DNA from: Nitrospiraceae bacterium | GTDB lineage: Bacteria; Nitrospirota; Nitrospiria; Nitrospirales; Nitrospiraceae | DNA length: 60,875 nucleotides | NCBI GenBank assembly: GCA_035623075.1 | Contig: DASPUC010000004.1 | Location: forward strand, 1 to 60,875 | Direction of reading: 5' to 3' | In this document: positions 1-60,875 of the stretch, piece by piece | Numbering within the stretch: the stretch's first letter is position 1 | Layout of the letters: each line of letters opens with the position of its first letter | The notes under the pieces: model-generated | The model's database searches: none | What the model was told of the DNA's origin: nothing | Seen by the model: the letters and a program-made list of their open reading frames with translations, nothing else | Translations under genes and position numbers: made by a program

Positions 1-2
1 CA

Positions 3-317
3 CTCCGCCACACAGCCGCAAGCCGGCGGGTGATGGCCGGCGTCGATCTCGTGACTGTGAAGGAGATCATGGGTCACCGGGACATTGAGACCACGCTTCG
101 GTATGCCCACCTCGCTCCGAACCACCTCAAGGACGGGGTGAACCGAGGGAGTTTGTTCGGAAGTGAGAACAAAACCACATCTGGAACCTTAACCAAAACC
201 TTAACCAAGCAGGAAGGTCTAGTGGAGGAAAATGTGCAAGCTGTTGATTTAGTGGTGCGCCCGACAGGACTTGAACCTGTAACCCCCAGATCCGTAGTCT
301 GGTGCTCTATCCATTGA
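3..317 (+). CDS. Tyrosine recombinase (phage/ICE integrase), C-terminal part, cut by window start
   Basis: The frame is open from the window edge, so the N-terminal and core-binding domains and the first catalytic Arg lie outside. What is visible is the end of the catalytic domain: an RHTAASR box (His-x-x-Arg), then [15 protein letters not shown], which carries the conserved His and the nucleophilic Tyr in RYAH. After about 40 Lys/Thr/Glu-rich residues the frame runs antisense through the 3' half of the tRNA-Arg gene ([12 protein letters not shown] is the translation of tRNA antisense) and stops at 317. An integrase ending in a tRNA 3' end is the usual layout of an element integrated at that tRNA, so the element should lie to the left. 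Confidence 0.85.
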
Positions 318-328
318 GCTACGGGCGC
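253..328 (-). tRNA. tRNA-Arg(ACG)
   Basis: On the minus strand the sequence begins GCGCCCGTAGCTCAATGG and folds as a full cloverleaf. The anticodon stem is CCAGA/TCTGG with loop CTACGGA (anticodon ACG, reading CGN Arg codons). The T arm contains GGTTCAAGTCC, the acceptor end is GGGCGC, and the CCA end is encoded at 253-255. The gene is intact. Its 3' half overlaps the end of the integrase frame on the other strand, so it is the probable attachment site of the element to the left. Confidence 0.95.
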
Positions 329-339
329 CTACTGAAAAA

Positions 340-447
340 GTGCTGATGTATGAGTGCTGGGTGCTGAGTGAAGTAAACGACAGGCAGCTTTGAGACGAGG
401 CCCAACAGTCACCTTGATCTCAGAACTCAGCACCCAGGACTCAGCAC
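340..447. repeat. Inverted pair of heptamer arrays (GTGCTGA unit)
   Basis: Left array 340-374 reads in 7-nt register: GTGCTGA, TGTATGA, GTGCTGG, GTGCTGA, GTGAAGT. Right array 420-447 is the same unit on the other strand: TCAGAAC, TCAGCAC, CCAGGAC, TCAGCAC. About 45 nt separate them. The arms can pair into a long imperfect hairpin. The gap 329-605 holds no gene that I can support. Similar arrays with other units occur elsewhere in the window. Confidence 0.7.
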
Positions 448-605
448 TGGTTGTGACGAGAGCAGGCAGCGGTTATACAGGGCGTGGACGGGCTTGGTCA
501 AGAGAGAGCCCAGTGGAGGGATGGTCGAAAAGGATATAAGAATTTTCAGAAGGGCTCGTCTTGAGTAGGATGGACGGAGGTCAAGCTCTGTCAAGGGAGG
601 CAACC

Positions 606-878
606 ATGTCGATGCAATCCTTGCAAGTGGTCCAGAAGGACAACGAGGTCCGTGAGCATTCGACTACATGGTCGCCGCGGACGATACTGTTGGTGCAGTG
701 GGTGGTGGGAACAATCCTCGTCTTCGTGCTGGGAACATGGCTGGTCTGGTTATCCGTCTATCTCCAACGCTATGTTGCAGAGGAGGACATTCGTGCGGCA
801 TGTAAGCGTGTGATGCCGGAGTCGGCTGATCGGTGTTTTGACACGGTCATTATTCAGCGCGGTGGGGCGAGGAGATGA
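606..878 (+). CDS. Small single-pass membrane protein, unknown function
   Basis: A 90-residue protein with one strong transmembrane segment at about residues 30-52 (ILLVQWVVGTILVFVLGTWL) followed by a short soluble tail with two Cys. I chose ATG 606 because AGGGAGG lies just upstream; earlier TTG 561 and ATG 570 are possible but have no ribosome site. The stop overlaps the start of the outer-membrane protein gene (ATGA), so the two are probably translated together. I do not recognise a family. Confidence 0.6.
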   Translation: MSMQSLQVVQKDNEVREHSTTWSPRTILLVQWVVGTILVFVLGTWLVWLSVYLQRYVAEEDIRAACKRVMPESADRCFDTVIIQRGGARR

Positions 879-1876
879 GCGGCCTGCGGAAGTTCGTCGG
901 TCCGGGGCGATCGCTGCTTTGTGCCGTCGGTTTGGCGACGGTTCTCGGACCTGGCCTTTGCCAAGGTGCAGACTCGGGCGACCGTCCCAGTATTCAGTAT
1001 CGAATCGGGGCGGCGGGATGGTTCACGGAGGGGACGACTAAGTGGGCCTTTAATAGTTCGCAGGCACCGTTCAGCAATCCGACCTCACAGCTGACGTACA
1101 AGGATGTAGGAACCAATATTATCGATTTTACGGGTCAGGCAAGATTTCCGAATCGGGTTTTCGTTAGGGTCAATGGGGGTTATGGCGGCATCGGAGGCGG
1201 CCGCCTTACCGACAATGATTATCTTGCCGCAGATGGTGGGCAACCTTCCTCAAGCACACACAGCAATATCTCGGGAGACAGTGTGTGGTATGTCAACAGC
1301 GATCTCGGATTCACCTTGGCGTACTTCCCCGGTCGCCGAGGCACGTTCGATGTTTTCATCGGATATCAATATCGGCGGGAAAAGCATGAGGCGAACGGCC
1401 TGACGCAAGTCGTCTGCACGCAAGCAGGCCAGGGCGTAGTCTGTAACCCAGGTTCACCGTCGAATTATGGAACCACTGTGATCACAAACACGCAGACATG
1501 GAATTCACTCAGACTTGGCGCGCAGAGCGAATTTCGGATCACACGGCGATTCAGTATCGACGGGCAGGCAGTGTTCATTCCCTATGCCTCATTGAACAAC
1601 AAAGATATCCATCACTTGAGATCCGATCTCGCCCAGGACCCCAGCATTGAAATGACCGGGTCCGGTGTCGGGACGAATCTGGAAGGTTCGGCGAGATTTA
1701 TGGTGACCAAGGGTTTGTCCGCTCACGTGGGATACCGCTACTGGTGGACGCAAGTGACGAACGGGAATGTTACATTTTTTAACGCGGATGGGACGTCAAG
1801 TTCTATTAATGGGGGCCTGACCAAGTTCCAGAATACTCGCCAGGGAATCTTTTTCGGCCTGGATTACACCTTCTAA
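875..1876 (+). CDS. Outer-membrane beta-barrel protein, unknown specificity
   Basis: 333 residues. A signal peptide ends near GLCQGA (about residues 1-32). The mature part is rich in alternating aromatic/Gly strands (VFVRVNGGYGG, VGYRYWW) and ends in FFGLDYTF, a C-terminal Phe strand typical of BAM-inserted barrels. There is a Cys pair in a loop near residues 180-190. It starts inside the stop codon of the preceding small membrane protein. I do not see a porin or receptor signature that gives a substrate. Confidence 0.7.
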   Translation: MSGLRKFVGPGRSLLCAVGLATVLGPGLCQGADSGDRPSIQYRIGAAGWFTEGTTKWAFNSSQAPFSNPTSQLTYKDVGTNIIDFTGQARFPNRVFVRVNGGYGGIGGGRLTDNDYLAADGGQPSSSTHSNISGDSVWYVNSDLGFTLAYFPGRRGTFDVFIGYQYRREKHEANGLTQVVCTQAGQGVVCNPGSPSNYGTTVITNTQTWNSLRLGAQSEFRITRRFSIDGQAVFIPYASLNNKDIHHLRSDLAQDPSIEMTGSGVGTNLEGSARFMVTKGLSAHVGYRYWWTQVTNGNVTFFNADGTSSSINGGLTKFQNTRQGIFFGLDYTF

Positions 1877-2000
1877 CAGGATCCTGAAAAAGCCCGCCAG
1901 CTGCGTTCTCGCATCGCTCAGAGGCTCCACGTACGGCAAGGAGTACGCCTCGCCTCATCGCTCGCTGTGGCCTTGCTGGTCGGTCTTTTTGAACATCCTG
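1877..2000. repeat. Dispersed intergenic repeat, about 124 bp, copy 1
   Basis: Begins CAGGATCCTGAAAAAG and ends CTTTTTGAACATCCTG, so the ends are near-perfect inverted repeats. The interior (CGTTCTCGCATCGCTCAG, then GTACGCCTCG) matches the reverse complement of the copy at 58896-59020. It lies between convergent genes, right after the barrel gene stop, and the ends could form a long stem in the transcript. Confidence 0.75.
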
Positions 2001-2036
2001 CAGGCCTGATAATGCAGTTCGCCCCATCGTTTCAAA

Positions 2037-3098
2037 TCAGCGGGAGCGGCCTGGCAAGGTATCGTCTTCGTACTGGGCGAAGAGTCGTTTGGCTTCCGGA
2101 TGCAGGTTGTTCGGATGACCGTGAGGGATGCCGACCGTGCGGAACAGCGGTGTCAGCTTGCCGTTCGGATGGAGATAGCCTGCGCGCAGGGGCACGGTCC
2201 GTTTACTGTGTCGCACGAGATGACAAGGTTGTAGCCGGATCGAAGTCAGCCATTCCGCAAGGTCGTGCGGGTTCCCAATCGAGGCGGACAACAGCAGGAG
2301 TTTGGCCTGGGCGGGGCAGAAAATGATGGTCTCTTCCCAGACCACGCCGCGTTCCGGGTCTGCCAGGTATTGTGATTCATCCATGATCACCAGCCCTAAT
2401 GTGTCCAATCGCACGTCGATTTCTCCGCCTGCGGCATCATAGAGCAGATTCCTCAATATTTCTGTCGTCATGATCAGGAGCGGGGCTTGTCCGTTGTCGC
2501 GCCGATCGCCGGTCAAGATGCCGACCTGGTCCTGACCGAAGATGCGGGAGAATTCCGTAAATTTCGTATTCGACAAGGCTTTGAGCGGTGACGTGTAGAT
2601 GACAGTCCGATTCTCGGCCATCGCCCGGCGGGCCGCTTCCACAGCCACATAAGTTTTTCCGCTTCCAGTCGGGACGCTGACGATCACATCGCCTTCCATG
2701 AGTTTGATCAGAGCCTCGTCCTGCCACGCATCCGGAATGAACGGGTGCGGCGGCGGGACTCCGATTCCCTCCAGCCAGGTGGCGAGCGAGACAGCCGGTT
2801 CATGCGATTCAGGTTCGCTCGGTTTTTGTGTCGGACGACGGTGCGAATGGTGGAGAGAGGAAGACTGTCGAGTTGGAGCGGATTGCATCGGCGTGTCGGA
2901 ACGAGCCTGTCGTTCGCCGACGAGGGCGAGGACATCGGATTCGAATCCGGCGCGATTCTCAGCAGAATGACGAAGCAGGAGCTCAATCAAGCGCCGCTTA
3001 CCGGCCCGGAAATGCCTGTGTATCCGGCCCCGAGCGAGGCGATGCAAGAGGGCCACAGGTTGCTGGGCGAGCAGTTTCTCGAGTTCGTCGCTGGTCAT
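2037..3098 (-). CDS. Ski2-like helicase, RecA1 (ATPase) half of a split enzyme
   Basis: 353 residues carrying only the first helicase domain: a basic SAP-like N-terminal stretch (about 1-50), a low-complexity linker, a Q-like motif PFIPDAWQ (119-126), Walker A PTGSGKT (143-149), SPLKALS (170-176), TTEILRN (211-217), the Walker B motif MDESQ (239-243, where Ski2-like enzymes usually have DEVH) and motif III SAS (271-273). It ends shortly after the RecA1/RecA2 linker and lacks motifs IV-VI. Those motifs are in the gene at 3160-5019, which lies upstream on the same strand. A GAAGG ribosome site precedes ATG 3098. Presumably RNA or DNA helicase activity requires both products. Confidence 0.8.
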   Translation of the reverse strand: MTSDELEKLLAQQPVALLHRLARGRIHRHFRAGKRRLIELLLRHSAENRAGFESDVLALVGERQARSDTPMQSAPTRQSSSLHHSHRRPTQKPSEPESHEPAVSLATWLEGIGVPPPHPFIPDAWQDEALIKLMEGDVIVSVPTGSGKTYVAVEAARRAMAENRTVIYTSPLKALSNTKFTEFSRIFGQDQVGILTGDRRDNGQAPLLIMTTEILRNLLYDAAGGEIDVRLDTLGLVIMDESQYLADPERGVVWEETIIFCPAQAKLLLLSASIGNPHDLAEWLTSIRLQPCHLVRHSKRTVPLRAGYLHPNGKLTPLFRTVGIPHGHPNNLHPEAKRLFAQYEDDTLPGRSR

Positions 3099-3107
3099 GT
3101 CTTAGCC

Positions 3108-3149
3108 TTCAGCAGTCGGCATTCAGCCGTCAGCTGAGAGCTGATCGCT
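3108..3149. repeat. Heptamer array between the two helicase halves
   Basis: Six units in perfect 7-nt register: TTCAGCA, GTCGGCA, TTCAGCC, GTCAGCT, GAGAGCT, GATCGCT. It fills most of the 61-bp gap between the two helicase genes. Confidence 0.65.
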
Positions 3150-3159
3150 AGGTGCTTGT

Positions 3160-5019
3160 TCATGGCAATTCCTCCAAAACGCCGCGCCGTAGCACTGCAA
3201 TCGCCCGAGAAGCCGTGTCAGCGAGCGCAGGATGTGTGGCTTTGAGCGTATGGAGTTGCGAGAGAAATTCCAATGTGCGCGCGAGTAGGCGATAGATGTC
3301 CCCTTCCGCCATCGTCGTGCTCTTGCAGAGGCCAATCCACGTCAGTGTCGGATCTCCAATCCACCGTTCCGTGATGGCTGCGATGTCGGCGCGTAGGAGC
3401 GGCGGGTCTTCGTGCGGGGCCAGGGACTCGGCCAGCTTGCGGACTTGACCAAGAAGTGAAGCCAACCCGCTGCTGATACGGGGAAAGGCACCGGGCCGAT
3501 CGTCATCGTGCGCGATGCTGGACATGATACCGGCGAGGATGGCCGGATCGGCGCCGGTGAAAGCCTCAGCACGGATCAACTCGGTAATGAGCAGCGAGTG
3601 ATCGATACGGATGAGACGGGCCCATTCACCTACATCGGTTAAATGAGCGGTCACCGTCAGGTAACCAAACCGCTGCAGGACGTCGATACGCTCTTGAAAT
3701 CGGTGCCAGAGACTCGTGCGCAAGGCTTGAATCGACTTTGTATTGCGGTGCAGTTCCTGGCGCAGCTTCAACGCGACGGCATGGTCTTTCTGACAGGCCG
3801 AACGAGACGGACAAGCGGGGCAAGGAAAATCGCCGAAGGTGTGGGCCAGCGCGTCCGGCATCGGTTCATCTTCTTTCGGCACAAGAATCGGAAGCGGCGG
3901 AAGCCTGGTGGGTAGATCGCTCAGTTGATGAGTAAGGGTCTCGAGACTGTCCGGCGTACACCAGGGATACACCGGCGCTTCATGGCAGTCAAACACACGG
4001 TCGATGACTTCCGTGACCGTCGACGCGGGACATTCCGTAATCCCACCGCCCGGCCGGAGAACCGTGATCATGGGACTTTTCTGGCCTTTGCTTCGATACT
4101 GCCGAAGGACGACCCCCCGGCCGCGTGACAGCCCGACGACACGTCCTGGGGTGAGAAAGTGGAAGCGCGCGACGACGTCGGGCGGTTCGTGACGCCGGAC
4201 CGGGCTGCGATGCGATTTATGCCGTCTGAATTGGTCGAAGAGCTGCCATTGCGTGATCCAGTCCGTGCAGACGCGCGGGCCATACGGTTCCATCTTCTGA
4301 TGGAGATCGTCCAGTTTTTGTTCCAGGGTCTCGGCCCGTTGATTGAGCTGAAACTGCGCAAAGCTCTTCGCGAGGATCGGTTGGATCTGGTCAAGCGGAT
4401 GGGCCTTCAGGAGATTGAGCACCATCGGATAGGTGATGATGAACTGGCTGTTGATGGCTTCAGGCTGGCCGGTCAATCCTTTGGTGAGGATGCCCAGATC
4501 AATGTAAGGTGATGGTGTGACGATTGCGAACCCAACGAGGTCTTTCCCGCGACGGCCGGCACGTCCTGCAATCTGCTGGATCTCGGCGATGGTGAGGTCG
4601 GTGAAATCACGCGACTTGCGAATGCTGGATTGAGTGATGATGACGGTACGGGCAGGAAAATCGACGCCAGCCGCGAGCGTGGTCGTGGCGAAAACCGCAT
4701 CCAGACAGCCGTGACGCATTAGTTCCTCGACGGCGATTTTCCATGAAGGCAGATGGCCGGCATGATGGGCGGCCACTCCGGTGCGTCGTACAGTCGGAAT
4801 CAAAGGATGATCTGCAACGCTCGGGTATTCCGCGATCACTTCCTCGAGCACCGTGGCGATCGCCTGCTGCCTGACAGGAGGCAGTAAGGCCTGGTTGTGA
4901 TCGAACGCCTGCATGGCTTCATCGCAGGCACGCCGGGATGTCAGGAACACGATCGCTGGAGTGAGGTGTTTCTGGCGAAGGGCTGCAATCAGGTCAACCG
5001 GATGAATCGAGGGGGGCAT
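3160..5019 (-). CDS. Ski2-like helicase, RecA2 and C-terminal half of a split enzyme
   Basis: 619 residues. It starts exactly where the second RecA domain of a normal helicase begins (LTPAIVFLTSRRACDEA) and has motif V (ATTTLAAGVDFPA) and motif VI (QQIAGRAGRRGKD). A long C-terminal region follows, with a Cys cluster near FPCPACPSRSACQ and helical segments like those of Ski2/HelY-type enzymes. There is no Walker A or B. The start overlaps the glgC stop by 26 nt, suggesting coupled translation. The missing ATPase half is encoded downstream at 2037-3098. Confidence 0.8.
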   Translation of the reverse strand: MPPSIHPVDLIAALRQKHLTPAIVFLTSRRACDEAMQAFDHNQALLPPVRQQAIATVLEEVIAEYPSVADHPLIPTVRRTGVAAHHAGHLPSWKIAVEELMRHGCLDAVFATTTLAAGVDFPARTVIITQSSIRKSRDFTDLTIAEIQQIAGRAGRRGKDLVGFAIVTPSPYIDLGILTKGLTGQPEAINSQFIITYPMVLNLLKAHPLDQIQPILAKSFAQFQLNQRAETLEQKLDDLHQKMEPYGPRVCTDWITQWQLFDQFRRHKSHRSPVRRHEPPDVVARFHFLTPGRVVGLSRGRGVVLRQYRSKGQKSPMITVLRPGGGITECPASTVTEVIDRVFDCHEAPVYPWCTPDSLETLTHQLSDLPTRLPPLPILVPKEDEPMPDALAHTFGDFPCPACPSRSACQKDHAVALKLRQELHRNTKSIQALRTSLWHRFQERIDVLQRFGYLTVTAHLTDVGEWARLIRIDHSLLITELIRAEAFTGADPAILAGIMSSIAHDDDRPGAFPRISSGLASLLGQVRKLAESLAPHEDPPLLRADIAAITERWIGDPTLTWIGLCKSTTMAEGDIYRLLARTLEFLSQLHTLKATHPALADTASRAIAVLRRGVLEELP

Positions 5020-6232
5020 GCAGTTTCATTCCCTTTGAAATAACCACGAGGCCGGATTCGGTCACGGTAAACCGTTGGGCATCGGCGTCCCGATTGTATC
5101 CGATTTCCGTATGCGGCGGGATCACGACGTCTTTGTCAATGATGGCGCGCTTGATCCGGCAGGATTCGCTGATGATCACGTTCTCCATCACGATTGATTC
5201 CCGCACGTCGGCATGATCCAGGACACGAACGTTAGGCGACAAGACGGAGTTCTGGACGCGGCCACCCGCGACGATGCAGCCGCCGCAGACGATCGAGTCC
5301 AGTGCCACCCCCATACGGCCGCCTTGAAAATCTTGTGCAAACACGAATTTGGCCGGCGGAAACTGGCCTTGGTAGGTGCGGATCGGCCACTGCTGGTCGT
5401 ACAGGTTGAACAAAGGATCGACCGCAACCAAATCCATATTGGCTTCCCAGTAGGCATCCAGAGTTCCGATGTCACGCCAGTATTGAACGGCTTTCTTGTT
5501 GGCATCATGAAACTTAAACGCATAGACACGTCCGCTCTTGATCATGTTTGGGATGATGTTTTTCCCGAAGTCATGGGCGGTACCGGCTTGGGCATCCGCC
5601 AAGAGATGCTCGCGGAGGACCTTCGTGCGAAACAAGTAAATCCCCATGGAACCGAAGGCGTGAGCAGGATCGTTCGGGATCGGAGTCGGTTGAACGGGTT
5701 TCTCCTCAAACTGTGTGATTCGAAAGTCTTCATCCACGCTCATGATCCCAAAGCGTGATGCCTCCGCGATCGGAATATCAATGGCGCCGACGACGGCGTC
5801 GGCCTCTTTCGCCACCAGCCAGTGGTACATCTCCATATAATTCATCTTATAGATGTGGTCGCCGGCGAGCACCAACAGATATTCTGCCTGCTCGGCGTCT
5901 AGGAGGAAGAGATTTTGGTACACCGCATCGGCGGTACCACGGTACCAGTCCTCGCTGATGCGCTGTTGCGGCGGCACGGACGCGATGTATTCCCCCAGTT
6001 CCGGGCTCAAGACATGCCAGCCGGACCGTATATGGCGGTCGAGGGAGTGCGATTTGTATTGGATCAATACAGCCACCTTACGGAGGCCGGAATTCAGGCA
6101 ATTGCTGAGGGTAAAGTCGATGATCCGATATTTCCCGCCGAACGGAACGGCAGGTTTCGCCCGATGTTCGGTGAGCGGCTGGAGGCGTTCGCCTTTTCCG
6201 CCAGAGAGGATCATGGTGAAAATATTGTCCAT
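4994..6232 (-). CDS. glgC: Glucose-1-phosphate adenylyltransferase (ADP-glucose pyrophosphorylase)
   Basis: 412 residues, normal length. It makes ADP-glucose from glucose-1-phosphate and ATP for glycogen synthesis in the cytoplasm. The N-terminus has the nucleotide-binding motif ILSGGKGERLQPLTEHRAKP and the effector-site region GGKYRIIDFTLSNCLNSG. Next come QYKSHSLDRHI, the WYRGTADAVYQN active-site stretch and a C-terminal left-handed beta-helix (ADVRESIVMENVIISE). First gene of a minus-strand run with the split helicase; no other glycogen gene is in the window. Start ATG 6232 fits the conserved N-terminus. Confidence 0.95.
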   Translation of the reverse strand: MDNIFTMILSGGKGERLQPLTEHRAKPAVPFGGKYRIIDFTLSNCLNSGLRKVAVLIQYKSHSLDRHIRSGWHVLSPELGEYIASVPPQQRISEDWYRGTADAVYQNLFLLDAEQAEYLLVLAGDHIYKMNYMEMYHWLVAKEADAVVGAIDIPIAEASRFGIMSVDEDFRITQFEEKPVQPTPIPNDPAHAFGSMGIYLFRTKVLREHLLADAQAGTAHDFGKNIIPNMIKSGRVYAFKFHDANKKAVQYWRDIGTLDAYWEANMDLVAVDPLFNLYDQQWPIRTYQGQFPPAKFVFAQDFQGGRMGVALDSIVCGGCIVAGGRVQNSVLSPNVRVLDHADVRESIVMENVIISESCRIKRAIIDKDVVIPPHTEIGYNRDADAQRFTVTESGLVVISKGMKLHAPLDSSG

Positions 6233-6283
6233 CGCGGCGAATTGTATCAGGACCCCTTGGAAATAGAAAGAAAGTCAAATCGT

Positions 6284-6312
6284 TGACATCCAGCTGATGC
6301 AAGTTGATACTA
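6284..6312 (+). promoter_or_regulatory. Sigma-70 promoter of the gene at 6364
   Basis: Consensus -35 TTGACA (6284-6289), 17-nt spacer, -10 GATACT (6307-6312). It lies in the divergent region between glgC and the small coiled-coil gene, with about 50 nt of leader before ATG 6364. Confidence 0.6.
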
Positions 6313-6363
6313 CCCGGTAGTCGGATGTCATGAGTGGGCCGAACGCGAACTGAGGAGCGTATT

Positions 6364-6642
6364 ATGAAACGGGATGTTGTGGTGACATCGTTGGCGAAGG
6401 TCAGCAAACCCTCGTCGAATGGAGCAAAGGATCTTGCCTGGCGGTTGGAGCACCTGGAAGCACAAATGCAAAAACTGTCCCAACTGGTCCGCGAACATGC
6501 CGAAGACATGGATCGCTTGGTCCGTATCGTTGCTGAAGATCGTGAAGCCATCAGGCAGCAACTGCTACGGAAGCATCACGCGCAGGTCCGCGCACGCAAA
6601 CACTTGCGCGATGCAGATTCCAAGGTCGGCCTAGATTCCTGA
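6364..6642 (+). CDS. Small coiled-coil protein, unknown function
   Basis: 92 residues, mostly one amphipathic helix with heptad Leu/Val spacing (LAWRLEHLEAQMQKLSQLV, about residues 24-42) and a basic C-terminus. No signal peptide or membrane segment. ATG 6364 is preceded by GAGGAG; an in-frame GTG at 6334 is less likely. It has its own consensus promoter and precedes the polyamine transporter genes by about 85 nt. Confidence 0.6.
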   Translation: MKRDVVVTSLAKVSKPSSNGAKDLAWRLEHLEAQMQKLSQLVREHAEDMDRLVRIVAEDREAIRQQLLRKHHAQVRARKHLRDADSKVGLDS

Positions 6643-6727
6643 CTTTCCTGGTGAGCGTATCCTCGCAGTGATTTCCGCCATTAGCAATCAGATAGCACGC
6701 TGTTCCCTCCTGCCGGAGTAGGTTCCG

Positions 6728-7825
6728 TTGGCCGATCCTATCCTGGAGCTCATCTCGCTCGTCAAACGGCACAACGGTGTCCTCGCCGTGGATCACGTTT
6801 CGTTCGCCATCGACCGGGGAGAATTCTTTTCAATCCTGGGCCCTAGCGGAGCCGGCAAAACGTCCGTCCTCCGCATGATTGCGGGGTTCGAGCCGCCCGA
6901 CGAGGGAGTGATTCGAATAGAAGGACGATCGATCCACGGAATTCCGCCCCACCGTCGTCCCGTCAATCTGGTGTTTCAATCTTACGCACTATTTCCTCAT
7001 TTGAGCGTGGGAGAAAACGTGGCGTTCGGTCCGAAGATGCAAGGAATGGCGGTCGGCGAGATTCATTGTCGTATTCGTGCAGTCTTAGACATGGTGAAAC
7101 TGACGGGGAAAGAAGCGCGGCTTCCGGCAGAATTATCGGGCGGCGAGCAACAACGGGTGGCCATCGCCCGTGCGTTGATCAATCAGCCCGCCGTGCTCCT
7201 CCTGGACGAACCGCTTTCGGCCTTGGATCATCAATTGCGCCAGGACATGCAGGTGGAGTTAAAGGCCATTCAGAAACGAGTCGGTATTACTTTTGTTTGC
7301 GTGACGCATCATCAGAAAGAAGCGTTGGCCCTCTCCGACCGCCTTGCAGTGATGCACCAAGGGCAGGTGTTGCAGGTCGGGACTCCGGAAGAGATATATG
7401 ACGCGCCGGCGAACCGTTTTATCGCCCAGTTTGTGGGGAGCTCAAATGAATTGCGCGGGGTGTTAGTCGGCAATGATGGAGGAACAGGGCTGTTTCAGTC
7501 GCATGATCTAGAAGAAGGTCAAAACATCCGCGTGCGTGTCACGGGGGATATGGAACCTCACAAACCCGTGGCGTTCATGGTGAGGCCAGAACGTCTGCAC
7601 CTCTCGGCGGCAATCGAGGCTCCAGCGTCTGATAATCGTCTCCAGGGTCGCGTCGAAAAGGTGCTCTATCTCGGGAGTGAATTACAGTACACGATTCGAC
7701 TCTCCGGGTCGGTGCAATGGACGGTCCAGGTGTCCTGCCTGTCCGGCGGGCAAAAGGTATGGCCGGTTGGGACGAATCTTTTCGTCCACTGGCGCGCTGA
7801 GGACGGATTGGTGCTGCTGTTATGA
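6728..7825 (+). CDS. potA: Spermidine/putrescine-type ABC transporter ATP-binding protein
   Basis: 365 residues. Walker A GPSGAGKTS, Q-loop VFQSYALFPHL, signature LSGGEQQRVAIARAL, Walker B LLLDEPLSALD and H-loop VTHHQKEA are all present, followed by a C-terminal TOBE-like regulatory domain (from about residue 240). It energises uptake through the two permeases encoded next. Start TTG 6728 with GGAG upstream is the only sensible start before the conserved N-terminus. Its stop overlaps the next start (ATGA). The family also includes iron and thiamine importers, but the four-gene set and PotD-like binding protein favour polyamines. Confidence 0.85.
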   Translation: MADPILELISLVKRHNGVLAVDHVSFAIDRGEFFSILGPSGAGKTSVLRMIAGFEPPDEGVIRIEGRSIHGIPPHRRPVNLVFQSYALFPHLSVGENVAFGPKMQGMAVGEIHCRIRAVLDMVKLTGKEARLPAELSGGEQQRVAIARALINQPAVLLLDEPLSALDHQLRQDMQVELKAIQKRVGITFVCVTHHQKEALALSDRLAVMHQGQVLQVGTPEEIYDAPANRFIAQFVGSSNELRGVLVGNDGGTGLFQSHDLEEGQNIRVRVTGDMEPHKPVAFMVRPERLHLSAAIEAPASDNRLQGRVEKVLYLGSELQYTIRLSGSVQWTVQVSCLSGGQKVWPVGTNLFVHWRAEDGLVLLL

Positions 7826-8727
7826 CCCGGCTAGCCGGCAGCACGGGATCGCTTGAAGACATGGGCCATCCTGTGTCGAGTCATCGGACGACGTATTGGC
7901 TACTCACCCCGGGGATCCTTTGGTCGGTTGCGTTCCTGTTTATCCCTCTGATCGTGGTCGGCGTGATCAGTTTTGCCACGCGAGGAACATACGGCGGGGT
8001 GATCTGGCAGTTCAATCTTGAGAACTATCGTGATTTGTGGCACGTGGTCTATACACGCATCTTCGGCCAATCCCTCGTCCTTGCCTTCCTGACAACCGTG
8101 ATCTGTTTGGTGATGGGTTTTCCGCTGGCCTATTACATCGCCAGACTGTCTCCACGCTGGCAGGCTGTCTGGCTTATGTTGATCATGATTCCCTTTTGGA
8201 CAAACTTTCTCGTCCGCACCTATGCCTGGATGTTCATCCTGCGAACTGAGGGCCTGTTGAACACCCTTTTGCTCGGCCTTGGGGTGATCACGACCCCACT
8301 CGATCTACTCTACACCGACAAAGCGGTTCTCATCGGTCTGGTGTACGGCTACCTCCCGTTCATGGTGCTCCCGCTCTATGCGACGCTCGAACGGTTGGAT
8401 CCAGCCTTGGTCGAGGCAGCCAAGGATCTCTATGCGAATCAGTGGTCCGTGTTCCGGCGAGTCATCGTTCCGCTCGCGAAACCTGGCATCATCGCTGGAT
8501 GCCTCTTGGTATTCATCCCTTCTCTTGGCGCCTTCATCACACCCGACCTGTTGGGTGGTGCGCGCAATATGATGGTCGGCAATCTGATACAACATGAATA
8601 TTTGGTCGCGCGGGATTGGCCACTAGGGTCGGCCATTTCCTTGATTCTCCTGATCGTCGTCATCGCGGCTGTTATCGCCTATTTCTTCGTTGAGTCCACA
8701 AGGTCTCGCAGGGAAGTTGAGCCGTGA
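7822..8727 (+). CDS. potB: Polyamine ABC transporter permease, PotB type
   Basis: 301 residues with six predicted membrane segments and the EAA loop that contacts the ATPase (LVEAAKDLYANQWSVFRRVI, about residues 196-215). The start ATG 7822 overlaps the potA stop; ATG 7861 is an alternative that would remove 13 N-terminal residues. The stop overlaps the potC start (GTGA), so the operon is tightly coupled. Confidence 0.85.
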   Translation: MTRLAGSTGSLEDMGHPVSSHRTTYWLLTPGILWSVAFLFIPLIVVGVISFATRGTYGGVIWQFNLENYRDLWHVVYTRIFGQSLVLAFLTTVICLVMGFPLAYYIARLSPRWQAVWLMLIMIPFWTNFLVRTYAWMFILRTEGLLNTLLLGLGVITTPLDLLYTDKAVLIGLVYGYLPFMVLPLYATLERLDPALVEAAKDLYANQWSVFRRVIVPLAKPGIIAGCLLVFIPSLGAFITPDLLGGARNMMVGNLIQHEYLVARDWPLGSAISLILLIVVIAAVIAYFFVESTRSRREVEP

Positions 8728-9491
8728 AACATCGGGAATCGTGGTTGCCGTTGGTTGCCATCTTCAATGTCGGGTTTTTATACCTGCCCATCCTCGTGCT
8801 GTTGGTGTTTTCCTTCAATGCGTCCCGATTGGCCGCGACCTGGCAGGGATTTTCATGGCACTGGTATAGCCAACTGGCTGAAAACGGCGCGCTTCACGCC
8901 GCCGTGCAAAACAGCTTGCTCGTGGCCGTGGCATCGACGGCGGTGGCAACGGTGCTGGGTATTCCTGCTGCCATGGGACTAGAGCGGCTGGCGCGCCGCC
9001 CCCGACAGATCCTGGGAGGGTTGTTCCTGTTGCCGCTTGTCATTCCCGAAGTGATGATGGGAGTGTCCTTACTGCTGCTGTTTGTCATGATCGGGATGCC
9101 GCTGGGTCTGACGACGGTGATACTGGGGCATACAACCTTCAACCTCCCTGTCGTTATCGTACTCGTGCGAGCGAAGTTGCGAAAGCTCGACCCGTGCCTG
9201 GAGGAAGCGGCGGCTGACTTGGGGGCGTCGCCATGGGAGATCTTTCGCCTGATCACCCTTCCTCTGCTACGGCCTGCCATCCTCGGAGCCGTCTTGCTGG
9301 CCTTTACCGTGTCACTCGACGACTTTATCGTAACCTTTTTTGTCGCAGGTCCCGGGGCGACGACACTTCCTTTGAAAGTGTATTCGATGATCAAGTCCGG
9401 CGTTTCGCCGGAAATCAACGCCCTGTCTGCCCTGATGGTGCTGCTGTCGATGGGGCTTGTGTCTATCTCACTTCTCCTTCAGCGGCGGTGA
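8724..9491 (+). CDS. potC: Polyamine ABC transporter permease, PotC type
   Basis: 255 residues, six membrane segments, and the EAA loop LEEAAADLGASPWEIFRLIT near residues 159-178. The motif FTVSLDDFIVTFF is typical of PotC. GTG start at 8724 overlaps the potB stop. It pairs with the PotB-type protein to form the inner-membrane channel. Confidence 0.87.
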   Translation: MKHRESWLPLVAIFNVGFLYLPILVLLVFSFNASRLAATWQGFSWHWYSQLAENGALHAAVQNSLLVAVASTAVATVLGIPAAMGLERLARRPRQILGGLFLLPLVIPEVMMGVSLLLLFVMIGMPLGLTTVILGHTTFNLPVVIVLVRAKLRKLDPCLEEAAADLGASPWEIFRLITLPLLRPAILGAVLLAFTVSLDDFIVTFFVAGPGATTLPLKVYSMIKSGVSPEINALSALMVLLSMGLVSISLLLQRR

Positions 9492-9505
9492 CGATCGGCG
9501 TGGCC

Positions 9506-10555
9506 ATGAGAGTGTACGGGGCGATCGTTCTGAGTCTGGTCCTCTGCAGTATCGCAATCGGGTTCGGTTGCCAGCGAGGGTCTCAGCCGGGCAATGGCAC
9601 GTTGCACTACTTTACCTGGTCGGACTACGTGAGTCCCGAGCTCATCACGGAATTTGAACGGCAACATGGCGTCAAGGTCGTGATCGACACCTTCAGTAGT
9701 AACGAAGAATTGTTGGCGAAACTGCAAAGCGGCGCGACCGGGTACGACGTCACTGTGCCGTCCGATTTCATGGTGTCGATCATGATCGCACAAGGACTAT
9801 TGGCTGAGCTCGATATGAAAGCCGTACCGAACAGCGCTCTCCTTGAAGAACATCTCCAACGTTTGGCCTTCGACCCCGAGCATCGTTACGCCATGCCGTA
9901 TCTCTGGGGAACGGTCGGGATTGGATACGATTCCGCTGCCGTGACACCCCCGCCGGACAGTTGGGCTGTCCTCTGGGACCCGCGCTATGCGGGCAAGATC
10001 AGTATGTTAAACGATCAGCGGGAGGTCTTTGGCGCGGTCTTCCGATCCATGGGCAAGTCAATGAATGTGACGGATCCGGCGATCATCGAGGAAGCGAAGC
10101 AGAAACTGATTGCCCAGAAGCCGCTCGTGAAAACCTACGCAAGCGAACACTATGATCAGCTCTTAGCCTCAGGAGATGTCATTCTCGCACACGGGTGGGG
10201 GGGGCCGGTCGCACGGGCTATGCGTGAGCGGCCGTCGATCCGATATGTGGTGCCCAAAGAAGGGGGGACGATTTGGGCCGACTGTCTTGTGGTACTGAGA
10301 TCGTCGAAGAAGAAGGAATTGGCGATGCAATTCATTAACTTCTTAATCGACACCCGTGTGGCGGCGCAGACCTCGGAACGACTGCTCTTCGCTGCCTCGA
10401 ATCGTGAAGCAGGACGACTCGTGAATAATCAGGTGCGTGAGAACCCTGCCGTCTATCCTCCGGCCGACCTGATTCCACGCTTGGAGTGGATGACCGATGT
10501 CGGAAAAGCTATGCGAATCTACGACCGGGCTTGGACAGAGCTCAAAATCCACTAA
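9506..10555 (+). CDS. potD: Polyamine-binding periplasmic (lipo)protein, PotD type
   Basis: 349 residues. An N-terminal hydrophobic segment ends at GFGC, a weak lipobox, so it may be a lipoprotein or a cleaved periplasmic protein. The mature part starts LHYFTWSDYVSPELITEFE, characteristic of the PotD/PotF family, and contains YDVTVPSDFMV and PYLWGTVGIGYD. Start ATG 9506 lies 14 nt after the potC stop; GTG 9500 is also possible. It captures the substrate for the PotABC importer. Confidence 0.87.
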   Translation: MRVYGAIVLSLVLCSIAIGFGCQRGSQPGNGTLHYFTWSDYVSPELITEFERQHGVKVVIDTFSSNEELLAKLQSGATGYDVTVPSDFMVSIMIAQGLLAELDMKAVPNSALLEEHLQRLAFDPEHRYAMPYLWGTVGIGYDSAAVTPPPDSWAVLWDPRYAGKISMLNDQREVFGAVFRSMGKSMNVTDPAIIEEAKQKLIAQKPLVKTYASEHYDQLLASGDVILAHGWGGPVARAMRERPSIRYVVPKEGGTIWADCLVVLRSSKKKELAMQFINFLIDTRVAAQTSERLLFAASNREAGRLVNNQVRENPAVYPPADLIPRLEWMTDVGKAMRIYDRAWTELKIH

Positions 10556-10600
10556 GTCGTGGTTTCTCAAGAGCTTCTTCCACTCTTTTTGCTTTCACTG

Positions 10601-10606
10601 TATAAT
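10601..10606 (+). promoter_or_regulatory. Candidate -10 box for the efflux operon
   Basis: A perfect TATAAT lies 46 nt after the potD stop and upstream of the outer-membrane factor gene. No good -35 is visible 17 nt upstream, so an activator may be needed. It suggests the efflux genes are transcribed separately from the pot operon. Confidence 0.35.
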
Positions 10607-10687
10607 GCCACTCATCTCAAGCTCGGTGGCCTAGGTGTGAGGTGTGGACACCGCCACCACTGCTCTGGTCCTTTCGTGGGGCATTCG

Positions 10688-11998
10688 GTGTCTGTGGCTT
10701 TTTATAGGCAGGTGCGCGCGGTTTACCTTCTCGCCTTCCTCGCAGTCTTTTTCGGGGCACCGCTTTCTGGGGCAGACGGGTCGGCGGATACGATCGAACA
10801 AGGTTCTTCGAGAACTCTCCGACTCAGCGTCAACGAAGCGCTGAGTCTGTTCTTGAGTCAGAATCTGGACGTCCTGGTCGCCAAATATGGAATCGAGTAT
10901 GCCAAGGGACAACAGATTACGGCTCGGCTCTTTCCCAACCCGGTTATGTCGATCGGAACTCTCAGCGCCTATACGCAAGGACATACGGCGAGCAACAGCG
11001 GCCAGCTGTTCATGCAAGCGCAACAGCTATTTGAGTTGGCCGGAAAACGAGGGTATCGCATCGAAAGTGCCGGTTATGGGACGCAATCGGCGGAAGCAGC
11101 TTTCGAAGATGCGGTTCGTCAACTCAGCTTTACTGTCAAAGACACCTATTATCGCATTCAGCTGGCCCTCCGTCGCCTGGCCCTGGCCGAAGAGAATCGC
11201 GACCGGTTTTCACGCATCCTTGACGTCAATACGATTCGCTTTAAGAAGGGCTACATTGCCGAAGTCGACCTCATCCGGATTCGGTTGCAAATGGTGGATT
11301 TTCAATCACAAGTCATCGGTGCGTTACAGGAAGCGGAATCGGCCAAGGGAGATCTTCGACAATTGTTACGACTCACACCGAAAACATCGTTGGAACTCAC
11401 GACGGATTTGGATTTTCGCCGGATCGATCCCGATATCGCCAAACTACGGGTCGCCGCCCTCGACGCCCGTCCGGATGTCCGAGCAAAGCGGTTTACCTAC
11501 TCTCAACGGGAGGCAGATTTGAAACTAGCCAGAGCCTATCGGATTCCTGATGTGACGATCGGCGCAGGCTATGCGATTCAGGGGGCGCAGGGACCAGATA
11601 ATCAACAGCAATTTGCCCTTAATATGGGACTGCCGCTCCCCTTGTTCAATCGGAATCAGGGGGGCATCCGGCAAGCCGAAGTGGCCACTCAGACGGCGGA
11701 AGCCGACTTGAACAAAACCATGATCTTAGTTGAGAATGAGGTGGAAGTCGCGTATCGCAATCTCCTGCAGAGCCGGAGGCTCGTGGAAGCCTATATTGGA
11801 GGTGTGCTCGAAGATGCCCGGGCCACCTTTACCATTGTTGAGCGGGCTTATGAACGGGGAGGGGCGACCATCCTTGATCTTCTTGATGCGGCCCGGACAT
11901 CGCGGACGATTCAGCAGAATTATATCGAGGCCTTATTCAACTATCAGCACAACTTGTTTCAACTCGAAAGCGCTGTGGGGCAGGAGCTCGCTTCATGA
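10688..11998 (+). CDS. Outer-membrane efflux factor, TolC/CzcC family
   Basis: About 436 residues. The N-terminal hydrophobic stretch VYLLAFLAVFFGAPLSGADG is a signal peptide. The rest is helical, with the paired repeats of the OEP family (LSLFLSQNLDVLVAKYGIEY, then VAALDARPDVRAKRF and the second half ending near LFQLESAVGQEL). It forms the outer-membrane exit duct for the adaptor and RND pumps that follow. The frame is open from 10559; GTG 10688 is chosen because it puts the signal peptide at the N-terminus, and GTG 10694 is equally possible. The stop overlaps the adaptor start. Confidence 0.85.
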   Translation: MSVAFYRQVRAVYLLAFLAVFFGAPLSGADGSADTIEQGSSRTLRLSVNEALSLFLSQNLDVLVAKYGIEYAKGQQITARLFPNPVMSIGTLSAYTQGHTASNSGQLFMQAQQLFELAGKRGYRIESAGYGTQSAEAAFEDAVRQLSFTVKDTYYRIQLALRRLALAEENRDRFSRILDVNTIRFKKGYIAEVDLIRIRLQMVDFQSQVIGALQEAESAKGDLRQLLRLTPKTSLELTTDLDFRRIDPDIAKLRVAALDARPDVRAKRFTYSQREADLKLARAYRIPDVTIGAGYAIQGAQGPDNQQQFALNMGLPLPLFNRNQGGIRQAEVATQTAEADLNKTMILVENEVEVAYRNLLQSRRLVEAYIGGVLEDARATFTIVERAYERGGATILDLLDAARTSRTIQQNYIEALFNYQHNLFQLESAVGQELAS

Positions 11999-13143
11999 AG
12001 GAAAGGATTGAAAGGGTAACCCTTGTTGTCCTGTTGTCCGCGCTCGTGGCCTGCGGGCGTGGAGAGCAACCAGCTCATTCGGACGCTGCAACTCCGCCGG
12101 TCGGAAAAAGCAGGGCGGTCAAATCCGAGGCACAACCGCGTATCGAGACCGCGATCGTCGAATTTAGTCCATCCCACCAGGCGCTGACACTTTCCGGCAA
12201 GATTGCCTATGGGGAGGACCGGTATTCCCGGATTTCGTCGCCACTGCAAGGCCGTGTGGTCGAAGTACGGGCACGTTTGGGAGACAGGGTGAAAGCAGGA
12301 GCGGTTTTGCTGGTGGTTGACAGCCCCGATATCGCGCAAGCGTACTCGGAATATATGAAGGAGGACTCCGACCTCCAGTATGCGACGAGGGCCTATGGGT
12401 TAGCCAAAGATCTCTACGAAGACAAGGCGATGCCGCTCAAAGATCTCAAGCAGGCTGAGAACGAGTTGGTCAAGGCTCGGGCGGAGTTCCGACGTGCAAA
12501 GGAACGATTGCTGTCACTGAGGGTTCCTGCAGAGGAATTGAATAAGCCCTTGGATAAGCAGCAGATCACATCGCGATTTGAAATGAAAAGTCCCCTGACC
12601 GGGACCGTTGTCGAGCGGTCGGTCACGCCGGGGCAATCGGTTGGTGGTGATCCCGGTCAAGTGTTGTTCACCGTAGCGGATCTGGACATGCTTCAAGTCG
12701 TGGCGGATCTCTACGAGCGTGACCTCTCTTTGGTGAAGGAAGGCCAGTTCGCCAAGGTCACCGTCGAGGCTTACGCGGGCATGGATTTTCCAGCCACGGT
12801 GGCCATGATCGGCGATGTGGTTGATCCGACGACGAGAACGATCAAATTGCGCGCGTGGGTCAACAATGACGCACACAAACTCAAGCCTGAAATGTTTGCT
12901 CGCCTGCACATCGAAGTAGGGGATTCGGCTCAAATCCTGACCATTCCGCGTGAGGCAATTCTGGAAGCAGACGGAAAACAATTCGTCTACGTGATGGAAG
13001 CCCCGGATCGGTATGTCAAACGAGAAGTCAAAGTTGCCGGTGCGTCGGGAGAGCAGGCTCGGATTGTCGAAGGGCTTCGTTCAGGCGAGAGAATCGTGGT
13101 CAAGGGAGCTGTGCTTATCAAGGGGCAGGAAGTCAAGGGATAA
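11995..13143 (+). CDS. RND efflux periplasmic adaptor, CzcB/CusB-like lipoprotein
   Basis: 382 residues. The lipobox LVAC is at about residues 17-20. The barrel-sandwich half-motif SPLQGRVVEVRARLGDRVKAG, a helical hairpin (about 115-185) and the second half SPLTGTVVERSVTPGQSVGG follow, then a beta-barrel and membrane-proximal domain. It links the outer-membrane factor to the inner-membrane pumps. ATG 11995 overlaps the upstream stop. No Met- or His-rich metal-binding N-terminus is visible, so the metal is not indicated. Confidence 0.88.
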   Translation: MKERIERVTLVVLLSALVACGRGEQPAHSDAATPPVGKSRAVKSEAQPRIETAIVEFSPSHQALTLSGKIAYGEDRYSRISSPLQGRVVEVRARLGDRVKAGAVLLVVDSPDIAQAYSEYMKEDSDLQYATRAYGLAKDLYEDKAMPLKDLKQAENELVKARAEFRRAKERLLSLRVPAEELNKPLDKQQITSRFEMKSPLTGTVVERSVTPGQSVGGDPGQVLFTVADLDMLQVVADLYERDLSLVKEGQFAKVTVEAYAGMDFPATVAMIGDVVDPTTRTIKLRAWVNNDAHKLKPEMFARLHIEVGDSAQILTIPREAILEADGKQFVYVMEAPDRYVKREVKVAGASGEQARIVEGLRSGERIVVKGAVLIKGQEVKG

Positions 13144-13196
13144 GACGGCTCACTGCTAGTGCGTGACATGCAGCGGTTGAACAATCCCCTACAGCT

Positions 13197-16100
13197 ATGA
13201 TCGCCAAGCTGGTCGAGTTCGCACTTGTCCAGCGGGTTTCAGTCTGCCTCGGCGGTATCGTTCTTCTTTTCGGCGGCCTCTACGCCTTTCATATCCTCGA
13301 CGTCGTCGCGTATCCGGATCCCTCCCCGCCGATGGTCGAGATCATCACCCAGTACCCCGGATGGTCGTCTGAAGAAATCGAACGACAACTCACGATTCCC
13401 ATCGAAACGACGCTCCTCGGTATGCCGGGGCTCAAAGAAATCCGGTCCCTCTCTATCTTCGGCCTGAGCGACATCAAGTTCTACTTCGACTTCTCCACCA
13501 ATTACTTCACGGACCGACAGGAAGTTCTGAATCGGATCGCGATGCTCAATTTGCCGGGCAACGTGCAGCCGGCGCTCTCGCCCTGGTGGGCGATCGCAGA
13601 GATCTATCGTTACGAACTGGTCGGTGACCAGATGCCATTGACCGAGCTGAAAGCACTCCAGGATTGGAAACTCCAGCGTGAATTCAAGCGGGTGCAGGGA
13701 GTGATCGATGTCACGGCGTTCGGAGGAACCACCAAAGAATACCATGTCGACATTAATCCAGGGGCTCTGCTCAGCTACGAAGTGAGCCTCCCGCAAGTCA
13801 TCAACGCATTGACCAACAGCAACGCCAACGTCGGCGGCAATTATCTGACGATCGGAGCGCAGAATTACAATATCCGTGGTCTGGGGCTTATCAATGGCTT
13901 GGAAGACATCGAAAATGTGATGGTGACGGAGAAAAGCGGAACACCGATCTTTATCAAAAACCTCGGCAAAGTCAGCGTGGGGCACCGTATACGTCTTGGC
14001 AAGGTGGGCATCGACGAGCGCGATGATGTCGTGGAAGGTGTGGTGCTACTCCAGCGAGGCTACAAGGCGGAGCCGGTCTTGGAACGGGTGAGGCAAAAAG
14101 TTGAGGAGCTGAACACCTGGAAGCTGCCCCAAGGAGTCACGATCAAAACCTTTTACGATCGAACGACGCTGATTCATACGACGGTCGAGACGGTGGTGGA
14201 CATTCTCATCAGCGGGATCGTGCTCGTCTTCATTATTCTGTTCGTCTTTCTCGGGCACTTTCGGACAGCCGTCATCGTCGCCTTGACGGTGCCGATGGCG
14301 CTCCTCTTCACGTTCAGCATGATGGTGCTGGTCGGTGAATCAGCGAACCTCATCTCGCTCGGCGCGATTGATTTCGGCATCATCGTCGATTCGACGCTGA
14401 TCATGGTGGAAAGTATCTTCTCTCATCTTGCTCACCGGAAGGGTCCGCAACTAACGGTTCCCATGCACATTACCAGAGCTGCGAGGGAAGTCGGAAAGCC
14501 GATCTTCTTTGCGACCACTATTATCGTCGTCGCGTTCATTCCCCTCTTCACGATGACCGGGGTACCGGGGAAGATCTTTGCCCCGATGTCGCTGACCTAT
14601 GGGTTCGCGCTCACCGGTGCGCTGCTGATGGCCTTTACCTTGGCTCCTGCCATCAGTGCCTTTCTCCTCACGGGCCCTATTCGAGAGGAAGAAACCTGGC
14701 TGGTGCGGGTCATCAGGCAGCGGTACATGCGGGGATTAAACTGGGCGCTTCGTCATCCAGTACCGATCATTGGCATCATGTTGGGATTATTCGCGATGGC
14801 CCTGATTGCCGCCACCAGGCTCGGTGGCGAGTTCATGCCGGCACTAGAAGAGGGCAATCTCTGGGTGCGCGCGACGATGCCAGTGGATATCTCGTTTGAG
14901 CAGGCAGACCGGTTGTCGGCGGATGTCAGGAAGATATTTCGGCAGTTCCCCGAAGTCGACAGTGTGGTTTCTCAATTGGGCCGGCCGGATGACGGGACCG
15001 ATCCGACCAGCTTCTTCAACGCGGAATATCTCGTCAATCTCAAGCCCCGCTCGGTGTGGCGTAGTGAGCTACACCACGATAAGGAAGCCTTGATCGAGGA
15101 TATTGAGCGCCAACTGCACAGGATTCCGGGAGTCACGTTCAATTTCTCCCAGGTTATCCAAGACAACGTGCAGGAGGCGATGTCCGGAGTCAAAGGGGAA
15201 AATTCCATCAAGCTGATCGGCTCTGATCTCAAGACCCTGGAAGCCAAGGCGGTGGAAATCGAGAAGGTGATGCAGCAAGTGAAGGGGGTCAAGGATCTAG
15301 GAGTTTTCCGGCTGCTCGGCCAACCGAATCTGCTCATCGAAGTGGATCGACAAGCCTGCGCACGCTACGGGTTGTTGGTGTCGGATGTGAATGCGGTCAT
15401 CCAGGCTGCGATCGGAGGACAGGCGACCACGAGAGTATTTGAAGGAGAGCGTTGGTTTGATCTCGTCGTCCGGTTCCTCCCTGAGTATCGGCAGGACGTG
15501 GATGCCATCGGCAGCATTCTTGTCACGAATACTGAAGGGGCAAAAATTCCGCTCAAGCAACTGGCATCGGTCACGATGCAGACCGGCGCGTTCATCATCT
15601 ATCGCGAGAATAACGAGCGCTACATCCCGATTAAATTCAGCGTGCGCGGACGGGATCTGGAAAGTACGGTGAAAGAGGCTCAACGGCTTATTCAAGAACA
15701 GGTCACGCTGCCACCCCGCTACCGGATCGAATGGCACGGCGAGTTCGATCAATTGCAAGAAGAGAAGCAGCGGCTGTCGACCGTCGTGCCGATGAGTCTC
15801 CTCATCATTCTGGTCCTCATCTATCTCGGGGTGGATTCGCTTCGCGATGCATTGTTGGTGTTGTCGACCGTTCCCTTTGCACTGATCGGCGGGATCTTTT
15901 CGCTGTTGTTCACGGGGACCGACTTCAGTATTTCTGCTGCCGTCGGTTTCATCTCCCTCTTCGGAGTGGCGATCCAAGGCGGACTCATTCTGGTCGTGAG
16001 AATTCGTGATTTGTTGGAACAAGGGCACGAACTGACCGATGCCATCGTGCAAAGCGCGGAAGCGCGGATGCGCCCGGTTCTCATGACGACGCTGGCTGCA

Positions 16101-16274
16101 GCGATTGGGTTGTTTCCTGCCGCTGTGGCCACCGGGATCGGAGCCCAATCCCAACAACCTTTGGCTCGGGTCGTGGTCGGTGGCATGCTCACGTCGGCCG
16201 TGCTGATTCTTTTGGTTCTTCCGGTTCTGTACGCGCTCCTCCATCGGGGTCTGGCCAGCAAGGAACAGCCATGA
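13197..16274 (+). CDS. HME-type RND efflux pump, first tandem copy
   Basis: 1025 residues, a full-length CzcA/CusA-type transporter with twelve membrane helices and two periplasmic loops. The proton-relay motif in TM4 is DFGIIVD followed by STLIMVES (D392, D398, E405), spaced as D402/D408/E415 of CzcA; the usual GA after the second Asp is ST here. The N-terminal loop reads LSPWWAIAEIYRYEL instead of the common GLGP-type stretch. It starts 53 nt after the adaptor, and its end overlaps the second pump (ATGA). Export of heavy metals is the family role; the substrate is not shown. Confidence 0.87.
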   Translation: MIAKLVEFALVQRVSVCLGGIVLLFGGLYAFHILDVVAYPDPSPPMVEIITQYPGWSSEEIERQLTIPIETTLLGMPGLKEIRSLSIFGLSDIKFYFDFSTNYFTDRQEVLNRIAMLNLPGNVQPALSPWWAIAEIYRYELVGDQMPLTELKALQDWKLQREFKRVQGVIDVTAFGGTTKEYHVDINPGALLSYEVSLPQVINALTNSNANVGGNYLTIGAQNYNIRGLGLINGLEDIENVMVTEKSGTPIFIKNLGKVSVGHRIRLGKVGIDERDDVVEGVVLLQRGYKAEPVLERVRQKVEELNTWKLPQGVTIKTFYDRTTLIHTTVETVVDILISGIVLVFIILFVFLGHFRTAVIVALTVPMALLFTFSMMVLVGESANLISLGAIDFGIIVDSTLIMVESIFSHLAHRKGPQLTVPMHITRAAREVGKPIFFATTIIVVAFIPLFTMTGVPGKIFAPMSLTYGFALTGALLMAFTLAPAISAFLLTGPIREEETWLVRVIRQRYMRGLNWALRHPVPIIGIMLGLFAMALIAATRLGGEFMPALEEGNLWVRATMPVDISFEQADRLSADVRKIFRQFPEVDSVVSQLGRPDDGTDPTSFFNAEYLVNLKPRSVWRSELHHDKEALIEDIERQLHRIPGVTFNFSQVIQDNVQEAMSGVKGENSIKLIGSDLKTLEAKAVEIEKVMQQVKGVKDLGVFRLLGQPNLLIEVDRQACARYGLLVSDVNAVIQAAIGGQATTRVFEGERWFDLVVRFLPEYRQDVDAIGSILVTNTEGAKIPLKQLASVTMQTGAFIIYRENNERYIPIKFSVRGRDLESTVKEAQRLIQEQVTLPPRYRIEWHGEFDQLQEEKQRLSTVVPMSLLIILVLIYLGVDSLRDALLVLSTVPFALIGGIFSLLFTGTDFSISAAVGFISLFGVAIQGGLILVVRIRDLLEQGHELTDAIVQSAEARMRPVLMTTLAAAIGLFPAAVATGIGAQSQQPLARVVVGGMLTSAVLILLVLPVLYALLHRGLASKEQP

Positions 16275-19200
16275 TCGTTCGACTCGTCGAATTCGCTCTT
16301 GTCCAGCGGGCACTCATGCTGATCCTGGGTGTCGTCCTGTTCTTCGGCGGTCTCTACGCGTTTCACATTCTCGACGTTGTCGCCTACCCTGACCCCTCGC
16401 CGCCCATGGTAGAGGTCATCACCCAATATCCCGGATGGTCGGCTGAGGAAATCGAGCGGCAAGTGACGATACCCATCGAAACAGCTCTCACCGGCATGCC
16501 GGGTCTGACCGACTTACGTTCGCTCTCCATTTTCGGGCTGAGTGACATCAAGTTCTATTTTGCGTTCGGAACGGACTACTTCAAAGATCGGCAGGAGGTC
16601 CTGAACCGGCTGGCAATGATGTCGTTTCCGGAATCCATCACGCCGACGCTGTCGCCCTGGTGGGCCATTGCAGAAATCTATCGCTATGAAATGGTGGGCG
16701 ACGACGTGTCCTTGACGGATCTGAAAACGATTCAGGATTGGCAATTGCACCGAGAAATTAAACGGGTGCCCGGTGTTGTGGACGTGACGGCATTTGGCGG
16801 CACGACGAAAGAGTATCACGTCAATGTCAATCCGGGGGCCTTGCTGAGTTACGGCGTTACTCTGCCGCAAGTCCTGGGGGCTCTCACGAACAGCAATGCC
16901 AATGTCGGGGGTAATTACCTCACGGTGGGATCGCAGAATTTCAATATCCGAGGGTTGGGGCTGATCAATAACATGGACGATATCGAAAACGTGATGGTGG
17001 CGGAGAAAGACGGGACCCCGATCTTTGTGAGGAATCTCGGGAAAGTCAGCCTGGGCCATCGGATACGTCTGGGCAAGGTCGGCATTGACGATCGGGACGA
17101 CGTGGTTGAGGGCGTCGTCCTGCTGCAGCGCGGTTACAAAGCCATGGCAGTCTTGGAGCTACTCAAGAATAAGGTCGAGGAGCTGAACGCCTGGAAGCTG
17201 CCGGCGGGGGTCAAGATCAAGACGTTCTACGATCGGACGATCCTGATTCAGACCACGATCGAAACAGTCGTCGATATTCTGATCAGTGGCATGGTCCTGG
17301 TCTTCTTCATTCTCTACGTGTTCTTGGGACACTTCCGTGCCGCATTGATTGTGGCCTTGACGATCCCGCTCTCCTTGCTCTTCACGTTCGCGATGATGGT
17401 GCTCGTCGGACAATCGGCCAATCTCATCTCGCTCGGTGCGATCGATTTCGGGATCATCGTCGATGCCGCACTGATCATGGTAGAAAGCGTGTTTTTTCAC
17501 TTGGCCCACCCCACAGGGCCTCATTTGACAACGCCGCAACACGTCATTCGCGCGGCCCGGCAGGTTGGGCGACCGATTTTTCTTTCTACGGCCATCATCG
17601 TCGTGGCCTTCATTCCGCTATTTACGATGACCGGCGTGCCCGGAAAGATCTTTGCTCCAATGTCCATCACGTACGGGTTTGCGCTGGTCGGCGCGCTCTT
17701 GATCGCATTTACTCTGGCGCCGTTGCTGTGTTCGATCCTACTCGCAGGGCCTATTCGAGAACAGGATACGGCGGTCGTACGAGTCGTCCGTCGGCTGTAC
17801 GAATCCGTGTTGAAATGGGCGCTCAAGCACGCGCTCTTCGTTGTCGGATTAGGACTACTGCTGTTGATCGTCGCCGTAGGCGCGCTGCAATTTGTGGGCG
17901 GGGAGTTCATGCCGGCGTTGGAGGAGGGCAATCTGTGGGTACGGGCGACCATGCCGGTCGATATCGCCTTTGAGCAAGCCGCCAGGTTGGCCACCGAGAT
18001 CAGGGGAATCTTTCGACAGTTTCCAGAAGTGGCGAATACCGTGTCTCAGTTGGGGAGACCGGATGACGGCACCGACCCGACCAGTTTTTTTAATGCCGAA
18101 TTCCTGGTGACGCTCAAACCTCAGCGGCAATGGCGGTCGGAAATTATCTCGAAGGAGAAGCTGGTTGAAGAGATTGAATCGGTTTTGGCACAGATTCCCG
18201 GCATCACATTTAATTTCTCGCAGATGATTCAAGATAACGTTCAGGAAGCGATGTCCGGTGTAAAGGGAGAGAACTCCATTAAGTTGTTCGGATCGGATCT
18301 GAAGGTCCTCGAGCAGGCTGCAGTAAAGATTGAGCGGGCCATGAAAGAAGTTCCGGGGGTGAAGGATCTGGGTATTTTCAGGCTGATGGGCCAGCCCAAT
18401 CTCCTGATCAAGGTCGACCGGGAGGCGTGCGCGCGGTACGGTCTGTCGGTGTCCGATGTGAATGCCGTGATCCAAGCGGCGGTGGGGGGGCAGGGTGTGA
18501 CTCGTGTCTTTGAGGGTGAAATGTGGTTCGATTTGGTCGTTCGCTTCCTGCCGGAATATCGGCAAGATGTCGAGAGCATCGGCAATATCCTGGTCAGCAC
18601 GCCGGAGGGGGCGAAGATTCCCCTCAAGCAATTAGCACTGATTTCGACTCAGGCCGGCGCGTTCATTATCTATCGCGAGAATAACGAGCGCTATATTCCG
18701 ATCAAGTTCAGTGTCCGCGGGCGTGACTTGGAAAGCACAGTGAAGCAAGCTCAGACGACGCTGGGAAACCGCATTCAACTGCCGGAACGGTATCGAATCG
18801 AATGGGCGGGAGAATACGATCAGCTGAAGGATGAGCAAAAACGGCTCACCATCGTTGTGCCCTTAGCGCTGGTGGTTATCCTCTTCCTTCTCTACACCAC
18901 GTTTGATTCGGTACGAGATGCATTTTTGGTTTTTGCCACTGTCCCCTTTGCCCTCATCGGGGGTGTCCTCTCGCTCGTTGTGACGGGAACCGCGTTCAGT
19001 ATCTCTTCTGCTGTCGGCGTCATCTCGACCCTTGGCGTGGCTATTCTCGGCGGTGTGCTGCTTATCTCCCGCATCGTGGAGTTTCGCGACACGGGCATTC
19101 CGTTGCGAGAGGCCATTATCAAGGGAGCGGACGTTCAGATGCGTCCGATTCTCATGGCCACCCTCGGTGCGGCGATCGGCCTCTTGCCCGCGGCGCTCGC

Positions 19201-19348
19201 CACCGGCATCGGATCCCAAGCCCAAAAACCTCTAGCGCGAGTCGTTGTCGGCGGTATGTTGACCGCGGCGGTCTTGATTTTGGTGGTCTTGCCGGTGTTG
19301 TATGAACTGGTGCACAGACGCGATAGGATGAACGATGAAAAGGAATAA
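16271..19348 (+). CDS. HME-type RND efflux pump, second tandem copy
   Basis: 1025 residues, identical in length to the preceding pump and clearly a paralogue, with long shared stretches such as YAFHILDVVAYPDPSPPMVE. The TM4 motif is DFGIIVD followed by AALIMVES (D392, D398, E405). The start overlaps the first pump stop. One adaptor and one outer-membrane factor serve two pumps, so the two may form a mixed trimer as MdtB/MdtC do, or act separately. Confidence 0.87.
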   Translation: MIVRLVEFALVQRALMLILGVVLFFGGLYAFHILDVVAYPDPSPPMVEVITQYPGWSAEEIERQVTIPIETALTGMPGLTDLRSLSIFGLSDIKFYFAFGTDYFKDRQEVLNRLAMMSFPESITPTLSPWWAIAEIYRYEMVGDDVSLTDLKTIQDWQLHREIKRVPGVVDVTAFGGTTKEYHVNVNPGALLSYGVTLPQVLGALTNSNANVGGNYLTVGSQNFNIRGLGLINNMDDIENVMVAEKDGTPIFVRNLGKVSLGHRIRLGKVGIDDRDDVVEGVVLLQRGYKAMAVLELLKNKVEELNAWKLPAGVKIKTFYDRTILIQTTIETVVDILISGMVLVFFILYVFLGHFRAALIVALTIPLSLLFTFAMMVLVGQSANLISLGAIDFGIIVDAALIMVESVFFHLAHPTGPHLTTPQHVIRAARQVGRPIFLSTAIIVVAFIPLFTMTGVPGKIFAPMSITYGFALVGALLIAFTLAPLLCSILLAGPIREQDTAVVRVVRRLYESVLKWALKHALFVVGLGLLLLIVAVGALQFVGGEFMPALEEGNLWVRATMPVDIAFEQAARLATEIRGIFRQFPEVANTVSQLGRPDDGTDPTSFFNAEFLVTLKPQRQWRSEIISKEKLVEEIESVLAQIPGITFNFSQMIQDNVQEAMSGVKGENSIKLFGSDLKVLEQAAVKIERAMKEVPGVKDLGIFRLMGQPNLLIKVDREACARYGLSVSDVNAVIQAAVGGQGVTRVFEGEMWFDLVVRFLPEYRQDVESIGNILVSTPEGAKIPLKQLALISTQAGAFIIYRENNERYIPIKFSVRGRDLESTVKQAQTTLGNRIQLPERYRIEWAGEYDQLKDEQKRLTIVVPLALVVILFLLYTTFDSVRDAFLVFATVPFALIGGVLSLVVTGTAFSISSAVGVISTLGVAILGGVLLISRIVEFRDTGIPLREAIIKGADVQMRPILMATLGAAIGLLPAALATGIGSQAQKPLARVVVGGMLTAAVLILVVLPVLYELVHRRDRMNDEKE

Positions 19349-20165
19349 CCGTATGCGCGGAATCACCGCACACGAAGGGAGACGCAGGATGCTGGTCGGT
19401 CTCGTCGCGGGATTTGTCCTCGGAGTGAGTACGCCGGCATGGGCGGTGCAAGACCAAAGTCGCTGGTTGGTGCCGGTCCAAATGCCGTACGAAGCCCCGC
19501 CGAAATCTCCGGACGTTCCGGACTTCTCGGTTCCTCCCAACAACAAAGCGCTGAGTCCCGAAGAGCTTCAGCGAGCCGAAGCCCTGTTGCCGTTGCTCGA
19601 AGGGAAACAGGAGTTTTGGGCGATGGGCGAATTCGTCCATCTCGGCGAACCGGTCGTGCCGGTTCTGGTCAAAGGGTTGACCATGCCGGGCCCGCGCCTC
19701 CGCTATAACACGATTGAAACTCTTTCGATGATGCATGCGACCGCGGCGGTCCCTTCCTTGCTCGCGACGGCCAAAGAACCCAATGAGATTCCTCGAGTTC
19801 GAGAGCATGCCTTGCGGGTGGCGGTGCGGCTGGACGCGTCGAAAACTCCTGAAGCGATAGCCGTGATGGCCAAGGATCAGAATTCTTCGATTCGCAAGGT
19901 CGCAGCGTTCGAATCGCGCTATGTCCGGGAAAAAGCCGTGATTCCAACCTTGATCGGAATGATCGCTGACGACGAACGGTTTGTGGGACTGACGGCGGTG
20001 CAATCCCTGTGGATTTTGACCAGACACGAGACAGAATTCCATGATTGGGATATATCAACCAAACAGGATCGGCAGGATTGGTCGGTCGAGTGGGTCGAGT
20101 GGTGGAACAGCACCAAGGACTCATTTGAGTTGCCGGAGTCGCGGCGGCCCGCGCCCGCTCGCTAG
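19335..20165 (+). CDS. HEAT-repeat secreted protein
   Basis: 276 residues. A basic N-terminus and hydrophobic segment (MLVGLVAGFVLGVSTPAWA) form a signal peptide. The mature part holds HEAT-like helical pairs (VVPVLVKGLTMPGPRLRYNT, AVPSLLATAKEP, KAVIPTLIGMIADD). ATG 19335 overlaps the pump gene by 14 nt; ATG 19389 has the better ribosome site (AAGGGAG) but would drop the positive charges before the signal peptide. Cotranscription with the efflux genes suggests a periplasmic accessory role, which is inference. Confidence 0.65.
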   Translation: MKRNNRMRGITAHEGRRRMLVGLVAGFVLGVSTPAWAVQDQSRWLVPVQMPYEAPPKSPDVPDFSVPPNNKALSPEELQRAEALLPLLEGKQEFWAMGEFVHLGEPVVPVLVKGLTMPGPRLRYNTIETLSMMHATAAVPSLLATAKEPNEIPRVREHALRVAVRLDASKTPEAIAVMAKDQNSSIRKVAAFESRYVREKAVIPTLIGMIADDERFVGLTAVQSLWILTRHETEFHDWDISTKQDRQDWSVEWVEWWNSTKDSFELPESRRPAPAR

Positions 20166-20182
20166 CTCCTGCCTTCGCGTGG

Positions 20183-20212
20183 TTGCAGGCTCGAAAAACC
20201 CTGTGTTATAGG
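20183..20212 (+). promoter_or_regulatory. Probable promoter of def
   Basis: TTGCAG (20183-20188), 18-nt spacer and TATAGG (20207-20212) lie upstream of peptide deformylase, with about 40 nt of leader. Confidence 0.4.
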
Positions 20213-20258
20213 ATTCAATCACGATAGATTCATACGCAAGCATGGTGTTAGCTCGAAT

Positions 20259-20789
20259 ATGGCACTGTTAAAAATTGCAAAGCTCGGAAATCCTGTGCTC
20301 CGGAAAGTGGCGGATCCAGTCGATCCCCGGGACATTAAGACTAAAGAGTTTCAACAACTCATCGATGATATGTTCGAGACGATGCTCGATGAGCCAGGGA
20401 TCGGCTTAGCGGCGCCGCAGGTCTCTCGTTCGATTCAGCTGACCGTGATGGGGTGCGAGGGTGAGGGGGGATTTCCCTCAACCGTCTTAATCAACCCCAC
20501 GATTGTCTATTACGGACCGCACCAAGTCGAAAATTGGGAGGGTTGCCTCAGTGTCGATGGCTTGCGGGGCAAAGTGACGAGACCGTCCATGGTTCGGGTT
20601 CAGGCTCTTGATCGCCAAGGTCGGATGCTTGATTTCGAAGCAACCGGTCTGTACGCGGTCTGCATCCAGCATGAACTGGATCATTTGATCGGGAAAGTAT
20701 TTTTAGACCGCATGACCGATCTGTCAACCCTCACGCAACTCAATGAATTCACGCATTACTGGCAGAAGGAGCCAGCCTCGGTCATTTGA
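20259..20789 (+). CDS. def: Peptide deformylase
   Basis: 176 residues, normal length. It removes the formyl group from the N-terminal Met of new proteins. The three metal-site motifs are intact: GIGLAAPQ (about 47-54), EGCLS (about 93-97) and HELDH (about 134-138), giving the Cys and two His metal ligands and the catalytic Glu. It begins ALLKIAKLGNPVLRKVADPV as usual. An ABC exporter gene follows after 27 nt. Confidence 0.97.
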   Translation: MALLKIAKLGNPVLRKVADPVDPRDIKTKEFQQLIDDMFETMLDEPGIGLAAPQVSRSIQLTVMGCEGEGGFPSTVLINPTIVYYGPHQVENWEGCLSVDGLRGKVTRPSMVRVQALDRQGRMLDFEATGLYAVCIQHELDHLIGKVFLDRMTDLSTLTQLNEFTHYWQKEPASVI

Positions 20790-20816
20790 GCTGATGGACA
20801 ACGGACTGATCAACTC

Positions 20817-22541
20817 GTGAAATCCCTCCTCCGCGTCCTCCAGTATCTCCGCCCCTACCGCCGACTGGCGTTGTTGACTTTGCTGGCAGCTGCCTCTGCA
20901 ACCGCCATGGAACTGCTCCCGCCCTGGCTGATCAAGGTAGTGATCGACGACGTGATCCAAGGTCAACAGATGTCTCTGCTACCCTGGGTCTTGGGTGGCT
21001 TGGTGGTGTCGTACGGTTTGAAAACCTCCTTCGCATCGCTCCGTATCCGACTCAACAACCGGTTGGAACAGACGGTCGTCCACGACTTGCGCAGTCATGT
21101 TTTCAGCTCCCTCCAACGACTGTCGATCAACTACTTCGAAAACCGCTCGACTGGCGAGATCATGTCGCGAGTGACGAACGATACCGAACATGTCGAACGG
21201 ATCTTCATCGACGGGCTTGAGGGGGCATTAACGGCCTCGCTGACCTTGATCGGCATCACGAGCATGCTTTTCGTTCTCAATTGGAAGCTTGCGGTTCTCT
21301 CGTTGCTGCCGATTCCTCTCCTGATGGTGTCGGCCAGTTGGTTTACAAGGACAGTACATGGCTACTATCATCATATCCGCAAGGTTTCAGGCGAACTCAG
21401 CAGCTACCTCCAGGACGCTCTCTCAGGGATCAGAGAGACGATGGGGTTCTCCAGGCAGAACTATGAGCAGCAACGATTCGATCGGTTGAGCCGAGCCTAC
21501 AGTGCCAGTAATCTCAAGGCGATGTACCTCTGGTCGCTGTACTCGCCGGGGATGATGTTCCTCGGCAGCGTGGGGACGGTCCTGATCCTCTGGTATGGCG
21601 CTGGGGAAGTGCGGGATGGTCGATTAACGTTGGGAGAACTGGTCCTCTTTCTGTCCTATCTCGCTTTATTTTACGTACCGATCAATCAGATTCATTCCGT
21701 GAACCACATGTTACAGCATGCGCTCGCGGCGAGCGAAAGGGTCTTTGAGGTCCTCGATACGATTCCCGACGTGCGCGACCGTCCGGGTGTCACGGCGCCG
21801 GTCAAGCGGGTGCGCGGCGAGGTCAAATGCGAGCAGGTGATGTTCCACTATCGTCCCGACGTGCCGGTCTTGAAGGGGCTGACGGTGTCGGTTCGTCCCG
21901 GAGAACGCGTGGCCCTTGTCGGACCGAGCGGGGCGGGGAAAAGCACGTTGGTGAAGCTGCTCATGCGGTTCTACGATGTGACGGGCGGGGCCATCTTGAT
22001 CGATGGAATCGACCTGCGCGATCTGCCGCTCCGCTATGTGCGAGATCACATCGGATTCGTTCAGCAGGAGCCCTTTTTGTTTAACGGATCCGTTCGGGAA
22101 AACATCCTCTACGGAAACCTTGCGGCGACCGAGCATCAACTTGAACTCGCGGCCCGTGCGGCAAGGGCTCACGAATTCATCGTCGGACTGCCGGAAGGCT
22201 ACGACACCTGGATCGGAGAACGGGGGATCAAGTTGTCTGTCGGCCAGAAGCAGCGGGTCTCGATCGCGCGCGTGCTGCTGAAGGATCCCCCGGTCGTGAT
22301 CTTCGATGAAGCGACGTCGAACATCGACACCGAAACCGAGGTGAAGATCAGAGAAGCATTGAATGAATTGACGAAAGGCCGAACAACTATCATCATCGCC
22401 CATCGACTGTCGACGTTGCACGACGCTGATCGCATTCTCGTCATGGATGAGGGGCGATTGGTGGAACAAGGACGGCATGATGAACTGCTCTCTCGAGGCG
22501 GCGTGTACGCGACTCTCTATGAGGCGCAGTTTCAAGTCTAG
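20817..22541 (+). CDS. ABC exporter, MsbA/lipid-A or multidrug type half-transporter
   Basis: 574 residues. An N-terminal six-helix membrane domain (about 1-300) is fused to an ATPase domain: Walker A GPSGAGKST, Q-loop VQQEPFLFNGSV, signature LSVGQKQRVSIARVLL (LSGGQ in most), Walker B VVIFDEATSNID, H-loop IIAHRLST. It acts as a homodimer in the inner membrane. GTG 20817 is the start. MsbA-like lipid flippase is likely, but drug or peptide export cannot be excluded. Confidence 0.82.
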   Translation: MKSLLRVLQYLRPYRRLALLTLLAAASATAMELLPPWLIKVVIDDVIQGQQMSLLPWVLGGLVVSYGLKTSFASLRIRLNNRLEQTVVHDLRSHVFSSLQRLSINYFENRSTGEIMSRVTNDTEHVERIFIDGLEGALTASLTLIGITSMLFVLNWKLAVLSLLPIPLLMVSASWFTRTVHGYYHHIRKVSGELSSYLQDALSGIRETMGFSRQNYEQQRFDRLSRAYSASNLKAMYLWSLYSPGMMFLGSVGTVLILWYGAGEVRDGRLTLGELVLFLSYLALFYVPINQIHSVNHMLQHALAASERVFEVLDTIPDVRDRPGVTAPVKRVRGEVKCEQVMFHYRPDVPVLKGLTVSVRPGERVALVGPSGAGKSTLVKLLMRFYDVTGGAILIDGIDLRDLPLRYVRDHIGFVQQEPFLFNGSVRENILYGNLAATEHQLELAARAARAHEFIVGLPEGYDTWIGERGIKLSVGQKQRVSIARVLLKDPPVVIFDEATSNIDTETEVKIREALNELTKGRTTIIIAHRLSTLHDADRILVMDEGRLVEQGRHDELLSRGGVYATLYEAQFQV

Positions 22542-22573
22542 CCTCGCAGTGGGCAATCGTTGCGGGTTCCCCG

Positions 22574-22813
22574 ATGACGTCGGTATACTTCCATTCGCTT
22601 CAGAAGAGTGAGCAGCTCATGGTGCTGATTTACGAGAGCGATCCGCTGGATGATGAACATGCCCGAGGAAATTTCTATCATGTCTGCCGTGGGCGGATCG
22701 ATCGAACCCCGTTAAGCGTCCCACCCGTTGAGCAGCCCTACGAATGTCCGCAGTGCGGGCTCGATCTCGAAGCGGAAGATTTTTGGATGGCGATGCAGAA
22801 GGGATCGGTATAG
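22574..22813 (+). CDS. Small cytoplasmic protein with one CxxC, unknown
   Basis: 79 residues ending with EQPYECPQCGLDLEAEDFW, a CxxC knuckle, plus an earlier Cys in YHVC. That would give three Cys and a His for a possible zinc site. ATG 22619 is an alternative start. It is followed after 6 nt by another small Cys-containing gene. I recognise no family. Confidence 0.45.
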   Translation: MTSVYFHSLQKSEQLMVLIYESDPLDDEHARGNFYHVCRGRIDRTPLSVPPVEQPYECPQCGLDLEAEDFWMAMQKGSV

Positions 22814-22819
22814 CGTCTT

Positions 22820-23029
22820 ATGACGAGCAGTGCTGGGCGGAAAACGGTGTCGGTTATGCGCGGCTTGATGATGCTGTGTGAGACGTGTCACCGTCAAGTC
22901 ATTGCGGAGAAGCTCGTAGACCACAAGAACTACGTGTCAGACCATGAAGCACTGTTCGACAGCATTTGTCCTGGTTGTATCGACATCAACCGTCCGCTGA
23001 TCGACGATATGCTGGGAAGTTCCGAGTAA
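22820..23029 (+). CDS. Small zinc-ribbon-like protein, unknown
   Basis: 69 residues with two CxxC pairs (CETC at about residues 20-23 and CPGC at about 50-53), fitting a four-Cys zinc ribbon. ATG 22820 is the longest start; ATGs at 22856, 22868 and 22871 are also possible and would keep both Cys pairs. Probably cotranscribed with the gene before it. Confidence 0.45.
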   Translation: MTSSAGRKTVSVMRGLMMLCETCHRQVIAEKLVDHKNYVSDHEALFDSICPGCIDINRPLIDDMLGSSE

Positions 23030-23040
23030 CCCACCGTCCC

Positions 23041-23379
23041 TTATTTGCAGACCTTCCCATCGAAGATCATACAGGTGGATTCGCCCCCCTTCACTTGCCA
23101 TGTTTTCAAGAGAGGAAGATTGTTGTCCCCGCGCATTTCGACGACGAAATCAACGAGCACACCTTGAGGTAATTTGTCGAGGTGTGGTTTGGCGGTTTCA
23201 CTGACTTCGATATAGAAGACTTTTGCGCTGGTTGAGATGAGAATTTGGTTTTTCTCCTTATCGATGAAGATCACGGGGCTATAGAAACTCCGTTCTTCAG
23301 CCATCGTGGGAGGAATGACGATGAGAAAGAGGAACCAGACAACCAGTGCTCCAATCGACAGGCCGCGGGTAATCTGCAT
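23041..23379 (-). CDS. Small secreted protein, unknown
   Basis: 112 residues with a signal peptide (LSIGALVVWFLFLIVIPPTMA). The mature part is a small beta-rich domain (NQILISTSAKVFYIEVSE) with two Cys near the C-terminus. ATG 23379 is chosen because GAGGAG precedes it; the upstream GTG 23388 is less likely. It lies 107 nt downstream of the JAMM peptidase gene and may be its own unit. Confidence 0.55.
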   Translation of the reverse strand: MQITRGLSIGALVVWFLFLIVIPPTMAEERSFYSPVIFIDKEKNQILISTSAKVFYIEVSETAKPHLDKLPQGVLVDFVVEMRGDNNLPLLKTWQVKGGESTCMIFDGKVCK

Positions 23380-23485
23380 GGTGAGCACTCCTCGGATGAA
23401 GGTAAATGATCGCGCATTATGGCATCCGGCTAAAAAGAAGGGAACAGGAAAATTGGGGCGCTTGTAGGTCGGAAACGAAGTGTAT

Positions 23486-23998
23486 TTATACGATCACAAC
23501 AGAGGCGGGAGAAACCGTTCCATCCTTGATCCAATAGGTCCGGACGTCCGGTTTACTCTTGTCCATCAATGAAATAAGGAGATAAGCGGGGATTGGTAAG
23601 TTGATCTTGGGCCAAATGTCCTCATAATCGGTGGCAATCTTAATATCGGTGACCGAAGGGCGCGCTGGATCGTGAGGATGAGAATGGTAGACGACTTGTA
23701 GATCCAGTTCTTTGTTCCGGATGTCCTTCTTCGCGGCGGAGAAGTCCTGCATGTCCATGACGAACGCGATTTCGGCCCGTTCCGCTGGAGACAGACGTTC
23801 CAGGTGTGCCGCTTTGGCAGGATCAAACGATGACAATTTCTCGGCTCCGTCCAGTGCCACAATGTTCGTGATGCGGTAAATCTCCGTGACCGTGCCATTC
23901 TTGCCGGCCAGAATCCCGCAGCATTCGTAAGGGTCCAACTCCCGAGCGTGGGCAATCATGCCGTCGATAATCTGTTGTGGAATGGACAGGTCTGGCAC
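23486..23998 (-). CDS. JAMM/MPN metallopeptidase (Mec/HcyD-like)
   Basis: 170 residues. The complete JAMM zinc site is visible: E25 in YECCGIL, H105-S-H107-P, S115 and D118 in HSHPHDPARPSVTD. Bacterial members of this kind (Mec of Mycobacterium, HcyD of Wolinella) hydrolyse bonds after the C-terminal glycine of small sulfur-carrier proteins, releasing cysteine or homocysteine, or trim the carrier tail. The gene is last in an operon that encodes two such carriers and two E1-like enzymes, starting 6 nt after the E1 gene, which strongly supports this job. It could equally serve in molybdopterin metabolism, but no moa/moe genes other than the E1s are here. Confidence 0.85.
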   Translation of the reverse strand: MPDLSIPQQIIDGMIAHARELDPYECCGILAGKNGTVTEIYRITNIVALDGAEKLSSFDPAKAAHLERLSPAERAEIAFVMDMQDFSAAKKDIRNKELDLQVVYHSHPHDPARPSVTDIKIATDYEDIWPKINLPIPAYLLISLMDKSKPDVRTYWIKDGTVSPASVVIV

Positions 23999-24004
23999 GG
24001 CTGA

Positions 24005-24808
24005 TTAAATGGTGCAGGTGACGGTGTAGTCACTGCTGAGGTCGGTAATCGTCGGTTTGGGACCACAGAGACGGCAGGCAGGATCCTTCGGGCGGCCGAC
24101 CTTCCTGAATTTCATCTCGAGGGCGTCGTAGATCAGGAGGCGATCTGCAAGTGTTTCACCGATGCCGAGAATCTCCTTAATGGCTTCCGACGCCTGCAAG
24201 ATTCCCATGGTTCCGGCGAGCACCCCAAGCACGCCGGCCTCCTGGCAATTTGGTACGAGACCTGCCGGAGGCGGTTCCGGATAGAGGCAACGGTAGCAGG
24301 GGTATCCTGCGTGCGGTTTGATCGTGGTCAATTGGCCCTCGAACCGGAACATGCTGGCAGAAATCAACGTTTTCTTGGCGAAGAAGCACGCATCGTTCAC
24401 AAGAAAGCGTGTCGTGAAATTGTCGGATCCGTCCAACACGACGTCGTAATCGGATATCAGTCCGACAATATTGTCGGCATCGACATTCATGTGATGCGCG
24501 TTGATCGTAATATCCGGGTTGAGTGCGGCAAGCGTTTTCTTTCCCGATTCGACCTTGGGGTGCCCCACGGTGGCAGTCGAGTGGAGAATTTGTCGCTGGA
24601 GATTGGAGAGATCCACTACATCGCCATCGACGAGACCGATCGTGCCGATCCCGGCGGCAGCCAAGTAGAGACCGGCCGGTGAGCCGAGCCCCCCCGCGCC
24701 GATCAGGAGTGCCTTCGCTTTCGCGAGCTTGAGCTGGCCCTTACCACCCACATCCTGGAGGATGATATGGCGGCTGTAACGCTGGATTTGTTGTTCGGTG
24801 AATTCCAT
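24005..24808 (-). CDS. E1-like sulfur-carrier adenylyltransferase (MoeB/ThiF/HesA family), copy 1
   Basis: 267 residues. Adenylates the C-terminal glycine of a ThiS/MoaD-type carrier. It has the ATP loop GAGGLGSPAGLYLAAAGIG, the DVVDLSNLQRQ stretch, DGSDNFTTRF and two zinc CxxC pairs (CYRC and CRLC). No rhodanese domain is fused, so the sulfur donor is elsewhere. It lies between the NIL protein and the JAMM peptidase genes, 88 nt after the former; that gap contains a heptamer repeat pair. It is a paralogue of the E1 at 26686-27498. Confidence 0.88.
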   Translation of the reverse strand: MEFTEQQIQRYSRHIILQDVGGKGQLKLAKAKALLIGAGGLGSPAGLYLAAAGIGTIGLVDGDVVDLSNLQRQILHSTATVGHPKVESGKKTLAALNPDITINAHHMNVDADNIVGLISDYDVVLDGSDNFTTRFLVNDACFFAKKTLISASMFRFEGQLTTIKPHAGYPCYRCLYPEPPPAGLVPNCQEAGVLGVLAGTMGILQASEAIKEILGIGETLADRLLIYDALEMKFRKVGRPKDPACRLCGPKPTITDLSSDYTVTCTI

Positions 24809-24815
24809 ATTGAAG

Positions 24816-24895
24816 ACGTTATACGTTAACCGTTGCTTGTGAACCGCAGAGACACATCCTTTACGGTTATCGATTCACGTTTAACGATTACCGAT
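24816..24895. repeat. Inverted pair of heptamer arrays (ACGTTAT/TAACGAT unit)
   Basis: Left array 24816-24836: ACGTTAT, ACGTTAA, CCGTTGC. Right array 24861-24895 in opposite sense: TTACGGT, TATCGAT, TCACGTT, TAACGAT, TACCGAT. Both keep exact 7-nt register. It fills the intergenic gap inside the sulfur-carrier operon. Confidence 0.65.
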
Positions 24896-24896
24896 T

Positions 24897-25139
24897 CTAC
24901 TCGACCACGTTCAGTTCGATCGGATCGACGAGACAGCCCTTTTTCCTCAGGCCGTCGACCGCCCGTTCAATTTCCGCCGTTTCACCCGAGAGCTCCACGT
25001 CGGCCCAGCCGGTCGTTTCACGGACATCCGCTCGGCGGACATTGGTCACGATGTTATATTCTCTGCCGATCTGATAGATGATCGGCTCTTTGACCTTGTC
25101 CTCCGGGAAGCGAATGTGAAACCGTAGATGTGACATCAT
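24897..25139 (-). CDS. NIL-domain protein
   Basis: 80 residues, essentially a single NIL domain (LRFHIRFPEDKVKEPIIYQI and later WADVELSGETAEIERAVDGL). NIL domains are small ferredoxin-fold ligand domains known from methionine importers (MetN) and archaeal homocysteine-synthesis proteins. The start overlaps the carrier stop by 1 nt, so it is coupled to the carrier gene. A sensor or chaperone role in Met/homocysteine synthesis is inference. Confidence 0.75.
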   Translation of the reverse strand: MMSHLRFHIRFPEDKVKEPIIYQIGREYNIVTNVRRADVRETTGWADVELSGETAEIERAVDGLRKKGCLVDPIELNVVE

Positions 25140-25411
25140 CAGCCTCCAGCAATTGCGGGGACGATCGACACTTCGTCGCCGTCTTTGAGTGAAGTGTCTT
25201 TCCCTTTGAGGAAACGGATATCTTCTTCGTTGACGTAGATGTTCACAAAACGCCGAAGCTCACCGGTATCGTCGCAGAGGCGGTCCTTTAAGCCCGGATG
25301 CGCGCTGTTTAGCGTCTCGATCATTTCCGAAATATTAGCGGCCTTGGCTTCGACTTCTCCCTGGCCCTTCGTCAATGGGCGCAAAGGAGTCGGGATGCGA
25401 ACTTTAATCAT
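25139..25411 (-). CDS. MoaD/CysO-like ubiquitin-fold sulfur carrier ending in Gly-Gly
   Basis: 90 residues with beta-grasp pattern ([40 protein letters not shown]) and C-terminus VPAIAGG, the exposed Gly-Gly needed for adenylation and thiocarboxylate formation. It resembles CysO, which feeds cysteine synthesis in Mycobacterium. It overlaps both the threonine synthase gene upstream (ATGA) and the NIL gene downstream. Confidence 0.87.
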
Positions 25412-26658
25412 GCGTCACCACCACCGTTTTTTCCCATCTTGAAAGTTTTCTCAAAGCTCACCAGGCTGGGTTGAATTCGGACAGGACGACCGACCGCTTC
25501 GATCACCGCTTCCTGGGTCTTGAGCCCGTTACCGGTAATGTAGGCGACCGTCACCTCATGTTTCTTGATGATCCCCTGCTTCACCAACTTCTTCAGGACG
25601 CCGATCGTCACACCGCCCGCTGTTTCCGCGAAGATGCCTTCGGTTTGTGCGAGCAGCTTGATCCCCTCGACGACTTCATCGTCGGACACCATGTCCATTG
25701 CGCCCTTACTTTCGGCCGTTGCTTTCAAGGCGTAGTAACCGTCGGCGGGGTTGCCGATGGCGAGCGATTTTGCAATGGTCTTCGGCTTCACAGGCTTGAA
25801 GAAATCGCGTCCGGCTTTGAAGGCGGTGGAGATCGGTGAGCAACCTTCCGCCTGGGCTCCATTGATCCTGGTCCGAACCGAATCGACCAAGCCGAGCGCG
25901 TGCATTTCATTCAGGCCTTTCCAGATTTTTGTCAGGAGTGAGCCAGAGGCCATCGGAATGACGACTTGGTCGGGCGTCCTCCAGCCCAGTTGCTCGACAG
26001 TTTCAAAGGCCAGCGTCTTCGAGCCCTCCGCATAGTAGGGCCGGATGTTGATATTGACGAAGGCCCAGCCGTGTTCGCCCGCAATTTCACTGCAGAGCCG
26101 GTTCACGTCGTCGTAGTTTCCCTCGACTTCGACGACGTGCGGTTTGTAGATCAGATTGCCCAGCACTTTCGCTGCTTCCAGGTCTCCGGGGATGAACACG
26201 TAACAATGCAAATTGGCCGCAGCGGCATGGGCCGAGACGGAATTTGCCAGGTTCCCAGTCGAAGCGCAGGCCACGGTTTCAAACCCCAGTTCACGGGCGC
26301 GGGTGAGTGCTACGGCCACAACGCGGTCTTTGAACGATAGGGTCGGATGGTTAACCGTATCGTTCTTGATGTAGAGCTCATCTAGGCCCAGGTAGGCTCC
26401 GAGGTTCTTGGCGCGCACCATGGGCGTCAGTCCGGCATGGGGACCGACGAAGTTGGTCCCTTCCACCGGCAACAGGTCGACGTACCGCCACATGCTGTGC
26501 GGTCCTTCTTCGATCTTCTGGCGCGAGATGGACTTCTTGATTTCCTCGTAGCTGTACTTCACCTCAAGCGGGCCAAAGCACATTTCACAGACGTGGATGG
26601 CTTTTGTCGGGTATTCTTTCCCGCACTCACGGCAGACCAGCGCTTTCATTTTGGCCAT
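25408..26658 (-). CDS. thrC: Threonine synthase (PLP fold II), sulfur-carrier associated
   Basis: 416 residues. It starts with a zinc ribbon (CRECGKEYP...CEMCFG), then the PLP-lysine motif HPTLSFKDR and the phosphate-binding STGNLAN stretch. Its normal reaction turns O-phosphohomoserine into threonine. Tight overlap with a sulfur-carrier gene raises the alternative that it, or a moonlighting activity, uses O-phosphohomoserine and carrier thiocarboxylate to make homocysteine; nothing in the sequence proves this. ATG 26658 has AAGGTGG upstream; GTG 26664 is the other option. Confidence 0.87.
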
Positions 26659-26685
26659 GATCACACCACCTTGAGAATGCTGTGG

Positions 26686-27498
26686 TTAAGGATGCACTGC
26701 ACAGCCGGCATACGGATCTCCATCGTCGAATAGTTCGGTAATCGTCGGATGGTCACTGCAGAGGGCACAGGTCGGATTACGACGCACCTTGATCTCTCGG
26801 AACTGGGTCTTGCGTGCGTCGAAGTCGAGCATGCGATTCGTCAACGGGTGACCGATACCGAGCACAAGCTTCAAAGCTTCGGTTGCTTGAATCGTGCCAA
26901 TAATCCCTGCGAGGACCCCGATGACACCCGCTTCCTGGCAGGACGCGACCAGTCCAGGCGGGGGCGGAGTCTTGAACACGCAACGAAAGCACGCAGATTT
27001 CTTCGGGATGATCGTGGTGACACGACCGTCGAACCGCAAGATACCTCCGTGGACCAACGGCTTGTCGGCAAAGAAGCAGGCATCGTTAATCAGAAACTTG
27101 GCGGTAAAGTTATCCACTCCGTCGATCACGACATCGTAATCATTGATGATCTTGAGTGCGTTGCCGGCGGTGAGTCGCTCTTCATACATCGAGACTGACA
27201 CGTCGGGGTTGAGGGCCTGAATCTTTTCTTTTCCGGAGACAACCTTGGGTCGGCCAACATCGGAGGTATGATGCAGAACCTGACGCTGGAGATTCGTCAG
27301 ATCGACCACGTCGCTATCGATCAAGCCGAGCGTGCCGACTCCAGCCGCAGCCAGATACAGAGCGGCAGGTGAGCCGAGTCCACCGGCGCCGACGATCAGA
27401 ATCTTCGCCTTCGCCAGCTTTTTTTGCCCCTTGCCTCCGACTTCCGGCAGCAGGATATGGCGGCTATAGCGGTTTATTTGCTCTTCGGTGAAGTCCAT
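26686..27498 (-). CDS. E1-like sulfur-carrier adenylyltransferase (MoeB/ThiF family), copy 2
   Basis: 270 residues, with the same plan as the copy at 24005-24808: N-terminal MDFTEEQINRYSRHILLPEV, ATP loop GAGGLGSPAALYLAAAGVG, DGVDNFTAKF and zinc pairs CFRC and CALC. The C-terminal tail DPYAGCAVHP is unlike the other copy. ATG 27498 is chosen by alignment with the paralogue. It sits between cysteine synthase and threonine synthase. Confidence 0.88.
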   Translation of the reverse strand: MDFTEEQINRYSRHILLPEVGGKGQKKLAKAKILIVGAGGLGSPAALYLAAAGVGTLGLIDSDVVDLTNLQRQVLHHTSDVGRPKVVSGKEKIQALNPDVSVSMYEERLTAGNALKIINDYDVVIDGVDNFTAKFLINDACFFADKPLVHGGILRFDGRVTTIIPKKSACFRCVFKTPPPPGLVASCQEAGVIGVLAGIIGTIQATEALKLVLGIGHPLTNRMLDFDARKTQFREIKVRRNPTCALCSDHPTITELFDDGDPYAGCAVHP

Positions 27499-27509
27499 GA
27501 TTTTGTTCC

Positions 27510-27597
27510 GGCTAGTGGCTAGAGGCACGGGGCTAGAGGTGTTTCGAGACTGGTTGCTTCTTTGCCGCCTCTTGCCACTCGCCTCGTGTCTCGCACC
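27510..27597. repeat. Inverted pair of heptamer arrays (GGCTAGA unit)
   Basis: Left array 27510-27539: GGCTAGT, GGCTAGA, GGCACGG, GGCTAGA, GG. Right array 27563-27597 in opposite sense: TGCCGCC, TCTTGCC, ACTCGCC, TCGTGTC, TCGCACC, ending at the cysteine synthase stop. All units keep 7-nt register. Confidence 0.65.
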
Positions 27598-28526
27598 TAA
27601 ATATTAAAATACTTTTCAATACTAATATACCGCTCACCGGTATCGCATAACACAGTCACCACATTCTTGCCTGGACCGAGTTCCTGCGCAACTTTTTGTG
27701 CCGCAAATACGTTGGCGCCGGCTGAAATCCCGACGAGCAGGCCTTCTTTCTTCGATAGGGCCTTGGCCGTTTGATAGGCCTCATCGTCGCTCACTATAAT
27801 GACGCGGTCGAGGATCCTCTGGTTCAACACCTTCGGGATGAACCCAGCGCCAATCCCTTGGATCTTATGAGGACCTGGGTCTCCACCTGAGAGGACAGGT
27901 GAACCGGCTGGTTCGACGGCAACGACCTTTACGTGTGGATTCTTTTCCTTGAACACCTCACCGCACCCGGTAATCGTTCCACCTGTCCCTACCGCCGCGA
28001 CAAACGCATCGATCTTGCCATCAAGAGCGTCCCAAATTTCCGGCGCTGTCGTCATCCTATGCATAGCCGGGTTTGCCGGATTCGAGAACTGATCCGGCAT
28101 AAAATATGTCGGGTTCTGAGCAATGATGCTTTCGGCCTCGCGGATCGAGCCCTTCATGCCTTCCCAGGCCGGGGTCAACACGAGTTGTGCACCATAGGAT
28201 GAGAGGAGGCTTGCCCGTTCCATGCTCATGCTTTCCGGCATGACGAGAATCAACTTATATCCACGCACTGCCGCCACCAACGCGAGGCCGATCCCCGTAT
28301 TGCCGCTCGTGGGCTCGACGATCGTTCCGCCTGGCTTCAGCCTGCCCTGCCGTTCCGCCTCATTGATCATGTTGAGGCAGATCCGATCTTTCACACTGCC
28401 GCCGGGATTGAAGAACTCGACCTTGCCATAGATCGTCGCTGCATCAGGAGGCGACAGACGGTTTAATCTGACGAGCGGCGTTTTGCCGATCAGCTCGGTA
28501 ATGTCTTTGTGGAGGACCATCGTCAT
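27597..28526 (-). CDS. Cysteine synthase (CysK/CysM family)
   Basis: 309 residues, normal length. PLP lysine in GGSVKDRI, phosphate loop EPTSGNTGIGLALVAA, GTGGTITG and the C-terminal CDTGERY. It makes cysteine from O-acetylserine (or O-phosphoserine) and a sulfide donor. The start overlaps the stop of the ThiS-like carrier gene (ATGA), so the carrier may deliver sulfur as thiocarboxylate, as CysO does to CysM. The KIQGIGAGFIP region looks like ordinary CysK rather than the phosphoserine-specific mycobacterial CysM, so the acceptor is uncertain. Confidence 0.93.
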   Translation of the reverse strand: MTMVLHKDITELIGKTPLVRLNRLSPPDAATIYGKVEFFNPGGSVKDRICLNMINEAERQGRLKPGGTIVEPTSGNTGIGLALVAAVRGYKLILVMPESMSMERASLLSSYGAQLVLTPAWEGMKGSIREAESIIAQNPTYFMPDQFSNPANPAMHRMTTAPEIWDALDGKIDAFVAAVGTGGTITGCGEVFKEKNPHVKVVAVEPAGSPVLSGGDPGPHKIQGIGAGFIPKVLNQRILDRVIIVSDDEAYQTAKALSKKEGLLVGISAGANVFAAQKVAQELGPGKNVVTVLCDTGERYISIEKYFNI

Positions 28527-28723
28527 CGGCCGCCACCCATGTAGAACAGGAATTCGATCTGATCACCCTCTTTGAGGGTAGTGGTGGCGAGATGGCTGCG
28601 CTCCAACATTGCGTCATTAACCTCGATAGCGACCATCTGGGGTTCAATGTTCTTTGCCTTGAGAAGGTCGAGGACGGTGCCCCCTTGAATTGTCTCGGTT
28701 TTCCCGTTGATTTTGACCTGCAT
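28523..28723 (-). CDS. ThiS-like sulfur carrier ending Gly-Gly-Gly-Arg
   Basis: 66 residues, ThiS-size beta-grasp protein (MQVKINGKTETIQGGTVLDL, DQIEFLFYMGGGR). ThiS normally ends in Gly-Gly; here an Arg follows the glycines, so activation should need removal of the last residue. It is the first gene of the operon and overlaps cysteine synthase by 4 nt. It might still serve thiamine synthesis, but no thiG or other thi gene is in the window. Confidence 0.85.
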   Translation of the reverse strand: MQVKINGKTETIQGGTVLDLLKAKNIEPQMVAIEVNDAMLERSHLATTTLKEGDQIEFLFYMGGGR

Positions 28724-28870
28724 GCAGCTCCTAATTTGGCCTAGAGTTTCAGGAATTTCAAGAGGTTAACAAAGACTCTTCGATATTGTCAAGGTAACTG
28801 GTCCGATCGTAAGTTGCTTGACTTTGCTCCCGGTCCACGGCCACTATGCCGCTCTTTGGAGACGGCCTCG

Positions 28871-29248
28871 ATGTGGAAGCAAAATTTCATGTTTCGCGCT
28901 AGCGAGGCGACGCCCCTCAAGGAGTCCGAACAGGAACTCTTTCACGAGACGGACCCCGCCATGGACAGTGCCGGGCTGCAGTTAGAGAAGTTTTTATCCG
29001 TATGGATTCAAGGGGAGGGGAACGACGAAAAGCCGTCAGCCTATTCAAGCCTCTATGTCCGCACCGCTACGTTGGATTTTCAAAAACGGGTCGGATTCCT
29101 CCAGCCTCTCCAGGGTCGGTCCCATCAAATCAAAGCACTCCTCACACCGGGGCAGAAACACTTTCTCCGTGACTGGTTGAGTCGCCAGGCGCCGCAAGCG
29201 TGGGAGGCCTCGGATGACCACTTTCGGGACCTGTTTGAAGTCGAATGA
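28871..29248 (+). CDS. Hypothetical protein
   Basis: 125 residues, soluble, no signal peptide. Start ATG 28871 has GGAG upstream; the frame is open from TTG 28814. Its stop overlaps the start of the phospholipase D gene. I recognise no family. Confidence 0.5.
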   Translation: MWKQNFMFRASEATPLKESEQELFHETDPAMDSAGLQLEKFLSVWIQGEGNDEKPSAYSSLYVRTATLDFQKRVGFLQPLQGRSHQIKALLTPGQKHFLRDWLSRQAPQAWEASDDHFRDLFEVE

Positions 29249-29817
29249 CCCCTAGTATCAGCCTTGTCAGATTCTATTCTCTTGTAGTCTTTCTGTGGCT
29301 CAGTCTGCTTGTGCTTGTCCCAGCGATCCTTCCGGGATTGTCCTCAGCGACAACCATCGAGGTGTTGTATGCGCCGGAAGATGCGCCGTTGGATCACGTT
29401 ATCGCCCTCTACAATCGAGCACATCGATATCTGTATGTTGCGGTGTATGGCTTGAGTAATCCGCGTGCGGTCGAAGCCCTCGTGGCGGCGAAAAAACGAG
29501 GAATCGACGTGCGGATCCTCACAGACCGGGAACGATTGGACGATCCGAAACAGCGGGCAGCGGTGAACACACTTCGGTTAGCCGGTATCCCCATCCGGGT
29601 GAATCATCACGACGGATTGATGCATATGAAACAGGTGGTGATGGACGATGAGATCAATGCGTCCGGTTCCATGAACCACACGACGAGTGGCAATCGCTAT
29701 AACGATGAACGGCTCGATGTGATCACCGATAGAGCCATCACGGCTAGAGCACGCGATAAGTTTCTTGCGATGTGGAATGATCGTGAACGGTACCAGCCTT
29801 GGGTAGAAGGACAGTAG
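29245..29817 (+). CDS. Secreted phospholipase D-like protein (single HKD)
   Basis: 190 residues. A long hydrophobic N-terminus (about 8-35) is a signal peptide or anchor. The HKD motif is complete: H127, K129 and D134 in HMKQVVMDD, followed by the usual Gly-Ser (ASGSMNHT). One HKD per chain, as in the Nuc-type endonucleases, which dimerise. Substrate (DNA or phospholipid) cannot be told. It starts within the preceding stop codon and runs up to the FAD gene. Confidence 0.82.
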   Translation: MTPSISLVRFYSLVVFLWLSLLVLVPAILPGLSSATTIEVLYAPEDAPLDHVIALYNRAHRYLYVAVYGLSNPRAVEALVAAKKRGIDVRILTDRERLDDPKQRAAVNTLRLAGIPIRVNHHDGLMHMKQVVMDDEINASGSMNHTTSGNRYNDERLDVITDRAITARARDKFLAMWNDRERYQPWVEGQ

Positions 29818-29819
29818 GA

Positions 29820-31100
29820 GTGGCTTCACAACTGGAACAAGCCGACGTCGTGGTGGTAGGGGCTGGTGGGGGAGGCGCGGTACTCGCACTCGCGCTTGCG
29901 CGGAAAGGCCTCCGCACGGTCGTACTCGAGCAGGCTCCTGGGCCTCCAACCGGATTGCGAGGCGAGATTCTCCAACCGAATGGACAGCAAGTCCTCGATC
30001 GTCTCGGCGTCTTGCAGTCATTACCGCCCGACTCGACGAAGACGGTCCGTCACTTTCACTTTCTTCGGACCGGTGGCCGCCGTCTTTGCAGCGTCGATTA
30101 CGGAGAGTTGCCCGCTCCTTATAATCGAGCCATCGTGACCTTGCCGAACGTCGCTCACCACGCAATTCTCGACGCAGTACAACGACAACCGTCGGTCTCG
30201 TTACAGTACGGGACCTCATTTACGGGATTAGTGCGCGAGGGGGCGAAGGTGGCGGGAGTCAAGGCTCAGGCACAGGACGATCAGCTGACAGTAAGGGCCA
30301 AGGTCGTGGTCGGCGCCGACGGGGCCTTCTCAAAAGTCCGTGAGGCGCTGAAGATTCCCGCCGATCTGTACTTGTATCCCGACGCGTACCTGATCGCGAT
30401 TCTGGAGAGCGCAGACCCACCCAAGGACTCCTTCTACTATGTCGGCAGGCACAAGATTCTCGGTCTGTTCCCGGCCGCCGGAAACAAGGTCTATCTCTTC
30501 TATATGATTCGCAGCGGATCGATGGAAGCGGTCAAGGCGCGTGGAATCCAGGCGCTCCGTAAGGAATGGATGGAGATCGATCCCCGATTTGAACCGGTGT
30601 ATGCGAGCTTGAAGGATTGGGATCAAACGGCCTACTTGCCGACCGGACGAGTGAGGACGTCCACATGGGTCACGGATGGCGCGGTCTTAATCGGCGATGC
30701 GGCCCATGCCATGAACCCCCACGCCTCGCAGGGACGCATGCAGGCGATGGTTGATGCGATGATGCTGGCGGATATCTTGCCGGGCTGTCTGGCTGACGAC
30801 GATTGCTCGGCCATCCGACTCAAGCCGTATGAAGAGATGAGGCGCCCGCAAGTCACGATGTTGCAGCGATTGGCGGATCAACAAGTCTTTTACTGGAACA
30901 CGGGAAATCCGGTGGTCGCGTTCCTGCGCGATCGTGTGTTCCATACGTTGGATCGGAACGCGCGCTTGCGGTATCAAGTCCTATCGACGACAGCAGGCCT
31001 TCGGACGACGGCACCGTTAAGCTTGATCGATCGAGTGATCGCGGCGGGATTTCTGCCTGACATATGTGCCCATCAACGGCCACAACACTCAGTGCAGTAA
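29820..31100 (+). CDS. FAD-dependent monooxygenase (PHBH/UbiH-like)
   Basis: 426 residues. The Rossmann FAD motif VVVVGAGGGGAVLALALARK is at the N-terminus, VVGADGAFSKVRE (DG motif) is near the middle and GDAAHAMNPHASQG is near residue 298. Likely hydroxylates an aromatic or quinone-type substrate, or is a relative of geranylgeranyl/squalene oxidases. GTG 29820 is chosen with GAAGG upstream; TTG 29799 would overlap the phospholipase gene. Confidence 0.8.
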   Translation: MASQLEQADVVVVGAGGGGAVLALALARKGLRTVVLEQAPGPPTGLRGEILQPNGQQVLDRLGVLQSLPPDSTKTVRHFHFLRTGGRRLCSVDYGELPAPYNRAIVTLPNVAHHAILDAVQRQPSVSLQYGTSFTGLVREGAKVAGVKAQAQDDQLTVRAKVVVGADGAFSKVREALKIPADLYLYPDAYLIAILESADPPKDSFYYVGRHKILGLFPAAGNKVYLFYMIRSGSMEAVKARGIQALRKEWMEIDPRFEPVYASLKDWDQTAYLPTGRVRTSTWVTDGAVLIGDAAHAMNPHASQGRMQAMVDAMMLADILPGCLADDDCSAIRLKPYEEMRRPQVTMLQRLADQQVFYWNTGNPVVAFLRDRVFHTLDRNARLRYQVLSTTAGLRTTAPLSLIDRVIAAGFLPDICAHQRPQHSVQ

Positions 31101-31109
31101 CGAGGAAAG

Positions 31110-31874
31110 ATGGCGACGGCGGAACGAATCATCGAAGGCCTACCGGACGAGACGCAGAAGCTGCTGCATGCCTATGTGAAGGATGTGAAAGCGTTGTTCG
31201 GTGAGCAACTGGAAGGAGTGCTGCTCTACGGGAGTGCGGTGCGGGGTGAGTTCCTGGTTGGAAGATCGAACCTCAACCTTCTGTTGCTCGTATCCTCGTA
31301 CGATCAAGCCGTGCTGAAAAAGTATGGCGCCCTTCATCGGCGTTGGAGTAAGGAACACGTCCTGGCGCCGCTTTTTCTTACGGAAGAGGAGTTGCGTGCA
31401 TCTGCGCCGGTATTTCCGCTCGAGTATTTGGAGATCCAAGAGCAGCATCGAGTCCTGGGCGGCCGCGATCCCTTCGTCGGTTTTCGTGTGGACACCGCTC
31501 GGCTCGTGGTCGAAGTGCGGCAAGGACTCATGGCATCGTTGTTCCGTCTCCGGCAGCGGTATGTTGAAGGAAACGCCACGGACGATGCAGCGTTGGTCCT
31601 CATGTCACTGTCCATCACCGGCCTGTTGCCGTTACTCCGGGGAATTCAACGGATACAGGGTCGCTCAACCGTCTACCAGTCTGATGCTCTCATCAAGGAG
31701 GTGGCGGAACACTTGGGTCTGGATCTACAGGGAATGCAGGACGCACTGCTGCTGAAGCGAGGACAGATTTCACCAGGGCATAAGGAGATCCCACGATTAT
31801 TCGAGCGATACCTCCAAGCGGTGACAACGTTGACGAACAAAGTGGCCGAGCTTGGTCGAGGCAGCCATCCATGA
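31110..31874 (+). CDS. Nucleotidyltransferase-fold protein with degenerate metal site
   Basis: 254 residues. The strand-turn motif LLYGSAVRGEFLVGRSNLNLLLLV follows the Pol-beta-type pattern GSxARGE...SDxDLLV, but the two metal-binding Asp are Asn (SNLN). A helical C-terminal half follows. Probably catalytically inactive, perhaps a binding protein. Start ATG 31110 has GAGGAAAG upstream; the stop overlaps the next gene. Confidence 0.6.
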   Translation: MATAERIIEGLPDETQKLLHAYVKDVKALFGEQLEGVLLYGSAVRGEFLVGRSNLNLLLLVSSYDQAVLKKYGALHRRWSKEHVLAPLFLTEEELRASAPVFPLEYLEIQEQHRVLGGRDPFVGFRVDTARLVVEVRQGLMASLFRLRQRYVEGNATDDAALVLMSLSITGLLPLLRGIQRIQGRSTVYQSDALIKEVAEHLGLDLQGMQDALLLKRGQISPGHKEIPRLFERYLQAVTTLTNKVAELGRGSHP

Positions 31875-32593
31875 TGATGTGGAGCGTTCTTCCCATTTTG
31901 GTCGCGCTCTTTGCTGGAAGCGCAGTCGCAGCGCCCTATGAGCGGCCCAAGATACAATTGCCCGATCCGCGGGGGTATGTGTCGGACTACGCCGGTGTTC
32001 TTGATGACGACTGGAAGGCCAGAATCCGGTCTGTATGCCAAGATCTCGAACAAAAAACCGGTGTCGAGATGGTCGTGGTCACGGTATCGACGATCAAGCC
32101 TTTTGCGTCCGCGAATGACTATGCCGCTGCAATCTACGAAAGATGGGGAATCGGGTCAACACAGCAGGAACACGGAATATTAGTGTTACTAGCAGTAGAA
32201 GAACGGCAAGCCGCGATGACGCTCGGACGCCAGATGTTGCCGGTCATTACACCCGCTGTCATGAATCAGGTCGGAAGCGAATATCTCCATCCCTCTATTG
32301 AGCTTGGGCATTTTGGCGAGGGATTGTATCGAACGGTTGTGGCTCTTGCATCTCCGGCGCAGGAGGTCCGCGTCGGCTCGACTGCGCATCGACACCTCAA
32401 AGGGCTCGGATTGTGGATCACGCTCTTGACCAGCCTCGGGGCCCTGCTCTTTTTCTGGTGGATCAGCCGGCCGGACTTGCGGCATCCGTATCGAAGGATT
32501 CAAAAAGGTGAGTACTGGGGGACGGGCCAGGGCGGGTTCGGCGGGAATTTGGGTGGATTTGGAGGGGGGACGAGCGGCGAGGGGTACAGATAG
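31871..32593 (+). CDS. TPM-domain (YgcG/Psb32-like) membrane protein
   Basis: 240 residues. Signal peptide (about 1-20), a TPM domain from about residue 33 (LPDPRGYVSDYAGVLDDDWK) to about 160, one transmembrane helix (LWITLLTSLGALLFFWWIS) and a Gly-rich tail ending GGNLGGFGGGTSGEGYR, as in YgcG proteins. Envelope location; function of the family is poorly known. Several ATGs in a row (31871, 31874) allow alternative starts. Confidence 0.75.
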   Translation: MMMWSVLPILVALFAGSAVAAPYERPKIQLPDPRGYVSDYAGVLDDDWKARIRSVCQDLEQKTGVEMVVVTVSTIKPFASANDYAAAIYERWGIGSTQQEHGILVLLAVEERQAAMTLGRQMLPVITPAVMNQVGSEYLHPSIELGHFGEGLYRTVVALASPAQEVRVGSTAHRHLKGLGLWITLLTSLGALLFFWWISRPDLRHPYRRIQKGEYWGTGQGGFGGNLGGFGGGTSGEGYR

Positions 32594-32601
32594 GGTGGCC
32601 T

Positions 32602-33261
32602 GTGCGAGCAGTGTTAATCCTAACAGTTCTTTCGATTGCCGAAGTTTTGTCCGCTTGGACGGATGAGACGCTGGCACAGGTGACGATCACGAAAGTCCCG
32701 GTCAAAGTGACGACGCAGACCTTCGACCCACGGCGGCCGCCACGTACCATGCCGCCGTTGACACCGCCGGAAGAGGCGGTGTGCGCCTCTGATTTTCTTT
32801 CCGATGCGAGTGTTGGAGGACAGGCTGAGCAGATAGATGCAACACACGGAAAATTGAGGATCAACCAGGTGCGAGTCACGCTTCAGCTCGACATCACCAT
32901 CTGGTTGCCGAAGAATCCGCCCAAGACGACGGTCGACCATGAGGACGGGCACCGGCAGATTTCGGAATATTATTATCGGAGCGCTGAGATGGTCGCTCAA
33001 CGGATCGCAGAACGGTATGTCGGAAAAGTCATTGATCTCAGTGGACGTGATCTGCGTAAGCTTGCCAGTGCAGCCCTCAAAGAGGCAGGAGCGGAGATTA
33101 CCAGCGAATACAACAAACAGATGCCGGTCGAAACGACGCAGGCCCGGTATGACAGCATAACCGAGCACAGTCGACGCGACATTCGGGTGGCTGATGCTGT
33201 TGCTCTGGCGTTGAAGGAAACGTATCCGTTTCGTCCTGCGGCCCCTCCGCTCCCACCCTGA
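32602..33261 (+). CDS. Secreted HExxH protein, DUF922-like putative zinc protease
   Basis: 219 residues with a signal peptide (about 1-25). The zinc motif HEDGH lies in VDHEDGHRQISEYYYRSAE, which fits the HExxH pattern of DUF922 (HEQGHFDI-type). It is followed by helical sequence and a Pro-rich end. GTG 32602 start with AGGGTGG upstream, 8 nt after the TPM gene, so probably the same operon. Protease activity is inferred from the motif only. Confidence 0.65.
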   Translation: MRAVLILTVLSIAEVLSAWTDETLAQVTITKVPVKVTTQTFDPRRPPRTMPPLTPPEEAVCASDFLSDASVGGQAEQIDATHGKLRINQVRVTLQLDITIWLPKNPPKTTVDHEDGHRQISEYYYRSAEMVAQRIAERYVGKVIDLSGRDLRKLASAALKEAGAEITSEYNKQMPVETTQARYDSITEHSRRDIRVADAVALALKETYPFRPAAPPLPP

Positions 33262-33475
33262 ACCCACACCCAGCAATCATTGGGAAGCAAGTGATGAACC
33301 CTCGCATGACAATGCGATCGATCCTAAGGAACGACCATTGAGGACGAGTATCGGCTCTGCCTTCCCTATAGACTTTTTCCCCCCAAGCAGCCATCTAGCC
33401 TCTATCCGGCTGTCAGAGGTAAAATTAATCGTGTAATTCTTCAGGAGCGTTTTGGCCGTGACTGGAAGGAAGCGT

Positions 33476-34630
33476 ATGGAGAGAATACTGATCGGTCTTC
33501 TCTCTCTACTGTCACTATCAGGCTGTGGCGTTCTACTTCCCTACATGTACGATGCGCAGAAATTAGATGACGGCTTGGTTCTTTCCATGCCGAAGGAACA
33601 GGTGTTGAAGAATTTGGGTAAACCAGACCGCGTCGTTCAGGATGATGGGCAGCAAATAATCTGGGAGTATCGGTTCTATCCAAAAGGGGAGTGGGCCGGG
33701 TATTTGGCCCACTGTCCATTTTTCCCGAACTGCTACTTCCCGGCGGAATCCGCGAGCCCGTATTTCGTGGTTCTGCAGGACAATCGTCTCTGTATGTGGG
33801 GGACTCCGAATACGGTCCGTCCCTTGGTTTCGTGGGCCTGTGAAAAGGGTGCAAGAACAAACAGAGAAAGTTCCGTCAGGCCGAAAATCCTGGTCTCAGT
33901 GATTCCGGTCTTCATGCCTCCGCCTATCACGCCGCTGCCTCAGCGTATTGCGATCGTCCCCACCGCAGGATCCATCGACAACGAAATCAACTCATGGCTG
34001 GACCTCACCCTGAATTTCTTGCGGTCTCGTCACCGGGAATTAGTATTGGTCGAACGGGAGGATTTGCGAGCGGTGCTTGACGAGGTGGGTATTCAATATG
34101 GTGGACAGGTCGATGACGATACTACGATTCGCGTGGGTAAACTTGTCGGTGCGGACAGTCTGTTGACCTATCGCTTGATCCTGCCGGACGATACTCCGTC
34201 GGTGTCCGCCGCGTTCGAACTGCGCTTGTTTAACGTGGAAAGCGGTACCACAGTCTTCCGTCAAATGACGTCGGCAAAGCAATCTTTCTCCTCTGAAGCG
34301 GCTGCGGTCACAATGCGGCTGAATACGCCAAAACCTCTCACTCGTCGTCCGGCGATCGAGGAGGCTGCCGCCTATGGATTGGCTGCTCTCACGGCGGCTT
34401 TTGGCGATAATCCTCTGGGGGTGGTCTCTGACTATACCTGGACCGGTGAGGGAATAAAGCTCATCGATGTCCTCCAAGGAGGTCCGGCCTTGCGCGCGGG
34501 GCTCAAACCGGACGACCAAATCCTCAAATTGAATGGTCAGCCGTTAGGCAGTTGGGCGGACCCGGTCTCGCTCCCCGCACAGCTGACAGTCAGCCGCGAT
34601 GGTGAGCCCCTGGAGATAAGCATCAGATAA
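33476..34630 (+). CDS. Lipoprotein with SmpA-like, CsgG/FlgO-like and PDZ regions
   Basis: 384 residues. The lipobox LSLSGC is at about 12-17. Residues 25-115 resemble the SmpA/OmlA fold (MPKEQVLKNLGKPDRVVQDD). The middle (about 150-270) resembles the CsgG/FlgO-type domain (RIAIVPTAGSIDNEINSWL, VEREDLRAVLDEVG). The end is a PDZ domain (GIKLIDVLQGGPALRAGLKP). Outer-membrane localisation likely. ATG 33476 has GGAAGGA upstream. The domain calls for the first two regions are by pattern and uncertain. Confidence 0.6.
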   Translation: MERILIGLLSLLSLSGCGVLLPYMYDAQKLDDGLVLSMPKEQVLKNLGKPDRVVQDDGQQIIWEYRFYPKGEWAGYLAHCPFFPNCYFPAESASPYFVVLQDNRLCMWGTPNTVRPLVSWACEKGARTNRESSVRPKILVSVIPVFMPPPITPLPQRIAIVPTAGSIDNEINSWLDLTLNFLRSRHRELVLVEREDLRAVLDEVGIQYGGQVDDDTTIRVGKLVGADSLLTYRLILPDDTPSVSAAFELRLFNVESGTTVFRQMTSAKQSFSSEAAAVTMRLNTPKPLTRRPAIEEAAAYGLAALTAAFGDNPLGVVSDYTWTGEGIKLIDVLQGGPALRAGLKPDDQILKLNGQPLGSWADPVSLPAQLTVSRDGEPLEISIR

Positions 34631-34833
34631 ATCTCGGCTATACAGGATCGACGACATCGAGAATCGACGATCGGGGCTTAGACAATTTTCGATTTCGAAG
34701 CCTATAGGGTAGTGGTCCAAAACAGTTCTCGAGCTTGTCGAAAAACCTTCCGGATCTGCTCTCCAGTACTCCGAGAAATTGCAAAGGTCCTCTGTGACCA
34801 TATGAAGTGTCCAAATCAACGGCTTTGATCGAA

Positions 34834-35373
34834 ATGGTGCAAGAGCGACGATCGCTAGGCGGAATATTCCAAAGTCTTTTCCCTGCGCTGATCATCGTTT
34901 TTCTGATTGGGGCGGGGTGTCATAACGCTTCAGGATTCGTCGAAGGCACCACGATTGGCATCGCGGCGCATAACCCGAACGCATTTCCCGTGATTTTCTT
35001 CAACACGTATACAGGTGAGGGGCTGGCGACATTTCCGGAAAATGAATGGACCACTGTGGATGTGACGGGCATCATTCCGGACGGTGTCAAAGCGATCTAC
35101 CTCTCCGGTCTTTTGATTATTACGCACGGCACGTTGGAGGAGATCTGCAATCTGACGTTGGCCTATCGCGATCAGGGAGAGACAGGGGATTATCCCTACA
35201 TCGCCCAGACCGTTGAGACGGTGGTCAATGGTGGAGCGCGCACCCCACACTCGATCTGGGTTGCGGCCCATGACGGTAAGTTCCAGATCAAATGGCGAAG
35301 ATCGACGACAGGCAATTGGCCTGAGAATTGTGCCTATGGCATCAATCTCAACCTTGCCGGATACCTGCGCTAG
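34834..35373 (+). CDS. Hypothetical secreted or lipid-anchored protein
   Basis: 179 residues. N-terminal hydrophobic segment (FPALIIVFLIGAGC) ends in a Cys that could be lipidated, although the lipobox is weak. The mature part is beta-rich with one further Cys pair. GTG 34807 in frame is an alternative start; neither has a good ribosome site. I recognise no family. Confidence 0.45.
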   Translation: MVQERRSLGGIFQSLFPALIIVFLIGAGCHNASGFVEGTTIGIAAHNPNAFPVIFFNTYTGEGLATFPENEWTTVDVTGIIPDGVKAIYLSGLLIITHGTLEEICNLTLAYRDQGETGDYPYIAQTVETVVNGGARTPHSIWVAAHDGKFQIKWRRSTTGNWPENCAYGINLNLAGYLR

Positions 35374-35566
35374 ATCAGGCGTGCTTTACAGAGTGTTTTG
35401 ATGTGTCCCAAAATCCTCCCGAGAGGCCGTGTGCTGACTTGAAATATTTCGCTAGGCTCTGAATAGAGTGGAGGGTGGTCCAGAAACAAATCATTTTGAA
35501 CGAATTCCAAAACAGTGATATTGACAGCGGAAACAGGGAATTGTCTTCAACGAAGGACGAGACCGA

Positions 35567-35980
35567 ATGCGAAACAAATTGGTCATACTGGTACTTCTCG
35601 GCGGCGTCGGCTGGTGGTTTTGGGGGAGGACTCTGGAACCAGTCCGAGTGATCTGCGCCCAACTCGAAGCGATCGACAGGGCGAACTACATGCAGGCGTA
35701 CGACTACCTCAGCTCGGTGGCGAAGTGGCAACTGACGGCAAACGATTTCGAGGCTCTCGCTCGGGCAACCAGTGTAGTCTCGAAAAATTATGGGAGCACC
35801 TTCCTCTCGCGGAACGTTGAAAATAATGTCGCGACCATCAGCGGCACCCTTGAGGGCTTGGATGGGCAAGTCCGCGAGGTCCGCTATACCTTAGTCAAGG
35901 AAGGTAACCGTTGGTTGATTCAAAGCTTCACGTGGCCATCGCCACCGACCGCTGGGGAGATACGGCCAGGGAGTCCATAG
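35567..35980 (+). CDS. Small membrane-anchored NTF2-like protein (DUF4864-like)
   Basis: 137 residues. N-terminal anchor (LVILVLLGGVGWWFWG), then a small alpha+beta domain starting with IDRANYMQAYDYLSS and ending RYTLVKEGNRWLIQSF, which matches the general NTF2/DUF4864 layout. GAAGGA precedes ATG 35567. Confidence 0.5.
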   Translation: MRNKLVILVLLGGVGWWFWGRTLEPVRVICAQLEAIDRANYMQAYDYLSSVAKWQLTANDFEALARATSVVSKNYGSTFLSRNVENNVATISGTLEGLDGQVREVRYTLVKEGNRWLIQSFTWPSPPTAGEIRPGSP

Positions 35981-36136
35981 CAGTCGATTTTGGCATAGCT
36001 AAGTAGCTACTTAACGTTCCTTACATCTCGCGGACTACAAGATAGAGAAACCTCAGCACGGCCGCGTGCAATGTCAATTTGTGTCAGCCTGCAGCGAAAT
36101 TGTCCAACCTTTTAGGTTTGAGGAGGGCATCGCAAA

Positions 36137-36841
36137 ATGCCAAATCCAACACGTATTCGTGCAGATGCCACTCGGAGACAAATTCTTCAGAAGATGCTAT
36201 CAGGCGCGATTGTTGGGGTTGCCACTCAGGCTGGAATCGGGCTGGCTTTTCCTCAAAGGAGTTATGCCCAAAGGGGTCTGAGCCCCGAGGCAGCTCTGCA
36301 CCAATTACTCGCAGGCAACCAACGGATGGTCGCTAATCAGCCAACATCGATTGAGCACGATCTGGTCATCCTGAGAGAGCACACCGTCGATAAACAAGAG
36401 CCCTTTGCGGGAGTACTTGCCTGTGCCGATTCTCGCGTACCTGTGGAACTCATTTTTGATCAAACGATTGGCCACATCTTCGTCACACGAGTAGCCGGGA
36501 ATATGGTAACGCCCGAGGTTATCGCCGGCCTCGAATATGGAGTTGCGGTCCTTGGGATCAAAGTGCTTGTCGTGCTTGGCCATAGTGGATGTGGGGCAGT
36601 AAAGGCAGCGATGAACGCCAACGCGGCACCTGGCCAAATCAGCGCCTTGTACCCGCACCTTCAGCCAGCAGTGGAACGATCTGGCGGTAACCTTGGTAAG
36701 GCAATCGAAGCCAATGCACGGGTTCAGGCTGACTTGCTGCGTACTTCCTCTCCAGTCATCCGGGGCGCGATCAAGGCTGGCGAACTGAAAGTGGAAGCTG
36801 CTGTCTACGATCTTGCTACCGGCAAAGTTACGGTGAGCTGA
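36137..36841 (+). CDS. Exported beta-carbonic anhydrase with Tat-like signal
   Basis: 234 residues. Zinc and catalytic motifs are intact: CADSRV (Cys, Asp, Arg) and HSGCG (His, Cys). The N-terminus ATRRQILQKMLSG followed by a hydrophobic stretch to SYAQ looks like a twin-arginine signal peptide, so the enzyme should work outside the cytoplasm, interconverting CO2 and bicarbonate. GAGGAGGG precedes ATG 36137. It stands alone. Confidence 0.9.
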   Translation: MPNPTRIRADATRRQILQKMLSGAIVGVATQAGIGLAFPQRSYAQRGLSPEAALHQLLAGNQRMVANQPTSIEHDLVILREHTVDKQEPFAGVLACADSRVPVELIFDQTIGHIFVTRVAGNMVTPEVIAGLEYGVAVLGIKVLVVLGHSGCGAVKAAMNANAAPGQISALYPHLQPAVERSGGNLGKAIEANARVQADLLRTSSPVIRGAIKAGELKVEAAVYDLATGKVTVS

Positions 36842-37128
36842 CCCCCGGCTAAGATGCAAAACCCGTTGTTTCTGAACATTCGAAATAGAGTAATGAATTA
36901 TTTAGTTTTCAAAGACATTGGGAAATTCAACTCTTCGAGGTTTTAGGCTCATCTAAAAAGGGACCTCACACTACTCTTTTCCACGGGCTTCTTGACGCTC
37001 ACCCTTTGCAAGACCGCCATAAGATGATATGGTGCGTCTGAAATTGACCCTCGCTTCTCTTCATTCCTGACGGTCACTCCGCGCGTACCGCCTTAACGGT
37101 TCTTCAACGTATCGCAAAGGGAGTTTGT

Positions 37129-38760
37129 CTGCGTATCTTTTTGATCCACGTTCGTGACCCCCAGTTTTATGCCATTCCGGCCAAGGGCCGAGCGAAGAAC
37201 GGCAATCTTCGCATCATGGGGTTTCCTCCCATCGGCATCATGTCGCTGTCTGCGGTCTTGAAACAAGCGGGGCATGACTGTGTGATGTTCGACCAGGCCA
37301 ATCCCGATACGCCGAACGAGGTCATTGTACGGACAATCAATCACGACCAGCCGGATCTGGTGGGTCTTAGCTTTCTGAGTACCACGAGCTACCCCTACGC
37401 TAAAATATTGGCCAGACAAATTCGCGCGAGTAATCCGAAGGTGAAGCTGGCGTTTGGGGGCGTCTTCGCCAGCCTAAACGCGCCGCTCGTGAAGCTGCAA
37501 TGTCCGGAAGTGGATTTTGTGTGTCGTGGCGATGGAGAGCAGCTGATTCTTGACCTGGTCGGACGATTGAAGGATCCCGAAGGCGTCTTCGGCCTCACGT
37601 GGATGAAAGATGGCAAAGTGGTGCAGAACCCCGGACGCCTGGTCGAACGCCATCTGGACCAATGGCCGTTTCCAGACCGGGACAGCCTGATGTTAGATTT
37701 CATCGAGTCGATGCCGCTTGATGTTCCTGCCGTGCTCTCCATGGAACGCTTCACTACCATGCAGACCTCCCGAGGATGCCCCTGGCCTTGCGTGTTCTGC
37801 GACATTCCCATCTTTAATGAAGGGAAGTGGCGTGCACGCAGCGCACAGCATGTCGTGGCAGAACTGAAGCATCTTGAGGAGCAGGGGTACGGATCCGTGT
37901 ATTTTGTGGACGATCATTTTCTCCTTCAGCCCAAGCGCATCGAAGCCATCTGCGGCGGTATCGTAAAGGAGGGACTCAAGATCCAGTGGGGCATCGAAGG
38001 GCGAGTGGACTCCGTCGCCCAGCACCTGTTTCCTGCCATGGCTGAGGCCCACTGCCGGACGGTCATGTTCGGGATCGAAAGCGGGAGTCAGAAGATCCTC
38101 GATCGCCTGCACAAAGAGCAGACGCTGGACGAGGTCCGAACAGCGGTCACCAATGCCAAGCAAGCTGGCATCGAAATCGTGCACGGCTTTTTTACGGTCG
38201 GCAATCCCGATGAGACAATTCTCGATATGAGGGCGACCTTCGACTTTGCAGCGACATTGCCCCTGGACACGTTTGGCTTCAATCGGCTGTGTGTCTATCG
38301 CGGGACGCCTTTGTGGCAAGAATATGTGAAGCGCGGATTAGTGAACGAGGTCACGGACTGGTACAAGTATTTTAAATGTTCTGAGATTGATCCGACCTGC
38401 CTGCCGGGGGAGACCATTAACCAAGTTAGGCAAGAAGGTCTCAAACGACTGTTTCTCTACAAACTCACGCGGTACCCCCTTCAAACGTACAGGTTATTGC
38501 GTCGTTTCCTTCGGTATATGCCTGCACGTGACGTCCTCTATCTCATCATCAAACCGTTTCTCGGACAAACAAAGGGAGCCACAAAAGCAGAAGTGCTGTC
38601 GCGAGCGGTGGAGCACGCCGATATGAAAGACGCAGCGGCGCAGCTTACGCACCTCACCGATGACATGCTGCACCAAATCCTCAATGCCTCGCGGGCCGAG
38701 CGCCTCCGTATTCAACAGGAAGCGAATGGAGCCCGTGAATTGCCGGTTATCGCAACTTAA
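37129..38760 (+). CDS. B12-binding radical SAM protein
   Basis: About 543 residues. The N-terminal cobalamin-binding-type domain (GIMSLSAVLKQAGHDCVMFD) is followed by the radical SAM cluster motif SRGCPWPCVFCDIP (CxxxCxxC, near residue 216) and a long C-terminal helical part. Such enzymes methylate or rearrange lipids, natural products or pigments; the substrate is not evident. The first ATG-like start in the frame is TTG 37141, but AAAGGGAG sits 6 nt before CTG 37129, which would give MRIFLIHVRDPQF. I therefore prefer CTG. Confidence 0.8.
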   Translation: MRIFLIHVRDPQFYAIPAKGRAKNGNLRIMGFPPIGIMSLSAVLKQAGHDCVMFDQANPDTPNEVIVRTINHDQPDLVGLSFLSTTSYPYAKILARQIRASNPKVKLAFGGVFASLNAPLVKLQCPEVDFVCRGDGEQLILDLVGRLKDPEGVFGLTWMKDGKVVQNPGRLVERHLDQWPFPDRDSLMLDFIESMPLDVPAVLSMERFTTMQTSRGCPWPCVFCDIPIFNEGKWRARSAQHVVAELKHLEEQGYGSVYFVDDHFLLQPKRIEAICGGIVKEGLKIQWGIEGRVDSVAQHLFPAMAEAHCRTVMFGIESGSQKILDRLHKEQTLDEVRTAVTNAKQAGIEIVHGFFTVGNPDETILDMRATFDFAATLPLDTFGFNRLCVYRGTPLWQEYVKRGLVNEVTDWYKYFKCSEIDPTCLPGETINQVRQEGLKRLFLYKLTRYPLQTYRLLRRFLRYMPARDVLYLIIKPFLGQTKGATKAEVLSRAVEHADMKDAAAQLTHLTDDMLHQILNASRAERLRIQQEANGARELPVIAT

Positions 38761-38821
38761 AGGCATACCGTATTCTGGATGAGTGCATCCTATGAACCGT
38801 TTGTGCTCATTTTGTGCTCAA

Positions 38822-38916
38822 CTCCACCTCACTCCAGCCTACTCCAGCCAACGTTCGAGATTTCGCTAAACCTTGGCTGGAGTGAGCCTGAGTGAGCTGG
38901 AGTAGGCCGGAGTAGG
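38822..38916. repeat. Inverted pair of decamer arrays
   Basis: Left array 38822-38851 in 10-nt register: CTCCACCTCA, CTCCAGCCTA, CTCCAGCCAA. Right array 38873-38912 in opposite sense: TTGGCTGGAG, TGAGCCTGAG, TGAGCTGGAG, TAGGCCGGAG, then TAGG. The inner arms 38841-38851 and 38873-38883 pair perfectly (11 bp) around a 21-nt loop. The rest of the gap 38761-39033 has no gene that I can support; a TTGTGCTCA word occurs twice at 38801 and 38812. Confidence 0.65.
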
Positions 38917-39033
38917 GTCAGGGACACGGTTTCCTAAACCGCGGCTCCGTTGTGCAACTTTGTGATGTGGACGAGGGCGATACGATCCCTCAAGAGCTGC
39001 CTTGTGAGTGCTTGAGGGTCTTGGCACAGGTCG

Positions 39034-39477
39034 CTAGTAAGGTGCAACTGTCCGTCGAGGGACGATCCGGCCTTCTTCGAGGTCTTGCAAGTCGGACCAG
39101 GCGTTAAGGTCGGTTCGTGAAGGATCGACGGCGTTGCGGCACTTGTTGAAGTACTCCTGCTTTTCTGGTGTGCTCGGGCCCCGATTCAACATCATCCGAT
39201 TCCATTCTTCGAGTTCTGCGGAGACGTGGGGTTTCGCTACCCTGCGGAACCACTGGGCCACATCCTCATCGGTCGGATTGGCTTTGACCGTCTCCGTGAA
39301 TTGGGTGTCAGTGATGCCGGCGAATTCCATCAGCCTGAGGTCCATCGGGCAGGGGTAGATGTATTCACCTTCGGTGCCGGCCAGCACGGCACGACATTTG
39401 TCGATCATGCGCGCAAGGTGCACGTAACCTTCCAACTTGAACCGCATGCTCCGCGGAAAGCTCTTCCTTAGATCCAT
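39034..39477 (-). CDS. DUF5069 protein
   Basis: 147 residues. It begins MDLRKSFPRSMRFKLEGYVH and continues LARMIDKCRAVLAGTEGEY, which I recognise as the start of DUF5069. Function unknown. It starts 3 nt after the DUF3386 gene stop, so the two form an operon. Confidence 0.75.
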   Translation of the reverse strand: MDLRKSFPRSMRFKLEGYVHLARMIDKCRAVLAGTEGEYIYPCPMDLRLMEFAGITDTQFTETVKANPTDEDVAQWFRRVAKPHVSAELEEWNRMMLNRGPSTPEKQEYFNKCRNAVDPSRTDLNAWSDLQDLEEGRIVPRRTVAPY

Positions 39478-39480
39478 GGC

Positions 39481-40155
39481 CTATAGCAGGCGATGATTCG
39501 CAAAGGTCAAGCTCTTCACGATCACTTGGCCGTTCTCGAAGGAAATGATCCGGCGAGTGGCCGGGAGGTCGGATGCACCGACGCGCACATGCGTGTCGGT
39601 AAAGCTTTCGACGTTGTTCAGCTTGCCATCTGCGGGCGAATAGTAATAGACGGTATACTTCGTCGTTAGGTTCTTATGATCTTGAGTGACCGCGCTTTCT
39701 TCCACGTTGATCGTGAAGGCAAAGGGAGCCATCCCATGATGAGCCATCGTGCGATTGATCTGCGTGATCCGGTCGTTCTTGAGGCGATAAAATGAATTCG
39801 ATCCGTGGATGTTGAGTTTCGTACCGAGCGGATGGCCGTCTTCCTCGGCTGTCAAAGTATATTTCCCATCCGATTCTTCAAAACTGCGCGGGCCCCGATG
39901 CACAGCAATCATGCCGAGTTGTTCCTGCGCCCACTTCTGCACGTCGCCGTCAGAGAGTTGAACCGACACCTCACGAGGGCCTTTCACGATCACCGGCCCG
40001 CTTGTCTCTTTTCCGTTGATGTTCACGGTCAAATCGGCCGTAAACCCTTTAAAGTCTGGTTGCCAGCGGGCCGTCTTTTCAAAGGCTCGACGCAGCAGGT
40101 CGCGGGCATGAGGATCGTCGGCAACTGTGGTCTCTGGTTTGTGCTGGTGTTCCAT
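39481..40155 (-). CDS. DUF3386-like protein
   Basis: 224 residues, soluble, mostly beta strands. The opening ARDLLRRAFEKTARWQPDFKG matches the DUF3386 pattern known from cyanobacteria and plants. No signal peptide. A strong ribosome site (AAGGAGGCC) precedes ATG 40155. Function unknown. Confidence 0.65.
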   Translation of the reverse strand: MEHQHKPETTVADDPHARDLLRRAFEKTARWQPDFKGFTADLTVNINGKETSGPVIVKGPREVSVQLSDGDVQKWAQEQLGMIAVHRGPRSFEESDGKYTLTAEEDGHPLGTKLNIHGSNSFYRLKNDRITQINRTMAHHGMAPFAFTINVEESAVTQDHKNLTTKYTVYYYSPADGKLNNVESFTDTHVRVGASDLPATRRIISFENGQVIVKSLTFANHRLL

Positions 40156-40338
40156 GGTCTGGCCTCCTTGCTGAAATCACGTCGTCGTTCAAACAATCGT
40201 CGCTGAATTATACCCACGCAAGAAAAGAGACCACAAGGAGGTCGGACGCTGGAGGTAGTTAATTTGGCCTAGAACAATTGTGTTATTTCCGCTATACTGC
40301 GCGCCGCGCTGCGCCGAAAATCGACGGAAAGGATGGGC

Positions 40339-40665
40339 ATGGAGAGACGTGCTGCCTCGCACACAGAAGAAGAAGAAATGAATCAACGCCGCCGACTCTT
40401 GAATGCGGCGAAAAAAGGCGATCAGAAAGCCATCAATCGACTCTTTGAGCTCTATCAGGTGCGTATTTTTAGCGGAGAGATGGTCAATAAGCTCAATCGG
40501 GCTGCCGGGTTGCACAAGCTCAAAGGGGCTCAACAGAAGTCGATCAAAGGGAAGGTTGCCTCGAGGGTGAAAACACGATCAACACATGGAAAGGGTCGTC
40601 CTAAGGCTGCGAAGCCAAAGAAATCGAAGAAATCTCACAAACCCAAGAAGTCCAAGAAGCGCTAG
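40339..40665 (+). CDS. Small basic protein with histone-H1-like Lys-rich tail
   Basis: 108 residues. The N-terminal half is helical and mixed (RRRLLNAAKKGDQKAINRLF). From about residue 68 the sequence is almost only Lys, Arg, Ser, Pro and Ala, ending KKSKKSHKPKKSKKR. Such tails bind DNA or RNA. ATG 40339 fits GGAAAGG upstream; ATG 40333 and ATG 40378 are alternatives. A nucleoid or ribosome role is inference. Confidence 0.6.
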   Translation: MERRAASHTEEEEMNQRRRLLNAAKKGDQKAINRLFELYQVRIFSGEMVNKLNRAAGLHKLKGAQQKSIKGKVASRVKTRSTHGKGRPKAAKPKKSKKSHKPKKSKKR

Positions 40666-40671
40666 CCTGCC

Positions 40672-40968
40672 CTACTGGACCGATACCTTCAGTCCTCCTG
40701 CACCCAGTTTGGCCGCGATGTCATCCGCCTCCTTCAACGTTCCGGCGAACACCACCGCCTCACCGTCGTGGTCAATCTTCCAGGCCAGCTCGAATGCTTT
40801 AGACGAACTCATTCCCGGAATGCATTGGCAAAATAGGGTAATCACTTGCTGGTAAGTGTGACAATCGCAGTTATAGACGATAACTCGCGCTTCCAACCCA
40901 TCGCCGGTTCCGGTCGTCGGTGTTTCCGCCGCATGTGGAACGGCTAGAGGGGGGGGCGTCGTAGCCAT
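40672..40968 (-). CDS. ClpS-like adaptor protein
   Basis: 98 residues. ClpS normally hands N-degron proteins to ClpAP. The core RVIVYNCDCHTYQQVITLFC and KIDHDGEAVVFAGTLKEAD follows the ClpS fold. Two N-degron pocket residues differ from E. coli ClpS: the NDD motif is NCD, and the pocket His aligns with Asp. The N-terminal 25 residues are a Pro/Thr/Ala-rich extension. No clpA is adjacent. It is convergent with the Lys-rich gene, 6 nt apart. Confidence 0.75.
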   Translation of the reverse strand: MATTPPPLAVPHAAETPTTGTGDGLEARVIVYNCDCHTYQQVITLFCQCIPGMSSSKAFELAWKIDHDGEAVVFAGTLKEADDIAAKLGAGGLKVSVQ

Positions 40969-41002
40969 ACGGGTGGAATTCTAGCAGACTTCTGGTAAGG
41001 GA

Positions 41003-41683
41003 TTAATATCCTTGTCTCACCAGCAGATGGTTGGCCCATTTACGGCCATCTCGCCCGGCTGAATGCTCAAACAAGGCAAAATGGGCGGAGGAATCTGTGA
41101 CCGTCTGGAGACCGTGCCTGTGGGCGAGGCGGTCGGTATAAACCAGAGAGGCCGAGGTTTTGATCAATGCCAGGCCGTACTCAAACCGATACCCTTGCTC
41201 GACCGTGAGGGGAACGGAGCTGAGCGCCTTGATGTCTTCCACTTGTAAGGGATATTGCTGAAATGCGGGCCCCATCAGGTTGAGGAGAGCTGCGGCTCCC
41301 GGTACCGTTGTCTTTCCGATCTGCATACTGTGAGTGAGATCGAAGAGTCCTCGCTGAAACCGACGGTCGTGGCACAGGGCTTGATGAAAGTGCCTGCGCC
41401 ACGTGTTATCAGCGAGATCACGATCAATATCGGCGATGAGGTCGTTCGTGAGCGGGCCACTCACGTCGTATCCCTGGACGAGGCGGCTGTTGGCGACGAG
41501 GTCGGGAAAGTCCGCACCCATCCGATCCTGAAAGGCGGTCATGCCCGCCGTCGGCGTCAGACGCAGCGCCATGAAATCACGAAAATGGATTGTAGCGAAT
41601 CGTGCCAGCAGCCGATGCAGCGTCTCCGGATGACACAGGTGAAACGGGTAGTACAGGGCATCTGGTTCGAGCGGCGGTTTCAT
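41003..41683 (-). CDS. Hypothetical soluble protein
   Basis: 226 residues, no signal peptide. Notable stretches are YYPFHLCHPETLHRLLARF and HFRDFMALRLTPTAG near the N-terminus. Helical, with many His and Arg. ATG 41683 preferred; TTG 41689 is in frame. I recognise no family. Confidence 0.5.
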   Translation of the reverse strand: MKPPLEPDALYYPFHLCHPETLHRLLARFATIHFRDFMALRLTPTAGMTAFQDRMGADFPDLVANSRLVQGYDVSGPLTNDLIADIDRDLADNTWRRHFHQALCHDRRFQRGLFDLTHSMQIGKTTVPGAAALLNLMGPAFQQYPLQVEDIKALSSVPLTVEQGYRFEYGLALIKTSASLVYTDRLAHRHGLQTVTDSSAHFALFEHSAGRDGRKWANHLLVRQGY

Positions 41684-41719
41684 CGACAAACGCCTGGCAT
41701 CATGCTATAGGGGTTGCTC

Positions 41720-42793
41720 GTGCGACAAATCTTCACGTCTTGGCTCGATCTCCTGCTCGTCTTTGTTCCTGTCACGGTGGGGCTCGAACTGCTGCACGCC
41801 GATCCGCTGGTCGTGTTTCTTTCCTCAGGGCTCGCGATTATTCCCTTAGCCGGCTTGCTTGGACGTGCGACAGAGCATCTCACGTCCCACGTCGGTGCTG
41901 GAATAGGCGGATTGCTTAATGCCTCGTTTGGCAATGCTGCCGAGCTGATCATCGCCTTGGTGGCGTTACGCGGTGGATTGCACGATGTAGTGAAGGCTTC
42001 TCTCACTGGGTCGATTCTCGGCAACGTTCTCCTCGTTTTAGGGGCATCGATGGTTGCTGGCGGGGTGAAATACGAGCGACAGAAGTTTAACCAAACGGCG
42101 GCTGGAATGGGAGCCAGCCTCTTGCTGCTTGCTGCGGTGGGACTCATCATTCCCGCCCTATTTCATTTTACTGCGGCAGATAGCGGTGTCGCCATCGAAC
42201 AACAGCTGAGTCTGGCGATTGCTGTTGTTCTGTTTACTATTTATGTCCTGAGTCTCATGTTTTCCTTGAAGACTCATAAGCACGTGTATAGAGGTGAACC
42301 TCATGCTGCCGATGATCTTGGAGAAAAACCATGGAGCAGGAACAAGTCGATCATGGTACTGGCCGGGGTGACCCTGTTGATCGCAGTCATGAGCGAGATT
42401 CTGGTCAGTGTCTTGGAGCCAGCGGCCCATCGTCTGAGAATGACGCAGCTATTTGTTGGGTTGGTTCTGGTCGCATTGGTCGGGAACGCGGCAGAGCATT
42501 CGACCGCTGTCATCGTCGCGCTGAAGAATAAGATGGATCTGGCACTCGGGATCGCGGTTGGGTCAAGTCTGCAAATCGCGTTGCTGGTCGCTCCCGTTTT
42601 GGTCTTTGCTAGCTATGCGGTCGGGTCGCCGCTCGATCTCATCTTCACACCCTTTGAAGTCGCTGCGGTCACGATCTCTGTCGTGATCGTCGGTTTCGTC
42701 GCGGTGGATGGCGAGTCGCACTGGATGGAAGGGGTCATGCTGGTCGGAGTCTACCTGATGCTTGCGATGGCCTTTTTCTTTCTACCCCCCTGA
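41720..42793 (+). CDS. Ca2+/H+ antiporter, CaxA type
   Basis: 357 residues, about eleven membrane segments in two homologous halves. Each half has the ion-site motif GNAAE (LNASFGNAAELIIALVAL; LVGNAAEHSTAVIVALKNK), and an acidic/His loop (THKHVYRGEPHAADD) separates them. Exports Ca2+ in exchange for protons. GTG 41720 is chosen because AGGGG lies 6 nt upstream; TTG 41714 is the alternative. Confidence 0.92.
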   Translation: MRQIFTSWLDLLLVFVPVTVGLELLHADPLVVFLSSGLAIIPLAGLLGRATEHLTSHVGAGIGGLLNASFGNAAELIIALVALRGGLHDVVKASLTGSILGNVLLVLGASMVAGGVKYERQKFNQTAAGMGASLLLLAAVGLIIPALFHFTAADSGVAIEQQLSLAIAVVLFTIYVLSLMFSLKTHKHVYRGEPHAADDLGEKPWSRNKSIMVLAGVTLLIAVMSEILVSVLEPAAHRLRMTQLFVGLVLVALVGNAAEHSTAVIVALKNKMDLALGIAVGSSLQIALLVAPVLVFASYAVGSPLDLIFTPFEVAAVTISVVIVGFVAVDGESHWMEGVMLVGVYLMLAMAFFFLPP

Positions 42794-42797
42794 CAGC

Positions 42798-43007
42798 TCA
42801 CCACTTGTCCATGTCGATGACTTCGGTCGCATCCCACAAATTCTTCGACTCGGCTTCTGCCAGCGCCTTGAGGCGATCGGTCTCTGTTTCGTCGCCGAAG
42901 GTCTTCGACGCACCTGGTTTGGCGCAATCGGCGGCGGGATCAGCTGCTGGTTTGGGAGCAGCCGGCGACTTCCGTCTCCGCTTCGTAGGATCCATATTGA
43001 CCGGCAT
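42798..43007 (-). CDS. Small Ala/Lys-rich protein
   Basis: 69 residues, low complexity in the middle (SPAAPKPAADPAADCAKP) with an acidic end. GGAGG sits 6 nt before ATG 43007, which supports translation. Convergent with caxA, 4 nt apart. Unknown. Confidence 0.5.
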   Translation of the reverse strand: MPVNMDPTKRRRKSPAAPKPAADPAADCAKPGASKTFGDETETDRLKALAEAESKNLWDATEVIDMDKW

Positions 43008-43081
43008 CCGAACCTCCGTACAGGACGAAACTAGTTTCCACCCTGACCAGTAAGAATGTCAATGTCGGGGAAAGCCGGTCA

Positions 43082-43110
43082 TTGACGCAACGCCGGTCGG
43101 TTGTTACAGT
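43082..43110 (+). promoter_or_regulatory. Promoter giving a nearly leaderless transcript
   Basis: TTGACG (43082-43087), 17-nt spacer, TACAGT (43105-43110). ATG 43120 lies 9 nt after the -10 box, so the transcript should begin at or very near the start codon. Confidence 0.5.
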
Positions 43111-43119
43111 CGTCGCCCT

Positions 43120-43479
43120 ATGCTGGATGCGAAAATCTGGTGGCCGCTGTTTCCTCTATTACTCCTGGTCGTGATTGTGTGTCTGACGTGGGCGCTCGTT
43201 CTCGTGGTTCGACGAGGCACCGATGCGAAAGCACGATGGCTCCAAATTGGGGCATTCGGCTGTTATGCTTTAGCAGCCGTATCGGCCATCGCGAGCGAGC
43301 GTGGCTTGGTTTCGGCGAACCTCCACCGGCCGTTTTCGTTATTGACGCAAATCTGCCTGTTGCTCGCATTACTGCACCATTGGAAATCGGGGCATCGTTC
43401 TCTACGATGGTTGAATGGTGTGGCGTGGGCTGGGATTCTGTCTGACGCGGCCTTGCACGTACTGATGGTCCGACACTGA
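43120..43479 (+). CDS. Small integral membrane protein (3-4 helices), unknown
   Basis: 119 residues, mostly hydrophobic: WWPLFPLLLLVVIVCLTWAL at residues 7-26, then WLQIGAFGCYALAAVSAIA, LLTQICLLLALLHHW and a fourth weaker segment. No ribosome site is visible, in line with the leaderless promoter geometry. No family recognised. Confidence 0.55.
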   Translation: MLDAKIWWPLFPLLLLVVIVCLTWALVLVVRRGTDAKARWLQIGAFGCYALAAVSAIASERGLVSANLHRPFSLLTQICLLLALLHHWKSGHRSLRWLNGVAWAGILSDAALHVLMVRH

Positions 43480-43673
43480 CAGGATGCTAAAAAGGTCACC
43501 CTTCATACTCACCACTCCGAGCGCGTCGAAACGTGCTTTGCTCGGCGCGTTGTTCTGGCACCCCTTTTCAAATCGGTGAAGCGTCGTTCGTGAAGCGTAT
43601 CTCGCAGGTTGAAACCGAGGCATGAGCGACGAGATACGACTGACGAATTCAAGGACGGTTTTTGAACATCCTG
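43480..43673. repeat. Dispersed repeat, long variant (194 bp)
   Basis: Begins CAGGATGCTAAAAAGG and ends GTTTTTGAACATCCTG like copy 1, but the interior is different and longer. The word GCGTATCTCG near 43600 recurs inverted as CGAGATACG about 30 nt later, giving an internal hairpin. It sits between convergent genes. Confidence 0.6.
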
Positions 43674-43682
43674 TTCCATCAT

Positions 43683-44819
43683 CTAGAAGAGCTTCTCTGC
43701 AACGGTATCGGCATATTGGCGGCCCTTGGCCGTCAGTCTGCTCTGGGTTCCTTCATCTTCGATGAGTTGTTGCGCACGCAGTCCCATCAATGTCTCGCGA
43801 TGGCCGTAGTGCAAGGCGTGTGCTTCGAGCGCTTGTGTGGGAATCCCCTGGACCAGACGTAACCCAAAGACGACGGCATCGCGAAGCCGTTCATGGTCGG
43901 ACAGCTCTGTGTAACCTTGGACCGGCAGACGATGTTCACCCAATGCGCCGTTGTATGCCGTCAAGTCAGCGATGTTTCCGAAACGGCTTCCATCGACGTA
44001 CGACTGGGCGCTCGGACCAAGGCCAAGATAGGCCCCATTGGTCCAGTACAGAAGATTGTGTCGGCAGACATAACCAGGCTTTGCGTAGTTGGAAATCTCA
44101 TATCGTTGGAAACCCGCTCGGCGGAGGAATGCGTCGGCCGTTTGGTCCATCTCGACCTGTCGTACTTCATCAGGAGCTGCAATGACCTCGCGCGCGATGT
44201 TCCGAGCCAGCGTCGTTCCTTCTTCTATCGTTAACGCATAGCAGGAAATATGAGCGGGATCGAGCTGAACGACACGGTCAAGAGATTGTCGCCAGCTTTT
44301 CAGGGTTTGTCCGGGCAAGCCATACATGAGATCAAGATTGATATTCGTGAACCCCGCAGCGCAGGCCCTCGCAACTGCACGGATGGTGTCCTCGGAGGAA
44401 CCGGGTCGCCCGATTGATAGAAATTCCCGGTCGTCCATGGATTCCGCGCCAAAGCTAATTCGGTTGAAACCTGCTCGAACCAGTCGTACAAGGTCTTGTT
44501 CCGAGACCGTTGCAGGATGGGCCTCGATTGAAACCTCGGCCTCGGGAATGACCACAAACGCCGCCCGAATTTCTGTCAGGATACTTTCTAGTTGATCGGG
44601 GGCAAGTGTCGTCGGCGTTCCGCCGCCGAAATAGATGGATTGGATCGAATGGGTTGCTGCAAGATCCTGGGCGCCATAGAGACGGATCTCGCGCCGCAAA
44701 GAGTCTACAAATGTACCTGCACGGCCGTCCCTGTAGGTTTCCAGATAGAAGGCACAGAAATCACATCGTTGGCGACAAAAAGGGACGTGGAGGTAGAGAC
44801 CAAGCGGCGTCTGCGACAT
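43683..44819 (-). CDS. hemW: HemW-like radical SAM protein (heme chaperone family)
   Basis: 378 residues. Radical SAM motif CRQRCDFCAF (CxxxCxxC) directly after LYLHVPF, then YFGGGTPTTLAPDQL and SIEAHPATV, as in HemW. The N-terminal sequence lacks the extra features of the true coproporphyrinogen oxidase HemN, so a heme-delivery role is favoured. It is followed 3 nt upstream by the small gene at 44822-45088 in the same direction, so cotranscription is likely. Confidence 0.88.
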   Translation of the reverse strand: MSQTPLGLYLHVPFCRQRCDFCAFYLETYRDGRAGTFVDSLRREIRLYGAQDLAATHSIQSIYFGGGTPTTLAPDQLESILTEIRAAFVVIPEAEVSIEAHPATVSEQDLVRLVRAGFNRISFGAESMDDREFLSIGRPGSSEDTIRAVARACAAGFTNINLDLMYGLPGQTLKSWRQSLDRVVQLDPAHISCYALTIEEGTTLARNIAREVIAAPDEVRQVEMDQTADAFLRRAGFQRYEISNYAKPGYVCRHNLLYWTNGAYLGLGPSAQSYVDGSRFGNIADLTAYNGALGEHRLPVQGYTELSDHERLRDAVVFGLRLVQGIPTQALEAHALHYGHRETLMGLRAQQLIEDEGTQSRLTAKGRQYADTVAEKLF

Positions 44820-44821
44820 GG

Positions 44822-45088
44822 TTAAAGATTGAACGGTTGTGGTTTGGAGAAGTCTCTCGACAGTACAATCTCAATTTCATCAATGGGAGACTTGCCTCGA
44901 TTGCGGATGTGGGCATTCCAACCCGGATGTTGGCGCAGTGACGCAAAGAGGGCCTTGATGACATCCGGTTTCACTCGCGATTCCCAATCGCGAGTCCAAA
45001 CCATGTGATCTTCGTCGCCCTCGTATTCATCGGGGAACGCAGCTTCCAAACTGAAGTGAAGAGTGAAAGTTTTTTCTTCCTGATACAT
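44822..45088 (-). CDS. Small hypothetical protein
   Basis: 88 residues from ATG 45088, preceded by GAGGAG. Contains an acidic stretch (DEYEGDEDHMVW) and a C-terminal strand (DEIEIVLSRDF). Soluble. Its stop is 2 nt before the hemW start, so it is first in that operon. Unknown. Confidence 0.5.
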   Translation of the reverse strand: MYQEEKTFTLHFSLEAAFPDEYEGDEDHMVWTRDWESRVKPDVIKALFASLRQHPGWNAHIRNRGKSPIDEIEIVLSRDFSKPQPFNL

Positions 45089-45105
45089 GACTCCTCGACG
45101 GGGCG

Positions 45106-45135
45106 TTGCGCCAACCTCAGCCGCAACCCTATAAT
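45106..45135 (+). promoter_or_regulatory. Promoter of the FmdB-like gene
   Basis: TTGCGC (45106-45111), 18-nt spacer and perfect TATAAT (45130-45135), with about 20 nt of leader carrying AAGGAGAG before ATG 45160. Confidence 0.55.
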
Positions 45136-45159
45136 ATGGCATCACGAAGGAGAGTTGCG

Positions 45160-45384
45160 ATGCCTATCTTCGAATATGTCTGTCAGGATTGCAATCATCG
45201 ATTCGAATTACTGGTACAAGGCTCGACGATCGTGGCCTGTCCGCAGTGTAAGGCGACTACGGTCGCGAAACAATTCTCTGCTTTCGGGGTCGGAGCCACG
45301 ACAAGTTGGGCCACGTCGAGCGGACCCGGTTCCTGTGGGACCTGCGGGGACCCTCGCGGGCCAGGTTCGTGCTCCATGAATTGA
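45160..45384 (+). CDS. FmdB-family zinc-ribbon protein
   Basis: 74 residues. MPIFEYVCQDCNHRFELLV and CPQC give the two CxxC pairs of the FmdB zinc ribbon. The C-terminus has a Gly/Ser-rich tail with two more Cys pairs (CGTCGDPRGPGSC). Putative regulatory family, role unknown. ATG 45160 follows AAGGAGAG. Confidence 0.85.
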   Translation: MPIFEYVCQDCNHRFELLVQGSTIVACPQCKATTVAKQFSAFGVGATTSWATSSGPGSCGTCGDPRGPGSCSMN

Positions 45385-45387
45385 AGG

Positions 45388-45711
45388 ATGATGGAGCCAG
45401 GCGAACAAGCTCTCCAGCGTGCGATCAGTGCTATCTCACAGTCGGATCCTCTGATCAAATTGCTCGAGCAGGTGAGGATGGGTCGGATGCAGCGTTCCGA
45501 TGCAGGCCTCCGCGCCATTGCAATCGCGTGGTTGGGCACGTATCAAAAAGTCATCGAAGCAGGCGCGCTGTCGCGGCAAGCTCTTCGGAGGCTCGATCCC
45601 ACACCTCGGCTGACAGTTCTTATTGAAGAGGGAATGCTTCCCAGCGATCATCATGCTGTGACAGCGCTCCGTTCTAGTTTTGAATCCGCCCTTCAACGTG
45701 CCGCCGAATGA
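45388..45711 (+). CDS. Hypothetical helical protein
   Basis: 107 residues, helical, soluble. It begins 3 nt after the FmdB stop; ATG 45391 is as likely as 45388. Probably same transcript as the FmdB gene. I recognise no family. Confidence 0.5.
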   Translation: MMEPGEQALQRAISAISQSDPLIKLLEQVRMGRMQRSDAGLRAIAIAWLGTYQKVIEAGALSRQALRRLDPTPRLTVLIEEGMLPSDHHAVTALRSSFESALQRAAE

Positions 45712-45721
45712 TGGCACAGCC

Positions 45722-46414
45722 GTGAAGACTCTGGTCCTCGGAGTTCTGGCGATTGTTTCTACGAGCGTGGCCATCGCGTGGGGACAGGAAGTCGCGACGA
45801 CGCTGCCGCTTCTGGTGAGCAAGGCGACAGATCTCCGCACCATTCTTCCTCCTGACACGCATCTTCTTATCGAAACATCGGCGATCGAGCAATTTTTGGT
45901 CGAGCTCGATGGAACTCCGCCAGCGTGGGCAACAGTGTACGGGCACGGGCACCATGACCCGGGCCACGATGATCGCTTATTCAATCTGAATCGAGAACGG
46001 GATGGGTTGAGAGAGGGGAAGCCTGCGTTGCAATGGTCTATAGCATTTGTGTGGCCAGGTGCACTGTCTCATTATGAGTTGGCAAGCGGGGGGTTCAGCG
46101 TCGCCGTTGGTCCCAAGTTTAACCCCACGCGCTGGGGAATGGTCCGGTTCAAGCCGGAAGATCTGCCGGGCAACCTTCTGGCGGTTCCGGATCCAAGGAC
46201 GCGGGACATGTTATTGCGAGATTTGGAGACCAAACAGGCCATCGACATCACTGTAGTCATGACGGGTCGGCTTATCCCTCAAGAGTCGATCGTATACGAC
46301 TTTTCCCACGACGAAGAAGGTCTCGGGCTCATCATGCCGGTGGTGCGGATTGAGAGAATTGACTATTTGCTGGAAAGAGGAATTGGTGAGGGTGCCAGCC
46401 GTTCAACGAAGTGA
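45722..46414 (+). CDS. Hypothetical secreted protein
   Basis: 230 residues. Signal peptide VKTLVLGVLAIVSTSVAIAWGQ from GTG 45722. The mature part has a His/Asp-rich stretch (YGHGHHDPGHDDR, about residues 79-91) that could bind metal. The frame is open from TTG 45680, but the signal peptide argues for 45722. Downstream of, and close to, the preceding gene. Confidence 0.5.
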   Translation: MKTLVLGVLAIVSTSVAIAWGQEVATTLPLLVSKATDLRTILPPDTHLLIETSAIEQFLVELDGTPPAWATVYGHGHHDPGHDDRLFNLNRERDGLREGKPALQWSIAFVWPGALSHYELASGGFSVAVGPKFNPTRWGMVRFKPEDLPGNLLAVPDPRTRDMLLRDLETKQAIDITVVMTGRLIPQESIVYDFSHDEEGLGLIMPVVRIERIDYLLERGIGEGASRSTK

Positions 46415-46536
46415 CCGGTGTTGCGCGGAAGACAAGCAGTGAGCTTACGTATGGTAAGTGAAGCACTCATCCACGCGCGGGAAGGACTATGTGAAACGCT
46501 CGTACGCCAGAGTACGGGAATTCGTTCTGTCAACCT

Positions 46537-46866
46537 TCAGTAGTGTTCAACTCGTCCTGGCTCACCCTCAAATTGACCTGTGCAGTAGTACCCATCTCCT
46601 TTAACACGCCGGATTGCAGCGAGTAATGAGTTTGGGTGAACCTTTCCGGCTATCATGGTCACGTACACATGCCCTCGCATCGTTTGGAAATCTACTTCCG
46701 TAACGCCTGGAACATGTTTCAATTCCTTCTCAAGGTCCATCTGATAAAACCCGCAGTACTTTCCGCCGAGTCTGATATTTACCGTCTGCTGCGCCGCTTC
46801 GGTTGCGCCAGAAAAAATAACCGCCCCGAGAGCGACAAGAAAGGCAAGATTCAACCAGTGTTTCAT
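46537..46866 (-). CDS. Small secreted protein with HMA-like fold
   Basis: 109 residues, signal peptide ending SGATEA. The rest has the spacing of a heavy-metal-associated domain (VNIRLGGKYCGFYQMDLEKE, VPGVTEVDFQTMRGHVYV), but the CxxC loop is KYCGFY, with one Cys; a second Cys is in GYYCTG. Metal binding is therefore uncertain. Strong ribosome site GGGAGGAGG before ATG 46866. Confidence 0.6.
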   Translation of the reverse strand: MKHWLNLAFLVALGAVIFSGATEAAQQTVNIRLGGKYCGFYQMDLEKELKHVPGVTEVDFQTMRGHVYVTMIAGKVHPNSLLAAIRRVKGDGYYCTGQFEGEPGRVEHY

Positions 46867-47196
46867 AACGACCTCCTCCCGCTGAGTCCACGCCTGTGCT
46901 GAGCCGCGCGGAGTCCTAACCTCCTAAGTAAAAAATTTACCACGTTTTCAGTATTTGTCTTGCCAACGGCCTTCAGGAATCGAGGAGGTATTCGCTGCGA
47001 TGCTTGACCTATAACTTATTGCTGTAGCAGAGTTTTTTCGGATGAGCGGTCTGTGCGCATCCGCTCTATTGTGTTTGTGGTGCAGGCAGAATATCCCGTA
47101 TTCTGGAAAAAGGAGCCACATGACTCTTTTCCTCGGAGCATGGGGTAGCTTCGAATATATAGGAGCTTGTGTGCGATCAGCCGGCAGCGTCCAGCT
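46867..47196. other. Gene-free stretch with a hairpin
   Basis: No gene that I can support. The left end is the leader of the HMA-like gene. At 47039-47063 CGGATGAGCG...GCGCATCCG folds as a short hairpin preceded by six T on the plus strand. That is the wrong side for a plus-strand terminator and gives A, not T, after it on the minus strand. Confidence 0.5.
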
Positions 47197-48078
47197 TCAA
47201 AATGCATCATTCGCGCAGCGAAATCCTGTTCCGCTGGGGCGACTGTCCATCGTACCCCAGTCACGGTCGGTCGTGCGCAGGCTCACTGCTGGTTTCAGCC
47301 ACGATCCGCCACGCATGGATTTAATGGCGCCGCGTTCCGGACCGAGTGGATCAGAGAGGGGAGCCGATCGATAGTAATTAGGGTCATACCAGTCCTGTAC
47401 CCATTCGGCAACGTTGCCAGCCATGTCGTAGAGGCCGTACGGACTGAGACTTTGAGGGAAACTGCCGACAGGCATTGTTAGTACTTCCCCCTTGATGCCT
47501 TTTTCCTTGGCCAGCCTCGCGCCTTCGCCCCTGATCCAGAAGGCTTCCCAATCAGCGCCGCTGTTGAATTCAACCGTGCGTTCCGCCCAGTAACTGGCGC
47601 TATTGGCTTTCGCGAAGTCCCAATCGTTTCCCCAGGGATAACGCCGTGCGTCAGTTCCACGTGCCGCTTTTTCCCATTCCGCTTCCGTCGGCAGACGTTT
47701 CCCCGCCCAATGGCAATAGGCAACGGCATCATTCCAACTCACGTTGACGACTGGATGGCGCTCAATCCCCGCCATTGAAGTCGCGTTGCTCCAGAGTGTC
47801 GAGGATGGATTGGCATTCTCAGGAGTGCGGTGGCCCGTCGATTTGACGAACAAATGGTAAGCTTCATTGGTAATTTCATGTCGATCGATGAAAAAACTGC
47901 TCAGATACACACGACGCTGCGGCTGTTCATCGGGAAGGTTATCAGTACCAGCAGGAGATCCCATGAAGAATTCCCCTGCGGGAACCAAGGCCATGTCGTC
48001 GGGTATGTCCGAACTAATTGCCTGCTGATGGCTGATGATTACGAAGAGTGTCAGCGTGCCGAGGATGCGGCATATCAT
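47197..48078 (-). CDS. SUMF1/FGE-fold secreted protein lacking the catalytic cysteines
   Basis: 293 residues. Signal peptide (about 1-22), then the formylglycine-enzyme fold: MALVPAGEFFMGSP, IDRHEITNEAYHLF, VVNVSWNDAVAYCHWAGKRL, PTEAEWEKAARG and RGGSWLKP...GFRCAND. The C-terminal half does not show the paired active-site Cys of true FGE, so it is more like the many non-FGE members (EgtB, PvdO types). Starts within the stop of the upstream gene. Confidence 0.82.
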   Translation of the reverse strand: MICRILGTLTLFVIISHQQAISSDIPDDMALVPAGEFFMGSPAGTDNLPDEQPQRRVYLSSFFIDRHEITNEAYHLFVKSTGHRTPENANPSSTLWSNATSMAGIERHPVVNVSWNDAVAYCHWAGKRLPTEAEWEKAARGTDARRYPWGNDWDFAKANSASYWAERTVEFNSGADWEAFWIRGEGARLAKEKGIKGEVLTMPVGSFPQSLSPYGLYDMAGNVAEWVQDWYDPNYYRSAPLSDPLGPERGAIKSMRGGSWLKPAVSLRTTDRDWGTMDSRPSGTGFRCANDAF

Positions 48079-48827
48079 CAGGGCTTCTTAAGTCCGCAGG
48101 CGATGGCGACGGCGTCGCGATAGGCCAGCCAAAGCTTCAAACTTTTCTTGAGGCAACGGAGGACTGCCTGTTGCCGGCCGCGGGCTGTGGATTGGCCTAC
48201 CACCATGTTGTACGCATCATGCCGATGCCCAGCTTCGACCATTTGATGGGAGCGGATGAGATCCATATGATCTGGTGAAAGGCCATGGAATTGCACGAGA
48301 GGATGATGTTGGACTGTGGATTCAATTTCTTCAGTGGTTTTCGGTTTGGACGGCTCAAGGATCTCCTGCCGGTCTTTTACGCTGCCTTCAACAAAAATTG
48401 TGAGCGCTGCGGCGCCGATTACCCAGTCCCTGTGGCTCGATACACGGTCGAGCCAAGCGCGGTAGGCGCGACTTGCCGGCAACAAACGGATCGCGTTAAA
48501 GGAGTCGGCCTGAAAGCCCAATCCCTCCATCATGGATAAAAACAGCTCCGGGTGTGACTTGCCGAGCGATAACCCGCCGGTGTCTTCCTCGTAAATGTTT
48601 TCCGCCAACATGCGACGCACGGAGGCCGGAGGGTTGCGCCCGTGAATCCGCGCGAGAAAGACGGGGAAATCACGGACATAGACTGCATATTCTTGCTGAA
48701 AATGGACACGGAGTTGGAGCGTATCCAATTTCCCGCTGGCGAAGGCAGGCCATGCCCAATGGTGTTTGCAGTCCATGATGCGCAGGATTTCCTCTTGAAA
48801 ATGATTTTTAGTCAAAGGACGCGTCAT
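48078..48827 (-). CDS. Heme-oxygenase-like iron protein (CADD/PqqC-like)
   Basis: 249 residues, helical. Candidate metal ligands in the order seen in CADD-type proteins: Glu in ENIYEEDTGG, His in SHPELF, Glu in FVEGS, and His/Glu/Asp in HQMVEAGHRHDAYNMV. Relatives include Chlamydia CADD, which makes p-aminobenzoate from its own Tyr. Whether this one does is unknown. It overlaps the SUMF1-like gene by one base. Confidence 0.75.
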   Translation of the reverse strand: MTRPLTKNHFQEEILRIMDCKHHWAWPAFASGKLDTLQLRVHFQQEYAVYVRDFPVFLARIHGRNPPASVRRMLAENIYEEDTGGLSLGKSHPELFLSMMEGLGFQADSFNAIRLLPASRAYRAWLDRVSSHRDWVIGAAALTIFVEGSVKDRQEILEPSKPKTTEEIESTVQHHPLVQFHGLSPDHMDLIRSHQMVEAGHRHDAYNMVVGQSTARGRQQAVLRCLKKSLKLWLAYRDAVAIACGLKKP

Positions 48828-48886
48828 CGTCTCTTGCCTTCCCTCATGAGAGCCAGCTACACTTTTGTCGTCGTGAGCGTGATGGT

Positions 48887-49171
48887 ATGAATCAGATTAC
48901 TGTGCAAAACCCCGACGAGATTCTTTCTCTGTTGGCCGATGTTTCATTGCGTGGGGACGGGTTTACGTCCGAATGCCTGATGGACTACGTGCTCGATGAG
49001 GGTTTCACAGAGCCCATCTATCTGAATGCCAGCGGAGAAGATCCCTTCGCCTATTATAAGGGTCAGCCGAATGCCTGGGCGGTCTATCAAGTTCGAGAAT
49101 GGAAACGGGTACTCACGATTTCAGGAGGCCCCGGCAAACAACGTCGTGTTCAAATTACGGAGACTCCTTGA
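48887..49171 (+). CDS. Small hypothetical protein
   Basis: 94 residues, soluble, alpha+beta. Sequence such as ECLMDYVLDEGFTEPIYLN and KRVLTISGGPGKQRR. No ribosome site better than weak GTGAG. Followed about 90 nt later by the DUF2007 gene. I recognise no family. Confidence 0.45.
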   Translation: MNQITVQNPDEILSLLADVSLRGDGFTSECLMDYVLDEGFTEPIYLNASGEDPFAYYKGQPNAWAVYQVREWKRVLTISGGPGKQRRVQITETP

Positions 49172-49261
49172 TCGTCGATCAGTGTATGTGTCGAGGCGAA
49201 AAATTGCAACGAAATCGCGAGCTCTTGCTCCCGATGTATCGATGATAAAGGAAAGCAATCG

Positions 49262-49498
49262 ATGTCGATGATTCGTTTGACGGAGCCTCATAGCTTGGGA
49301 GAGCTGGCCATCGTCAAGAGCTTACTGGAGAGCAATGGAATTCCGTATATCGTACACCATGAACATGTCAGCAGTTTATATCCCGGTATTCCCTTTCTAG
49401 GTACCATGGTCATGGTCGACCCCGTCGATCTGTCACGTGCAGAATTATTGTTGAGTCGGCTGCGATTGGAAGTGCGAGATGTGTCCAGCCAGGCCTAG
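49262..49498 (+). CDS. DUF2007-family protein
   Basis: 78 residues. The pattern LGELAIVKSLLESNGIPYIV then VMVDPVDLSRAELLLSRLR matches DUF2007, a small ferredoxin-like domain annotated as putative signal transduction. AAAGGAAAG precedes ATG 49262. Role unknown. Confidence 0.75.
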   Translation: MSMIRLTEPHSLGELAIVKSLLESNGIPYIVHHEHVSSLYPGIPFLGTMVMVDPVDLSRAELLLSRLRLEVRDVSSQA

Positions 49499-49504
49499 GG
49501 CGGC

Positions 49505-49930
49505 CTAGCTTTGCGGCCGTGGGGTATGCGGGTTGGGGGGAGCTTGAGCCGGAAGGCGTTCCCCCGATCCTTGGAACCAACCGCCGACGAGCGTACCTTC
49601 CTCAAAGTACAGATAGCGGTGTTTCACTACCGAAGTGTTTTCCCAATCTTCAAAGATCCATTCCTCTCGACGGATACCGTCTTTCGTGAAGGTGGTATTG
49701 ATGGTTTGAGGTCCTCCCCAGGCCTGTAATACTTGTTCTTTCGACATCCCGACCATGACCCGATGTTCTGCGATATGTTTTTGGAAGTTTGGATCGCGCA
49801 GTTGGGCAACAAGCGGCCATACAACCATGAGGAGTACGAAGACCCCGAGTCCTGCATAAATTGTGAGGCGAACAGGCCGCTGGCGGAGGAAGGGGGTCGG
49901 TTCGAGGGTGGCAGGGGTCGTTGCATCCAT
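49505..49930 (-). CDS. Membrane-anchored SmpA/OmlA-like protein
   Basis: 141 residues. One transmembrane segment (LTIYAGLGVFVLLMVVWPLV), then MVGMSKEQVLQAWGGPQTIN, which is the SmpA/OmlA pattern, and a Pro-rich C-terminus. The frame is open from 49981; ATG 49930 is chosen as it leaves a short cytoplasmic tail. Convergent with the DUF2007 gene. Confidence 0.55.
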   Translation of the reverse strand: MDATTPATLEPTPFLRQRPVRLTIYAGLGVFVLLMVVWPLVAQLRDPNFQKHIAEHRVMVGMSKEQVLQAWGGPQTINTTFTKDGIRREEWIFEDWENTSVVKHRYLYFEEGTLVGGWFQGSGERLPAQAPPNPHTPRPQS

Positions 49931-50058
49931 ATGGTGATTTCTGCGGGTGCTTAAACGGCAGTCAGATTCAGTCTGACGCATGCTAGCAACGGTGCTCGAG
50001 AGGAGTCAAGGACGAGAGCAGGTTTCCATCTATAAATCATGGAGATAAGAGTGAGGGC

Positions 50059-50064
50059 TATACT
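50059..50064 (+). promoter_or_regulatory. -10 box with near-leaderless start
   Basis: TATACT lies 9 nt before ATG 50074, and no ribosome site is present. The -35 region has no good match. Confidence 0.35.
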
Positions 50065-50073
50065 TAGTCTATT

Positions 50074-50658
50074 ATGGCGATGATTGACGAATATTCGATG
50101 CGGGCAAGGGCATATCTCACCGTTCCCATGCTGTGCCTGGTGGGAATTCTGCTCTTAGGATGGTTGCTTCTTGGGTTTGTTCATGAAGCCTATGTGACGG
50201 CCATCTATTCCTACGTGGATGAGCAGGGCATGGCTGTCATGACGGACAACTTCAATAGCATTCCGGAGCGATACCGATCCAAAGTGAAGATCACGGAAAC
50301 GTCGCCATCTTCTCATTCGACAGGCTCGCCGCTGGCGAATCTCCACAACTCCTTTACCCATTTGTCGAAAGATATGTTGAAGGGCATGAATGGACTGATA
50401 CCGGACATTCCGGGCATGACGAACTATCAGTCGCAGATCCTGACCTATGCGGGGCTGATGGCGCTCGTGTGCGTTATCGCCATGTATATGAGTCGTGGCC
50501 AAGTCACGAAATTTCTTGCGCTTTGGTGTTTGGTCTTGTTAGGGCTCGCTACCCCGGTTTTGTTATACGTTTCCAAGGATGGTCCTGTCGAGGTCCTGAA
50601 GGGTAAGGCGGGAGAAATCCAAGAGAAACAACAAGACCGGCTGAAGTACGCTCAGTAA
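50074..50658 (+). CDS. Hypothetical membrane protein with DUF4124-like segment
   Basis: 194 residues. Helix at about 14-36, then a periplasmic part with IYSYVDEQGMAVMTDNFNSI, which resembles DUF4124, and two more helices (LTYAGLMALVCVIAMYM, FLALWCLVLLGLATPVLL) before a charged C-terminus. Start ATG 50074 or 50080. Confidence 0.5.
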   Translation: MAMIDEYSMRARAYLTVPMLCLVGILLLGWLLLGFVHEAYVTAIYSYVDEQGMAVMTDNFNSIPERYRSKVKITETSPSSHSTGSPLANLHNSFTHLSKDMLKGMNGLIPDIPGMTNYQSQILTYAGLMALVCVIAMYMSRGQVTKFLALWCLVLLGLATPVLLYVSKDGPVEVLKGKAGEIQEKQQDRLKYAQ

Positions 50659-50700
50659 TTTCCTTTCTTCTATTCTCTCTCCTAATTCAATCCGTGAGGG

Positions 50701-51522
50701 TTAATCCGCATAGCTTGGGACAGGAATTTTCTTTGTCTTTGGAGGCGGGGGAGTCAGCTGTTGTTGAGCGAATTCTTTGGAGTATGGGTTCAGGATGGGG
50801 TCATGAGTGAGACGCTGGCGCTGTTTCACGAGGTCGACGCTCTGGGTGCTGATTTCAATCCGATCGACTGGCGCTTTGGTAGTCAGAGGATCGGGAAGCC
50901 CCTGGAGCGAAAATAGCTGGTAGGCGAGCGACCAGTTGAGAGAGTCCTTCCCTTTCTCCTTCACTATAAACCGGGCGTCTGCTGACGGGTTGCCTTTGAA
51001 CAGGAGAACCCAAATGTTTGAACGAAAGGCGGGAGTACGGGAATCTTCCGACGGCTTGAACTCAGGGACAAGCGAGGGAACTTGCCCCATCGGAACCGGA
51101 GGTGTGAACTCAATATCCACGAGACGAACATACAGGGTACGGTTCTCGTTTTGGTCGTTGGGATCCACGGCATAGCTGAAGGAATACCGGATATCGATTC
51201 CCTCTCGTTTGAACGTGTATACATCTTCGCCATTCTCGGGCGAGACCATTTGCCGAAAGTATTTTTCCCAATCCGCTATCGAATAGTAAGTGAAGACGCG
51301 CAGCGCGGACTTGCGGTCTCGGACAGCCTGCGGTTTACCGAGCTTCTCATGCAGTTCTTGTTGAGTGAGCCCAAGAAAGCCGTCCTCAAAATAGGGTGCC
51401 GCCTGAAGGCAAAACGGAGCACTCCAACTACGCACAATGAACAGAAAAAGAATAATTGGCAGACAGTTGATGGGTGAAGTTGGACGCAGGAGCAAGGCTT
51501 CTCTCCAGCAGGTGCTGGCCAT
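50701..51522 (-). CDS. Hypothetical secreted protein with SmpA-like N-terminus
   Basis: 273 residues from ATG 51522, with a hydrophobic segment at about 17-40. Then GLTQQELHEKLGKPQAVRDR, a pattern like SmpA/OmlA, and later a beta-rich domain ending in a Pro/Lys tail (PPPPKTKKIPVPSYAD). The frame is open from TTG 51549. Divergent from metH. Confidence 0.5.
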   Translation of the reverse strand: MASTCWREALLLRPTSPINCLPIILFLFIVRSWSAPFCLQAAPYFEDGFLGLTQQELHEKLGKPQAVRDRKSALRVFTYYSIADWEKYFRQMVSPENGEDVYTFKREGIDIRYSFSYAVDPNDQNENRTLYVRLVDIEFTPPVPMGQVPSLVPEFKPSEDSRTPAFRSNIWVLLFKGNPSADARFIVKEKGKDSLNWSLAYQLFSLQGLPDPLTTKAPVDRIEISTQSVDLVKQRQRLTHDPILNPYSKEFAQQQLTPPPPKTKKIPVPSYAD

Positions 51523-51624
51523 CGTATCGGCGAGAAAAGGGCATGTCAAGGTGGAAGCCCCGCTCTTGCTTGCTGGTCACGAATCCTTCCAGTATCATGA
51601 CGCTACCCGGAACAGGGAGAAATC

Positions 51625-54600
51625 ATGGCGGAAACTAAGTCAAAGGCATCATTGCTCGATGCTCTCCTGAAAGCTCGGATTCTGATCCTCGATGGCGCGA
51701 TGGGGACCATGATCCAGCAGCGGAGGCTGGAGGAGGCCGCGTTTCGGGGCGAGCAGTTTAAGGATTGGAAGAAGGACCTCAAGGGCCACAATGATCTCTT
51801 GAACCTCACCCAGCCGGAGATCGTCCAGGACATCCATCGCCAGTATCTTGAAGCCGGCGCCGATATCGTTGAAACCAACACGTTCAATTCACAATCCATC
51901 TCGTTGGCCGACTATCACATGGAATCGTTCGCCTATGACTTGGCCAAAGCCGGAGCCGAGTGTGCGAGGAGAGCTGTAGCACAGGTTTGTGCTGCACAGC
52001 CAGGGCGACAATGTTTCGTCGCCGGAGCTATTGGACCCACTACAAAAACATCGTCGATCTCGACCGACGTCAATAACCCGGCAGCCCGTGGCACCACGTA
52101 CGACGAGCTGGTGAGCGCCTATATCGAGCAAGTCCGCGGCCTCGTCGACGGTGGTGTCGATATCCTGCTCGTGGAAACCATTTTCGATACGCTTAACGCC
52201 AAAGCCGCGTTCTTCGCCATTGAGCGGTTCTTCGACGAGCGGAAGCTGCGGTTACCTGTAATGGCGTCAGTGACGTTTATTCAGGCTGGCAGCAATCGTG
52301 GGGTGACAGGACAAACAGTCGAGGCCTTTTGGAATTCGATCTCCCATGTCCCGTTACTGAGTGTCGGCATCAATTGTGCGCTGGGGCCGAAAGAGATGCG
52401 TCCCCTTATCGAGGAATTATCCCAGATTGCCCCCATCTATATGAGCAGCCATCCGAATGCCGGACTCCCGAATCCGTTGTTGCCGACCGGATTTCCGGAA
52501 ACGCCGGACACGTTTTCCCCGCAACTCAAGGAATGGGCGAAGAACGGGTGGTTGAATATCGTCGGGGGATGCTGTGGAACGACACCGGCCCACATCAAGT
52601 TGATCGCAGAAGCCGTACAGGGGTTGCCTCCTAGAATTCCACCGTCGGTTGAGCCCTATACGCGCTTGAGCGGCCTCGAAGCCCTCACGATCCGGCCGGA
52701 ATCGAACTTCGTCAATATCGGCGAACGAACCAACGTGACCGGATCGCCCGCCTTTGCCAAATTGATCTTGAGCGGCGACTATGACGGCGCACTTTCGGTG
52801 GCTCGGCAACAGGTGGAGGGTGGGGCTCAGATCATCGACGTCAACATGGACGAGGGCCTTCTGGACTCGAGGGCGGCGATGGAGAAATTCCTTCGGCTCG
52901 TGGGGTCAGAGCCCGATATCTCTCGTGTGCCTGTGATGGTCGATAGTTCGAAGTGGGAGATTCTTGAGACCGGCTTGAAGAACCTTCAGGGCAAGGCGGT
53001 GGTCAATAGCATCAGCTTGAAGGAAGGGGAAGCAAAGTTTATCGAGCAGGCGACTTTGATCCGACGATACGGCGCGGCCATGGTCGTCATGGCATTCGAT
53101 GAGCGGGGTCAGGCGGACACCCTTGAACGAAAGATGGACATCTGTTCGCGCTCCTACAAGATTCTCACCGAGCGTGTGGGGGTTCCACCGCAAGACATCA
53201 TCTTCGACCCGAACGTGCTGACCGTTGCGACGGGGATCGAGGAGCACAATAGTTACGCGGTGAACTTCATCGAAGCCACGCGATGGATCAAGCAGCACCT
53301 TCCCTTGGCACGGGTAAGCGGCGGCATCAGCAATATCTCCTTTTCCTTCCGGGGCAACAACGTGGTTCGGGAAGCCATGCACGCGGCCTTTCTTTATCAT
53401 GCGATCAAGGCCGGCCTGGATATGGGGATCGTCAATGCTGGTCAGTTAGCAGTGTATGAGGAGATTCCCAAAGATCAGCTCGCGCTCGTCGAAGACGTCC
53501 TGCTCGACCGTCGCCCAGATGCAACGGAACGTCTCGTGGCGTTTGCGGAAACGGTTAAGCAGAAGGGAAAAGCGGCGATTAAAGACGACGAATGGAGAAC
53601 CGGATCGATCGAGGAACGATTGGCTCACGCGCTGGTCAAAGGCATCGCGGATTATATCGATCAAGACGTCGAGGAAGCTCGCCGGAAATATGCGAAGCCT
53701 CTTGAAATCATCGAGGGGCCGCTGATGGCGGGGATGAATGTCGTCGGTGACTTGTTCGGATCCGGAAAACTGTTCTTGCCACAGGTGGTGAAAAGCGCCC
53801 GGGTCATGAAGAAAGCCGTGGCCTATCTCCTGCCGTTCATGGAGGAGGAGAAGCAGAAGGTAGGCGGCGCCAAGTCAAATGGCAGGGTGTTGCTGGCGAC
53901 CGTGAAGGGCGATGTCCATGATATCGGCAAGAACATCGTCGGGGTGGTGTTGGGGTGCAACAACTATGAAGTGATAGACCTCGGCGTGATGGTGCCGTGC
54001 GAAAAGATCTTGGCGACGGCTCGGGACCAAAGGGCTGATATCGTCGGCTTGAGCGGTCTCATTACCCCATCGCTCGATGAGATGGTGCATGTTGCCAAAG
54101 AGATGACCCGTGAGGGCTTCACGGTTCCGCTTTTGATCGGCGGCGCCACTACGAGCAAAGCGCATACGGCGGTGAAAATTGCGCCGTCCTACGAGCCGTC
54201 CGTGGTCCATGTCCTGGATGCGTCACGGGCGGTCGGTGTGGTGGGGAGCCTCATGAACCGGGGACAGAAATCCGAATTTGTCAGCCAAGTCCGGATGGAC
54301 TATGAACGTGTGCGTCAGGCGCATCAGGATCGAGCGACGAAGCCGCTCTTACCGATCGGTCGGGCGCGAGCGAATCGTTTTGCATCTGACTGGACTATGA
54401 TTGAGATTCCGGTGCCTTCGTTTTTGGGACTAAAGGTTATCAGCAATCAGCCGCTCAGCGAGTTAGTCGCCTTTATTGATTGGTCTCCGTTCTTTCACAC
54501 GTGGGAATTGAAGGGAAGATTTCCGACAATTTTTGACGATGCGATAGTTGGTCCCAAAGCCAAGGAGCTGCATGACGATGCTCGTCGTTTGCTCGATAGG

Positions 54601-55332
54601 ATCGTGAACCAGAAGCTTCTGACTGCAAAAGCGACGTACGGATTGTATGCGGCTGCGAGTGTTGGCGACGATATCCAGCTCTATGCCGACGAAACCAGGA
54701 AGGAACACTTGACCGTCGTCCATACGTTGCGACAACAGGCCAAAAAACCACAAGGACAACCGAACCTGGCGCTCGCAGATTTCGTCGCGCCGCGAGACTC
54801 CAGCCGCAACGATCATATCGGCGCCTTTGCCGTGACGGCCGGGATCGGCCTGGATGAATTGTGTCGACAGTTCGACAAAGATCACGACGACTATAACTCG
54901 ATCATGGCGAAAGCGTTGGCTGATCGATTGGCCGAAGCCTTTGCGGAATGGCTGCACAAACGAGTGCGCGAAGAGTGGGGATATGGAAGAGGAGAAAAGT
55001 TCTCGAATGAAGACCTCATCCGAGAAAAATACCGTGGCATCCGCCCTGCGCCCGGCTATCCGGCCTGTCCGGACCACACTGAAAAGCGAGTCCTGTTTGA
55101 TCTGTTACAAGCCGAGCGGAACACCGGCATTACGTTGACGGAGAGTTTTGCTATGCTGCCAGCTGCTTCGGTAAGCGGCTTCTATTTCGCTCATCCCGAG
55201 GCAAAATACTTTGGCGTGGGGAAGATCGGGAAAGACCAGGTTGAAGATTATGCCCGACGAAAAGGGATGGAGCTGCGCACCGTCGAACGATGGCTGGGCC
55301 CCAATCTGAACTATGAACCATCCGAGTCCTAG
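51625..55332 (+). CDS. metH: Cobalamin-dependent methionine synthase
   Basis: 1235 residues, full length, all four modules: homocysteine/zinc domain ([10 protein letters not shown]; Cys ligands in INCALGP and [10 protein letters not shown]), pterin domain ([14 protein letters not shown]), cap and B12 domain (DVHDIGKN with the lower-ligand His at residue 765) and AdoMet reactivation domain ([12 protein letters not shown]). It moves the methyl group from methyl-tetrahydrofolate to homocysteine. GGGAG precedes ATG 51625; I see no B12 or SAM riboswitch in the 75-nt leader. It could use homocysteine from the sulfur-carrier operon. Confidence 0.97.
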
Positions 55333-55339
55333 TGGACTC

Positions 55340-55852
55340 TCATGCCGAAAGCCCCACCAGCAGCGTCGAATTCAGAGGATTGCCGATAGCAGCGATCAGA
55401 GCAGACTTGACCGATCGGTAGCGCTCTTCAGCCCACCGGTTGAATTCCTCGGAGTCGCTGAAGACCAATTCCCAAGCCTTAGCCGCGTCCAACATCAGCA
55501 GCTGAGACGATTGATTATTCCCCGGAAAGTAGACGACGAGGACCGCGGATTTCCCTGTCAAACTGATATCCGTAAAGACATGCAGCTTCGCAGTCTGCGG
55601 GAATGAGAGATCGCGCGCCGCAGCTTCCACAAGGGGATGATACAACCGGTGGAGGAATTGCGAGGTCACTTCAAAGGCATTCGTGGTACCAAGAAGCCGG
55701 GGGTTCGGCTTTTCAGCGAACAGATTCTCCGTCAAGTAGGTTGCAGCTTCCCATGTCGGCATTTCACCGCAGGTCACGAGTGACTCACAGAGATAGGCGA
55801 TCCAGTTTCTGGTCGTTGCCGGTTTCCGCACGGATGAGACCTTATTTGCCAT
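55340..55852 (-). CDS. Hypothetical protein
   Basis: 170 residues, soluble, mixed alpha/beta (LHVFTDISLTGKSAVLVVYF, MLDAAKAWELVFSDSEEF). AAAGGA is 8 nt before ATG 55852. A TATACT box lies upstream near 55934 on this strand. Convergent with metH. No family recognised. Confidence 0.5.
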   Translation of the reverse strand: MANKVSSVRKPATTRNWIAYLCESLVTCGEMPTWEAATYLTENLFAEKPNPRLLGTTNAFEVTSQFLHRLYHPLVEAAARDLSFPQTAKLHVFTDISLTGKSAVLVVYFPGNNQSSQLLMLDAAKAWELVFSDSEEFNRWAEERYRSVKSALIAAIGNPLNSTLLVGLSA

Positions 55853-55984
55853 GGGGGCAATCCTTTCGTCGCCTGAAGGACGATGATTCGGACCGAGTGC
55901 TGAGGCGGAGCTGAGGCGGCCCGTATGATGTATACGAAGTATAGCGCGGGATGAGAGAGGGTCAATGAAATGCGGGAATGTTGC

Positions 55985-57127
55985 TTACTGGTCGAGGCTC
56001 ATGCCCCGAGGCGATCGGTCAGCGTACTGCTCGTGAATCCGTTTGATTTCGTCCAGGGAGGCGAAGAAGACATCGAGGAGTTCTGGATCGAAGTGCTCGC
56101 CGCGATGTTTACTCATGAGATCGACGGCATGGCTCAGTTCGAACGCAGGCTTGTAGACCCGTTGAGTGGTAAGAGCATCGAAGGCATCGGCGATTGCGGC
56201 GATACGTCCTTCAACGGGAATCGCTTCACCCCTGAGCTTCCGCGGATAGCCGCTGCCGTCCCAACGCTCATGGTGCGTCCAGGCGATCGTGGCTGCAACC
56301 TTCAGAACTTCGGCTTCCGAGCCACCGAGGATGCGGTACCCGATTTCAGCGTGTTGGGCGATCACGTTGAATTCCTCCTGGGTAAACTTGCCCGGCTTGA
56401 GGAGAACGTGATCGGGAGTGCCGATCTTCCCGATGTCATGCATCGGGCTGGCTGTCCGGATCAGATCGCACCGTTCGTTTGAGAGACCGTAGCGTCTGGC
56501 GAGCATTTCGCAGTAGTGACTCATCCGCTGAATATGTTGTGCGGTGGCACTGTCGCGGTATTCGGCTGCGATGGCCAACCGCTGAATAGTTTCTTCGCGG
56601 GAAAGGCGAAGCTCCTTCTCGCTTCGTTCTAACCATTCTAAAGCCTGCTGTAACGCCATCGTTCTGGTGCGGACGACGTCTTCCAGGTTCTCCCGATGGA
56701 GACGGTTTTCCATCTCAAGGCGTCGTCGGCGCAAAGCATTCGCCACATCGATCAGCACTTCGTTGGATTCAAACGGCTTGATGATGTAACCGAACGCGCC
56801 CATCTCGAGAGCCGCGTTGGCCAGAACCGAGCTGTCGAGCCCCGTGACCATGATGGTCGCCGTATGGGGATGTTCTCTGATGATTGCGCGAACAAGATCC
56901 ATACCCGATTCACCGGGCATGTTGACATCGCACAGAATGAGCGCGAAAGGTTGTTCGTCCAAATGTTGGCGCGCTTCACGAGCATCCGAAGCCAAGATTG
57001 CTTCGTAGCCATGGGTCTGGAGTAGGTAGCCAAGCAAGCGGCGAATAGGTTCTTCGTCATCGACGACGAGAATACGTTTGAGGTCGAGAGCGGCTTGCTG
57101 GGAAGATCGATCCAACAGCAGGGTCAT
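55985..57127 (-). CDS. Response regulator with HD-GYP output domain (RpfG-like)
   Basis: 380 residues. Receiver domain with acidic pair DDEE, phospho-accepting Asp in LILCDVNMPGES and the Lys in IIKPFES (about 17-135). A coiled linker (about 135-185) and an HD-GYP phosphodiesterase domain (HDIGKIGTPDH, HHERWDGSGYP) follow, with all metal and GYP motifs present. Likely degrades cyclic di-GMP on phosphorylation. No histidine kinase is adjacent. Confidence 0.93.
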   Translation of the reverse strand: MTLLLDRSSQQAALDLKRILVVDDEEPIRRLLGYLLQTHGYEAILASDAREARQHLDEQPFALILCDVNMPGESGMDLVRAIIREHPHTATIMVTGLDSSVLANAALEMGAFGYIIKPFESNEVLIDVANALRRRRLEMENRLHRENLEDVVRTRTMALQQALEWLERSEKELRLSREETIQRLAIAAEYRDSATAQHIQRMSHYCEMLARRYGLSNERCDLIRTASPMHDIGKIGTPDHVLLKPGKFTQEEFNVIAQHAEIGYRILGGSEAEVLKVAATIAWTHHERWDGSGYPRKLRGEAIPVEGRIAAIADAFDALTTQRVYKPAFELSHAVDLMSKHRGEHFDPELLDVFFASLDEIKRIHEQYADRSPRGMSLDQ

Positions 57128-57320
57128 GGGCTAAGCGATCGAAAGCTCAGACGTCATATACTTATCGTGAGGTGTCTAGGGAACTGTAAAGCCAGGTGCA
57201 CCTTTTGTGCCAATGAATTATGAGTTTTTGCGAATCTTGCGGGTGTACGCGTATGGCCTCGTACTTCTGTTTGATCAGAAACTCCGCAACAGGAGCGGAG
57301 TTTCGATGCGTTGTGACGGC

Positions 57321-57524
57321 ATGAAGGAAATAGTCAATATTTGTCTCTTCCAAAGTGGAAGAACCGTGTACAGAATTCGTGCCGACGTCGCCGAAGAATT
57401 GTACGAAGGTGGTGTGGTCGAGATCATGGTGGTGTCACCTTGTGAAGACCGCGCCGCGGTTTCGTTGCGCTTTCAGCGGGCCTTTACTATAATGCGCGGC
57501 ATCGTACACAGGAGAAGGCGATGA
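57321..57524 (+). CDS. Possible small protein before rph
   Basis: 67 residues from ATG 57321 (open from 57207), ending 4 nt inside rph. It contains [20 protein letters not shown], which looks protein-like, but no ribosome site is clear and the rph promoter lies within it. Uncertain. Confidence 0.3.
57465..57493 (+). promoter_or_regulatory. Promoter of rph-rdgB
   Basis: TTGCGC (57465-57470), 17-nt spacer, TATAAT (57488-57493), then AGGAGAAGG and ATG 57521. The -35 word is the same as in the FmdB gene promoter. Confidence 0.6.
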
Positions 57525-58264
57525 CGACTGGCAGGGACTTATTGCGGGTTGATGGGCGTCGACGGGATCAGCTTCGTCCGATCAAGGTGACGAGAAATTT
57601 CATCAAACATGCCGAAGGATCTGTCTTAATTGAAATGGGCGATACCAAAGTCATTTGCACGGCATCGATCGAGGAAAAAGTGCCTCCGTTCCTGAAGGGC
57701 AAGGGAACGGGATGGGTCACGGCGGAGTACTCCATGCTCCCGCGCTCAACCCACGAGCGTTCGCCGCGTGAAGCAGTCAAAGGAAAACAGGGTGGGCGAA
57801 CGCTGGAGATCCAGCGATTGGTCGGACGCTCGCTTCGAGCAGTCACAGATATGACTCAGATGGGTGAACGGTCCATCTGGATTGATTGCGACGTGATTCA
57901 AGCCGATGGGGGGACCAGAACCGCTTCTATCACCGGTTCGTTTATCGCACTCGCCGACGCGTTTGTCGTGCTCAAACAACGCGAGCTTATCAAAAAACGC
58001 CCTCTGATCGACTATCTGGCGGCGATCAGTGTGGGGAAGGTCGGAGGCGAGATTCTGGTTGATCTGGCTTATACTGAAGATGCGGCAGCGGAAGTCGACA
58101 TGAATCTTGTCATGACCGGGCGCGGGCGTTATGTTGAGATTCAGGGTACCGCGGAGCGGACTCCGTTCGGGAAACAGGAGATGGACGAGTTTATGTCTCT
58201 TGGTTGGACGGCGATCCAAACGTTGACGGCACTGCAACAGGATTTAATTGGATCATTAGAATGA
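57521..58264 (+). CDS. rph: Ribonuclease PH
   Basis: 247 residues. It trims tRNA 3' ends with phosphate. Key stretches: [51 protein letters not shown] and [27 protein letters not shown] precedes the start. The stop overlaps the rdgB start. Confidence 0.96.
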
Positions 58265-58881
58265 TCAAGGCGACAATGGCCCGGGAACTTGTCCTTGCCA
58301 CGCGCAATCGACATAAAGGAGAAGAACTGGCTGCTCTCTTGGGCGATTTGGGGATACGGATCAGAACCCTCGATGAATTTCCTGAAGCGCCGGAGGTCAT
58401 TGAAGACGGAGCGACCTGTGAGGCCAATGCGGTGAAGAAGGCTCGGGCCATCGCCGAGGCGATAGGACTTCCAGCCGTCGCCGACGATACAGGGTTGGAA
58501 GTGGATGCGCTCGGTGGACGTCCGGGAATCTTCGCTGCCCGTTTTGCGGGTGAAGGCGCAACCTATGAGGACAATTGTCGGAAGTTGCTTCACGAGTTGA
58601 CCGGCGTGCCGCGTGAACGGAGGACGGCTCGATTCATCACGGTTGCGGCGATGGCATTTCCGGGGGATGGAGTTCAGGTTGCACGAGGGGTATTGGAGGG
58701 GTTGATCGCGGAAGCGGCCACCGGAAGTCACGGTTTCGGCTATGATCCCATCTTCCTTGTCCCTGAACTGGGGAAGACATTAGCTCAGCTGTCTCCGGAG
58801 CAGAAGAACCGCGTGAGCCATCGCGCGAAAGCGTTCGGACAAGTGCGCATCATGTTGCAGGATACGGTTCTATCATCTTGA
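58261..58881 (+). CDS. rdgB: dITP/XTP pyrophosphatase (RdgB/HAM1)
   Basis: 206 residues. It removes non-canonical purine triphosphates. [42 protein letters not shown] and [15 protein letters not shown] are the family motifs. ATG 58261 overlaps the rph stop (ATGA); ATG 58276 is an alternative. The rph-rdgB pair is common. Confidence 0.95.
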
Positions 58882-58895
58882 GTCATTTGACCGAA

Positions 58896-59020
58896 CTAGA
58901 TGCTCAAAAAGGTCTCCGACAAGGCCGCAGGGAGCGAACTCGCCGAGGCGTACCCTTGGGTGGTACGTTGAGGCGTGTGAGCGACCGAGAACGACGTTGG
59001 AGGGCTTTTTCAGCATCTAG
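58896..59020. repeat. Dispersed intergenic repeat, copy 3 (125 bp, inverted)
   Basis: Begins CTAGATGCTCAAAAAGG and ends CCCTTTTTCAGCATCTAG. Its reverse complement lines up with copy 1 through CGTTCTCG, CGCTCA, GTACGCCTCG and GGCCTTG. It lies directly between rdgB and the tRNA-Pro fragment. Confidence 0.75.
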
Positions 59021-59027
59021 AAAAAGT

Positions 59028-59066
59028 CGGGGCGTAGCGCAGCCTGGTAGCGCGCCTGCTTTGGGA
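59028..59066 (+). pseudogene. 5' half of tRNA-Pro(TGG), broken after the anticodon loop
   Basis: CGGGGCGTAGCGCAGCCTGG and the following CGC, then CCTGC and loop TTTGGGA, match the start of bacterial tRNA-Pro(TGG). The expected GCAGG that should close the anticodon stem is missing, and no T arm or acceptor 3' half follows. The break suggests integration of the AT-richer DNA to the right. Confidence 0.75.
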
Positions 59067-59074
59067 TCACAATA

Positions 59075-59116
59075 AAGGGGGTTGCTTAGGTTATTGAAAA
59101 TCTAGGCAATCCCCTT
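59075..59116. repeat. 15-bp inverted repeat next to the tRNA break
   Basis: Arms 59075-59089 and 59102-59116 pair over 15 positions (13 Watson-Crick, 2 G-U) with a 12-nt loop. No U-run follows, so it is not an obvious terminator; it may be part of the attachment region. Confidence 0.55.
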
Positions 59117-59611
59117 GTCATTACTCGCGATTCGCAATTTATACCTGTCAACTCTCTTCGGTTCAGTTGTACCCCATTCTGAGAGATTTGGTTCATTTTC
59201 TAACACTGTATTAACACCTGCTTGGCTAGCCCAAAGCTGTCATCTTGCCACAGCGGCATTGGTCTCCCCAGCCCACCCCCTGGCACCCTTGCGCCCCATG
59301 CGTGGGCATGGGTCCCATGCCAGGTACATGAACAGCGTGACAGTGCCCAAGTAAAAGGGACTCTAAAAAAATATTCGAGAATGGCAAAAAATGGGGAAAG
59401 CAATGAAGTACGCCAGCAATATCGTTGGAGGGGTCCGGCTAGTGCCCTACGTGCCCCTAGGGGGTAAATTTCTTTGTCTAAAATGGGAAACTAAAGGGAA
59501 ATTGCTGCTGTTGGCTGGTTCTCTAGTATTTACAATGCATTACGAAAATTTAAGTATTACCGAATAACCCCCGAGAAATCCCCTCGCCCTGCTAAAATGC
59601 GTCGGGCCTGG
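59117..59611. other. Gene-free, AT-richer stretch with palindromes
   Basis: No frame here looks like a protein. It holds a perfect palindrome GGCATGGG-T-CCCATGCC at 59305-59321 and CCCCTAGGGG at 59454-59463. Composition differs from the chromosome to the left, which fits an acquired element. Confidence 0.5.
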
Positions 59612-60169
59612 TCAGGGTGTGCTCTTACCTTTACCAGGCTGTTCGTAATGCTGGCCCTCAGCAGGTACATCTATCCATCTATCACCACAGTCCCACATCT
59701 CAAACTCTTTCTCTTCCTCAGAGGAAGGTGCGTCGCATTCGATCCATACGGGGGGAGCACCTTGCGGAAGATGATAAATGGCGTGGATATGCGTGGGATG
59801 GGCCTTGAAATGCCACAGTGCGGTCCCAACAACCGTCCCCACTAAAAGAGTTCCCATGAAGAAACCGTATGCCCGAGAGCTGAATAGTCCTCCCCCTGTC
59901 TCGCTTGGCAGCTTATGAGGCTGATTTTCATAATTTGATCCAATGGCTTGCTGACGCCATGTGCCCCATCTCCACGTGATGATAAACACGGGCAGAGAGA
60001 GAATCAGCCACAGAATGACCCACTCGATGGTACCCGAGCAGTCTGTAAAAACGAACCTTCCAACGTTGGTAGTCTCGCAGGGTTTCCGCAGGACAAGCAA
60101 GAGCAGGAGTGCTAAATCGAGCACCCAGAGTATGAACAGCTTTGCAGGATGCCAGTGACGGATTGCCAT
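59612..60169 (-). CDS. Hypothetical membrane protein of the right-hand element
   Basis: 185 residues with three hydrophobic segments (LFILWVLDLALLLLLVL, WVILWLILSLPVFIITW, GFFMGTLLVGTVVGTALW) and a soluble acidic C-terminus. No family recognised. Confidence 0.55.
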   Translation of the reverse strand: MAIRHWHPAKLFILWVLDLALLLLLVLRKPCETTNVGRFVFTDCSGTIEWVILWLILSLPVFIITWRWGTWRQQAIGSNYENQPHKLPSETGGGLFSSRAYGFFMGTLLVGTVVGTALWHFKAHPTHIHAIYHLPQGAPPVWIECDAPSSEEEKEFEMWDCGDRWIDVPAEGQHYEQPGKGKSTP

Positions 60170-60255
60170 GTCTGAAACTTACAGAACGTAGTCCTCTGAA
60201 TGCTGAATACTTTAGTCTGTAGCTCGATAGTATTCAAGCCGTCACCATCACGGGC

Positions 60256-60498
60256 ATGGCTACCCTTGGCGGGAAGAATACACCAGAAGCTCTGTTTGGT
60301 AGGGAAATAGCTAGGCTAAGGAAACGCCTTGGACTCTCGCAAGAGGAGCTAGGCTTTAGGGCAGAAGTACATAGGACCTATATCAGCCAGCTTGAACGGG
60401 GCCTCAAGTCACCTACGTTAAAAGTCATCCTCAAGGTGTCTAAGGCATTAAACGCCTCAGGAGGTAAGTTGATTGCGTTTGTTGAACGTGGGGTTTGA
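60256..60498 (+). CDS. HTH (XRE family) transcriptional regulator
   Basis: 80 residues, a single helix-turn-helix domain: FGREIARLRKRLGLSQEELG then VHRTYISQLERGLKSPTL. Small XRE proteins of this size are common regulators of mobile elements. It is divergent from the membrane protein gene. Confidence 0.88.
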   Translation: MATLGGKNTPEALFGREIARLRKRLGLSQEELGFRAEVHRTYISQLERGLKSPTLKVILKVSKALNASGGKLIAFVERGV

Positions 60499-60513
60499 GA
60501 TGATTGGGTAGGA

Positions 60514-60807
60514 TCAAGGACAATTCCCTGCCACTCGATACTCTGCTTCTTCCGCTTCTGCTGCGCTATTAAACTCTAGTCGGTTTTGTGGTGCAACCTG
60601 GCTGTAGTTCCGGCAGTCAGGCAAGTGATAGATATGGCTTCGAGGGTTGTCGATAATGGAGTAGGGGAGGGCAAGGAGGATCGGAACTTGCCTTTGTGGG
60701 GCAGTGAAGGTATACGTACATTTTATGTCAGCTTCCAGGTAGGATGCTCGTATGACTCCGAGTTCAACCCCTAGCGAGGAGAAGGACCTATGACGACTCA
60801 TATCCAT
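60514..60807 (-). CDS. Sunset-domain-like protein, N-terminus uncertain
   Basis: 97 residues. The last ~45 (NPRSHIYHLPDCRNYSQV, then NRLEFNSAAEAEEAEYRVAG) match the small zinc-like domain found after thermonucleases and in short proteins. The first ~50 residues do not resemble anything, and the start overlaps the well-supported plus-strand gene at 60790, so this may be a remnant of a longer protein. Confidence 0.5.
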   Translation of the reverse strand: MDMSRHRSFSSLGVELGVIRASYLEADIKCTYTFTAPQRQVPILLALPYSIIDNPRSHIYHLPDCRNYSQVAPQNRLEFNSAAEAEEAEYRVAGNCP

Positions 60808-60875
60808 GGATCGTTGTGTAGCAAGCGGAGCCTCTTTATTGGGGCAACGCTCGGACTGCTGATCGCATGGACAGG
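60790..60875 (+). CDS. Exported or membrane protein, N-terminal part, cut by window end
   Basis: AGGAGAAGG is placed well before ATG 60790. The 28 visible codons give a short polar start and then a hydrophobic stretch (SLFIGATLGLLIAWT) that looks like a signal peptide or anchor. Confidence 0.5.
   Translation, partial: MTTHIHGSLCSKRSLFIGATLGLLIAWT

Follow-up and report, generated by a model that had tools for sequence, protein, structure and literature searches.

Two RND genes in tandem behind a single adaptor gene are found in the HAE-1 systems MdtABC, MuxABC and SmeJK. MdtBC is reported to be active as a B2C heterotrimer (PMC7015380, PMC12802153), and the HAE-1 two-RND pairs are described as about 50% identical and as having arisen from a single ancestral duplication that probably took place in Proteobacteria (PMC10872679). 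The same survey covered 6205 permeases from 920 proteomes and assigns all 203 tandem repeats to one HAE-1 clade (PMC10872679). Among the metal pumps of the HME family, ZneA and CzcA come with one adaptor and one outer-membrane factor (OMF), and the protomers of CusA are reported to act independently inside the trimer (PMC8092243).

Here we describe an operon with two HME-type RND genes from a nitrite-oxidizer-like member of the Nitrospiraceae (GCA_035623075.1; 3.39 Mb in 58 contigs). The whole stretch of DNA that was analyzed, hereafter called the window, comprises 60,875 nucleotides of contig DASPUC010000004.1 (C4 in our numbering). The operon resembles MdtABC, MuxABC and SmeJK in its two tandem RND genes behind one adaptor, but differs from these HAE-1 systems in that its pumps belong to the HME family, are 74% identical to each other and include a mosaic second copy. 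It shares with ZneA and CzcA a TIGR00914 score above the cut-off, the three acidic residues of TM4 and the single adaptor and OMF, whereas the presence of two RND genes and of a HEAT-repeat gene in the operon, and a TM4 motif reading DFG-DST/DAA-VES instead of DFG-DGA-VEN, set it apart from both.

Because the published survey contains tandems in one HAE-1 clade only, an HME tandem appears to be new. No description of an HME mixed trimer or an HME tandem was found in the accessible parts of the open-licence literature searched, and a TIGR00914 search of 88 Nitrospirota genomes yielded no other directly adjacent HME gene pair among the matches listed. One candidate for an HME-HME fusion, in which a single open frame gave two HME matches (G169, contig C3), was rejected, as this stretch consists of separate neighboring operons. 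At that locus, two different HME operons, by reading of the sequence apparently one CusA-like and one CzcA-like, lie side by side and are followed by a P-type-ATPase-like ORF.

Organization of the operon

The operon comprises five forward-strand genes, which overlap or are separated by short gaps. The first encodes the single duct, an OMF of the TolC/OEP family (10559..11998; PF02321, E = 2.2e-45), which scored 93 bits and thus under the cut-off against the IhpA-like model NF045679, and whose real start probably lies inside this ORF. The ORF of the only periplasmic adaptor (membrane fusion protein; 11995..13143; PF16576, E = 1.7e-53; 160.9 bits against TIGR01730 RND_mfp with a cut-off of 94.9) overlaps the OMF stop with its start. 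It is followed by RND-A (13197..16274) and RND-B (16271..19348), both 1025 amino acids long, with the stop of the former and the start of the latter overlapping as ATGA at 16271–16274. The start of the last gene (19335..20165; PF13646, E = 2.2e-10), which encodes a secreted-looking HEAT-repeat protein, overlaps the end of RND-B, and synteny identifies it as a member of the operon and its conserved last gene. A first-pass annotation, made from the sequence alone, had described two full-length tandem RND genes of the HME type together with a single adaptor and a single duct. Both RND ORFs are intact and the single adaptor and OMF ORFs lie upstream of them, so this description is correct, and the arrangement is unusual. 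The annotation contained neither the conserved HEAT-repeat gene nor a third RND paralogue (C) of the same genome, which is located outside the operon (G000:C22:2031-5084).

The HEAT-repeat gene closes most operons of this type, including those that contain no RND gene. Its product was modeled as all-helical from residue 75 on (mean pLDDT 79.4), and many residues are invariant among 15 aligned homologues. A comparison with solved folds retrieved mostly generic HEAT/armadillo designs and adaptor-type proteins (best E = 5.3e-4, TM score 0.43 on the query), from which no function follows.

The operon is preceded by ABC transporter genes for solute uptake, including that of a solute-binding protein (6728–10555). 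Downstream, a 176-residue ORF, which we take to be peptide-deformylase-like, precedes an ABC exporter (ORFs of 176 and 574 amino acids, 20259–22541). At locus L255 the operon is flanked by ORFs of like size and order, as judged from ORF size alone, and the neighborhood therefore looks old. Scanning of positions 6200–23200 gave 13 promoter-like sites (7.8 expected) and 17 terminator-like sites (15.9 expected).

Family and proton relay of the two pumps

RND-A and RND-B are identical at 749 of 1017 positions (74%). With 932.3 and 912.6 bits, respectively, against TIGR00914 (CusA/CzcA family; curated cut-off 701.45), both belong to the HME-RND proteins. Scores against the models of the HAE-1 Mdt clade were far under the cut-offs of 1774 for MdtC and 1584 for MdtB (334 and 318 bits for RND-A, 329 and 311 bits for RND-B). 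The closest solved relative of the two pumps is the Zn exporter ZneA (732 and 746 bits), followed by CusA (533 and 528 bits). Acidic residues at positions 135, 171, 602, 610 and 656 (numbered as in A) are retained by both copies and align with periplasmic acids of ZneA that are presumably its Zn ligands. Both CzcA-type aspartates, which are reported to go with divalent cations (PMC2891726), are present here, in contrast to CusA (HME4, Cu(I)/Ag(I)), which has one of them. According to our reading of a phmmer alignment, the Met site M573/M623/M672 of CusA (PMC8092243) is also not kept in RND-A. Based on the HME family, on ZneA as the best solved relative and on the presence of both aspartates, the substrate of the operon would belong to the divalent metals.

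The TM4 relay segment extends from D392 to E405 in both RND-A (14370..14411, DFGIIVDSTLIMVE) and RND-B (17444..17485, DFGIIVDAALIMVE). All three carboxylates (D, D, E) needed for proton antiport are present and numbered alike in the two copies, as annotated before. We compared these positions across relatives of the A type, the C type and the B type, the latter occurring either in tandem with A or as a single gene. D392, D398 and E405 are invariant in 19/19 A, 5/5 tandem-B and 87/87 single-B rows of the alignment, and are found in 27/28, 27/28 and 28/28 C rows, respectively. The residues after D398, ST in RND-A and AA in RND-B, had been singled out as different between the copies. This difference exists, but ST is not peculiar to RND-A, as S399 occurs in 18 of 19 A rows and T400 in all 19, and both are present in all 28 C rows. 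A399 is likewise common to B-type pumps (5/5 tandem-B and 86/87 single-B rows), and only A400 of the window's B is odd, since T stands at this position in four of the five tandem-B rows.

Both copies depart from the published HME1/HME2 signature, DFGX3DGAX3VEN (PMC3637150), at its G, A and N (DFGIIVDST...VES in RND-A and DFGIIVDAA...VES in RND-B, with VES for VEN), but keep all three acids. Besides S399 and T400, RND-A carries a third residue of the A clade, Q927 in TM10 (15975..15977). This glutamine is nearly fixed in the A/C clade (18/19 A rows and 26/26 C rows with a letter at this position), whereas all B rows with a letter have L927. In the phmmer alignment, position 927 appears to fall at the column of CusA E939, which is reported to form the CusA relay with D405 and K984 (PMC8092243).

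Distribution of A-, B- and C-type pumps

Among 175 genomes of the family, 113 contained a match (at least 500 aligned residues, 55% identity) and were classed; two further genomes matched by query B only (G105, G156) lie outside this census. Single B alone was found in 68 genomes, single B with an orphan C in 19, A alone in 14, C alone in six, A with tandem B in four, A with tandem B and C in one (the genome of the window), and two C rows in one. The usual operon thus has one RND gene and, where contigs allow, the order OMF-adaptor-RND-HEAT for both A and single B; it shares the OMF, adaptor and HEAT genes and their order with the operon in the window, and differs from it in the number of RND genes. 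A-type was the only close RND in 14/113 genomes and single-B-type the only RND of the operon in 87/113, some of these contexts being cut by contig ends. The A-B tandem was present in five genomes (the window's G000 and G004, G005, G011 and G014), which span four genus codes (g1, g3, g9, g12), and always in the order A then B. In G014 it is split by contig ends, one contig carrying A plus residues 1–253 of B and another a full B.

For all 28 C rows, the same strand was free of adaptor, OMF and HEAT genes out to a distance of 6 kb, with 10 of the 28 located near a contig end. In four genomes (G018, G020, G026, G028; loci L255–L258) the operon reads OMF-adaptor-HEAT without an RND between adaptor and HEAT gene, and an orphan C is located elsewhere. 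C may serve the adaptors of these RND-less operons, and such genomes may also possess other HME pumps. The six census genomes that carry C without B (the four RND-less ones, G021, which a contig end interrupts, and G077, which has OMF, adaptor and, where the contig stops, the beginning of an RND) indicate that C does not need B, and together with the genome that has two C rows they led us to reject the idea that orphan C serves solely to partner B. Because of the single-type operons and of the RND-less operons accompanied by orphan C, the gene content suggests that each RND type probably works alone. The first-pass annotation had named either copy working alone as the observation that would speak against a mixed trimer; this applies at most to the orthologues, as far as gene content indicates, and not to RND-A and RND-B themselves.

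Two side observations were made in this dataset. The genome of the window encodes a second adaptor (L260:9048-10202, contig C48), which is 57% identical to that of the operon and lies on an 18 kb contig with no close RND, OMF or HEAT match; similar lone adaptors were found at L270 and L271. Furthermore, a contig labeled as uncultured Nitrosospira (L062) carries a C-type RND nearly identical in the tree to those of Nitrospira, and this label is probably a binning error.

Mosaic structure of tandem B

Judged by its sequence affiliations, tandem B is a domain mosaic with a periplasmic part like that of tandem A and a membrane part like that of a single B-type pump. In two stretches of RND-B, residues 1 to about 300 (TM1 plus the first half of the periplasmic part; 16271..17170) and about 551–800 (the second periplasmic half; 17921..18670), the sequence is nearer to tandem A from other genomes than it is to single B, whereas residues about 301–550 (TM2–TM7; 17171..17920) and about 851–1025 (TM8–TM12; 18821..19345) are nearer to single B. 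The sign of the likeness flips near residues 300, 550 and 800–850, close to where hydropathy indicates that the periplasmic domains end. With intervals from column bootstrapping, the window's B is 5.3 points nearer to tandem A from other genomes than it is to single B in the periplasmic part (95%, 3.1 to 7.5), and in the membrane part it lies 8.8 points further from tandem A than from single B (95%, −12.3 to −5.4). Consistent with this pattern, 22 of 25 fixed differences between A and tandem B are located in the membrane part (Fisher p = 1.9e-7), and 12 of 15 between tandem B and single B in the periplasmic part. Where A and single B can be told apart, tandem B sided with A at 10 sites and with single B at one in the periplasm, versus three and 24 sites, respectively, in the membrane (p = 6e-6), with 11 of the 49 informative sites uncounted for want of a clear tandem-B state.

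In a whole-protein FastTree, tandem B (five rows, 0.996) was placed beside the A+C clade (1.0) and apart from the 87 single-B rows, with weak support for the joint group (0.719; SH-aLRT 97 in an earlier tree of 74 rows). Trees of the separate partitions, which included 18 single-B and nine C rows picked at random except for the C of the window's own genome, placed tandem B inside the tandem-A group for the periplasmic columns (94/84) and with single B for the membrane columns (92/95). For the periplasm, the AU test rejected a clade of single B and tandem B (p = 0.026) and did not reject A+C without tandem B (p = 0.14); for the membrane, a group of tandem B, A and C was rejected (p = 0.048, and p = 0.002 with the mosaic row of G001 out of the group). 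This support is only moderate, and the groups had been named with the trees already in view. Faster evolution of the tandem-A membrane part was rejected as the sole cause of the signal: compared with near outgroups, the membrane parts of tandem A and tandem B scored 65.6 and 67.7, and this gap of about 2 points is too small beside their identities to single B (66.7 versus 74.2), although saturation may hide some of it.

We infer that the mosaic arose by recombination and, from the periplasmic tree, that an A head was placed onto B. Two single RND genes, L120 in G001 and L057 in G097, are also A/B mosaics with breakpoints unlike those of tandem B, and recombination between the two types therefore seems general in the family and need not mean selection for matched heads. 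The longest exact DNA tracts shared by A and B of the same genome were 65 nt in G004 (L051), 89 nt in G005 (L053) and 51 nt in G014 (L106/L107), which suggests gene conversion; the tract in G004 covers residues 383–404, and the A of this genome is the one A row without S399. For the pair in the window recent gene conversion was rejected, as no exact tract of at least 27 nt was present and the A-B identity within the genome was not above that across genomes.

Apparent movement of the A-B pair

In a tree of the operon genes, calculated without 10 loci that lack an adaptor or OMF (two of them tandem, L051 and L107), the window's adaptor, OMF and HEAT genes grouped with 19 single-B operons (0.992) and not with the other tandem operons in the tree. 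The rpoB gene agreed with this grouping, that of the window being closest to groups g14 and g15 at 95–96%. RND-A and RND-B, unlike these flanking genes, belong to the tandem clades. Hence the pair sits between Nitrospira-type adaptor and HEAT genes as if A and B had moved together, and the simplest reading is that it replaced a single B via recombination, the alternative being an old duplication with many losses.

Possible modes of action of the tandem

We propose that a conserved divalent-metal efflux operon of the Nitrospiraceae (duct - adaptor - RND - HEAT protein) is present here in a version with two RND genes. Having adaptor and duct in common, A and B would offer in effect one kind of periplasmic head with two membrane (proton-relay) modules, B having most likely gained its A-like periplasmic part through recombination or gene conversion with A. 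Made together and matched in their periplasmic parts, they would assemble on the common adaptor into trimers of one or of both kinds of protomer, in which each protomer would pump on its own proton relay and the motors would be set apart by coupling or working range and not by the metal. We favor this facultative mixing with a probability of roughly 0.45; co-assembly and a difference in coupling are both inferred, and the genomic evidence neither shows nor excludes an MdtBC-like mixed trimer in the HME family. As CusA protomers are reported to be independent (PMC8092243), a trimer of unlike protomers is by analogy mechanically plausible, and the reported tendency of duplicated yeast homomers to form heteromers (PMC6711710) also counts for mixing. 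A working pair is supported by the A-then-B order in five genomes, the A-like periplasm of B and the apparent transfer as a unit. Facultative mixing is opposed by the relatives that run the operon with one RND, by the possibility that C alone serves RND-less operons, by the moderate AU support, the mosaics of G001 and G097 and the absence of a recent conversion tract in the window's pair, and by the reported tendency of E. coli paralogues to stay homomeric (PMC7480870).

This homomeric tendency would fit separate A3 and B3 homotrimers that alternate on one adaptor and duct and divide labor by proton coupling or by pH or metal range, a reading that we regard as quite conceivable and that also agrees with the occurrence of A-type and B-type each alone in the same operon context and of orphan C with RND-less operons. 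However, with overlapping genes and periplasmic parts that are 78% identical, the avoidance of co-assembly would probably need selection, of which no sign was seen. An obligate trimer of the MdtB2C kind, inactive unless both copies are present, could account for the conserved tandem order, for the movement of the pair seemingly as a unit and for the relay-side differences specific to each copy, yet it appears improbable given that all relay acids are intact in both copies, that the orthologues seem to act alone and that, by analogy, the single-RND relatives speak against it. Even less probable is a mere effect of gene dosage or passing redundancy, where the pair means more pump and lineages lose one copy over time: the many single-copy relatives and the conversion-like exact tracts of G004, G005 and G014 are in line with it, but the membrane halves have stayed distinct in all five genomes despite tracts of exchange between the copies, with 22 fixed membrane differences between A and tandem B. 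Returning to facultative mixing, its most far-reaching form, in which the operon would encode the first mixed-trimer HME pump with a common head kept alike by gene exchange and two proton-relay motors, must be considered doubtful at present.

If such a mixed-trimer pump does exist, these Nitrospiraceae would possess one metal exporter with two gears. If the HME tandem arose separately, evolution would have tried the two-RND design a second time, here with heads that are similar and motors that differ. As HME protomers are thought to be independent, the tandem would allow a direct test of mixed trimers and of the worth of a second relay, for which the natural single-A, single-B and RND-less operons are ready-made comparisons. 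The locus is thus well suited for asking whether metal pumps can combine unlike subunits.
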